Shown piece after piece: positions 1-37,940 of a stretch of DNA of 37,940 nt (its first letter is position 1; the number at the start of each line of letters is the position of its first letter). The notes beneath the pieces were generated by a model. The model saw nothing but the letters and a program-made list of their open reading frames with translations, ran no database searches and had not been told where the DNA came from. The translations under genes were made by a program, and so were the position numbers. The stretch is from an uncultured Burkholderiales bacterium (GTDB lineage: Bacteria; Pseudomonadota; Gammaproteobacteria; Burkholderiales; Burkholderiaceae_C): assembly GCA_903916355.1 (NCBI GenBank), contig CAIWWN010000198.1:1-37940 (forward strand), written 5' to 3'.

Positions 1-140
1 ATCATTGTCTTCCCCCGTGGGCCGCATCAAGGGTACGCTTCGCCGGGCTGTCGCCCGCCCTTGACCCGACCCACAGGGCATATTTCGTGCCTGCTTTTAT
101 GCCGCCACCAGATTTACGCGGAAACTGACAACCATCGACA
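1..140 (-). mobile_element. Probable terminal segment of an insertion sequence (IS21-like?)
   Basis: Read on the minus strand, this segment starts with a TGTCAGTTTCCGCG-type end near 130 (or TGTCGATGG near 140). It runs about 125 bases without a convincing gene and reaches GGGGGAAGA followed by ATG at 5-3, which looks like a ribosome site and start codon reading out of the window. It also holds nested inverted repeats (GTGGG/CCCAC, TCAAGGG/CCCTTGA, CGGGC/GCCCG between about 18 and 75). It directly abuts a decapitated exbD. A TGT...ACA end and a leftward transposase start fit an IS left end; the IS21 family is a guess from memory of such ends. The transposase itself is outside the window. Confidence 0.4.
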
Positions 141-212
141 GTCGATGTGATGGACGCCATCAAGGCCGCCGGTTTAGGCAAAGTGGCCTTGGCCGCGCGC
201 AATCGGAGCTGA
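129..212 (+). pseudogene. exbD: exbD, 3' remnant (last ~27 codons)
   Basis: The reading frame ending with TGA at 210-212 encodes STVDVMDAIKAAGLGKVAL, a typical ExbD C-terminus (the VMDAIKAAG block). ExbD is the periplasm-facing partner of the ExbB proton channel that energises TonB. The frame is interrupted upstream by a TGA at 126-128, and the DNA before that no longer resembles exbD, so the gene has lost its N-terminal membrane helix. Two bases separate it from tonB, so it was the first gene of this TonB cluster. A complete exbD elsewhere (18585-18980) might substitute. Confidence 0.6.
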
Positions 213-214
213 GC

Positions 215-934
215 ATGTGGATTGAGCGCCTGAATGCCCAACGACACAACGTATCCAGCAGCGTTTCGCTCGCTGTGGTCGGTGTCATTTGGCTCTTGAC
301 CCAGTCCCTGGCCGTAACCACTCACATCGCACCGCAAGAAACCATGGAGTTGAGTTTTGTGGCCCCCGAGCGTGACCACATCTTTGTCAAACAGCCACCG
401 ATTCCACAGCCCAAATCGGACGCTGCGCCGCCCGAAAAACTGACTCCAAAACCCACCCCCACGCCTGAAGTCAAACCCTCAGTCACGGCCATCAGTCCGA
501 CCGCTGCTGCGGCAACGACTGAAACTGTCAAAGCAGAGGCGCCTAAATTGGCACAGCCTGTGGTTGCGTCGCCGGTGTCACCTGTTCCTATTGCCGAGCC
601 CATCAAGCCAACCCCGGCGCCATCGAGTGCATCGATAGAAAGTAGCTACGTTGCCACCGTGCGCGCACAACTGAACGCCAACAAACGTTATCCCACTGGT
701 CGCGAAGCCAGTCTGCAAAGGCCCTCGGGCAAGGCGGTGGTGTGGTTTGTTTTAAACCGCAATGGCACGCTGAGCGATGCTGGCATTGAAGACAGCAGCA
801 ACTCCATCATCTTGGACAACGCCGCCTTGTCGACCGTACGCCGAACCTCTTACGCCACTTGGCCTGAAGGCAGTTGGCCTGGCCAATCGCAACACCGTTT
901 CACCGTGACGCTGGACTTTGTTCCAGTCAATTGA
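215..934 (+). CDS. tonB: TonB energy-transducing protein (cluster 1)
   Basis: A 239-residue protein with TonB architecture: a single N-terminal membrane helix (about residues 16-36), a Pro/Lys/Thr-rich periplasm-spanning stretch (about 55-140), and a C-terminal TonB domain (about 145-239) with the pattern RYPTGREA...GKAVVWFVLNRNGTLSDAGI. TonB transmits proton-motive energy from ExbB/ExbD to outer-membrane receptors. It starts two bases after the exbD remnant and is followed 38 bases later by a TonB-dependent receptor and then exbB, so it likely serves that receptor. With exbD broken next to it, its energising complex may depend on another ExbD. Confidence 0.88.
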   Translation: MWIERLNAQRHNVSSSVSLAVVGVIWLLTQSLAVTTHIAPQETMELSFVAPERDHIFVKQPPIPQPKSDAAPPEKLTPKPTPTPEVKPSVTAISPTAAAATTETVKAEAPKLAQPVVASPVSPVPIAEPIKPTPAPSSASIESSYVATVRAQLNANKRYPTGREASLQRPSGKAVVWFVLNRNGTLSDAGIEDSSNSIILDNAALSTVRRTSYATWPEGSWPGQSQHRFTVTLDFVPVN

Positions 935-972
935 TTTTTTATTCGCAACTCCACTTCATTTTGAGGAATCCT

Positions 973-3351
973 ATGAAACGCTTTAAACCCCACCGCCTGG
1001 CTCTCTTGGTCAGCATGGCCTGCAGTGCACCCTTGCTGATGGCGCAACAGTCGACGGACGTCGGCCGCATCAACGTCGAAGGTCAGCCCGGCGGTACCGA
1101 CACCGGCATGATCACCCAAGAAGAAACACCCAAAGCACGCAGTTCGGTGAACCGCCAGTACATGGAAAAGGTCAACCCCACGGCCAACGCATTTCAGATC
1201 ATTGATATCTTGCCGGGCGTCAACACCTTCAGCTACGACGCCACGGGCTTGTTTGGCGGTGGTATCCGCATCCGAGGTTTTGCCGGCGACCAACTGGGTA
1301 TGACTATCAATGGCGCCCCTGTGAACGATTCAGGTAATTTTGCCGTTTACCCGCAGGAATACACCGATACAGAAAACTTATGTGAAGTCTTCGTCACACA
1401 AGGCTCGACCGACACCGATGCCCCGCACGTGGGCGCTACCGGCGGCAACATTGGCATGGTCACCTGCGGCCCTAAAGATACCTTTGGTGTGCGCGTTTCT
1501 CAATCCTTGGGGCAACTCAACTTCCGTCGCTCTTTTGCCAGAGTGGATACAGGCAAAGTGGGCCCCAGCGATTTGAAGGCCTTCATTTCTTACTCCAAGG
1601 CCACTGCGGACAAATTCAAAGGCGCCGGCGGTGCCGACCGCGATCACATCGACTTGGGCGTTGAAGTTCGTCCCAATGCCGATGTTTTCTTGAGCGCCAG
1701 CCTGCTTTACAACAAGGCATTGAACAACAATATTCGCGCGTTGACCAATCCCCAAATTGCCCAATACGGCCGCAATTTTGACTTCAGTACCGTCGCACCA
1801 CAACATTTGGCTGCGGTCGCCGGCACTGCGCAGACGGAAGTCTCGCCGACGGATGGCTACTATAAATTCAACGTCAACCCCTTCCGCAATTACCTGCTGA
1901 CCAGCAAGGCCGAGTTCAAAGTCAACAAAGAACTGACGGTGAGCGCTGAGCCTTACTACTGGTACGGCTATGGCACGGGTGGTGGTCAAATTCAACTCTT
2001 GACTGAAGGTGGCACGGGCACCAATGTCACACGTTTGAAAGACCTGAACGGCGACGGCGATACCTTGGACAAAGTGCTGGCTTACGGCAGCAGCGTGACC
2101 GAAACACACCGTCCTGGTGTCACCTTCAAATCCAACTACCGCATTGACAACCACACCATCAATGCCGGCTATTGGTTTGAGCGCGCCGAACACCGTCAAA
2201 CCGGTCCTCGCGTGGCGTTTGACAACAACGGCAATTCGTCTAACACCTGGTTGGACAATTCGTCCCTGTACTTGCAGCGTCCCGATGGCCAGGCCTACCA
2301 AGCCCGTGACTGGAAAACCATCAGCACCGGCAGTTCTTTTTATGTCCAAGACTCGGTTGCTTTGATGAACGACAAATTGGTGCTGCAAATGGGTGGTCGC
2401 AACTCGACGATTGACCGTGACTTCACCAACTATGCCAACGCACAATCTACTTCGACCACTGGCCGCTCAGATGCGGACTATCAAATTAAACGCAGTTACG
2501 GCAAGTTTTTGCCAAGCGCCGGTGTGAAGTACAACTTGGATACTCAAAACTCAGTGTTCTTCAACGTAGCAGACAACTTCAAGGCACCGGGTAACTTCAG
2601 TTTCCAAAACTTGTTGCAAGGTGGCACCGTCACTAACGGTGTCCTCACCGGCGCCACACTGCGTAATCCCGCTGTCGGCATCGAAACATCGACCAACATG
2701 GATTTGGGTTATCGCATGCAAACCGAGACCACCACCTTGTCGGGTTCGGTGTTCATGGTCAACTACAAGAACCGCATTGCTTCCGCCTATGACCCTGCTA
2801 CGGCCCTTTCGGTGGACTACAACGTGGGTGACGTCACCATGAAAGGTCTTGAGTTGGAAGCCGGTCAAAAGCTGAACAAGAACTTCTCTTTGTACAGCTC
2901 TTTGACCTATACCGACAGCCAGATGAAGCAAAACTTGGTTGTTTCCAGCACGTTGACCGAGTCCACAGCCGGCAAGAGCATGCCCGATACCCCCAAGTGG
3001 ATGGCGGCCATGGCTGTGAGCTACAAAGAGGGTCCATGGTTCGGTCAGCTGACGGCCAAATACACAGGCTCGGCCTTCTCGACTTTGGTCAACGACCAGC
3101 AGATGAACAGCTACACCTTGTTGAATTTGGTTGCGGGTTACAAGCTGCCAAGTTCCAACTTCTTTAAAGCCCCTGAGGTGCGTTTGAATATCGACAACTT
3201 GACCAACACCGAATACCAGCGCATCTCGTCACCCAGTGGTTCCAGCTTCACCACGCGCGCATTGCCCTTGGGTACGTTGGCTGGTTCCAACCCTTCCTAC
3301 TACATCGGTGCACCGCGCTTTGCCAGCGTGACCCTGCGTTCTGACTTCTGA
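973..3351 (+). CDS. TonB-dependent outer-membrane receptor (cluster 1)
   Basis: A 792-residue receptor. The start at 973 has GAGGA just upstream and gives a clean signal peptide (MKRFKPHRLALLVSMACSA...LLMA), whereas the frame upstream of it is only open sequence. The plug domain (about residues 40-190) shows DILPGVNTF and GGIRIRGF, and the rest is rich in alternating beta-strand sequence, ending in aromatic-plus-F (VTLRSDF) as outer-membrane barrels do. It imports a substrate that the sequence does not name; because it lies beside phosphatase and phosphonate genes a phosphorus compound is possible, but no Pho box was seen here and iron or other chelates are equally possible. It sits between tonB and exbB. 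Confidence 0.9.
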   Translation: MKRFKPHRLALLVSMACSAPLLMAQQSTDVGRINVEGQPGGTDTGMITQEETPKARSSVNRQYMEKVNPTANAFQIIDILPGVNTFSYDATGLFGGGIRIRGFAGDQLGMTINGAPVNDSGNFAVYPQEYTDTENLCEVFVTQGSTDTDAPHVGATGGNIGMVTCGPKDTFGVRVSQSLGQLNFRRSFARVDTGKVGPSDLKAFISYSKATADKFKGAGGADRDHIDLGVEVRPNADVFLSASLLYNKALNNNIRALTNPQIAQYGRNFDFSTVAPQHLAAVAGTAQTEVSPTDGYYKFNVNPFRNYLLTSKAEFKVNKELTVSAEPYYWYGYGTGGGQIQLLTEGGTGTNVTRLKDLNGDGDTLDKVLAYGSSVTETHRPGVTFKSNYRIDNHTINAGYWFERAEHRQTGPRVAFDNNGNSSNTWLDNSSLYLQRPDGQAYQARDWKTISTGSSFYVQDSVALMNDKLVLQMGGRNSTIDRDFTNYANAQSTSTTGRSDADYQIKRSYGKFLPSAGVKYNLDTQNSVFFNVADNFKAPGNFSFQNLLQGGTVTNGVLTGATLRNPAVGIETSTNMDLGYRMQTETTTLSGSVFMVNYKNRIASAYDPATALSVDYNVGDVTMKGLELEAGQKLNKNFSLYSSLTYTDSQMKQNLVVSSTLTESTAGKSMPDTPKWMAAMAVSYKEGPWFGQLTAKYTGSAFSTLVNDQQMNSYTLLNLVAGYKLPSSNFFKAPEVRLNIDNLTNTEYQRISSPSGSSFTTRALPLGTLAGSNPSYYIGAPRFASVTLRSDF

Positions 3352-3361
3352 GGTTAACGGC

Positions 3362-3937
3362 ATGATGCTTTTTTTGCACGATGCGTCTTTGTACTTGCTG
3401 TACTTGGCGCTGGCGCTGGCTTTGTTTTTGGTGATTGAGCGCAGTATTTTTTACACGCATGTCAATCGCCAGATCCAAAGCCTGCTACACGCCTTACATG
3501 TGCACAGCCCATTGCCCGATTTCAAGTCGGGTGATGTGGGGGCCATGGTGGTTGCAGCATTTGCACACGGCGTGCGTCATTCGGCATCGCAAAAAGTCGC
3601 CGACGATGCGGCGGAGCAAGCCTACATTCGTGTTCAGCACAAACTCAATCAACGGCTGTGGATGTTAGATACCATCGTCACAGCGGCCCCTTTGCTAGGG
3701 CTGTTGGGAACAATCTTGGGTATCTTTGACACCTTCACGGCCTTGGCCAAGTCAGGTATCTCAGACCCGCAAGGGGTCAGTGCTGGCATTGGTACCGCAC
3801 TGCTGGCCACGGCCATCGGCATTGGGGCGGCCTTGATCTGCGTGGTGATTTACAACGCTTTTTTGGCTTGGATTGAGCGTTTAGGCGATGAGACCAAACT
3901 GGTCTTGCTAGAAATGTCCAAGCAATCCATGGCATAA
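3362..3937 (+). CDS. exbB: ExbB/MotA/TolQ-type proton channel (cluster 1)
   Basis: A 191-residue protein with three predicted membrane helices: one near the N-terminus (about 8-28) and two in the C-terminal half, including the family block TAAPLLGLLGTILGIFDTF (about 105-125) and a final helix (about 145-170). It forms the inner-membrane proton channel with ExbD that drives TonB. It begins 10 bases after the receptor stop and ends just before a terminator, so it is the last gene of the unit. The order (exbD)-tonB-receptor-exbB is unusual, since exbB and exbD are normally adjacent. Two consecutive ATG codons at the start make the exact first residue ambiguous by one. Confidence 0.87.
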   Translation: MMLFLHDASLYLLYLALALALFLVIERSIFYTHVNRQIQSLLHALHVHSPLPDFKSGDVGAMVVAAFAHGVRHSASQKVADDAAEQAYIRVQHKLNQRLWMLDTIVTAAPLLGLLGTILGIFDTFTALAKSGISDPQGVSAGIGTALLATAIGIGAALICVVIYNAFLAWIERLGDETKLVLLEMSKQSMA

Positions 3938-3955
3938 ACAAGGTTCACAAGTAAC

Positions 3956-3991
3956 AAAGGCCTGCCAACGCGAGTTGGCAGGCCTTTTTTT
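3956..3991 (+). terminator. Rho-independent terminator after exbB
   Basis: A perfect stem (AAAGGCCTGCCAAC, 3956-3969, with GTTGGCAGGCCTTT) with a GCGA loop ends in a run of T through 3991. It lies 18 bases after the exbB stop and should end the tonB-receptor-exbB transcript. Adenines on the left flank would also make it partly functional in the other direction. Confidence 0.9.
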
Positions 3992-3995
3992 ATGC

Positions 3996-4023
3996 TGGCG
4001 ACGAGAGATGGATTCGAACCACC
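3996..4023 (-). other. tRNA-like 3' half (T arm, acceptor strand and CCA)
   Basis: Read on the minus strand: GGTGG, the loop TTCGAAT, CCATC (a 5-pair T arm with one G-T pair), then a 7-base acceptor strand TCTCGTC, G and CCA. The next roughly 70 bases on the 5' side contain no matching GACGAGA acceptor strand or convincing anticodon arm, so a complete tRNA is not present. It may be a tRNA remnant, a past integration site, or one of the tRNA-like intergenic relics common in bacterial genomes. Confidence 0.4.
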
Positions 4024-4121
4024 ATGAGCAACCTGAAACTGAGTGTGGGTTGGTCAGCACCTTGCCCCGCCATACGAGAATTTTGAATGGGCCTTGTTTA
4101 ACGCTGATGACAGTGACCTGC

Positions 4122-4150
4122 AAAAAAAAGGACTTTGCAAGCAAAGTCCT
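4122..4150 (-). terminator. Rho-independent terminator ending the phosphatase operon
   Basis: A 10-pair perfect stem, AGGACTTTGC with GCAAAGTCCT (4129-4150), followed on the minus strand by eight T residues. It lies 27 bases after the stop of the unknown exported protein and should end the minus-strand alkaline phosphatase transcript, facing the exbB terminator. Confidence 0.9.
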
Positions 4151-4176
4151 GAATACACAAAATGTGTCATTCGTTT

Positions 4177-4866
4177 TCAATCAAGAAAGTCTGAATAGTC
4201 TTTGGTCGTGAAGGTACCCACCGCTTCCCAAGGCTTGGCAGGCGACTGATTCAGTACACGAACGGTTGTGGTACGGGAAGACAAGCCATTGGGACTGAGG
4301 CTGATGACCTTCAAGGGAATTTCTTTTTCAGCATTCCACAGCACACGAACGCGGTTACTTTTATCGGATGAAGGACTCTCGTACCACTGACCCTCCCCCG
4401 AGGTCTCAGAAGGCTTGAGTTTCTTGAGAATCGCCGGATCGATCAAATGGTAGGCCGCAAGCCAGGAGCCGTCGAACCCCACATTGCCGTACTCTGCGGG
4501 CGCGATGTCGATCACCATCTTGTCGTGAACAGAAACCAATCGGAATCGGATTTTCCCCTTGGGATCAGACTGGATCCAGCGCGTTGCCGCACTCAAATCA
4601 GCATGTTTATGGTCTTTGCCCGCACCGGCTTGCGCATGCTCCAGCTCAGAATGAGCGCCTTGGGGCACCACACGCTCGACCCAGACGGTTTGGCCTCGGC
4701 GAATCACCGTTTCACTGAAATGGGTGGTTCGTTTGATACCATCTGCACCCAAAGAAACAGTTGCGTGTCTGACTTCCAAAGCCAGATCAGGCGCAGCCCA
4801 GGCCGCGCATGATCCTAGCCACAGGAAAGACACGCTCAGGCGTGTCATTTGCAAAAGCAGGGGCAT
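4177..4866 (-). CDS. Exported protein of unknown function, coupled to alkaline phosphatase
   Basis: A 229-residue protein with a probable signal peptide (MTRLSVSFLWLGSCAAWA, starting at residue 7 of the longest form). The mature part is soluble, basic to neutral and predicted mostly beta; I do not recognise a family. Its ATG overlaps the last base of the upstream phosphatase stop (TGATG), so translation is coupled and the longer start is favoured; an ATG six codons downstream is the alternative. Being the third gene of a Pho-box-led phosphatase operon, it probably acts in the periplasm with the phosphatases, for example as a substrate- or metal-handling partner. That role is inference from position only. 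Confidence 0.7.
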   Translation of the reverse strand: MPLLLQMTRLSVSFLWLGSCAAWAAPDLALEVRHATVSLGADGIKRTTHFSETVIRRGQTVWVERVVPQGAHSELEHAQAGAGKDHKHADLSAATRWIQSDPKGKIRFRLVSVHDKMVIDIAPAEYGNVGFDGSWLAAYHLIDPAILKKLKPSETSGEGQWYESPSSDKSNRVRVLWNAEKEIPLKVISLSPNGLSSRTTTVRVLNQSPAKPWEAVGTFTTKDYSDFLD

Positions 4867-6284
4867 CAGAATCCCAGAGCCTGTTTCAACAAGGTATTGA
4901 CCTTGGTGTTGTCAATCGTGCCTTTGAAAGGGGCCGCACCGGCACCTTTGGCAAACAGCATGACATCACCACCGCCATGGGTTTCAGAACCCGCAGAACC
5001 CAATGAAACACCCACTTCTTGCAAGTAATTTTTATCCGTGGTGTCGATATTGGTCAGGTCATCGCGGGTTGGTTTGCGAGGACCGCCACCGTTACCAAAA
5101 ACCAAGGTGGTGTAAGGCAAGCCATCGGCCGCTTTGACCACAGTTTTGCCACGGTACTCGGTCGTTTTACCCAAGATGTCATTGCCACGATGCGAGTAAC
5201 CATTGAAGGCCATGGTGTGGTCATGATCCGCCGTGACAACGATCAGGGTATTGGTCAGATCCACTTTGTCCAGTGCGGCTTTGATCGCGTCATCAAATGC
5301 AATGGTATCCGTCAAGGCGCGTTTGGCATTGGTACCATGCAAAGCGTGATCGATGCGGCCGCCTTCCACCATCAGAAAATAGCCGTTGGTATTTTTAGAC
5401 AAGATGTCAATGGCTTTGCTGGTCATTTGTGCCAGGCTGGGCTCTTTGGTTGGATCACGGTCCAACTCGTAAGACATATGGCCTTCTAAATAAGCTTGAT
5501 CAAACAAACCAATGACCTTGGTGCCCGCTGCGGTAGGAACGGCATTGAATGTCGTCAAGTCGGTTGCTGACTGATAGCCTTTGGCCTTCAACTCAGCGAC
5601 CAGGTCACGACCATCGGGGCGGCCCTTTTTGTAAATGGGATCGGTTGAAATGAAGGGACGCCAAAAATAGCTGGTACCACCCAACAAAACATCAACACCC
5701 GTACCCAATGCCGCGTTATAACCCGCACCACCGGGTACCGCTTGACGTGCAATGTCGTATTCAGCATTGCGGTTGCAAATGTGCGCATAAGTTGCCGCAG
5801 GTGTTGCATGGGTCAAACGCGCGGTGGTGACCACGCCGGTCGCTTTACTTTTGGCAATCGCTTGCTCAAGCAGCGTTGGCACCGCTACGCCATTGCCGGT
5901 GGCTGGACAATTGTTCACCGCATTGGACACACCCGTGGTGGCATCCTTGCCAGGCGCAAACGCGCCCTGCGCTTTGGCATTGCCATCCATCGACAACACT
6001 TCGTTGCGCGACTTCACACCGGTCATGTACGCCGCCATCGAAGGGGCGCTGTCGGTGGTTTGAGCATCCAAAGAATAGGTTTTGACTCGGGCTGTGCGGC
6101 CCAAGGTTTCCATCGTCAACTTGCCGGCTTCACCGTATTTGAAAATTCGGCTGGCGGTCACGGTCACTGGACCCATACCGTCACCTAAAAAGAAGATCAC
6201 GTTTTTGGCTTCACCAGCGGCTTGTGCAGATACAGCGCACAACAAAGTCAAAGCAGACAAGGAAAATTTAAAGTATTTTTTCAT
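4866..6284 (-). CDS. phoA: Alkaline phosphatase, PhoA family (copy 1)
   Basis: A 472-residue periplasmic phosphomonoesterase. The signal peptide is MKKYFKFSLSALTLLCAVSAQA. Family motifs are in order: FFLGDGMG with metal ligand Asp35; TDSAPSMAAYMTG with the nucleophile Ser79; VEGGRIDHALHG and VVTADHDH for the zinc/magnesium sites; and SETHGGGDV with the late zinc-binding His. It hydrolyses phosphate monoesters to inorganic phosphate. A ribosome site (AGGAAC) precedes the ATG. It follows a paralogue by 27 bases and overlaps the next gene by one base, so the three genes share a transcript, presumably from the Pho box at 7792-7809. Confidence 0.93.
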   Translation of the reverse strand: MKKYFKFSLSALTLLCAVSAQAAGEAKNVIFFLGDGMGPVTVTASRIFKYGEAGKLTMETLGRTARVKTYSLDAQTTDSAPSMAAYMTGVKSRNEVLSMDGNAKAQGAFAPGKDATTGVSNAVNNCPATGNGVAVPTLLEQAIAKSKATGVVTTARLTHATPAATYAHICNRNAEYDIARQAVPGGAGYNAALGTGVDVLLGGTSYFWRPFISTDPIYKKGRPDGRDLVAELKAKGYQSATDLTTFNAVPTAAGTKVIGLFDQAYLEGHMSYELDRDPTKEPSLAQMTSKAIDILSKNTNGYFLMVEGGRIDHALHGTNAKRALTDTIAFDDAIKAALDKVDLTNTLIVVTADHDHTMAFNGYSHRGNDILGKTTEYRGKTVVKAADGLPYTTLVFGNGGGPRKPTRDDLTNIDTTDKNYLQEVGVSLGSAGSETHGGGDVMLFAKGAGAAPFKGTIDNTKVNTLLKQALGF

Positions 6285-6311
6285 GGGAATTGTTCCTGAT
6301 CATTTTTAGTT

Positions 6312-7736
6312 TCAAAGACCAAAAATGGAGCGAATCAAACCAAACACTTCCGTGTTGACCAAGACACCCGTGAATTTCTCTGCCCCTTTGCCGATGGCAC
6401 CCAAAAACACATCACCACCGCCATGGGTTTCACTGCCTGCGGCCACAGGGATGGTGGCTTCTTGGTGATACGAAGGGTCAAATACGGTCGCGTCTGTTAA
6501 TGCGGTGCGAGTGGACATGCGGTTTTCACCGTTGCCAAAACCCAATATCGTGAAAGGCATGCCACTGGCATCCAAGGCCTGCGTAATGCCGTCCACATAG
6601 CTGCGCAGCAAACCCAACACCCCTGGATTGGTCGCGGTGGTTTTGCCTGTCAAAGTGGAATATCCGTTCAACACCAAGGTGTGGTCATGATCCGCGGTGA
6701 CCACGATCAGGGTATTTTTCAAACCTGGATCGATCACTTGCAATTTATCAATCGCTGTTTTGATGGCATCGTCAAAGGCCACGGTGTCTTGCAGCGCTTT
6801 ACGCGCCGTTGTTTCGTGCAGCGCATGGTCAATGCGGCCGCCCTCCACCATCAAGAACATGCCCTTGCTGTTTTGCTTGAGCATGTCAATGGCTTTACCC
6901 GTCATCTCCGCCAGGCTGGGCTCGTTGGCCGCATTGGCAGTGCGGTCCAAGTCATAACTCATGTGGCTGGGCGTAAACAAGCCGACCATCTTCTTTTCTG
7001 TCGTTGGAATGGCATCAAACTCAACTTTGTTGGAGGCAAACTTGTAGCCGGCTGTTTTGAATTCGGTCACCAAATCACGGGCATCTGTCCGCTTGCTGCC
7101 CGCTGTGGTTTTAGGCAGGAAGTACGAAATTCCCCCACCCAAAATCACATCCACACCGCTGCCCAGTGCCGCGTTGTACCCCGCACCGCCTGGCACCAAC
7201 TGCGCCGCGATGGCGTTCTCGCCATCGCGATGGCAAATATGGGCATAGGTCGTGGCGGGTGTGGCATGCGTGATACGGGTCGTCGTGACCACCCCGGTGG
7301 CCAAATTGGCGGACTTGGCCAATTCGAGCATGGTCGTCACCGACTGGCCATTGGTGGTAGGGCAAGTCGTGTCAGCGCCACTGGTGTAAGAAGCCAGGGT
7401 GACGGGATTGAAGGCAGAAGTCTCGGGTGACATGGAGACCACTTCGTTGTTCATCTTCACCCCGGTCATGTAAGCCGCCATCGAGGGCGCACTGTCCGTG
7501 ACTTGGGCGTCCAACGAATAGGTCTTGATGAACGCGGTTTCAGGCAGCGTGTCCATGGTCAGCTCGCCATCTTCACCGGCTTTGTAAATGCGTGCAGCGG
7601 TCATGGTAGTCAGACCCATGCCGTCTCCCAAGAAGAACACAATGTTCTTCGGCGCGGGTGTATCGGTGCCAGAGGCACTGAGGACACTGGCAGCCAACAA
7701 GCTCAAGACACCTCGTGCTAAAAATTTCAATTTCAT
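6312..7736 (-). CDS. phoA: Alkaline phosphatase, PhoA family (copy 2)
   Basis: A 474-residue paralogue of the downstream phosphatase, with the same ordered motifs: FFLGDGMG (Asp38), TDSAPSMAAYMTG (nucleophile Ser82), VEGGRIDHALHE, VVTADHDH and SETHGGGDV. I placed the start at 7736 because it gives a proper signal peptide (MKLKFLARGVLSLLAASVLSA) with AGTAGG upstream; a longer frame to 7790 adds 18 unrelated residues and would leave no room for a leader after the Pho box. It is first in a three-gene operon. The pair looks like an old tandem duplication; divergence between them suggests different substrate or metal preference, which cannot be read directly from the motifs. Confidence 0.92.
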   Translation of the reverse strand: MKLKFLARGVLSLLAASVLSASGTDTPAPKNIVFFLGDGMGLTTMTAARIYKAGEDGELTMDTLPETAFIKTYSLDAQVTDSAPSMAAYMTGVKMNNEVVSMSPETSAFNPVTLASYTSGADTTCPTTNGQSVTTMLELAKSANLATGVVTTTRITHATPATTYAHICHRDGENAIAAQLVPGGAGYNAALGSGVDVILGGGISYFLPKTTAGSKRTDARDLVTEFKTAGYKFASNKVEFDAIPTTEKKMVGLFTPSHMSYDLDRTANAANEPSLAEMTGKAIDMLKQNSKGMFLMVEGGRIDHALHETTARKALQDTVAFDDAIKTAIDKLQVIDPGLKNTLIVVTADHDHTLVLNGYSTLTGKTTATNPGVLGLLRSYVDGITQALDASGMPFTILGFGNGENRMSTRTALTDATVFDPSYHQEATIPVAAGSETHGGGDVFLGAIGKGAEKFTGVLVNTEVFGLIRSIFGL

Positions 7737-7791
7737 AAACCTACTTTGAAGAAAACTACCACTTAAGTGATTGCTAATATGCAGCTTCAAT

Positions 7792-7809
7792 GTGACGGAG
7801 AGATGAAAG
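7792..7809 (-). promoter_or_regulatory. Pho box upstream of the two alkaline phosphatases
   Basis: On the minus strand CTTTCAT-CTCT-CCGTCAC: each 7-mer matches the PhoB consensus CTGTCAT/C at 6 of 7 positions with the canonical 4-base spacer. It lies 55 bases before the phosphatase start at 7736, and CATATT about 11 bases downstream could serve as the -10. It sits just after the stop of the TRAP permease, so the phosphatases have their own PhoB-driven promoter. Confidence 0.75.
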
Positions 7810-7819
7810 TTAAAAAAAT

Positions 7820-9661
7820 TTAGCGTCGCATCAATTCAGGCAAGCCTGTGACCAGCAACGGCATCCACGACAGCACCAGGGTTCCTATGAAGATAGCCAC
7901 CACAGCAGGCGCCACCGAGACCACCACTTCACGCAATGGTTTTTTAAACACCGCGCTGGCAAAGTAGATGTTCATGCCCGCCGGCGGGCACAAAAATCCC
8001 ATCTCTAAATTGGCCAAGAAAATAATGCCAAAGTGAATCGGGTCAATGCCATAGCTCACGGCCAAAGGCAAGAGCAAGGGCACCAGCACCACGATGGCGG
8101 CATAAATCTCCATCAAGGCGCCGGCAAAAAACAAAAACATATTCAAGGCCAACAAGAACACATATTTGTTTTGCGTCATGCCTTGCACCCAATCGATCGC
8201 CAGATCAGGCACCCCGGCATCGATCAGGTAGTTGGTCAAACCCAAGGCCATGCCCATGATCAGCATGACGCCACCAATGAGTTGCGCGGTTTGGCTCACG
8301 CAGTCGCAAAACTGTTGCCAACTCATCTCCTTGTGCGCCAACACTTGGGTGGCCACGGCATACACGGCCGTTAACGCGGCGCTTTCGGTGGGCGTGGTCA
8401 GGCCACTGACCAAGGAACCCACGGCCACCAAGGGCGCTAACAACTCCCATTTGGCTTGCCATGCGGCGGCTCCAACATGCACTTGACTTGTGGCAGTCAA
8501 CGTTGTTGCGACCGGAGCCTGGGTCTGGTTCGAGCTCCGCAGCGAAGGTAGAAATCCGCCCAAAATAACCAAGAAAATAATCATCACCACCGCGGGAACA
8601 ATGCCTGCCAAGAACATGCTGTTGATGGGTACCCGCGCAATGATGGCAAACATGATCAAGGGCACTGAAGGCGCCAACAATACACCCAAGGCACTGGCAC
8701 TGGTCACCAAACCCATGCCCTTGTTTTCGGGGTAACCCACCGACTTGAGCAGCGGCAGCAGCAAGCCGCCCAAGGCCAAAATCGTCACGCCGCTGCCGCC
8801 CGTCAAGGCCGTGAAACAAGAGCACAACAAGGCCACAGCCAAGACCGTGCCCACGGGCCCCTCACCCAGCACCGACACAAAGACGCGGCTCAAGCGCTGC
8901 GAAGCCTGCGTTTTGGCCAAGACCAAACCGGCCAGCGTGAACAAAGGCAGCGCAGGCAATGAAGGGTTGACCGTGATTTGGTAATGCGACAGTGCCAGCG
9001 AAGCCAAAGGCAAACCTTCATGCCCCAACAGCAAAAGCCCCAAACCACCCAGCACCGCAAAAATCGGCGTACCGCTCAGCAGCAAGGCCAAGAGCAGCAA
9101 GCCACCCGCAGCCAATGGAATTTCTTGCAAATCGAGCGTCCATGCCAGCCAGCAGCCCAGCAAGGGCCAGGCCACTGCAGCCAGCACACGCCCATGCGAC
9201 GTCGGCCCGCTTTGCCAGCCCATCTTGATCGCCAAGATGCCAAAACCCAAGGGCAAAAAAGCTTGCACCCACCACAACGGCAAACCGTAAGCCAAGGCAG
9301 GCGCAGCATCCATTTCACTGGCCACCAAAGTCCAACTGGCGGCGCACAGCATGCCCGATAAAAATGCGCCCCCCATCTGGCTGAATACACGCAGCCCCAT
9401 CTGTATGTTGGGTTGACTGTGAACGGCCAGAGCCAGACTGGACAAATGGCCATGACGTTGCGCCGAAACCGCCCCCATCATGGCCACCAACAAGCCCAGG
9501 TGCTGCACCAAGACGGACGCGTTATCAATCCCTTGCCCATGCAAAGGCCGCAGCACCATCTCGACCATGGGAATCAGCGCCATGCCCACCAAGGCGACTC
9601 CCGCCAAAACACCATCCATGCCCATCACTTTGCGCAAAATTTGCGGCCCGACCCCACTCAT
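7820..9661 (-). CDS. Fused TRAP transporter permease, DctQ-DctM type
   Basis: A 613-residue very hydrophobic protein. The first ~165 residues have four predicted helices like the small DctQ subunit; the rest (about 170-613) is the large DctM subunit with its many helices and family blocks such as GGSGVTILALGGLLLP, LLAPSVPLIMFAI and LEMGFLCPPAGMNIYFAS. It carries out sodium- or proton-driven uptake of a ligand delivered by the periplasmic binding protein. Its ATG overlaps the stop of the binding-protein gene (ATGA). With the TatT-like lipoprotein gene upstream this is a TPR-protein-associated TRAP system. The substrate is unknown. Confidence 0.9.
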   Translation of the reverse strand: MSGVGPQILRKVMGMDGVLAGVALVGMALIPMVEMVLRPLHGQGIDNASVLVQHLGLLVAMMGAVSAQRHGHLSSLALAVHSQPNIQMGLRVFSQMGGAFLSGMLCAASWTLVASEMDAAPALAYGLPLWWVQAFLPLGFGILAIKMGWQSGPTSHGRVLAAVAWPLLGCWLAWTLDLQEIPLAAGGLLLLALLLSGTPIFAVLGGLGLLLLGHEGLPLASLALSHYQITVNPSLPALPLFTLAGLVLAKTQASQRLSRVFVSVLGEGPVGTVLAVALLCSCFTALTGGSGVTILALGGLLLPLLKSVGYPENKGMGLVTSASALGVLLAPSVPLIMFAIIARVPINSMFLAGIVPAVVMIIFLVILGGFLPSLRSSNQTQAPVATTLTATSQVHVGAAAWQAKWELLAPLVAVGSLVSGLTTPTESAALTAVYAVATQVLAHKEMSWQQFCDCVSQTAQLIGGVMLIMGMALGLTNYLIDAGVPDLAIDWVQGMTQNKYVFLLALNMFLFFAGALMEIYAAIVVLVPLLLPLAVSYGIDPIHFGIIFLANLEMGFLCPPAGMNIYFASAVFKKPLREVVVSVAPAVVAIFIGTLVLSWMPLLVTGLPELMRR

Positions 9662-10686
9662 TTGGCGCGTCCGGCGCGGTAGGCTTTCAAATGCAGCATC
9701 ACCTCGTCAAAGGTTTCAGCCGGCACCATGGTGCCGCGTATGCGCGGGTACAAACTCTCCGCCAGGGCATTCCATTCCTGCATTTGCGCAGGCGTTGGGG
9801 TTGTGACTTTCAGGCCCCGCTTTTTCATCGCATCCACCGCTTCATCCACCTCTTTGCGCGCTTGTGCGCGTATTACCACGCCCGCCTTTTCGCTGGCGGC
9901 ACGCATGGCCGCTTGCAGCTCGGGCGGCATTTCAGCCCAGGTCTTTTGCGTCACCACCAAAGCGCCCACAATCGGCGCCCAGTTGATCTCCAGCATATAG
10001 GGCGCCGTGTTGTAAATCTGCGTGGCCAATGCAAAGTAAGGGGTAGACGGCACCACCGTGATCATGCCGGTTTGAATCGCGGGCAAAATGTCGGTCGGCT
10101 CTAGGGGCACAGGCGTGTAACCCAGACTCTTCATGATCGCTTGCTGATCGGCCTCAGCCCCCCAGGCAAAAAACTTCATCTTCTTGTAGTCATCAGGTCG
10201 CGCGGCCGGTTCTTTGGAGAAAAACCGCACCCAACCGGCATCGCCCCAAGACAAGACCACAAAGCCTTTGTCAGCAAACTTTTTTTCCATGGCGGGGCGC
10301 ATTTTTTCGCGCACATAGTCCACCTCCTCCCAGGTCTTGAACAACAAGGGCATGGCCTGCAAAGCAGCCACACTGGGCTCAATTTCACGCAAGCCCACCA
10401 CGGACAACAAAGCGCCCTGCAGTTGACCAATGCGCATGCGCCGAGTCATCTCGGCCTCGCCGCCCTGGCTGCCGTCGGTGTACACACCAAACTTGGGCGC
10501 CCCGTCTTGCCCCTTCTTCCACACCTCACCCAGTTCCATCAACTGGCGGTGGTACACCGAATTCTTGGGCACCAAACTGCCAATGCGCAATTGCTTTTCT
10601 GAGCCCCATGCCAAGGGTTGCAGCAAACTGCAAGCCAAAGCACAACCCACCACCACCCTGCGTTTCACGCTGGCATTCATCGACAT
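9658..10686 (-). CDS. TRAP transporter periplasmic binding protein, DctP family (TatP-like)
   Basis: A 342-residue secreted protein with a signal peptide ending near PLAWG (about residue 28). The mature start KQLRIGSLVPKNSVYHRQ and the block VPLEPTDILPAIQTGMITVV match the DctP fold. Normally an Arg in a GLKxR segment binds a ligand carboxylate; here the aligned segment is YKKMKFFAW, with Phe at the Arg position, so the ligand may not be an ordinary carboxylate. This loss is reported for TatT-associated binding proteins as I recall. A strong AAGGA site overlaps the upstream gene's end, ten bases separate the two genes, and the permease start overlaps its stop. Confidence 0.87.
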   Translation of the reverse strand: MSMNASVKRRVVVGCALACSLLQPLAWGSEKQLRIGSLVPKNSVYHRQLMELGEVWKKGQDGAPKFGVYTDGSQGGEAEMTRRMRIGQLQGALLSVVGLREIEPSVAALQAMPLLFKTWEEVDYVREKMRPAMEKKFADKGFVVLSWGDAGWVRFFSKEPAARPDDYKKMKFFAWGAEADQQAIMKSLGYTPVPLEPTDILPAIQTGMITVVPSTPYFALATQIYNTAPYMLEINWAPIVGALVVTQKTWAEMPPELQAAMRAASEKAGVVIRAQARKEVDEAVDAMKKRGLKVTTPTPAQMQEWNALAESLYPRIRGTMVPAETFDEVMLHLKAYRAGRAK

Positions 10687-10696
10687 AACTTGATCC

Positions 10697-11584
10697 TTAA
10701 AAAATGTTGTCGGCTTGGCTTAACAACCATTGCGCACGTTCGCGCATGATTTGACTGGACAGGTCGCGCTTGCCCGCAGACACCTCGATGGCCTTGGTCA
10801 ACCAGGCTTCAAAGGACAGACGGTCTTGCTGATCGACCGCCCAGCCCTCTGCCTTCGCAACCCAGACGCCAGGGTTTTGCCCCTGACTGACTTGCATCGC
10901 TTGATCAAAATATTGCAAAGCACGGGGGCGTGAACCGCCAGGGCGTGCCAACTCCAACGTGCCCATCAAACTGGCCAAAGCGCCATTGCCATAACGCGGG
11001 TCAACCTGCCAGGCTTGGTGCGCCAGGGATGCCGCCAAAGGCAAATCAGCCACCACTTCGGGCGAGTCGGTCGACAGGGAAATCTGCCCGCCCCAAGCCG
11101 CCGCCGTCCAGTACGCCAAGCCCACGGCCTCTGGCTTGAGGGGTCTTTGTTTGACGCGCAAGGAAGGATCTATTGGCTTGAGTAAATCAGGGTCCTGGAT
11201 CATCAAGGTGCGAAGGCCCTGGTTCTTGGCGCGCTCAAACATGCGTGCCGCGCGTTCACGCAAGGCCTGTGCTTGTTGCAAGCTTTGGGACTCCACACGG
11301 TCCGCCTGCGTCGACAAAAAGGCGTAGGCATATTGCGTCAAGCCACTGGTCACAGATTGGGCCAAGGGCACATGTTGCGGCAAGGCCCGCAACATGCCCT
11401 CAGCGACTTTGAGGTAGAAAGCACTGGCTTCACGGGCCAAGCCAATGTCTTCTTCTTCAACCGATTGTTGTGATATTTCGTCGGCGGCCTGCTGCAATAA
11501 GTGGTGACCCACTGAACAAGCGGGCAAAGAACATAGCACCAAGGCCATCACAACCAGGGGCAAAAGACGATTTGAAAACAACAT
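10697..11584 (-). CDS. TatT-like lipoprotein of a TRAP system
   Basis: A 295-residue lipoprotein. Starting at 11584 gives a type II signal peptide with lipobox LPAC (Cys23); a TTG 17 codons upstream is possible but adds nothing sensible. The mature protein is all-helical with TPR-like helical pairs and the block LKPEAVGLAYWTAAAWG, matching the TRAP transporter TatT component family. In the Treponema system the trimeric TatT docks with the DctP-type protein and is thought to hand it ligand. It is first in a three-gene operon with the binding protein and fused permease, and is transcribed divergently from the Pho-box-led phytase-like gene, 194 bases away. Confidence 0.8.
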   Translation of the reverse strand: MLFSNRLLPLVVMALVLCSLPACSVGHHLLQQAADEISQQSVEEEDIGLAREASAFYLKVAEGMLRALPQHVPLAQSVTSGLTQYAYAFLSTQADRVESQSLQQAQALRERAARMFERAKNQGLRTLMIQDPDLLKPIDPSLRVKQRPLKPEAVGLAYWTAAAWGGQISLSTDSPEVVADLPLAASLAHQAWQVDPRYGNGALASLMGTLELARPGGSRPRALQYFDQAMQVSQGQNPGVWVAKAEGWAVDQQDRLSFEAWLTKAIEVSAGKRDLSSQIMRERAQWLLSQADNIF

Positions 11585-11678
11585 GCGATGAAGGAGACAG
11601 TTTGCGTGCAGCCAGCTCTTGAGTGGAACTTTCAAGTTATCAGCTCATTGTGAAAATTTCATTAAATTCAACTTGAAA

Positions 11679-11707
11679 TTGACATTTTTCTTCCATCAAT
11701 TTGTCAT
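11679..11707 (+). promoter_or_regulatory. Pho box (three half-sites) upstream of the phytase-like gene
   Basis: TTGACAT-tttt-CTTCCAT-caat-TTGTCAT: three 7-mers at an 11-base period, matching the PhoB half-site CTGTCAT at 5, 5 and 6 of 7 positions. The last two form an 18-base box at 11690-11707, 71 bases before the GTG start at 11779. The surrounding DNA is AT-rich, as expected for a promoter. The shared intergenic region also serves the divergent TatT operon, but I saw no convincing box pointing that way. Confidence 0.7.
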
Positions 11708-11778
11708 TGAAACCCGAAAGAATCATTGCAAGCAAAAGCCATGGGTGGTCTTTTGCAGATTCAGCAAAAGGATTTTCT

Positions 11779-13131
11779 GTGTCCCATTCCATTCGCATCA
11801 GTGCCAGCTTGCTGAGCCTGGCCTTGGCTGCCAGCGTCGCTCAAGCGCAAAGTGTCTTTCCCGCAACTCTGGCGGGTCACGCTCTGTTGCCTGCGGCTTC
11901 CTACTTGGCTGCGCCCCACGACGCGCCTGCCGACTTGAAGGCAAGCGGCAAATTCACCACCGGTCAGCGCATCGAAAAATTAGCCAGTGTTGAAGGCTTG
12001 TCTGCAGGCCGCCCCACCGGTGTGTTTCTGCCTTTTGATGGCCAACCTTTGCAGGGTCACTCGGGTATTCAACGCATGAGCGACGGTTCTTTTTGGGTTC
12101 TGACCGACAACGGTGCAGGCTCCAAAGCCAACTCACCCGACTTCATGCTGTATTTGAATCACTACACGATTGATTTCAAAACAGGCCAGTTCACGCGTTT
12201 GGCCACCACGTTTTTGCATGACCCGGACAAGAAAGTACCTTTCAGAATCGTGCACGAAGGCACAGCGCAGCGCTATTTGACGGGCTCAGACTTTGACACC
12301 GAGAGTTTTCAAATAGTCGGGCAACACCTGTGGATCGGTGACGAGTTTGGCCCCTACCTGATCAAGGCCGACCTGAAAGGCAAAGTGCTGGCCGTGTTTG
12401 AAACCCTGGTCGACGGCAAAGTGGTGCGCTCGCCGGACCACCCTGCGGTGACGACACCGGGTTTTCCAGCCGATCTGACCAAATTTGAAATCCGCCGCTC
12501 CAAAGGTTTTGAGGGCATGGCGTCTTCCAAAGATGGCCGCAAGCTCTACCCCCTGCTGGAAGGACCTGTTTGGAATGAAGCAGCCAAGTCCTTTGAAAAC
12601 GCGGACGGTAAGCAGTACCTGCGGGTTTTGGAATTTGACATTGCCACCGAAAAATGGACCGGCCGTCATTGGAAGTACATGCTGGAAGCCAACACCCACG
12701 CGATTGGTGATTTCAACATGATCAACGAGACCACGGGCTTGATCATTGAACGCGACAACGGTGAAGGCACTGCCGCCAACGCCTGCCCTGCAGGTCAGCA
12801 GCGCAAAGACTGCTTCCACGATCTGGCCAAATTCAAGCGCGTCTACAAAATTGAAATGACCGAAAGCAACGTCGGCGGGCCGGTGCGCAAGATCGGCTAC
12901 ATCGATTTGATGAACATTGCCGACCCACACAAACTGGCGCGCAAGCCCTTGGACAACGGAGTGTTGACTTTCCCGTTCTTCACGATTGAAAACGTCGACG
13001 TGGTCGACGCCACCCACATCGTGGTGGGCAACGACAACAACCTGCCTTTTTCCAGCAGTCGCCTGCCCAACAAAGCCGATGACAACGAAATGGTTTTGTT
13101 GGAAGTCGGTGAATTTCTCCGCGCTAAATAA
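11779..13131 (+). CDS. Phytase-like esterase, exported
   Basis: A 450-residue protein of the esterase-like-activity-of-phytase family. I place the start at GTG 11779: AAAGGA lies six bases upstream and translation gives a clean signal peptide (residues 1-24, ending VAQAQ). An upstream frame extends to 11701 but runs through the Pho box. Family blocks are GHSGIQRMSDGSFWVLTDNG (about 100-120), DFDTESFQI and LWIGDEFGPYL, and FEGMASSKDG. Members are thought to release phosphate from organic esters in the periplasm. The Pho box upstream and phoD 33 bases downstream support a phosphate-starvation role; exact substrate unknown. Confidence 0.85.
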   Translation: MSHSIRISASLLSLALAASVAQAQSVFPATLAGHALLPAASYLAAPHDAPADLKASGKFTTGQRIEKLASVEGLSAGRPTGVFLPFDGQPLQGHSGIQRMSDGSFWVLTDNGAGSKANSPDFMLYLNHYTIDFKTGQFTRLATTFLHDPDKKVPFRIVHEGTAQRYLTGSDFDTESFQIVGQHLWIGDEFGPYLIKADLKGKVLAVFETLVDGKVVRSPDHPAVTTPGFPADLTKFEIRRSKGFEGMASSKDGRKLYPLLEGPVWNEAAKSFENADGKQYLRVLEFDIATEKWTGRHWKYMLEANTHAIGDFNMINETTGLIIERDNGEGTAANACPAGQQRKDCFHDLAKFKRVYKIEMTESNVGGPVRKIGYIDLMNIADPHKLARKPLDNGVLTFPFFTIENVDVVDATHIVVGNDNNLPFSSSRLPNKADDNEMVLLEVGEFLRAK

Positions 13132-13164
13132 CCCTTTATGAAACATCCATTTGAGGAACTGTCT

Positions 13165-14931
13165 ATGTCATTGTTTAAATCTCGCCGTCGTTTTCTGGCC
13201 ACCACCGCGGGTTCAGCTGGGGCCGTAGCCCTGGCCTCTTGAGGTTCAAGCGCAACCGACCCAGCAGAATTTTTGTACGGCGTCGCCAGCGGCGACCCCC
13301 TCACCGATCGGGTCATTTTGTGGACCCATGCCAAAGTCAAAGATCAAAACTACGACGTCTCTTTGCAATGGCAAATTGCCAAGGATGCTAACTTCACCAG
13401 CATGATCAACACAGGCTCTGTCACGGCCTTGGCCAGCGCTGGCTTTACCGCCAAGGTGGACGCCACAGGCTTGAGCGCAGGAAACACGTATTTCTTCCGA
13501 TTCCTGGACAGTACAGGTTCGGTGTCCAGCGTGGGCACCACACGCACTTTGCCCACAGCCACGGTGGCATCGGTGAAATTTGCGGTGTTCTCGTGCACGC
13601 TGTACTCAGAAGGCTTCTTCAACAGCTATGACGCTGCAACCACTTCAGGTGCTGAATATGCTTTGCATCTGGGTGACTACATTTACGAATACGGTTCTGA
13701 CGCCATCAAATTTGGCAACACCGATGCCGTCAAGTTAGACCGCGTCACCAGCCCGGCCAATGACATCGTGTCATTGAGCGACTACCGCACCCGCTACGCC
13801 AAATACCGGTCAGACGCATCTTTGCAAGCCTTGCATGCCAAGATGCCCTGGATCACCATTTGGGACGATCACGAGTTTGCCAACAACGCCTATATGGACG
13901 GCGCGCAAAACCACGACCCTGCCACCCAAGGTGCCTGGGTCGACCGTAAAAACACCGCGGCCCGCGTGTACCACGAGTGGATGCCAATTCGCACACCGGA
14001 TGCCGCCAACCTGTTGAAGATTTACCGTAATTTCGATTTCGGCACCTTGTTCAGCCTGCACATGCTGGACACCCGCATTGAAGGTCGGACCAAACAAAAG
14101 TATGGCTATTACGGTGATCCGTCGGACCCCAAAGTTCAGCCCTACACCTACGCCGATTACGTTACGGGTCTGACCCCGGTCAACGGCGTGTATCCTGACG
14201 CTGCCAACAAGATGATGAGCGACACTCAGTTGAGTTGGTTGACCACCAACATCGGCAAGTCCACCGCCACTTGGCAAATTGTGGGCAACCAGGACATCAT
14301 GGGTAAAATGTGGTTTCCCGCTTCTGTGGTGCAGGCTCAAAGCGTCAGTGCCACCGCATTTGGCAATGCTTTGACCGACTTCATCACGGCCAAAGCGGTG
14401 AATGCCGCAGCGCCCACGACGCTCAGCAACACCCAAAAAGCACTTCTTGCACAGCCGCGTTTACCTTACAACATGGACTCGTGGGACGGCTATCCGATCC
14501 AACGCGAAACCTTGTTGCAAACCATCCGGGCTACGGGCAAGAAATTGGTGGTTTTGTCGGGTGACTCGCATAACTCTTGGTGCAACAACCTCACCTCACT
14601 GGACGGAACCGCCACCATCGGCGTGGAGTTTGCCACCACCTCGGTCACGGCCCCAGGATTTGAAAGCGTCGGTTTGGGCACCCTAGGTCCTTACGTTGAC
14701 GGCAGCGGCAACCCCGCAGCACAAGGCAGTTTTGGTTCGGGCTTGGGTTTGATTGACGATGTGAACTATGCCGACTTGAACCGCCGTGGCTACATCTTGA
14801 TGACAGTCACCAACACTGACATCAAAGGTGAATTCGTCTTCATGGACACCGTCAAGTCCAAGACCTACAAAGCCAGCGTGGGCAAAACGGTCACTGTGGC
14901 AGCGGCCACCTTGCGTAAGAGTTTCACCTAA
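13165..14931 (+). CDS. phoD: PhoD-family phosphodiesterase/alkaline phosphatase with in-frame TGA at the lipobox cysteine
   Basis: A 588-codon gene with GAGGAA before the ATG. The N-terminus MSLFKSRRRFLATTAG is a twin-arginine signal, running to VALAS, then TGA (13240-13242, codon 26), then GSS. The expected lipobox is LAS-Cys-GSS, so the stop replaces the lipidated Cys. The remaining 562 codons are open and intact: YGVASGDPLTDRVILWT (PhoD N-terminal domain), CTLYSEGFF and HLGDYIYEYG, TIWDDHEFANN (metal ligands), WQIVGNQDIMG and LVVLSGDSHNSW. PhoD enzymes are Tat-exported, iron/calcium-dependent phosphatases. Either a recent nonsense mutation or sequencing error disables export, or the codon is read through. 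It shares a transcript with the phytase-like gene; its stop overlaps the convergent gene by four bases. Confidence 0.85.
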
Positions 14932-15401
14932 ATTGATGGGCCCACAGATTCAGGTGCTGCGGGCAGCACCTGAATCACAAAATAGCTGGGGCATTCATAC
15001 CGCTCAATGTCATAAGCGTTGAGCGGGAATGAGCCGCAATTGGAGAAGCGGCGCAGTGACGAATGGTAAATCCCGCACTGAAAGCGGCCATCTTCAATCG
15101 GCTGCAAAAACATGCAGCGCTTGTTCATGCAGCAATTGCCGCACTGAACACAGCTGCCGCCCATGGCCTGCGGCACTTGGCTGACACGACCCATCACATC
15201 TGAAAAATAATGAATCGCAGGTCCTTCGCGCATGGCCTGCATGTGGCGCCATATGTTCTTCAGGGTCTGTGGATATTCACTTATAAATCCAATACGCCAG
15301 AAAACCAAGGCGGCCAACAGCGGCAACAATGGAAAGAACAACAACAGACAAAAGAACAATAAATAGGTCAGCGCACCAGCAATCAATCGGTTCAATTTCA
15401 A
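14928..15401 (-). CDS. Membrane-anchored CxxCxxCC (YkgJ-like) protein
   Basis: A 157-residue protein with a long hydrophobic N-terminal stretch (about residues 8-36, one or two helices) followed by a cysteine cluster: CVQCGNCC near 83-90, then further Cys in KRCMFL, FQCGIYHSSLRRFSNCGSFP and YECPSY. This is the zinc- or iron-chelating UPF0153/YkgJ pattern, including the conserved R-x-x-C-x-x-FP-like segment. Function is unknown. No ATG precedes the membrane segment; an in-frame stop lies just upstream, so TTG at 15401 with CAGG ahead is the likely start. It ends convergently inside phoD, sharing four bases. A terminator lies between it and the upstream small gene, so it needs its own promoter. 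Confidence 0.75.
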   Translation of the reverse strand: MKLNRLIAGALTYLLFFCLLLFFPLLPLLAALVFWRIGFISEYPQTLKNIWRHMQAMREGPAIHYFSDVMGRVSQVPQAMGGSCVQCGNCCMNKRCMFLQPIEDGRFQCGIYHSSLRRFSNCGSFPLNAYDIERYECPSYFVIQVLPAAPESVGPSI

Positions 15402-15417
15402 ACAACCTGTTCGTCAA

Positions 15418-15452
15418 TATAAAAACGGGAAGACCCCTCAAGGATCTTCCCG
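15418..15452 (-). terminator. Rho-independent terminator after the small acidic gene
   Basis: On the minus strand CGGGAAGA pairs with TCTTCCCG (15426-15433 and 15445-15452), with an inner CC/GG, and is followed by TTTTTATATT. It lies 30 bases beyond the stop of the small acidic gene, making that gene monocistronic. Confidence 0.85.
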
Positions 15453-15482
15453 CAGACAGTCGATATCAGCCTGAAAAATTCA

Positions 15483-15800
15483 TCAAGCCGCGTGCTCTGT
15501 TTCAACAGAAACTTCCACTTCTTCACCTAAATCATCACTTTCAATCACAGCGATTTCGGCATACTGATTGGCCACCAATTGGTGACGATAAGCCAAAAAT
15601 GCATGGGAGTTGCGCGACTCATCGTGGCCATGGTCATCGGCATCTGCGGCCAAGCTATGGTGTTTGGCGGCTTGCGCATAGTGCAAAGACGCCATGCGGT
15701 GGTAGTCAGCCAAGGTCTCCATTTCGTCGTCTTCGAAATGTTCGCTCAGCAATTCTTCATCAACATGGTTTTCGGCAACAAGGGTGTGTTCGTTCGTCAT
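15483..15800 (-). CDS. Small acidic histidine-rich protein of unknown function, Pho-box controlled
   Basis: A 105-residue cytoplasmic-looking protein without signal peptide or membrane segment. ATG at 15800 has GGAG seven bases upstream. It is highly acidic at both ends (ELLSEHFEDDEMETL; IESDDLGEEVEVSVETEHAA), and the middle is a helical stretch studded with His, Asp and Tyr (YHRMASLHYAQAAKHHSLA, DDHGHDE), like a metal-binding or ferritin-like helical hairpin. I do not recognise the family. A near-consensus Pho box lies 56 bases upstream and a terminator 30 bases downstream, so it appears to be a single-gene PhoB transcription unit. A metal- or polyphosphate-linked role is speculation. Confidence 0.75.
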   Translation of the reverse strand: MTNEHTLVAENHVDEELLSEHFEDDEMETLADYHRMASLHYAQAAKHHSLAADADDHGHDESRNSHAFLAYRHQLVANQYAEIAVIESDDLGEEVEVSVETEHAA

Positions 15801-15856
15801 CAAAGCTCCATCAGATCAACAGCGAATTGCTGCAAGTAAGAGCATGGGGCCAGGTC

Positions 15857-15874
15857 ATGAAAGCTTGGTGACAG
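15857..15874 (-). promoter_or_regulatory. Pho box upstream of the small acidic gene
   Basis: On the minus strand CTGTCAC-CAAG-CTTTCAT: the first 7-mer matches the PhoB half-site fully (C/T allowed at the end), the second at 6 of 7. It is one of the two best boxes by eye in the window, 56 bases before the ATG at 15800 and only eight bases after the stop of the cytochrome b561 gene. Confidence 0.78.
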
Positions 15875-15881
15875 CGGAGAA

Positions 15882-16457
15882 TTATTGCAGCTCTGTGCTA
15901 TGTAAATTTTGCCAATTTGGCCACATGCGGCTCATCAAGCCGTCTTTGAGTTTCCAGTGATGCCAACAAACGGCCAGCATGTGCAACCCCGCCGCAGCGA
16001 GCAAGCCATTGGCCAGCCATTCATGCAGTTGCACGGCATTGCGGCGCAATTCTTTGTTGCCTGAATCAAAGGCCGGGACGATGAACAACTCAAACAAATT
16101 GTCGCCACGAATCCACACGGCAGCCAAGCCAGAAAGCACGAGCAAGCCGATCAGCACATACAGACCATGGTGGTAGCCATGGCTGAGTCGTCCGATCCAA
16201 CCTGTGTTGACGGATGGCAACTTCATGCCCCGAAATGCTCGCCAGTAAATTCGGTACATCCAAAAGAGGGCCAGCACCACACCCAAGGCAATGTGCGTGC
16301 TGCGAAACATGATTTTGGGCGTGCCGCGCGGCATGAAGTTGATGCACTGGCCTGCAATCCACAAACCAATGACCAGCAAAGCCACCAGCCAATGCAGCCA
16401 CACGGTTCTGCGGTCGTAAGCGCCGGTGTCAATGGTATTCATGTGAATCTGGCTCAT
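15882..16457 (-). CDS. Cytochrome b561-family membrane protein
   Basis: About 191 residues with four predicted membrane helices. Haem-ligand candidates are the His in VWLHWLVALL (helix 1), THIALG (helix 2) and the pair in the last helices (LHEWLANG and LHMLAVCWHH). The family moves electrons across the inner membrane between quinol and a periplasmic acceptor. I chose ATG 16457, one base after the upstream stop (TGAAATG), implying coupling; an ATG at 16481 would overlap the previous gene by 23 bases and one at 16442 is also possible. It is last in an operon after a purple-acid-phosphatase-like enzyme, whose di-iron centre might need reduction; that link is inference. Confidence 0.87.
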   Translation of the reverse strand: MSQIHMNTIDTGAYDRRTVWLHWLVALLVIGLWIAGQCINFMPRGTPKIMFRSTHIALGVVLALFWMYRIYWRAFRGMKLPSVNTGWIGRLSHGYHHGLYVLIGLLVLSGLAAVWIRGDNLFELFIVPAFDSGNKELRRNAVQLHEWLANGLLAAAGLHMLAVCWHHWKLKDGLMSRMWPNWQNLHSTELQ

Positions 16458-16458
16458 T

Positions 16459-17844
16459 TCATTGACAACGACTTTTGCCATTTTGAATATGACAACGGAT
16501 CACGGCTTGGCCTTGCGGCGTGTATTCGGTCAACTGCCAAGACTCTTGCCCAGACAAAAAGGTGCGATCCAAAGTGGCAAAGCCGTATTCAGACCTTGAA
16601 GCGTAGTTGTCCACCACTGCCGTCTTGTAGATCCGATCCGTGGGCGCAATCGCATGAGGCGCATGGCCCTCGTTCAAGGAACCGGAATTGCCCATGACCA
16701 ATGAGACCGGGTGATTGGACTGGAAACTGATGGCTTCAAACAAATGCACATGACCGTGCATGGCCACTGTGACACCTGCAGGGAAGAGTCTGTCTGGCAC
16801 CACAGTCTCGAATACCGACTGCAAGCCTGCACTGCCTCCGGATTTGAATTTTTTAGGATCTTTACCCGGCGCTGCGGCCAGCAAGGGGTGATGGTTGATG
16901 AAGAAGCTCTCGGGCTTGAGCTTGGCCAATTGCGCTGCGATGTTCAGTTGCGACTTGTACTTGGTAAAAGCGGGATCAGCGGGGTTGTAGGCCTTGCCAC
17001 TCGATTTAGCAGAGTCAAACACAATGAACTGCGCTTGCTCTGAAATAGCGGCTGTAAATGGCTCAGAAAAATCACCCTGCAGGTCGTTGGCAGGCTCGTT
17101 GCAATTGCGCGCTGCTGTGTAAGGCGAAGCATCCAGAAAGCGAAACCAGCCCTGTCCCGCGCGGAAACACGACTCGTGGTTGCCACGCACAAACAACCAA
17201 GGCGCACTCGCCAGCAAGGGTGCTGCAGGTTGAAAGAAGTCATCGCGCCAAGCGTCCCAGCCATAGCCCCAGCTCGCATTCGCGCAACCGATGTTGCCCT
17301 GAGGGCAAGGGCTTTCTCGGTAATGCACATCACCAATGTGCACCACCAAATCGGGCTTGAGCTTGGCCGCGCTCTGGGCAATTTGGGCGAATGGCCATTT
17401 GTCTGCGTCGTTGCACTCTTGAAATGAGTTCTCAGAGGCTTTCATTCGGCAACCGGTATCGGCCACGATCAAGATGCGTTGGATCTGCTTGGGCGGCGCG
17501 GGAACCACCTGACCCTCAATGCGAGCCGACTGGGCTTGCGCGGGCCAAGTGGCCTCGCAGCTCGTGACGTCAAACACGGCGGGTTTGCTGTCAGCTTGGG
17601 CTGCGTCACTGCGTACAGGCAAAGTGGCTTGAGTTGCACGCACCTGCATGGCCACGGGCAAATGCCCGTCCCAGGCGATGCTGGGGCATTGGGCTGCGTG
17701 CGTCAAAGCACGAACCACCCATTGCCCCTGCGGCGCTTGCACGGTGTAGACAGATTCCAACTCAGAGGCAGACGCCTCAAGCGCGCTGATAGCCGCGAAC
17801 AGCAACACACACGCAGACCATTCGCGTGACCCTGTATTTTTCAT
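16459..17844 (-). CDS. Exported metallophosphoesterase with purple-acid-phosphatase motifs
   Basis: A 461-residue enzyme with a signal peptide (about 1-27) and AAAGG before the ATG. An N-terminal domain (28-120) precedes the calcineurin-like domain, which shows all five purple acid phosphatase blocks: DTG (Asp129), GDVHY (Asp172 and Tyr175), GNHE (Asn222, His223), INHH (about 316-319) and HGHVH (His363, 365, 367). In PAPs the GDxxY tyrosine ligates Fe(III) and gives the purple colour; ordinary metallophosphoesterases lack it. It should hydrolyse phosphate esters in the periplasm. It follows tonB by 30 bases and precedes a cytochrome b561 gene in a Pho-box-led operon. Substrate is not readable from sequence. 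Confidence 0.88.
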   Translation of the reverse strand: MKNTGSREWSACVLLFAAISALEASASELESVYTVQAPQGQWVVRALTHAAQCPSIAWDGHLPVAMQVRATQATLPVRSDAAQADSKPAVFDVTSCEATWPAQAQSARIEGQVVPAPPKQIQRILIVADTGCRMKASENSFQECNDADKWPFAQIAQSAAKLKPDLVVHIGDVHYRESPCPQGNIGCANASWGYGWDAWRDDFFQPAAPLLASAPWLFVRGNHESCFRAGQGWFRFLDASPYTAARNCNEPANDLQGDFSEPFTAAISEQAQFIVFDSAKSSGKAYNPADPAFTKYKSQLNIAAQLAKLKPESFFINHHPLLAAAPGKDPKKFKSGGSAGLQSVFETVVPDRLFPAGVTVAMHGHVHLFEAISFQSNHPVSLVMGNSGSLNEGHAPHAIAPTDRIYKTAVVDNYASRSEYGFATLDRTFLSGQESWQLTEYTPQGQAVIRCHIQNGKSRCQ

Positions 17845-17874
17845 AACAACCTTTGAAGGCCAAGCGGCCTGAAA

Positions 17875-18588
17875 TTAAAAGCAGGCGACCCAGATTTGGT
17901 ACACGCCGTCTTTACCCGCCAAGGCGGGCGGTGGCGGTGGAAAGGCGGCAGCCTCTACCGCTTTGAGCGCGGCACGGTCCACTGCCCCCAAACCGCTGGG
18001 CTGGATGATTTTGGCGTTGCTGGCCACTCCATCACGCAGATGAAACTCCACCCGCGCCCGGCCCTTAAAGCCCAGCGCAGAAGCCGGGCCCGGCACTAAA
18101 AATGCGGCTTGCACGGCAGCAGCCAGTTTGAAGTTATAGGCCAAGGCTGGATCCACGGCGGGTGCCGGTGGACTGACCACTGCAGGCGGCGGCGTCGATG
18201 GTGCGGAAGCAACTGCAGGCGTAGAAAAAGCGGTGGGTTGCGCCACGACGGGAGGCGTTATGTCTTGCACCGGTCGCACTTCAGGGGTCACAGGGGATTG
18301 AGGCTTGGGTGGCGCAAGCGCCACTTTGGCCGGCACAGGAGGTGATTTAACCTCTGGTGGCTTAGGCGGCAAGGGCTTATCAACCTTGGGCTCTTCGAGC
18401 ATGGACATCACCAACGGGATGACTTGCTCCAGTTCCTGCGGCGGGTGCAAGAGCACCCAGACCATCACCGCCCCCACCACACCCAACTCAATCAACAGCG
18501 CTGAGCCCAGCGAAGACCAAACGCCTTGGGGTGGCTTGCTTTTCGAGGTGGGTGCCCACACCGGCAGGCTGTTGAAGGTGGCGCTCAA
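17875..18588 (-). CDS. tonB: TonB energy-transducing protein (cluster 2)
   Basis: A 237-residue TonB: cytoplasmic N-terminus, one membrane helix (about 27-47), a long Pro-rich spacer with KPP and PPP repeats (about 65-145), and a TonB C-terminal domain (about 150-237) with GFKGRARVEFHLRDG and GAVDRAALKAVEAAAFPP. The start is TTG at 18588, overlapping the exbD stop (TTGA), with AGGTG five bases before it; no better start exists downstream before the membrane helix. It should couple the adjacent ExbB/ExbD to the receptor at the head of the operon. The two clusters' TonB proteins differ strongly in spacer and domain, so they look dedicated rather than duplicated. Confidence 0.87.
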   Translation of the reverse strand: MSATFNSLPVWAPTSKSKPPQGVWSSLGSALLIELGVVGAVMVWVLLHPPQELEQVIPLVMSMLEEPKVDKPLPPKPPEVKSPPVPAKVALAPPKPQSPVTPEVRPVQDITPPVVAQPTAFSTPAVASAPSTPPPAVVSPPAPAVDPALAYNFKLAAAVQAAFLVPGPASALGFKGRARVEFHLRDGVASNAKIIQPSGLGAVDRAALKAVEAAAFPPPPPALAGKDGVYQIWVACF

Positions 18589-18980
18589 CGCGGCACCTGT
18601 TTGGCAGCCAAACCAATTTGCGTGGCGCCGCCCAAGCGAACCGCGTCCACAGCTTTCATCAAGTGCTGCATGGACGCATCGTCACTGCCGGCAATGGTCA
18701 CGGCCAAATTAGCAGGGTCACGTGCTTTGACCAAGGCGGTAATTTCGGCAGGCTCTGCGTCATGGCCTTCGACCAACAACTGACCGTTGGAGCGAATTTC
18801 CACCATCAACTTAGGCGGTGGAATCGCAATGGCCGTGCTACTGGTAGGCAACTTGCTGATCTGGCCTGATGTGGGAATCATGCGCAACGTCATCATGGCA
18901 AAAAAGACCAGCAAAAACAGCATGATGTCGATCATCGGAATGATCTCGATCCGCGCCTTGCGCGTTTCAAAATACCGCAT
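18585..18980 (-). CDS. exbD: ExbD biopolymer transport protein (cluster 2)
   Basis: A 131-residue protein with a short cytoplasmic N-terminus, a single helix (about 12-32) carrying the conserved Asp of IIPMIDIMLFLLVFF that takes part in proton flow, and a periplasmic domain ending AVDAVRLGGATQIGLA. It works with ExbB to energise TonB. It starts one base after the exbB stop (TGAGATG) and overlaps tonB. It is the only complete exbD in the window, so it may also serve the first TonB cluster, whose exbD is truncated. Confidence 0.9.
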   Translation of the reverse strand: MRYFETRKARIEIIPMIDIMLFLLVFFAMMTLRMIPTSGQISKLPTSSTAIAIPPPKLMVEIRSNGQLLVEGHDAEPAEITALVKARDPANLAVTIAGSDDASMQHLMKAVDAVRLGGATQIGLAAKQVPR

Positions 18981-18981
18981 C

Positions 18982-19638
18982 TCAAACGGCCTTCAAAGTG
19001 GCGCGGGTACCTGTGGACTGATGGCGACCAAAGCGACGATTCAAAATCATGACTTTGATGATTTCCATCTGGTGCACAATCATGCGCACTTTGGTGTTGA
19101 GCCAGTTGAAGAAGACCAAACCGATCATGGCAATCATCAAACCCGAAGCCGTGGCAATCAAGGCCTCAGCAATGCCACCCGTGACTTGGCCCGCACCATT
19201 TTGAACATCGCCCAGCACAGAGAATGCACCGAACATGCCAATGATCGTGCCAAACAAGCCCAACAGCGGCGCCAGGGTGATCACCGTGTCCAGCACCCAC
19301 AAGGATCGGTCCAAGGTGGGCACTTCGCGCATGATGGCTTCTTCCAAGTGACCGGCACACACATCACGCTCGGAGGTGTCAGGCTCGATCAGCGAAGCAT
19401 GCACCACGCTGGCGTGGGGCAAGTTCTCATACTGCTGCAAGGCTTTTAACAAGACTTCATGGTCCATGGCCGAGCCGTCGTGCAACAAGTCGATGAGGCT
19501 GTCACCGTCTTGCTGCATTTTGGACAGATAGCGGCTTCGCTCGATGATGACCGTCAAGGCCACCAACATGAGCAAAGCCATCAGATACAGCGTTCCGCCA
19601 GAGGCGTTGGCCAGATCAAACAGCTTGCTGGGCGTCAT
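18982..19638 (-). CDS. exbB: ExbB proton channel protein (cluster 2)
   Basis: A 218-residue MotA/TolQ/ExbB protein with three membrane helices (about 14-34, 112-135 and 150-175). Its family block VITLAPLLGLFGTIIGMFGAF is near 118-138. It forms the inner-membrane proton channel with ExbD. It begins two bases after the receptor stop and ends one base before exbD, so expression is tightly coupled to the receptor. In contrast to cluster 1, exbB and exbD are adjacent as usual. Confidence 0.9.
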   Translation of the reverse strand: MTPSKLFDLANASGGTLYLMALLMLVALTVIIERSRYLSKMQQDGDSLIDLLHDGSAMDHEVLLKALQQYENLPHASVVHASLIEPDTSERDVCAGHLEEAIMREVPTLDRSLWVLDTVITLAPLLGLFGTIIGMFGAFSVLGDVQNGAGQVTGGIAEALIATASGLMIAMIGLVFFNWLNTKVRMIVHQMEIIKVMILNRRFGRHQSTGTRATLKAV

Positions 19639-19640
19639 GT

Positions 19641-21887
19641 TCAGAAGTCAGCTTTGGCCGAAATCATCATGCTGCGCGGCGCTTGCCACTGGTACTGTGT
19701 CGTGGCAGAAGTCAGCGGCCCAGTCACACCCACGATTTGCTGTGAATTGGTCACGTTGAAGACGCTGAGCTGAATCTTCAGAGCCTTGACGTTGTCCATG
19801 TTGCGGAAGGTATAACCCACGTTCAAGTCGGCATTGTTGATGGCATTCAACTGACCCAACAACTTGGCGTTGTACTGCTCGCCAATGTGCTTGTAAAGCA
19901 AAGAGGCCGTCCAATCACCCAGGTTGTAAATCGCACCAAAAGCCGTGGTGACCTTGGGTGCATTAGGCACCTGACCGGTTGGCTGACCTGCTGCCGCATT
20001 GGAGGCGCTGTAGTCGGCCAAGTTGTAACCAAAGTTGGCAAATGCAGACCAACCATCACCCAACATATAGGCGGCTTGACCTTCAACGCCTTTGTACAGG
20101 GCGCCACCGACGTTGGTGAACTGTGGGTTCGCATTGGTACCCGTGTTGAGCTGCATATTGTTCATGGTGATGTAGTACAAATCACCATCAATCGTCAAGC
20201 GATCCGACTTGTGCACCGCACCGACTTGGTAGTTGGTGGTGGTCTGTGGGTCAGGACGCGTTCCAGTGGTTGTGCCGACGCCAATGAACGGCACTTGCAT
20301 GCCCTTGGCATATTGAGCGTAGAGCGAATTCTGTTCGTCCAATTTTTTGTTGACCGTCAGGAATGGCAAAGATGCTTTGTAGTTGTTGTTGTATGACTGT
20401 GCCGTCAACGCCTTTTGGTTAAACGCCGAGTCCAGGTGGAAGTTGTAATTCATCGCCTTGTAGCCCGGTGTGATCGTCAAACCAGGTGCAGCAGCCCACT
20501 CAAACTCAACGAATGGCTGGATTTGGCTCCAGCTTGAATTTTGTTGGGTGAAGTTGGTGGTGGTCACAATGCCTGTTGGGTAGGCGGATGTTGCACCGGC
20601 CAGCACATTGCCGGTGACCATGTCGGCTTCCATGTTGTGACGATCTGTTTTGGAGCCTTCATACCAAGCACCCACACGCAACAAACCGTTGTCAAGATTT
20701 TTGGTGGCCTTGAGAATGTCACCCCATACGCGGTAGGAGTTCAACTTGTGATAGCCAGGCACGCCGCCGTTAGGCAACGTCACTGAAGTACCCAACAGAT
20801 TCTTCACGGACATCGACGAATCGGCCGTGCCGTTGAATTTCGAAGGGTCTTGGCCTGCCTCGGTAAAGTTGGCGTAGGCGTAGGTGTAGGTTTGGTTATC
20901 GGTTTGCCAGCCATTGGCCCAGGTGGTCTGCAGACGAACGTAATCCATGTCCGTGGTCTTGGTGGCTGTGTTGTAGCCGTAAAAACCTTGGCTGGCTGGG
21001 TTGCTGTTCATCACATAGTTTTTACCCAGTACAGCCACTTGCGCCATGGTGGGGCCTGATGCGTTGTCGGTGACGTTGGACTTGACCTTGTTGGCACTGC
21101 CAAAGATCGTCATCAATGTCGAATCACCCAAAGGGCGCTGGTACTTCACAGTCAGGTTGTTGTTGTCCATCGGCGAGTTCGACAGATAGCCAGTGGCGGC
21201 CATGTTCTGAGCATTCACTTGCAAGGTGGCGTCGCTGCCCTCCATGCGGCCGCTTTCATAAGAAATGCCTTCCAGGCGAGTGCCCCAGTTGCCCAGTGCG
21301 CCGTACACGCTGGTCTGCTTGGTTTGCGAGGGCGCCTTAGAGAACAAGTTGACACTACCGCCATAGGTCGAGTAACCCACGTTGCTGGCGTTACCTGGAC
21401 CACGGTCAATCACCATGCCGCCGATCACTGAAGCTGGAAAATAGGACGTGGAGTGGTGCGTAGGGCCGTTGCTGTCGCCAAAGGGGATGCCGTCAAAGGT
21501 GACGTTGTATTCACCGTCTTGGAAACCGCGCAGCGACATTTTTTGGTCCGCCATGCCAGGGCCGTTGGTGGAGGGCATAGAGGCGACGCTGGGTGCAATG
21601 GCCAAGATGGTGTTGAAGTTGCCTGTAGGCGGTGTGGAATCTTCAATGAAAGCGCGTGAAACGATCGACTGAGGCTGCGTTGCACTCAGGCTGGCTTGCG
21701 TTGGCGCCACAGATGCGGCCGTACCGCGCTCTGCCTTGACCGAAACCGTCGAACCTGCAGCGCCACTGGCACCCACAGTACCAAGATCTACAGTGTCGGC
21801 GAATGCCGCACCACCCACAGAGGTGATGAAGGCCAAAGAGACCAATTGAGCCAGGCGTTGTGGCTTAGGGGCAGAAGTTTTGAGCAT
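19641..21887 (-). CDS. TonB-dependent outer-membrane receptor (cluster 2, Pho-box led)
   Basis: A 748-residue receptor with signal peptide ending near GGAAFA (about residue 30). The plug domain (about 60-190) shows ILAIAPSVASMPSTNG, KMSLRGFQDGEYNVTFDGIP and VIDRGPGNASNVGYSTYGGS; the remainder is a 22-strand-type barrel ending MISAKADF, with a terminal Phe. It imports a substrate too large for porins. It heads the operon receptor-exbB-exbD-tonB-phosphatase-cytochrome b561, and a Pho box lies about 100 bases upstream, so a phosphate ester or another substrate needed during phosphate starvation (possibly iron) is likely. No clear Shine-Dalgarno precedes the ATG; the leader can instead fold over the start region. 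Confidence 0.92.
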   Translation of the reverse strand: MLKTSAPKPQRLAQLVSLAFITSVGGAAFADTVDLGTVGASGAAGSTVSVKAERGTAASVAPTQASLSATQPQSIVSRAFIEDSTPPTGNFNTILAIAPSVASMPSTNGPGMADQKMSLRGFQDGEYNVTFDGIPFGDSNGPTHHSTSYFPASVIGGMVIDRGPGNASNVGYSTYGGSVNLFSKAPSQTKQTSVYGALGNWGTRLEGISYESGRMEGSDATLQVNAQNMAATGYLSNSPMDNNNLTVKYQRPLGDSTLMTIFGSANKVKSNVTDNASGPTMAQVAVLGKNYVMNSNPASQGFYGYNTATKTTDMDYVRLQTTWANGWQTDNQTYTYAYANFTEAGQDPSKFNGTADSSMSVKNLLGTSVTLPNGGVPGYHKLNSYRVWGDILKATKNLDNGLLRVGAWYEGSKTDRHNMEADMVTGNVLAGATSAYPTGIVTTTNFTQQNSSWSQIQPFVEFEWAAAPGLTITPGYKAMNYNFHLDSAFNQKALTAQSYNNNYKASLPFLTVNKKLDEQNSLYAQYAKGMQVPFIGVGTTTGTRPDPQTTTNYQVGAVHKSDRLTIDGDLYYITMNNMQLNTGTNANPQFTNVGGALYKGVEGQAAYMLGDGWSAFANFGYNLADYSASNAAAGQPTGQVPNAPKVTTAFGAIYNLGDWTASLLYKHIGEQYNAKLLGQLNAINNADLNVGYTFRNMDNVKALKIQLSVFNVTNSQQIVGVTGPLTSATTQYQWQAPRSMMISAKADF

Positions 21888-21890
21888 GAA

Positions 21891-21960
21891 TTTTTACAGT
21901 TGAGGTTGAACAGATAAGAAAAGTGAAATTTGCTTTTCTCAACTGGCATAACTGTAAAAA
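21891..21960 (-). promoter_or_regulatory. 5' leader with two mutually exclusive stems over the receptor start
   Basis: An 11-base perfect inverted repeat (21950-21960 TTTTTACAGTT on the minus strand, with AACTGTAAAAA at 21891-21901) overlaps an 8-base alternative (CAGTTGAG at 21938-21945 with CTCAACTG at 21897-21904). Both compete for 21897-21901, directly before the ATG. An inner hairpin (GAAAAG/CTTTTC, 21918-21938) is compatible with the long stem and, apart from a shared base at 21938, with the shorter one. This layout resembles a translational switch; no ligand is suggested by the sequence. Confidence 0.5.
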
Positions 21961-21988
21961 CCTATTAAGTCACCGCTGCGGCATTTTT

Positions 21989-22006
21989 ATGAAGTTTTCA
22001 TGACAC
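21989..22006 (-). promoter_or_regulatory. Pho box upstream of the TonB-receptor/phosphatase operon
   Basis: On the minus strand GTGTCAT-GAAA-ACTTCAT: the first 7-mer matches the PhoB half-site at 6 of 7 positions, the second at 4 of 7, with the usual 4-base spacer. It lies 101 bases before the receptor ATG and 16 bases after the stop of the PhnZ-like gene. TTAATA about 15-20 bases downstream could be a -10. Confidence 0.6.
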
Positions 22007-22022
22007 TTCAAAAAATCAAAAC

Positions 22023-22574
22023 TCAGATGCAAGCCTGATTTAAATAGTATTCAAAGTGCACCAGAGAAGGCACAACCTTCAGCGGCGTTTTGGCCAAATC
22101 GTCGTAGCGACGCAGCCGCACGGCCTCCGCAGCGTAAGGCTGGAGCATGAAGACCTCCGCCTCAGCCTCGGTAAACAGTCCGCCTTGCTGTTCCAAGCTG
22201 TGCTTGGAGGCAGGCGATAACTCGGCCCAATAGCCTGGATCGATCAGGCACAAATAGCGTTTGGCGTCCACATGCATGCGGATCGGTTCCAGCACGGCGT
22301 CGGTGAACAAGCCCCGTAAAAACGGCAAGGCCATGAACTGATGCAGGTCGTCCTTGCGGGTGTCGATTTCTTGTTGCCCTAGACCTTGAGCCACCAGCAT
22401 ATGGCCAAGATCGTGCAGCAAGGACGCGGCAATGGTCTCGGCAGTTTCCCCTGCTTTCTCGGCCAGGTCCGCGCACTGCAAAGCATGTTCCAACTGACTG
22501 ACCGCCTCCATGCCGTATTGGTTTTGACCGTGGTTTTGTAAAAGATCAGTGACTTGCGACAGGGTCAGGGACAT
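22023..22574 (-). CDS. PhnZ-type HD-domain oxygenase, phosphonate cluster
   Basis: A 183-residue HD-domain protein of the phosphonate-degradation HD group. Every PhnZ active-site residue I recall has a counterpart at a steady offset: Tyr20 and Glu23 (QYGMEAV), His30 (QLEHALQCA), His54-Asp55 and His58 (LLHDLGH), His101 and Lys105 (HVDAKRY), and Asp158 (RRYDD). PhnZ is a mixed-valent di-iron oxygenase that splits 1-hydroxy-2-aminoethylphosphonate into glycine and phosphate. Its usual partner PhnY, which makes the hydroxylated substrate, is not in the window. A GAGGTG site precedes the ATG and nine bases separate it from phnE, so it is the last gene of the phnCDE unit. Its substrate here is open. 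Confidence 0.83.
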   Translation of the reverse strand: MSLTLSQVTDLLQNHGQNQYGMEAVSQLEHALQCADLAEKAGETAETIAASLLHDLGHMLVAQGLGQQEIDTRKDDLHQFMALPFLRGLFTDAVLEPIRMHVDAKRYLCLIDPGYWAELSPASKHSLEQQGGLFTEAEAEVFMLQPYAAEAVRLRRYDDLAKTPLKVVPSLVHFEYYLNQACI

Positions 22575-22582
22575 GAGGCACC

Positions 22583-23389
22583 TCAGACAAAAAATTGGCG
22601 AATACGGGATGAAATCAAATCAATCAAACTGACCGTGACAATGATGATCAGCATCACCGCACTGGTCTCGGCGTACTGAAATCCGCGAATGATTTCCCAC
22701 AGCACCACACCGATACCGCCCGCCCCGACCATACCCACCACGGTGGCTGAGCGCACATTGGACTCGAATCGGTACAAGGCAAATGAAATCCACAAGGGCA
22801 TGACCTGCGGAATCACACCGTACACAATTTCATGCAAAGCCGTGGCCCCGGTAGAACGGATGCCTTCGACCGGCTGAGGGTCGATGGCTTCGACCGCTTC
22901 AGAAAACAACTTGGCCAAGATGCCGGTGGTATGTATCCACAAGGCCAAGACCCCGGCAAAAGGCCCCAGGCCCACGGCCACGACAAACAGCATGGCGAAC
23001 ACCATCTCATTGATGGCGCGGCATGCGTCCATCACGCGGCGCACCGGCTGGTAGACCCACCAGGGCACGATATTGGAAGAAGCCAGGAGACCCATGGGTA
23101 TGGCAGAGACGACGGCCAAGGCTGTGCCCCACAACGCGATCTGCAAGGTCACCCGCATCTCGTCCAGGTAGATGCGCCAGTGGCCAAAATTAGGTGGGAA
23201 AAATTCCGCCGCATAGGCTTTCATATTGCCCGAGTCGCGCCACAGCTCCATAGGCCGCATGTCCGCTCCTTGCCAAGACCAGGCCAGCAGGGCCAGCAAG
23301 GCGCCCCAGCACAAATACCAACTGAGGCTACGCTGGGAGACAGCGGACTCGGCCAAGGCCTGCATCTTCAAATTGGCGGAGGTAGACAT
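22583..23389 (-). CDS. phnE: Phosphonate ABC transporter permease
   Basis: About 268 residues, six predicted membrane helices, with the ABC-permease EAA region [20 protein letters not shown] in the middle and [19 protein letters not shown] near the end, both typical of PhnE. It forms the membrane channel for PhnD-delivered phosphonates, powered by PhnC. I start it at ATG 23389, with GACGG upstream; a GTG at 23404, just after the phnD stop, would add five residues. It follows phnD by about 20 bases and precedes the PhnZ-like gene. Confidence 0.9.
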
Positions 23390-23409
23390 GCGAAGTACCG
23401 TCACAGAAC

Positions 23410-24354
23410 TTATTTCAAGGCAGCCAATTGCTGATCGATTTCAATCAGTTTGGTCTTTTTGTCAGCGTCAGACAGGGTGGTGTCAGCGTCGATTTTGTTG
23501 CGCTTACCAAACAAGTCCAATTGGCGAATCGGCTTGAGTTGGTCGTTGGTCGACGCTTTAAAGCCCGACAATTTCGAAATCTTCATGACAATTTCTTTTT
23601 CACGCGCGTCGGTTTTGGCGTAGTTGTAGAAGAAGTTTTTGATCTTCGTCTTGGTCGCTTCAGGCAAGCCCTTGCTGAACACCAAGGGGTCCAAGGCGAT
23701 CAGTGGGGAAGTCCAGATGACTTTGATGTCTTTGACTTTTTCAGGTTGACGCCCTTGGAGCTTTTCCAAGTTTTCGCTGTTGTTGGTCGCCACATCGACT
23801 TGCTTGTTGGCTACGGCCAAGGCATTGGTTTCGTGGTTAGCGCTGCGCATCACTTTGAACAGTGTTTTGGGGTCTTGCTTGTTTTGTGCAAACACATAAA
23901 AACTAGGCACCAAGAAGCCTGAAGTGGAGTTCGGGTCACCGTTGCCAAAGCTCAAGTTCTTGCCGTTTTTGAACATGTCGTCCAGGTTGTTGATCGGGCT
24001 GTCTTTGTGCACGATCAGGTGCGAGTAATAACCTTGTGTGCCATCGGCGTTGACCATTTGCGCAAACACTTCAGCGTTAGAACGGTCCACAGCCTCCATG
24101 GCCGACTTGTTGCCCATCCAGGCCAGCTGCACTTTGTTAAAGCGCATGCCTTCGATGATGCCGGCGTAATCGGTGGCAAAGAAAGCCTTGACCTTCAGAC
24201 CGGTTTGCTTTTCCATGTCGTCAATCAGCGGCTGCCAATCGGACTTGATGTTTTGGCTGGACTCTGTCGAGATAAAGCCAAAGCTGATGTCTTGCGCCAT
24301 GGCGCCCGTCAAACTTAGGCCCAAGGCCAGTGCGGTCAGTGATTTTTTGAACAT
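23410..24354 (-). CDS. phnD: Phosphonate ABC transporter substrate-binding protein
   Basis: A 314-residue periplasmic protein with signal peptide [20 protein letters not shown]. The start at 24354 has GGAGA seven bases upstream; the longer frame is unrelated sequence before the signal peptide. The mature sequence begins [20 protein letters not shown] and carries the PhnD blocks [30 protein letters not shown] and [14 protein letters not shown]. PhnD binds alkylphosphonates such as 2-aminoethylphosphonate for import. It lies between phnC (38-base gap) and phnE. Confidence 0.93.
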
Positions 24355-24392
24355 AGTTGGATCTCCAGCAGATTTAAAAGTAAAAGAGAAAT

Positions 24393-25247
24393 TCAAGCCA
24401 TCTGGGCGACGGGCGCAGCCCATGCCAAGACTGGCGCAGTGTCTTGCGCAGAAACTGAGGTGAGCAACTCGCTGCCACTCAAAAATTCATCGGCTTGCAT
24501 GCCGTACAACTCGCGCAGCAATGCAGGCGTCAAGTTGGATGACAGCCCGTCATAGACCACCTGGCCTTGATTCAGCGCAATCACGCGCGGGCAATAGCGA
24601 ATGGCCATGTCCACCTGGTGCAAAGAGACCACGACGGTACGGCCATCTTCACGCTGGATGCGCGTCAAAATTTCCATCACATTGCGTGACGATTCGGGAT
24701 CGAGGGAGGCAATCGGTTCATCGGCCAACACCAGTTTGGCGCCTTGCACCAAGGTGCGCGCAATCGCTGCGCGCTGCTGTTGCCCGCCAGACAAGGTTGA
24801 CGCACGTTGTCCGTGGCATTCCAAAATGCCTACACGTTGTAAAGCTTCCAGCCCCAACGTACGCTCATGCGCATTGAACCAACGCAGCACGCCACGCCAC
24901 AGTGGCATGCAGTGCAAACGCCCCACCAACACATTGACCAGCACGGGCAAACGGTCGACCAAATTGAATTGCTGAAAAACAAAGCCCACTTGCGAGCGAA
25001 GGCTGCGAATGTCACTGGCAATGCGACCGTCCCGTTGCACGCAGTGTCCGTTCACTTCAATCAAAGAACCTGCGGCGGCATCGGCGGGTAAAAGGCCTGC
25101 GATCATGCGCAGCAAGGTGGACTTGCCTGAACCTGAGGCGCCGATCAAGGCCACCATTTCGCCCTCACCAATACTCAGATTGATGTCGCGCAAGGCGTGT
25201 TTCCCGTTAGGAAAATGTTTGTCTAAATTTTGGATCTTCAGTGCCAT
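24393..25247 (-). CDS. phnC: Phosphonate ABC transporter ATP-binding protein
   Basis: A 284-residue ATPase: Walker [10 protein letters not shown] (about 36-44), Q-loop [14 protein letters not shown], signature [13 protein letters not shown] (about 155) and Walker B LVLADEP. The [17 protein letters not shown] segment is typical of PhnC. It powers phosphonate import through PhnE. It heads phnCDE plus the PhnZ-like gene. Upstream are a Pho box (25297-25314) and a candidate PhnF operator (25266-25276), so it is probably activated by PhoB and repressed by PhnF. Confidence 0.93.
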
Positions 25248-25265
25248 GGCGCAATTGCCTCAAGA

Positions 25266-25276
25266 TGTCTATACAA
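25266..25276. promoter_or_regulatory. Candidate PhnF operator upstream of phnC
   Basis: TGTCTATACAA is identical over 11 bases to a site between phnF and phnG (31614-31624). On the minus strand it reads TTGTATAGACA, which contains the GTATAGAC core I recall from mycobacterial PhnF operators and a TATAGA that could be the promoter -10. It lies between the Pho box and the phnC start, where a repressor would block transcription. Confidence 0.65.
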
Positions 25277-25296
25277 GCTGAGTGTGCGCAGCATAT

Positions 25297-25314
25297 GTGA
25301 CAGGCTTTTGACAA
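25297..25314 (-). promoter_or_regulatory. Pho box upstream of phnC
   Basis: On the minus strand TTGTCAA-AAGC-CTGTCAC: the second 7-mer is a full match to the PhoB half-site, the first matches at 5 of 7 positions, with a 4-base spacer. It lies 49 bases before the phnC ATG, in the gap after phnM. Confidence 0.75.
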
Positions 25315-25351
25315 CCCCGGGAAGTTTGCAAGTCATTCATGCCATCCGCGT

Positions 25352-26506
25352 TCACAGCACACGCTGGCCTTCGCGCCACACCGCCCGCACCACAGCATGG
25401 CGCCCGCCTTGGGGCAAGGCCACAAAGCGCACTTGAATCAAATCAGCGCGCAGCCCCACGGCGATCTGCCCTCGGTCTTTGAGGCCAGTGGCTTGCGCCG
25501 GGTTGTGCGTGACGGTGGCCACCGCTTGCGGCAAGCTGTAAATACCGTCGTCGACCAAGCGCACAACCGCACTGAGCAAACTGCCGGGCACATAGTCCGA
25601 CGACAGAATGTCCAGCAAACCATGGCGCGCCAACTCGGCCGCCGACACATTGCCCGAATGCGAACCCCCGCGCACCACATTGGGCCCACCCATCACCGTG
25701 AGCAAACCGTGGGCATGCGCTGTTTGTGCGGCCAGCAAGGTGGTGGGGAACTCCGACATGCTGGCGCCCTCGGCGTGGGCTTGCTGCACATGGTCGGGCG
25801 TGGTGTCGTCGTGGCTGGCCAGCGCAATGTGGTGGGTATGGCAGTAATTCACAAAGTAGGCGCGGTGCGGCGCTGCGTAACGCGCTTGCAATTCAGCCGC
25901 GTGCAGCACCTGGCGTTCGAACTTTTCATTCGACCAGCCTTTTTTGCCGGTGTAGTAAACCCGGGCCACGTCGATGTTTTCCCACTGGCGCTGACCGGGG
26001 GTGTGGTCCATCAGCGAGATCAACGACAAGCGCGGGTGATCATGAAAGGGCGCAAACAAATCGATGGTGTTGGGCGCCGGCAATTCACAGCGCACGTGCA
26101 GATGGTGATCGGCACGCAACAAGTTTTCTGCACTGCAGACTTCCAGCACCTTCAGCACCGCATCCCAGGTGCTGCCGCGCAAACTGTCGGGGTCCGCATC
26201 GCCCACGCCCAGTGCATCAAACACGGTGGTGATGCCTGAGGCCGCCACTTCAGCGTCGTGCGCCAGCAAGGCGGGCATTTCTGCCCATTGCACTTTGGGG
26301 CGTGGCATCAGGTGGCGCTCAAAATTGTCGGTGTGCATCTCGACAAAGCCGGGCATCAGGTAGTCGCCCTCAAGATCCCAACCATCGGCATGCCCGGTGG
26401 GGCCTGGGTCCACCGCAGCAATCCGGCCCTCAACGACAGAGACGCTGCCCAACACGACCTCGTGCGGCAAAACCAATTGGGCATTTTTAAAAACAAGCGA
26501 GTTCAT
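25352..26506 (-). CDS. phnM: C-P lyase pathway: alpha-D-ribose 1-methylphosphonate 5-triphosphate diphosphatase
   Basis: A 384-residue amidohydrolase-fold protein. The metal-site motif HTDNFERHLMPRP (about 58-70) is characteristic of PhnM, followed by SLMDHTPGQRQ, ALASHDDTTPDHV and ILSSDYVPGSLL with further His/Asp ligands. PhnM removes pyrophosphate from the ribosyl triphosphate made by PhnI/G/H/L, giving the substrate for PhnJ. Its ATG overlaps the phnL stop (ATGA). It is the last gene of the phnG-to-phnM run; the next gene, phnC, has its own promoter signals. Confidence 0.94.
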   Translation of the reverse strand: MNSLVFKNAQLVLPHEVVLGSVSVVEGRIAAVDPGPTGHADGWDLEGDYLMPGFVEMHTDNFERHLMPRPKVQWAEMPALLAHDAEVAASGITTVFDALGVGDADPDSLRGSTWDAVLKVLEVCSAENLLRADHHLHVRCELPAPNTIDLFAPFHDHPRLSLISLMDHTPGQRQWENIDVARVYYTGKKGWSNEKFERQVLHAAELQARYAAPHRAYFVNYCHTHHIALASHDDTTPDHVQQAHAEGASMSEFPTTLLAAQTAHAHGLLTVMGGPNVVRGGSHSGNVSAAELARHGLLDILSSDYVPGSLLSAVVRLVDDGIYSLPQAVATVTHNPAQATGLKDRGQIAVGLRADLIQVRFVALPQGGRHAVVRAVWREGQRVL

Positions 26507-27207
26507 ACGGGGGTCCTGAATTGAGCCACATCGATGCGCCGGGTGGCCACAGCCTGCCCGACGTGCGCATCATGAAAAATACCCACCACGGCGGTGCCGC
26601 GCGCAACGGCCTCTTGAATCAGTGTGATCACGGTATGGGTGTTGGCGGCGTCTAAAGACGCGGTGGGCTCGTCGAGCAACAGAATGGGCCTGGGCTTGAT
26701 CATGTTGCGCGCAATGTTCACGCGCTGCTGCTCACCGCCCGAGAAAGTGGCAGGCGGCAAAGGCCACAGCCGCTCAGGAATGCTCAAACGCGTCAACCAG
26801 ACCCGCGCTTGCTCACGCGCAGCTTCAATGGCGTCCGCTTGGTCGGCGGCATCGTCGATCAGCGATTCAGCCACCACATCCAGCGCCGACACGCGTGGGA
26901 TCACGCGCAAAAATTGGCTCACATAGCCGACCGTGTCCCGGCGCATGCGCACCAGTTCACGTGGTGAGGCCTGGGTCAACTCCAGCACCTTGCCATCGGC
27001 TTGGTGCACCTCAATCTGGCCACTGGTGGCGCGGTAATTGGCGTAGATGAGTTTGAGCAAGGTGCTCTTGCCCATGCCCGATGGGCCATCGAGCACCACG
27101 CATTCGCCGGGGCCGACGTTCAAATCAACCTGGTGCAGGACCTGCAACTGGGCCCCGTGTTGGTGGTGCAGCGTGAAGCGCTTGGACACCTGTTTCATAT
27201 GCAGCAT
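26503..27207 (-). CDS. phnL: C-P lyase complex ABC-type ATPase
   Basis: A 234-residue ATP-binding protein with Walker A GPSGMGKST, signature FSGGEQQRVNIAR and Walker B ILLLDEPTASLD. The segments TVGYVSQFLRVIPRVSALDVV and VGIFHDAHV are typical of PhnL. It takes part in the C-P lyase reaction with PhnI, G and H, transferring the phosphonate to ribose triphosphate. The start at 27207 is preceded by GAGAG; the 26 upstream codons read back into phnK and are not protein-like. It follows phnK by 19 bases and overlaps phnM. Confidence 0.92.
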   Translation of the reverse strand: MLHMKQVSKRFTLHHQHGAQLQVLHQVDLNVGPGECVVLDGPSGMGKSTLLKLIYANYRATSGQIEVHQADGKVLELTQASPRELVRMRRDTVGYVSQFLRVIPRVSALDVVAESLIDDAADQADAIEAAREQARVWLTRLSIPERLWPLPPATFSGGEQQRVNIARNMIKPRPILLLDEPTASLDAANTHTVITLIQEAVARGTAVVGIFHDAHVGQAVATRRIDVAQFRTPV

Positions 27208-27226
27208 CGTGGTTCTCTCAAGCAGT

Positions 27227-28015
27227 TCAAGGTTGTAAAACAGAAGACACCAGCAACTGGGTGTAGGGGTGCTGCGGGTCGTCAAGCACTTGATCCGTCA
27301 GGCCCGACTCCACCACACAGCCTTGCTGCATGACCATCATGCGGTGCGCCAGCAAACGGGCAACGGCCAAGTCGTGCGTGACGATGACCACGGCCAATTG
27401 CATTTGCCGTGAGAGTTGGCGAAGCAAGTCGAGCAAGCGCGCTTGCACTGACACATCCAGCCCGGAGGTAGGCTCGTCCATGAACACCAGGCGCGGGCGG
27501 GTGACCAAGTTGCGCGCAATTTGCAAGCGCTGGCGCATGCCGCCCGAAAAAGTGCGCGGCGTGTCGTCGATGCGTGAGGCGTCAATTTCCACGCGCTGTA
27601 ACCAGTCTTCGGCGGTGCTGCGCAAGCGCCCGTAATGCCTTTCGCCCAAGCCCATCAGGCGTTCGCCCACATTGGCCCCGGCCGACACGTCCATGCGCAA
27701 ACCATCGGCCGCGTTTTGATGCACAAAGCCCCAGTCGGTGCGTGCCAGCAGGCGCTGTTGCGCTTGGCTCATGGCATACACATCTTGCAGCTGACCCTCG
27801 CGGCTGAGAAACTCAACCTGTCCCGCATCCGGGCGACTGCGCGCAGCAATGGCATTGAGCAAAGTGGTTTTGCCCGAGCCTGATTCGCCCACCACGGCCA
27901 TCACCTCGCCGGGCCACAAGTCAAAGCTGGCATCTTGCAGGGCGACGCGGTCGCCATAACTTTGGCCCACGCCGCGCACGCGCAGCAAGGGTGAAGCGTT
28001 GTCTAAGGTCGGCAT
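27227..28015 (-). CDS. phnK: C-P lyase complex ATP-binding protein
   Basis: A 262-residue ABC ATPase: Walker A GESGSGKTT, Q-loop FVHQNAADGLRM, signature FSGGMRQRLQIAR and Walker B LVFMDEPTSGLD. The Q-loop NAADGLRMDVSAGANVGERLM is a PhnK hallmark. PhnK docks on the PhnGHIJ core and is needed for C-P bond cleavage in vivo. ATG 28015 starts one base after the acetyltransferase stop (TGACATG); 40 further in-frame upstream codons read through that gene. Confidence 0.92.
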   Translation of the reverse strand: MPTLDNASPLLRVRGVGQSYGDRVALQDASFDLWPGEVMAVVGESGSGKTTLLNAIAARSRPDAGQVEFLSREGQLQDVYAMSQAQQRLLARTDWGFVHQNAADGLRMDVSAGANVGERLMGLGERHYGRLRSTAEDWLQRVEIDASRIDDTPRTFSGGMRQRLQIARNLVTRPRLVFMDEPTSGLDVSVQARLLDLLRQLSRQMQLAVVIVTHDLAVARLLAHRMMVMQQGCVVESGLTDQVLDDPQHPYTQLLVSSVLQP

Positions 28016-28016
28016 G

Positions 28017-28484
28017 TCAAATCTCGATCTGAAAACTGAAACCATGGCGCTGAAAGCCCAGCGACTCGTAAAAGGCGTGTGCGCGTTCGCGCTTTTGGTT
28101 AGACGACAGCACCAGCTTGTAGCAACCGGCTTCACGCGCCTGGGTCATGGCGTGCGCCATCATGGCGCGGCCGATGCCTTGTGATTGATGCTCAGCGCTG
28201 ACCACCACATCTTCCACAATGGCGGACGGTGTGCCCTGGTGCGCCAGGTTGTGCATCACCAACAAAGCGTAGGTACCGACCACTCGGCCTGCCGATGCAG
28301 GGGCATCGCTGCGCGCTTCGCAAGCCACAAACAAACGGTAGTTGGGATACAGGCTGAACTGGGCTAATTGCTGCTCAGCCTCTGGCAGCGACAGCACCTT
28401 GCCGTTGTCCATGGCCGGCTGGGCATAGAGCTGCAGCACATCAGCCAAGTCTTGGGCCGTGGCTTGGCGAATGAGCATACTCAT
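28017..28484 (-). CDS. GNAT-family N-acetyltransferase inside the C-P lyase operon
   Basis: A 155-residue GNAT protein: start LIRQATAQDLADVLQLYAQ, acetyl-CoA loop QSQGIGRAMMAHAMTQA (about 110-125) and the C-terminal block RERAHAFYESLGFQRHGF. The ATG at 28484 overlaps the phnJ stop (ATGA) and phnK starts right after its end, so it is cotranslated with the core C-P lyase. E. coli phnO, which acetylates aminoalkylphosphonates, is the closest functional analogue, but PhnO lies elsewhere in that operon and similarity is only family-level here. Acetylation of aminophosphonates before or after cleavage, or detoxification, are plausible. Confidence 0.85.
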   Translation of the reverse strand: MSMLIRQATAQDLADVLQLYAQPAMDNGKVLSLPEAEQQLAQFSLYPNYRLFVACEARSDAPASAGRVVGTYALLVMHNLAHQGTPSAIVEDVVVSAEHQSQGIGRAMMAHAMTQAREAGCYKLVLSSNQKRERAHAFYESLGFQRHGFSFQIEI

Positions 28485-29332
28485 GCGGCCTCCGTGGCTT
28501 GTTGGTCTTGCCGGGTTTGGCAATAGTCCGAATCCGAGCAAATATGCAGTCGACCCCCAGCGTCGTCGGTGATGACTTCGTCCAGAAACGAATCGGTGGC
28601 GCCACAGTGGGCACAGACCGCATTCCATTTTTGGATTTCAAAAGGATGATCTTCGAACGCCAAACTCTCGACCGCGGTGTAGGGCGGCACGGCATAAATG
28701 CGTTTCTCGCGGCCCGCGCCAAACAATTGCAAGGCCGGATTCATGTGCATCTTGGGGTTGTCAAACTTGGGGATCGGCGACGGCGACATGATGTAGCGGT
28801 GGTTCACGATCACCGGGTAGTCGTAGGTGGTGGCAATGTGTCCGTAGCGCGCAATGTCCTCATACAGCTTCACATGCATCAGCCCATACTCGGCCAAGCC
28901 ATGCAGGGTGCGGGTCTCGGTTTCACGCGGCTCCAGGCGTTGCATGGGTTCAGGCACAGGCACTTGGTAGACCAGGATTTGCCCCTCGGTCAAGGGCATT
29001 TCAGGAATGCGGTGGCGCGTTTGAATCAGCGTGGCCTCATGGGTGCGCGTGGTGGTATTGACGCCCGCCGTGCGTTCAAAAAAGCGCCGAATATTGACGG
29101 CGTTGACCGTGTCGTCGGAGCCTTGGTCGATCACTTTGAGCGTGTCGTCGGGCCCAATGACCGATGCGGCGACCTGGATGCCGCCGGTGCCCCAACCGTA
29201 AGGCAAGGGCATCTCTCTGGAGCCGAACGGCACTTGGTAACCAGGGATGGCCACCGCTTTCAGGATGGCGCGGCGGATCATGCGCTTGGTGCGCTCGTCC
29301 AGATACGCAAAGTTAACTTCAGGCGTGGTCAT
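28481..29332 (-). CDS. phnJ: Carbon-phosphorus lyase (radical SAM enzyme)
   Basis: A 283-residue protein, the catalytic subunit that cleaves the C-P bond of ribose 1-alkylphosphonate 5-phosphate. The four-Cys pattern C-x2-C-x21-C-x5-C at the C-terminus (CAHC ... CSDSDYC) has exactly the spacing of E. coli PhnJ, covering the iron-sulfur ligands and the catalytic Cys. Also conserved are PFGSREMPLPYGWGTGG and YDYPVIVNHRYIMSPSP. It needs S-adenosylmethionine and an Fe4S4 cluster. The ATG overlaps the phnI stop. All key residues are present, so the pathway looks functional. Confidence 0.96.
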   Translation of the reverse strand: MTTPEVNFAYLDERTKRMIRRAILKAVAIPGYQVPFGSREMPLPYGWGTGGIQVAASVIGPDDTLKVIDQGSDDTVNAVNIRRFFERTAGVNTTTRTHEATLIQTRHRIPEMPLTEGQILVYQVPVPEPMQRLEPRETETRTLHGLAEYGLMHVKLYEDIARYGHIATTYDYPVIVNHRYIMSPSPIPKFDNPKMHMNPALQLFGAGREKRIYAVPPYTAVESLAFEDHPFEIQKWNAVCAHCGATDSFLDEVITDDAGGRLHICSDSDYCQTRQDQQATEAA

Positions 29333-30462
29333 GCGTTCTCCTGGGGGGCCGAGGCTAGGGCGCTAGTGGGGTCTGCGGGGCTGCTCAACTTCGCGCGCAT
29401 TTTGCGCACCAGCTCCAGCTCAGACTGAAAGTCCACGTAATGCGGCAACTTCAAATGCTGCACAAAGCCCGAGGCCTCCAGGCTGTCACTGTGCGAAAGC
29501 ACAAACTCTTGCATTTGCGCGGGCGACTCGATGGTTTCACCCAGTTCTTCGGCACGCAGGGCGCGGTCAACCAAACTCATGGCCATGGCTTTGCGCTCGC
29601 TGTGGCCAAAGGCCAGACCATAGCCGCGGGTGAACTTGGGCGGCTCGGTTTTACTGCCTGCGAACTGATTCACCATTTCACATTCGGTGATTTCCATCTC
29701 GCCAATCGAGATCGCAAAACCGAGTTCTTCAGGCTCGATCTCCACGGCCACTTGGCCTAAGCGCACCTCACCCACAAACGGGTGGCTGTGCGAGTAGCCG
29801 CGTTGCGTGGAATAGGCCATGGCCAGTAAAAAACCCTCGTCGCCACGGGCGATGTTTTGCAAGCGCGTGGCACGGTCAGCCGGAAAGCGCAGCGGCTCCC
29901 GCGTGAGGTCACGGGGCGAGGGGTCATGTTCGGGTCGCTCAAAGGTTTCAATCAAACCCTCTTGGTTCAGCAGATCGACCACGCGGGGCACTTTGTCGGG
30001 CAGCGCCGTGGCGGCAGGCAAGGCAAGGGACGGCGCCGCGTCTTCCGCTTGTGCGTTGGCCATCAAAGTGAAGTCCAGCAAGCGCTGGGTGTAGTCGTAG
30101 GTCGGGCCCAAGACCTGGCCCCCCGGTAAATCTTTGAAGGTCGCCGAGATGCGTCGGTCCAGCTGCATGCGGGCGGTGTCCAGCGCACAGGTATTGCCCA
30201 AGCGAGGCAAGGTGGCGCGGTATGCGCGCAGCAAAAAAATGGCTTCAACCAAATCACCGCTGGCCTGTTTGATGGCGAGTGCCGCCAGCTCGGGGTCGTA
30301 CACCGAGCCCTCGGTCATGACACGGTCCACCGCCAGTTTGAGCTGCTGGCGAATTTGATCGACGCTCAGTTCGGCTTGCGCGGTGTCGCCGCGTCGCTGC
30401 TCAGCGAGCAATTTGTAGCTGTTGAGAATGGCGGTTTCCCCGCCTTTGACGGCCACGTACAT
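29329..30462 (-). CDS. phnI: C-P lyase core subunit, nucleosidase/ribosyltransferase
   Basis: A 377-residue PhnI starting MYVAVKGGETAILNSYKLL at 30462, with AGAGGAAG upstream; a longer open frame to 30669 reads back into phnH. The LPRLGNTCALDTARMQLDRRISATFKDLPGGQVLGPTYDY blocks (given here only in part by position, about 90-130) and YCxH-like GYSHSHPFVGEVR region fit the family. PhnI with G, H and L displaces adenine from MgATP with the phosphonate. It starts one base after the phnH stop and overlaps phnJ (ATGA). Confidence 0.95.
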   Translation of the reverse strand: MYVAVKGGETAILNSYKLLAEQRRGDTAQAELSVDQIRQQLKLAVDRVMTEGSVYDPELAALAIKQASGDLVEAIFLLRAYRATLPRLGNTCALDTARMQLDRRISATFKDLPGGQVLGPTYDYTQRLLDFTLMANAQAEDAAPSLALPAATALPDKVPRVVDLLNQEGLIETFERPEHDPSPRDLTREPLRFPADRATRLQNIARGDEGFLLAMAYSTQRGYSHSHPFVGEVRLGQVAVEIEPEELGFAISIGEMEITECEMVNQFAGSKTEPPKFTRGYGLAFGHSERKAMAMSLVDRALRAEELGETIESPAQMQEFVLSHSDSLEASGFVQHLKLPHYVDFQSELELVRKMRAKLSSPADPTSALASAPQENA

Positions 30463-30463
30463 A

Positions 30464-31090
30464 TCAAGCTTCCTCTGAGGTGAATAAACGCGTGGTGCGT
30501 GGCAAGCCGACGATGTGCGCAGCGGTGGCCAAAAACACATCCACGCCGCAGGGAAAGCTGGCGTGGTTGCCTGCCCACTGGGCAGGAAAATCGGCAGGCA
30601 GACCCTGCACTTGCAATTTGCGCTGCCCCAAGATACCGGGGCCTTGCAGCGTCCAGCCGCCTGTGTCACTCACCTCGCTGTGCAAACTTTGCACCTCGAT
30701 CACGCAAGTGGCCGATTGATCAGGATACGCATCGGAGCCTAGGCGCAAGCTCTGCAGCGCCGGCAAGGCATCGCCTTGCGCCACCCAAATGAAGTGCGCC
30801 TCGCTCGGGTCAGACACCCAAGTGCAACCGGTATGGAAACGCAGCCAAGTGGCCGCATCACTGCCTGCCAAGCCGGGCGACAGCCACAGTGCGGTGTCCG
30901 AATCCACCAAGCCCAGCAGCAAGGCGGCGGCGGCGGCATGACCCTGGCGCGGCAGTGCCGTGTTCAAGGGCAGATCCAAGGGGCGGCCAGGATGCGACAG
31001 CGCATTCAACGCCGTGCGAAACACCGCTTGGCTGCCATAGGCTTCGTGCTCAAAACCGGCCACCAGGTTTTGCAAAACTTCTGTGTTCAT
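30464..31090 (-). CDS. phnH: C-P lyase core subunit PhnH
   Basis: A 208-residue protein with the PhnH pattern: LVAGFEHEAYGSQAVFRTAL and MSHPGRP-like ALSHPGRPLDLP near the N-terminus, then LLLGLVDSDTALWLSPGL and the C-terminal FPCGVDVFLATAAHIVGLPRTT. It is part of the PhnG2H2I2J2 core. Its ATG overlaps the phnG stop (ATGA) and it ends one base before phnI. Confidence 0.94.
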   Translation of the reverse strand: MNTEVLQNLVAGFEHEAYGSQAVFRTALNALSHPGRPLDLPLNTALPRQGHAAAAALLLGLVDSDTALWLSPGLAGSDAATWLRFHTGCTWVSDPSEAHFIWVAQGDALPALQSLRLGSDAYPDQSATCVIEVQSLHSEVSDTGGWTLQGPGILGQRKLQVQGLPADFPAQWAGNHASFPCGVDVFLATAAHIVGLPRTTRLFTSEEA

Positions 31091-31593
31091 GAGGTCTCAC
31101 CTTCTTCGCCATCGCCGGCTTCGCGCGCCACGGTTAAAAAATCCACTTTGGTGGTTTGTGCAAGTGCGTGACGCTGGGCCTGTTGGTGCAACAAATGCCG
31201 ACGCACCGGCGCCAACAAAGTGACTTCAAGATCTGCACGCTGCGCAGGATCTTGCAACAAGGCATCGGCCACAGCGGCCATGTGCGCTTGGTGATGGTTG
31301 CGCCCCAGGACATAGGCGACGCCAACCGGTGCATCGTCAGCGGCCTGCGCCAAGCGCAATGCGCAGCGCGTGACCGTGACCTCCCCCAGATTGAAGCGCT
31401 CGCCCGTGCCCCCCGCCCTGCCCTGCACCATCATCAGACCGGTCTCGGGACGTCTGAGCCACTGCGGTTGCACTTCGGCGTGCGCCGTCAGGGCAAGGTC
31501 CAGCATCGGCTGGGGCGCCCTGGCCAACAAGGCCATCCACTTTTGTCGCTCTGTCTTTGAAGAAGACTCGGCATGGTCATACGCTTGAAACAT
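31087..31593 (-). CDS. phnG: C-P lyase core subunit PhnG
   Basis: A 168-residue PhnG: RQKWMALLARAPQPML at the N-terminus, PETGLMMVQGRAGGTGERFNLGEVTVTRCALRL in the middle (positions about 50-83) and YVLGRNHHQAHMAAVADAL. It is first gene of the phnG-H-I-J-GNAT-K-L-M transcript, with GAGGGTG before the ATG. Transcription starts in the divergent phnF-phnG region, which contains a candidate PhnF operator. The core complex it joins initiates phosphonate breakdown. Confidence 0.94.
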   Translation of the reverse strand: MFQAYDHAESSSKTERQKWMALLARAPQPMLDLALTAHAEVQPQWLRRPETGLMMVQGRAGGTGERFNLGEVTVTRCALRLAQAADDAPVGVAYVLGRNHHQAHMAAVADALLQDPAQRADLEVTLLAPVRRHLLHQQAQRHALAQTTKVDFLTVAREAGDGEEGETS

Positions 31594-31613
31594 CGCTGTG
31601 GCACCCTCTTACT

Positions 31614-31624
31614 TGTCTATACAA
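31614..31624. promoter_or_regulatory. Candidate PhnF operator in the phnF-phnG intergenic region
   Basis: TGTCTATACAA, within the imperfect 12-base palindrome TTGTCTATACAA (31613-31624, 10 of 12 positions symmetric). It lies 21 bases upstream of the phnG start and 44 upstream of phnF, and the same 11 bases recur before phnC. A GntR/HutC regulator such as PhnF would be expected to bind such a site and control both divergent transcripts. Confidence 0.7.
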
Positions 31625-31667
31625 CTTGAACATGCTCCTGAGCTTAGGCAATCGGTGTGTATCTTTC

Positions 31668-32429
31668 ATGACAACTGGAGCGACATTTTTGAATCCACAG
31701 CCACAAGTCGGCATTGAGCGCGAAAGCTTCTGGTCACGCATTGCCCAGGACTTGGCTTATGCCATTGGTCAGGGTTTGTATGCGCCCGGCATCAAGCTGC
31801 CTTCAGAGCATCAACTGGCTGCACAATTCGGAGCCAACCGACATACGATCCGGCGCGCCTTGGCGCATCTGGGGCAAAATGGCTTGGTCCGATCAACGCA
31901 AGGCAGCGGCACCTATGTGGAGAATTTGGCAGTGGATCTGGCGCTGGGCAAACGCACGCGGCATCGCCACAATCTGTCGCAAGCCGGCTTGCGCGGCGAG
32001 CTGCGCGTGATGCGCAGCCAAACGGTCAGCGCCACTGCGGAGCAAGCACTGGCACTGCAAGTGGCCTTTGACAGCCCCCTGCTGTATTTGCAGGTGCTGG
32101 GTGAAGGCGCAGGCCAACCACTGCATGTGAGTGAGCGTTACTTTCCCTTGCCGCGTTTTGCGCAACTTGTCGATATCGTCACCAACACGGGCTCTATCAC
32201 CGAAGGCTTTGCGCAGCATGGCGTGATCGACTACATGCGACAAGAAAGCCGCGTCTCGGCGCGCCTGCCCAGCAAAGAGGTCGCGTTGCTGCTGGGTCAG
32301 TCGGCCACGCGCCCCGTGTTGTTGGTGAAAAGCGTGAACATCGACACCGAACAAAAACCCATTGAATTTGCCTACGCCTGGTTTGCAGGCGATCGCGTCA
32401 CCCTCACCGTCAATCACCATGAAAACTGA
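31668..32429 (+). CDS. phnF: GntR/HutC-family regulator of phosphonate genes
   Basis: A 253-residue repressor-type regulator: winged-helix DNA-binding domain (about 20-85) with LPSEHQLAAQFGANRHTIRRAL, and a C-terminal UTRA ligand domain (about 100-250). ATG 31668 has no clear ribosome site; TTG 31689 has GGAG eight bases upstream and is a serious alternative start. It is divergent from phnG and overlaps the DUF1045 gene by 11 bases. In mycobacteria PhnF represses phosphonate uptake genes; the shared 11-base sites here suggest it controls both the C-P lyase and phnCDE operons. Confidence 0.9.
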   Translation: MTTGATFLNPQPQVGIERESFWSRIAQDLAYAIGQGLYAPGIKLPSEHQLAAQFGANRHTIRRALAHLGQNGLVRSTQGSGTYVENLAVDLALGKRTRHRHNLSQAGLRGELRVMRSQTVSATAEQALALQVAFDSPLLYLQVLGEGAGQPLHVSERYFPLPRFAQLVDIVTNTGSITEGFAQHGVIDYMRQESRVSARLPSKEVALLLGQSATRPVLLVKSVNIDTEQKPIEFAYAWFAGDRVTLTVNHHEN

Positions 32430-33126
32430 ATTTGCTTACCGCTATGCGATCTACTTCATCCCCGCGCTGCACAGCGAATGGTGGGCCGCAGGCTGCCACT
32501 GGCTGGGCCGCTGCGCAGCCACAGGGCAGACGCTGAAACAACCGCTGATCGCAGGCATGGACGTGCAACAATTTCGGCTTGTCACCCAAGAGCCGCGACG
32601 CTACGGTTGGCATGCCACGCTCAAAGCACCATTTGAACTGAGCCCTGACGCCAGCGTGGCCTCCCTGTTGCTCGCCATGCAGGACTTGGCCCAAGAGTTG
32701 CCCGCCTTCGATCTGCCGCCGCTGCAAGTCAGCACCGAGGGGGGCTTTATATCCCTGCGACCGGTGGGTGACGCCAGCGCCATCGCGTCCACAGCCGCCG
32801 CGTGTGTCACCCGCTTGCACGGCTTTGCCCAACCCTTGAGCCCCGCCGATGGGGCTCGGCGTCGGCAAACGCCATTGACCCCGGCACAAGACCAGTTGCT
32901 GGTGCAATGGGGCTACCCCTGGGTGTTGGATGAATACCAATTTCACCTGTCGCTCACCGGCCCCCTGCGCTCCATTTCTGACGTCGACCGTCAGGCCCTG
33001 GTGCAAGCCGCACAAATGCAATTTGAAACTTTACCGATCTGCCGATTCACGCACATCGCTTTGTTTGCCGAGCCCGTCAAAGGGGCTGATTTTCAGTGGC
33101 TGCAAAGTTTGGAGTTGCGCGGATGA
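32419..33126 (+). CDS. DUF1045 phosphonate-metabolism protein
   Basis: A 235-residue protein starting at ATG 32419 (AYRYAIYFIPALHSEWW), inside the end of phnF. It has two His-containing motifs of the two-histidine phosphoesterase (2H/2'-5' RNA ligase-like) fold: GWHATLKAPFEL (about 62-73) and FHLSLTGPL (about 174-182). This family is regularly found in phosphonate operons next to phnN; its activity is not known to me with certainty. Phosphoesterase action on cyclic ribose phosphates made by C-P lyase would fit, since no phnP is present in the window. It overlaps phnN by four bases (ATGA). Confidence 0.86.
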   Translation: MKTEFAYRYAIYFIPALHSEWWAAGCHWLGRCAATGQTLKQPLIAGMDVQQFRLVTQEPRRYGWHATLKAPFELSPDASVASLLLAMQDLAQELPAFDLPPLQVSTEGGFISLRPVGDASAIASTAAACVTRLHGFAQPLSPADGARRRQTPLTPAQDQLLVQWGYPWVLDEYQFHLSLTGPLRSISDVDRQALVQAAQMQFETLPICRFTHIALFAEPVKGADFQWLQSLELRG

Positions 33127-33692
33127 ATGCGAAACTCATTTATGTGGTCGGCCCATCCGGTGCAGGCAAAGACAGTTTGCTGAACTGGCTGCGAGCGCAA
33201 TTACCCGCCCAGCTGCCCGTCGCCTGGGCGCGCCGGACCATCAACCGAGCCTGCGCAGCCGATGGCGAAATGCATGACAGCGTGTCAACAGCGCAATTCA
33301 ATCGGCTGTTAGACGCCCAAGCGTTTGCAATGCATTGGGCCGCCAATGAGCACCTGTATGGCATTCGCCACACGGAGTTGGGGCCATTGACGCAGCAACA
33401 ATGGGTCTTTGTGAATGGCTCTCGGGCGCACCTGCCACAGGCCGCCCAGCTTTACCCCGAGTTGACCGTGCTGCACATCACGGCGGACATCGAGGTTTTG
33501 CGCCAGCGCCTACTGGGGCGAGGGCGTGAGTCGCACGAGGCGATTGAAAATCGGCTCCACCGAACACTGGCTTTGCGCGTGCCGTCAGGATGCCAACTCA
33601 TCGAAATTCACAACCACGACAGCCTCGCGTCCTCTGGTCAGCAACTTCTCCAGGCGCTGCGAGCGCTGCAAGATTGGCCCACAGGCGAATAA
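33123..33692 (+). CDS. phnN: Ribose 1,5-bisphosphokinase
   Basis: A 189-residue P-loop kinase starting MNAKLIYVVGPSGAGKDSLL, with Walker A GPSGAGKDS at about 10-18, and the guanylate-kinase-like TINRACAADGEMHDSVS and RLLGRGRESHEAIENRL. PhnN phosphorylates ribose 1,5-bisphosphate to PRPP, ending the C-P lyase pathway. The ATG overlaps the DUF1045 stop. It is the last gene of the phnF transcript and its stop lies four bases from that of the convergent phoR; no terminator is visible between them. Confidence 0.93.
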   Translation: MNAKLIYVVGPSGAGKDSLLNWLRAQLPAQLPVAWARRTINRACAADGEMHDSVSTAQFNRLLDAQAFAMHWAANEHLYGIRHTELGPLTQQQWVFVNGSRAHLPQAAQLYPELTVLHITADIEVLRQRLLGRGRESHEAIENRLHRTLALRVPSGCQLIEIHNHDSLASSGQQLLQALRALQDWPTGE

Positions 33693-33696
33693 GGTG

Positions 33697-35049
33697 TCAG
33701 AGTTCAGACGCCAGAGCCAAAGCCGCTTCAGTTTCGATTTTGACCCTGGCGCTGGGGAAAACCAAGGAAAAACAAGAACCCGCGCCCACTTCACTTTGAA
33801 CATGGAAACTGCCGCCATGTCGCTGAACAATGTGCTTGGTAATCGCCAGGCCCAAGCCCGTGCCACCCGACTCACGCGAGCGGCTGCGGTCCACCCGGTA
33901 AAAGCGCTCAGACAAACGCGGCAGGTGCTCGGGGGCAATGCCCACGCCGTCGTCTTTGACCTTAAATTGAGCCTGCCCCTCAGTGTCCAAGGCCCAGACC
34001 ACATCGATCTTGCCGCCCGCAGGCGTGTAACGCACCGCGTTATTGACCAAGTTGGACACCGCGCTGTGAATTTCCGCGCGGGAGCCCAAGACGTGCAAGT
34101 GATCGGGCAAAGCAAACGTCAAGGTATGGATCGGCAAGCCTTCATCGCTTTGCAAAGCCGACAGCGCCACCGCATCGGATTTGACCTGCGCCATCAAGGG
34201 CTTCAAGTCCACCGCTTCGGTCACCGGCGGCGGTGGGCTGCCTTCCAATTGCGACAAGGTCAGCAAGTCACTCACCAAGCCTTGCATGCGATGGGCTTGA
34301 ACCGCCATCAAATCCAAATATTGACGCTGCTCCTCGGGACTCAAGGGCAGGGATTGCAAGGTCTCGACGAAGCCGGCCAGCACCGTCAACGGGGTGCGAA
34401 TTTCATGGGAGACATTGGCCACAAAATCACGCCGCATCTGGTCGGCCTGCGCACGCGCCGTGACGTCACGGGTCAGCAGCAATCTTTTATTTTCACCGTA
34501 GGGGTGCAATTGCAGTTGCAATTTGAGCAACTGCGAAAACGAATTCGATCGGCCATCGATGATTACTTCATTGCTGTAATCTCCTTGGGCCACATAGCGC
34601 GTGAACGCCGGGTCACGCACCAGGTTACCAATGTGTTGGCCCAAATCGCGTTGTTCGTGCAATCCCAGGTGAGCTGCCGCAGTTTGGTTACACCACTCAA
34701 TGCGGCCTTCTTCATCGAGCAGCAAAACACCGTTGGGCGAGGCCTGGATGGCAGACAAAAATTCTTGCAACCGTTGCCGGTGTTGGGTTGCCGATTGATC
34801 GCGTATTTTGTAGCCCCGGCGAATGCGGTCCAACAATTCGCCCCAAAACCCTGTCAATTTGATCAGAGAATGGGGTTCCCCTTGTCGCAGCCATTTTTCC
34901 AATTGGTAGCCACGAACATAGTCGAGCACCAGCAAGGCAAACAAGGCACCGTTGATAGAGACCCAGAGCCCTGAACTACCGGCCAGCCAAAAGCCGCAAG
35001 TCGCTGTGACCAACAGGATAAAAAGGGCGAAAAGCAATCGAGACAACAT
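33697..35049 (-). CDS. phoR: Phosphate regulon sensor histidine kinase
   Basis: A 450-residue membrane kinase: two close helices (about 4-46), a linker, a PAS domain (about 95-190), HisKA with phosphorylated His215 in VANVSHEIRTPLTVLAGF, and an ATPase domain with N-box SNLVNNAVRYTP, DDGVGIAPEHLPRLSERFYRV and GGTGLGLAI. This is the usual PhoR layout without a large periplasmic sensor. It phosphorylates PhoB under phosphate limitation with input from Pst and PhoU. It follows phoB by 41 bases. Confidence 0.95.
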   Translation of the reverse strand: MLSRLLFALFILLVTATCGFWLAGSSGLWVSINGALFALLVLDYVRGYQLEKWLRQGEPHSLIKLTGFWGELLDRIRRGYKIRDQSATQHRQRLQEFLSAIQASPNGVLLLDEEGRIEWCNQTAAAHLGLHEQRDLGQHIGNLVRDPAFTRYVAQGDYSNEVIIDGRSNSFSQLLKLQLQLHPYGENKRLLLTRDVTARAQADQMRRDFVANVSHEIRTPLTVLAGFVETLQSLPLSPEEQRQYLDLMAVQAHRMQGLVSDLLTLSQLEGSPPPPVTEAVDLKPLMAQVKSDAVALSALQSDEGLPIHTLTFALPDHLHVLGSRAEIHSAVSNLVNNAVRYTPAGGKIDVVWALDTEGQAQFKVKDDGVGIAPEHLPRLSERFYRVDRSRSRESGGTGLGLAITKHIVQRHGGSFHVQSEVGAGSCFSLVFPSARVKIETEAALALASEL

Positions 35050-35090
35050 CGAGGCAGGATACCCTAAGAACCGGAAAAACTCAGTTCAAA

Positions 35091-35807
35091 TCAAGCTGAT
35101 TTGAGCTGGGTCGCGGCCAGCGGGGTCGTTGTAACCCGGTAGCCTGCACCTCGAACGGTTTCCACCATGATGCCGGCCTCACCCAACGACTCTCGCAGTC
35201 TCTTGACGTGCACATCCACCGTGCGCTCTTCGATGAACACATGGTCACCCCAGACGCGGTCCAGCAGCTGGCCCCGGCTGTGCACGCGTTCAGCATGGGT
35301 CATCATGTATTGCAGCAGCTTGAACTCTGTGGGTCCGATTTTCAACAACTGGTCCTGGTAACTCACGCGGTGGGTATCGGCGTCCAGCACCAAGTCGCCT
35401 AAACGCACGGCCCCGCCCGCCTGCTCGGGCGCACGGCGACGCAATACTGCGCGAATGCGGGCCAGCAATTCTTTGGTGGAGAAGGGTTTGACAATGTAGT
35501 CGTCTGCCCCTGCATCCAAACCGGCCACGCGGTCAGGCTCATCCCCCCGCGCCGTGAGCATCAAAATCGGCACTGTTTTGGTCCGCGCTGTGGCGCGCCA
35601 TTTGCGCGCCAGCGTCAAACCACTTTCGCCCGGCAGCATCCAGTCCAGCAAAATCACATCGGGCAAGACGTCGTCCAATTCACGCTGGGCGGTTTCACCG
35701 TCCATCGCCCAAATGGGTTGAAAGCCGTTATGCCGGAGGTTCACCGCGATCAACTCGGCAATCGCCGGTTCATCTTCGACGATCAAGATGCGGGGCAGTG
35801 TTTTCAT
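35091..35807 (-). CDS. phoB: Phosphate regulon response regulator
   Basis: A 238-residue OmpR-type regulator: receiver with acidic pocket (about 11-13), phosphoacceptor Asp55 (VILLDWMLPGESG) and Lys in IVKPFSTKELLARI, then a winged-helix DNA-binding domain (about 135-230) with RVHSRGQLLDRVWGDHVFIEERTVDVH, the PhoB recognition region. It should bind the Pho boxes noted in this window. Its ATG overlaps the phoU stop (ATGA) and phoR follows. Confidence 0.96.
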   Translation of the reverse strand: MKTLPRILIVEDEPAIAELIAVNLRHNGFQPIWAMDGETAQRELDDVLPDVILLDWMLPGESGLTLARKWRATARTKTVPILMLTARGDEPDRVAGLDAGADDYIVKPFSTKELLARIRAVLRRRAPEQAGGAVRLGDLVLDADTHRVSYQDQLLKIGPTEFKLLQYMMTHAERVHSRGQLLDRVWGDHVFIEERTVDVHVKRLRESLGEAGIMVETVRGAGYRVTTTPLAATQLKSA

Positions 35808-36502
35808 TTGACGAAGGATTCGATATCAGCCAAAGAGGTATGCCGAACGTCTGCGCCTTTGACCACATAGATGGTGAATTCCGCAATGTTCTTGGCATGG
35901 TCACCAATGCGTTCAATCGCTTTGGCAATGAACAACAGGTCCAGGCTGGCCGAAATGGTGCGAGGGTCTTCCATCATGTAAGTGACCAATTTGCGCACAA
36001 AGCCGTCAAACTCGGTGTCAATCAAATCGTCTTCTTTTAAGATGGCAATGGATGCGGTCACGTCCAAGCGGGCAAAGGCATCAAGAGCTTTGCGCAGCAA
36101 ACCCGAAGCCAGGTCAGACGCCACGCGCAGCTCTGAAGCGGGCAAGGATCTCGATGAACCACTGTCCACAATGGCCTTGACCATACGTGCGATTTTTTCG
36201 GCTTCATCACCCACTCGCTCTAGGTTGGCGGTGGTTTTGGAGATGGCGATCAACAAACGCAGGTCTACGGCCGTGGGCTGGCGCCGAGCGATGATGGACG
36301 AGAGTTCGCGATCGATTTCGACTTCCATCTTGTTGACTTCAGCCTCGGTGTTGATCACCTGCTCGGCCACTTCGGTGCTGAATTGCGAGAGCGCATACAC
36401 CGCATGGCGGATTTGTGACTCCACCAAACCACCAAGTTCCAACACACGGCTAGACACATTGGTCAGTTCGGCATCAAATTGGCTGGAGATGTGTTTTTCC
36501 AT
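35804..36502 (-). CDS. phoU: Phosphate signalling protein PhoU
   Basis: A 232-residue all-helical protein with two three-helix PhoU repeats. It starts MEKHISSQFDAELTNVSSRVLE and carries the metal-binding-type motifs ERVGDEAEKIARM (about 95) and ERIGDHAKNIAEF (about 200). PhoU links the Pst transporter to PhoR and represses the regulon when phosphate is abundant. It lies 14 bases after pstB and overlaps phoB. Confidence 0.96.
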   Translation of the reverse strand: MEKHISSQFDAELTNVSSRVLELGGLVESQIRHAVYALSQFSTEVAEQVINTEAEVNKMEVEIDRELSSIIARRQPTAVDLRLLIAISKTTANLERVGDEAEKIARMVKAIVDSGSSRSLPASELRVASDLASGLLRKALDAFARLDVTASIAILKEDDLIDTEFDGFVRKLVTYMMEDPRTISASLDLLFIAKAIERIGDHAKNIAEFTIYVVKGADVRHTSLADIESFVK

Positions 36503-36516
36503 GAGTCTCTTTCTGA

Positions 36517-37299
36517 TCAGCCGAAACGGCCAGTAATGTAATCTTCGGTTTCTTGGCGGGTGGGTTTCATGAAGATGGATTCGGTTGGACCGTATTCAAT
36601 CAATTCGCCCAGGTACATGTAAGCGGTAAAGTCTGACACACGGGCAGCTTGCTGCATGTTGTGCGTGACGATCACCACGGTGTACTCACTCTTGAGGGTG
36701 TGCACCAATTCTTCCACTTTACCGGTCGAGATCGGGTCCAAGGCCGAGGTGGGCTCGTCCAGCAACAATACCGAGGGCTTGACCGCAATGCCGCGCGCAA
36801 TGCACAGGCGCTGCTGTTGACCGCCCGACAATGACAAACCGCTTTGGTTCAATTTGGATTTGACTTCGTTCCAGATGGCGGCTTTTTGCAATGCCCATTC
36901 GACCCGATCGTCCATGTCGCTGTTCGACAGGTTTTCGTACAAGCGCACGCCAAAGGCGATGTTGTCGTAAATCGACATGGGAAACGGCGTGGGCTTTTGA
37001 AAGACCATACCGATGCGCGAGCGCAGCAAATTCAAATCTTGCTTGGGGTTGAGAATGTTCTCGCCATTGAAATTGATTTCGCCTTCGGCGCGTTGACCCG
37101 GGTACAGGTCGTACATGCGATTCAAGGTGCGCAGCAAAGTGGATTTGCCACAACCTGATGGGCCAATGAAGGCAGTCACCGTGTTGGCCTTGATGTCCAG
37201 GTTGACATTTTTCAGACCTTGGAAGGCGCCGTAGTAAAAATTCAGATCGCGAATTTCGAGCACGTTTTTCGCGGGTGAAGCTGATGGGTTTGTGATCAT
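36517..37299 (-). CDS. pstB: Phosphate ABC transporter ATP-binding protein
   Basis: A 260-residue ATPase with Walker [10 protein letters not shown], the PstB-specific [23 protein letters not shown], signature [13 protein letters not shown] and Walker [14 protein letters not shown]. It powers high-affinity phosphate import with PstA/PstC. It starts two bases after the pstA stop and precedes phoU. Confidence 0.97.
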
Positions 37300-37301
37300 A
37301 T

Positions 37302-37940
37302 TCAGACTGCAACTTTCTCTTTAAAAACAGCTCGAGCCAAGATATTCAGGCCTAAGACAGTCAATGTAATCAACAGGGCTGCGCCCCAGGCCAAGTTGAC
37401 CCAGTTTTCGTACGGGCTCATGGCGAATTGGTAAATGACCACAGGCAAATTGGCCATGGGGGCATTCATATTGGTGGAGTAAAACTGGTTGTTCAGTGCT
37501 GTGAACAGCAAGGGCGCTGTTTCGCCGCTGACGCGGGCCAAAGACAACAGCAAACCGGTCATGACACCGCTGCGCGCAGCTTTGAGCACCACCGTGGTGG
37601 ACACTTTCCACTTGGGAGCGCCCAGGGCAAAGGCCGCTTCACGCAGTGTGACGGGAACCAAGCGCAGCATGTTTTCGGTATTGCGCACCACCACCGGAAT
37701 GGCAATCAATGCCAAAGCCAAGGTGCCGGCCCAACCTGAAAAATGCTTGGCATTGACCACCACGATGGCGTAGATAAACAAGCCCACCACGATAGAAGGG
37801 GCAGACAGCATGATGTCGTTGACAAACCGCGTCACGGCAGCAAACTTGCTGCGATCGCCGTACTCGGACAAATAGATGCCGGCCATCACACCAATCGGCG
37901 TGCTGATCAAGGTGCAGCTACCCACAATCATCAAACTGCC
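37302..37940 (-). CDS. pstA: Phosphate ABC transporter permease, partial (5' end outside window)
   Basis: The C-terminal ~212 residues of PstA. Membrane helices and the family blocks [33 protein letters not shown] and [28 protein letters not shown] (the EAA loop) are present, ending [14 protein letters not shown]. It forms the phosphate channel with PstC. The gene continues past position 37940; its start, pstC, pstS and the operon promoter are not visible. Confidence 0.93.

Follow-up and report, generated by a model that had tools for sequence, protein, structure and literature searches.

A TonB system joined to a purple-acid-phosphatase-like enzyme in a probable phosphate-starvation operon of a freshwater Burkholderiales bacterium, with cytochrome b561 as an apparently optional member

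The stretch of DNA described here (the window; positions 1-37,940 of contig CAIWWN010000198.1, assembly GCA_903916355.1) comes from an uncultured freshwater bacterium of the Burkholderiales and contains six minus-strand open reading frames at 15882-21887, in the order receptor, exbB, exbD, tonB, purple acid phosphatase (PAP) and cytochrome b561 (Table 1). The intergenic distances in the 5' to 3' direction are 2, 1, -4, 30 and -23 nt, and the dense same-direction packing reported in the original prediction is borne out for all of the parts by the ORFs and by Pfam matches above cut-off. The start of the b561 gene is ambiguous: the listed ATG at 16481 creates the 23 nt overlap with the PAP gene and is not retained in the close relative L023, and a start at M9 (16457) or M14 is just as likely. 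The potential hairpin in the receptor leader (z = -4.2) is comparable in L021 and L027 (z = -3.1 and -3.7) and weaker in L022 (z = -1.5); no part of the window matches an Rfam family at the gathering threshold.

Table 1. Location of the operon, its neighbours in the window and the enzymes beside related cassettes.
Feature	Location	Strand	Basis or remark
TonB-dependent outer-membrane receptor, 748 aa	19641..21887	-	Barrel and plug domains above Pfam cut-offs (PF00593, PF07715)
ExbB-type proton channel subunit, 218 aa	18982..19638	-	PF01618, 106.5 bits, above cut-off
ExbD-type subunit, 131 aa	18585..18980	-	PF02472, 71 bits, above cut-off
TonB, 237 aa; 4-nt overlap with exbD	17875..18588	-	PF03544 (27 bits) and TIGR01352, both above cut-off
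Purple-acid-phosphatase-like enzyme, 461 aa	16459..17844	-	PF00149, 41 bits, above cut-off; ligands, modelled fold
Cytochrome b561 (start maybe 16457 or later)	15882..16481	-	PF01292, 90 bits, above cut-off
5' leader with potential long hairpin, directly before receptor start codon	21889..21962	-	z = -4.2
Pho-box-like direct repeats GTGTCATGAAAACTTCATAAAAATGCCGC	21978..22006	-	About 119 nt upstream of receptor gene
Phosphonate-degradation HD-domain oxygenase, gene upstream of operon	22023..22574	-	TIGR03276 above cut-off
phnE, phnD, phnC phosphonate transporter	22583..25247	-	TIGR01097, TIGR03431, TIGR02315 above cut-off
phoR, phoB, phoU, pstB	33697..37299	-	PF11808, TIGR00972; TIGR02154 and TIGR02135 above cut-off
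PhoD-type phosphatase	13273..14931	+	PF09423, 316 bits
Type I phosphodiesterase beside related receptor-exbB-exbD-tonB cassette	L253:8073-9578		
Other metallophosphatase beside related cassette	L245:1337-2581, L246:1124-2245		
PAP2 protein beside related cassette	L254:10102-10884		

The phosphatase contains all five PAP motifs that had been recognised at the outset, namely D129 (in ADTG), GDVHY (171-175), GNHE (221-224), H318 and GHVH (364-367). They supply the seven metal ligands D129, D172, Y175 (the chromophoric tyrosine), N222, H318, H365 and H367, which by motif order correspond to D135, D164, Y167, N201, H286, H323 and H325 of the kidney-bean enzyme (ligands as listed in the available text of PMC2267794). 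None of the seven varies in an alignment of 50 sequences or in a set of 129; the larger set derives from 131 PAP loci (80 and 51 from two slightly overlapping genome sets) with the window added and with L029 (a partial PAP) and the near-identical L169 and L148 removed. The predicted structure has a plant-type PAP fold with an N-terminal beta domain, and its nearest folds are plant PAPs, the kidney-bean enzyme (PDB 1kbp/6hwr) being matched over residues 24-460. The ligands and the modelled fold are thus held in common, whereas the window enzyme is bacterial, is encoded with a TonB system and is only about 14% identical in sequence. A PDB search with the single PAP sequence gives no match and one with a PAP profile gives a weak link to PDB PAPs (E = 0.006); PF16656, the one model used for the N-terminal PAP domain, has no match in the window protein at E <= 0.001. 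On visual inspection, the N-terminus of the enzyme and its many conserved cysteines suggest that it is exported.

The receptor and the ExbB, ExbD and TonB proteins all score above their Pfam cut-offs, and the window's ExbB and ExbD fall below the NCBIfam equivalog cut-offs for exbB, exbD, tolQ and tolR. By profile the nearest solved relative of the receptor is PqqU/YncD (102 bits to both 9c4o and 6v81), FecA is also among its relatives, and these proteins carry PQQ and ferric citrate, not phosphate esters. The receptor model is of middling confidence (pLDDT 71.6), and the protein scores well below the siderophore-receptor cut-off (70.9 vs 223.5 bits). The search for Fur-box-like sites upstream of the receptor gene is negative for the window together with four near relatives (combined p = 0.99) and over all 16 regions tested (combined p = 0.98), with the exception of L252 taken alone (p = 0.03); significance here and for the Pho-box-like sites was judged against first-order Markov resamples. 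Because the window's receptor lacks such an upstream site, its cargo leans towards an ester more than iron. We note that a beta-propeller gene resembling YncE adjoins the PAP gene in four loci (L081:12020-13057, L084:7771-8874, L088:11322-12449 and L091:8915-9931); in L081 the resemblance is a weak Pfam match below cut-off. The receptor in turn is YncD/PqqU-like, and in E. coli yncD/pqqU lies next to yncE.

The operon is surrounded by phosphorus genes. The pstB-phoU-phoB-phoR genes, the phosphonate genes of Table 1 and C-P lyase genes, phnG and phnI among them, lie upstream on the same strand; encoded downstream are PhoD, an alkaline phosphatase and an esterase that resembles phytases. The Pho-box-like site before the receptor gene ranks eighth across both strands of the window, the seventh being an overlapping match on the opposite strand; sites scoring similarly or better precede the phytase-like gene, phnC, phnG and the small ORF after b561, and also occur inside phoD and before an unclassified ORF at 7790. 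For the window alone the site has p = 0.07, and for the window combined with four near relatives p = 0.004. A site at -146 in L029 is missed by the plain-consensus test, which covers 135 nt, and found by the matrix test, which covers 200 nt. The operon directly follows phoB and phoR in L022 and is separated from them by one opposite-strand ORF in L027, both gene pairs scoring above equivalog cut-offs. Control by the Pho system, which the original prediction proposed, is therefore likely, given this genomic position and the recurrence of the site in near relatives. Control may differ by lineage, because in the three relatives tested (L079, L080 and L084) the operon adjoins two-component systems that score best as QseBC/PmrAB, albeit below cut-offs.

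Several minor features of these regions are also evident. Two-component genes lie upstream of the receptor in L080, L081, L082, L084 and L088 and are divergent from it in L079; in the first five, TTCA-type repeats spaced by about 11 bp and ending in TAAGTC can be seen by eye before the receptor gene. After b561 comes a 106-aa ORF (within 14928-15874) that belongs to no known family and has kin in L021 and L023; the Pho-box-like site ranking second in the window, CTGTCACCAAGCTTTCAT at 15857, is situated between the two genes. The next gene is a Cys-rich 157-aa ORF (14928-15401) kept in L020-L023. A TRAP transporter with a T-component is encoded at 7820-11635, between the phytase-like gene and phoA, with Pho-box-like sites nearby at 11650 and 7792.

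The unit is real and conserved. The order receptor-exbB-exbD-tonB-PAP is present in 21 of the 131 loci, which carry the labels Comamonadaceae, Sterolibacterium, Gallionella, Sideroxydans, Methylobacillus and others; a further three loci have receptor and PAP followed by exbB, and 12 have tonB-PAP with less in view. The joining of a TonB system to a PAP-like enzyme is thus confirmed by the ORFs, the Pfam matches and recurrence in relatives, and of the six-gene neighbourhood sought in other genomes the first five genes hold together, whereas the place of b561 is not fixed. Of the 129 PAPs, 36 have same-strand TonB-system genes no more than 2.5 kb away, 35 have a receptor of the modelled kinds, and 45 have either, compared with TonB-system genes beside 36 of 708 other ORFs of more than 300 aa in the same loci (a control that includes exbBD genes fixed about 5 kb from the PAP in Duganella-like loci). 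No receptor was found beside exbBD-tonB-PAP in L131, L138 and L143. Since 84 of 129 PAPs lack both TonB-system genes and a recognised receptor nearby, a count in which some contigs are cut and receptor models do not cover all kinds, the phosphatase probably can work without the cassette.

The PAP family is patchy, occurring in 36 of 399 genomes in an even sample of the order, 14 of 150 in the family, nine of 90 in the genus and two of 369 in the class, each tally counting the window's own genome as a positive. Among the loci fetched for the order sample from genomes other than the window's, 13 of 36 have TonB genes beside the PAP. The set of 129 sequences leaves out the eight other loci of the genus, since the PAPs of seven are identical to those of L020-L025 and L027, while L264 is partial and is probably L029.

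The genes, their conservation, the active-site residues and modelled fold of the PAP and the phosphorus context are direct observations, and a fairly probable interpretation is that they represent a phosphate-starvation operon for the uptake and hydrolysis of phosphate esters with its own TonB motor. PhoB would activate the operon when phosphate is scarce, and the receptor, powered by the accompanying ExbB-ExbD-TonB complex, would import a phosphorylated compound, presumably an ester, across the outer membrane. The PAP-type phosphatase, putatively periplasmic, would release phosphate for uptake by the Pst system, and b561, as an electron carrier in the membrane, would be an optional member that tends to accompany the receptor/TonB cassette. 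If so, this would constitute a new route of phosphorus uptake in freshwater and soil that combines a dedicated TonB motor with a plant-type PAP, and the PAP group offers a concrete family in which the metals and redox behaviour of bacterial PAPs can be tested.

Among the matches listed in open-licence literature we did not find this gene set described, which is a weak negative. A 2019 study by Gudla is said to deal with an organophosphate hydrolase and the Ton complex of Sphingobium fuliginis. In that organism a phosphorus-releasing hydrolase is likewise tied to ExbB/ExbD/TonB and an organophosphate serves as phosphate source, but the enzyme is a phosphotriesterase, and the available text describes co-purification of the proteins and does not mention such an operon (PMC7142613). 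The operon is analogous to the PUS loci of Bacteroidetes, in which TonB-dependent receptors induced by phosphate starvation lie next to phosphatases or phosphodiesterases, as the accessible part of PMC8115612 describes them, although induction is only presumed here. It differs in its parts: PUSI and PUSII have SusC/SusD pairs (PMC8115612, same part), whereas none of the six genes of the window operon matches the SusD family in Pfam, exbB, exbD and tonB form part of the window cassette itself, and its hydrolase is a PAP. Use of organic phosphorus coupled to such receptors has been described for Bacteroidetes, and a conserved equivalent in Burkholderiales would be new.

Comparison of related cassettes shows that the enzyme beside them changes. 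In a tree of 49 ExbB sequences, the partners PAP, b561, type I phosphodiesterase, another metallophosphatase and a PAP2 protein are interleaved, and these links to phosphatases are the main reason for thinking that the cassette carries phosphate esters. Among loci from the best 30 genomes in the ExbB search, a PAP is in view in eight (the window included), and in seven b561 directly follows tonB with no PAP in view; L214, in which a looser model called b561 and a later one did not, is left out of the seven. Of the 22 genomes in this set whose related exbB has no adjoining PAP, nine hold a PAP elsewhere; the order sample gives 36 of 399, an enrichment that is only suggestive as the two samples share lineages. 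In longer DNA, two of the PAP-less cassettes end in b561 plus a PepSY protein (L250:5239-6110 and L252:8568-9444), and both genomes (G769 and G556) hold a PAP elsewhere.

These PepSY-bearing relatives, the kinship of the receptor with FecA and PqqU, and the fact that PAPs are iron enzymes (available text of PMC2267794) would fit a different role, in which ferric or other metal complexes enter through the receptor and are reduced by b561, so that when phosphate is limiting the metal can supply the PAP or the cell in general. We consider this unlikely, as Fur-box-like sites are missing from all but L252 of the 16 regions tested, the receptor falls short of the siderophore-receptor cut-off, and other phosphatase families adjoin some of the cassette relatives. 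Ester uptake remains the preferred reading of the cassette.

The position of b561 requires separate consideration. It directly follows the PAP gene in six of 129 cases (the window, its four close relatives L020-L023, and the distant L081), and in the genus, counting the window, the 3' side can be read at eight PAP loci, of which five have b561, two phoX and one neither. A background set of b561 loci from the window's own genome and 20 relatives (part of their matches) comprises 32 loci, of which L199, L200 and L204 are left out because the b561 model recognised no ORF in them; of the 29 recognised, the window's alone has PAP, TonB-system or receptor genes within flanks of about 1.5 kb, and none of the 28 others does. 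These counts speak against b561 being a fixed partner of the PAP and, equally, against its standing beside the cassette by chance, and therefore b561 is linked more closely to the TonB cassette than to the phosphatase (seven of the best 30 cassette loci, none of 28 background genes, six of 129 PAPs). It looks like an optional extra. In the b561 tree the window's protein groups with those of L251 and L252 on a long branch (support 0.87), a grouping that is tentative; b561s from L205 and L206, with no TonB neighbour in view, fall in the same part of the tree. The L081 protein falls apart from the window's in that tree, which makes two separate origins of the PAP-b561 pair probable.

In the original prediction, b561 could pass electrons through the inner membrane and so hold the di-iron site of the PAP in a half-reduced, active state. 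Its premise that PAP activity requires the Fe(III)-Fe(II) form overgeneralises, since the kidney-bean enzyme has an Fe(III)-Zn(II) centre (PMC2267794, available text) and plant PAPs are the closest folds. The adjacency in two lineages, probably of separate origin, speaks for such coupling, as do the histidines and quinone-site residues kept in b561, and an unlinked partnership is possible in that four of the seven genomes with a PAP-less, b561-ending cassette hold a PAP elsewhere. The other three of those seven have none at E <= 1e-30, however, only six of 129 PAPs have b561 next, phoX takes its place within the genus, and electrons in the studied superoxide oxidase run the opposite way, from superoxide to quinone (accessible part of PMC11869295). 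The coupling thus finds little favour and we regard it as quite improbable; it may hold in this one clade, but the comparison suggests otherwise.

Aligned with E. coli superoxide oxidase (CybB), b561 retains the haem ligands and quinone-site residues: it keeps H13, H45 and H137, three of the four haem ligands of that enzyme, together with H151, H87, H158, D164, R35 and R108. The full cationic superoxide site (R30, R35, R38, R108, K134) is incomplete, with R38 replaced by Lys, R30 by Ile and K134 by Val (roles of residues other than the three histidines from the available text of PMC11869295). This pattern is compatible with exchange of electrons with quinone and, in part, with the CybB superoxide site. 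The protein could then be a superoxide:quinone oxidoreductase that, during operation of the cassette, shields either the envelope or the metal site of the PAP from superoxide. A precedent is the lcoA-bcnA operon of Burkholderia cenocepacia, directed against lipid peroxidation, in which b561 is also encoded with an exported partner, but there the partner is a lipocalin, and phosphatase or TonB genes are not mentioned in the accessible sections (PMC9113575). Given the nine retained residues, set against the loss of R30 and K134 and a score of 56.9 bits against the 170 of the NCBIfam superoxide oxidase equivalog NF008566, this role is conceivable, if somewhat doubtful.

A broader and decidedly speculative possibility, which we think has only a slim chance of being right, is that receptor-exbB-exbD-tonB is an exchangeable Burkholderiales chassis for envelope enzymes (PAP, other phosphatases, b561 with PepSY), and that in its PAP forms haem proteins tune a redox-sensitive metal site, b561 in some and a MauG-like peroxidase in another clade; phosphate release would then depend on the redox state of the envelope. 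A MauG-like di-haem peroxidase gene directly follows the PAP gene in one separate PAP clade, in 16 of 129 sequences (for example L070:11215-12534), the call resting on PF03150 in Pfam for L070 and on a custom model for the other 15. The phoX-MauG operon of Flavobacterium likewise pairs a phosphatase with a haem redox enzyme, but the pair is PhoX and a di-haem peroxidase and so parallels this PAP-peroxidase clade, not the window (available part of PMC8812569). None of the 16 sequences of the clade has a same-strand TonB block beside the PAP, and in seven of them TonB-system genes are encoded 1.5 to 7 kb from it on the other strand.
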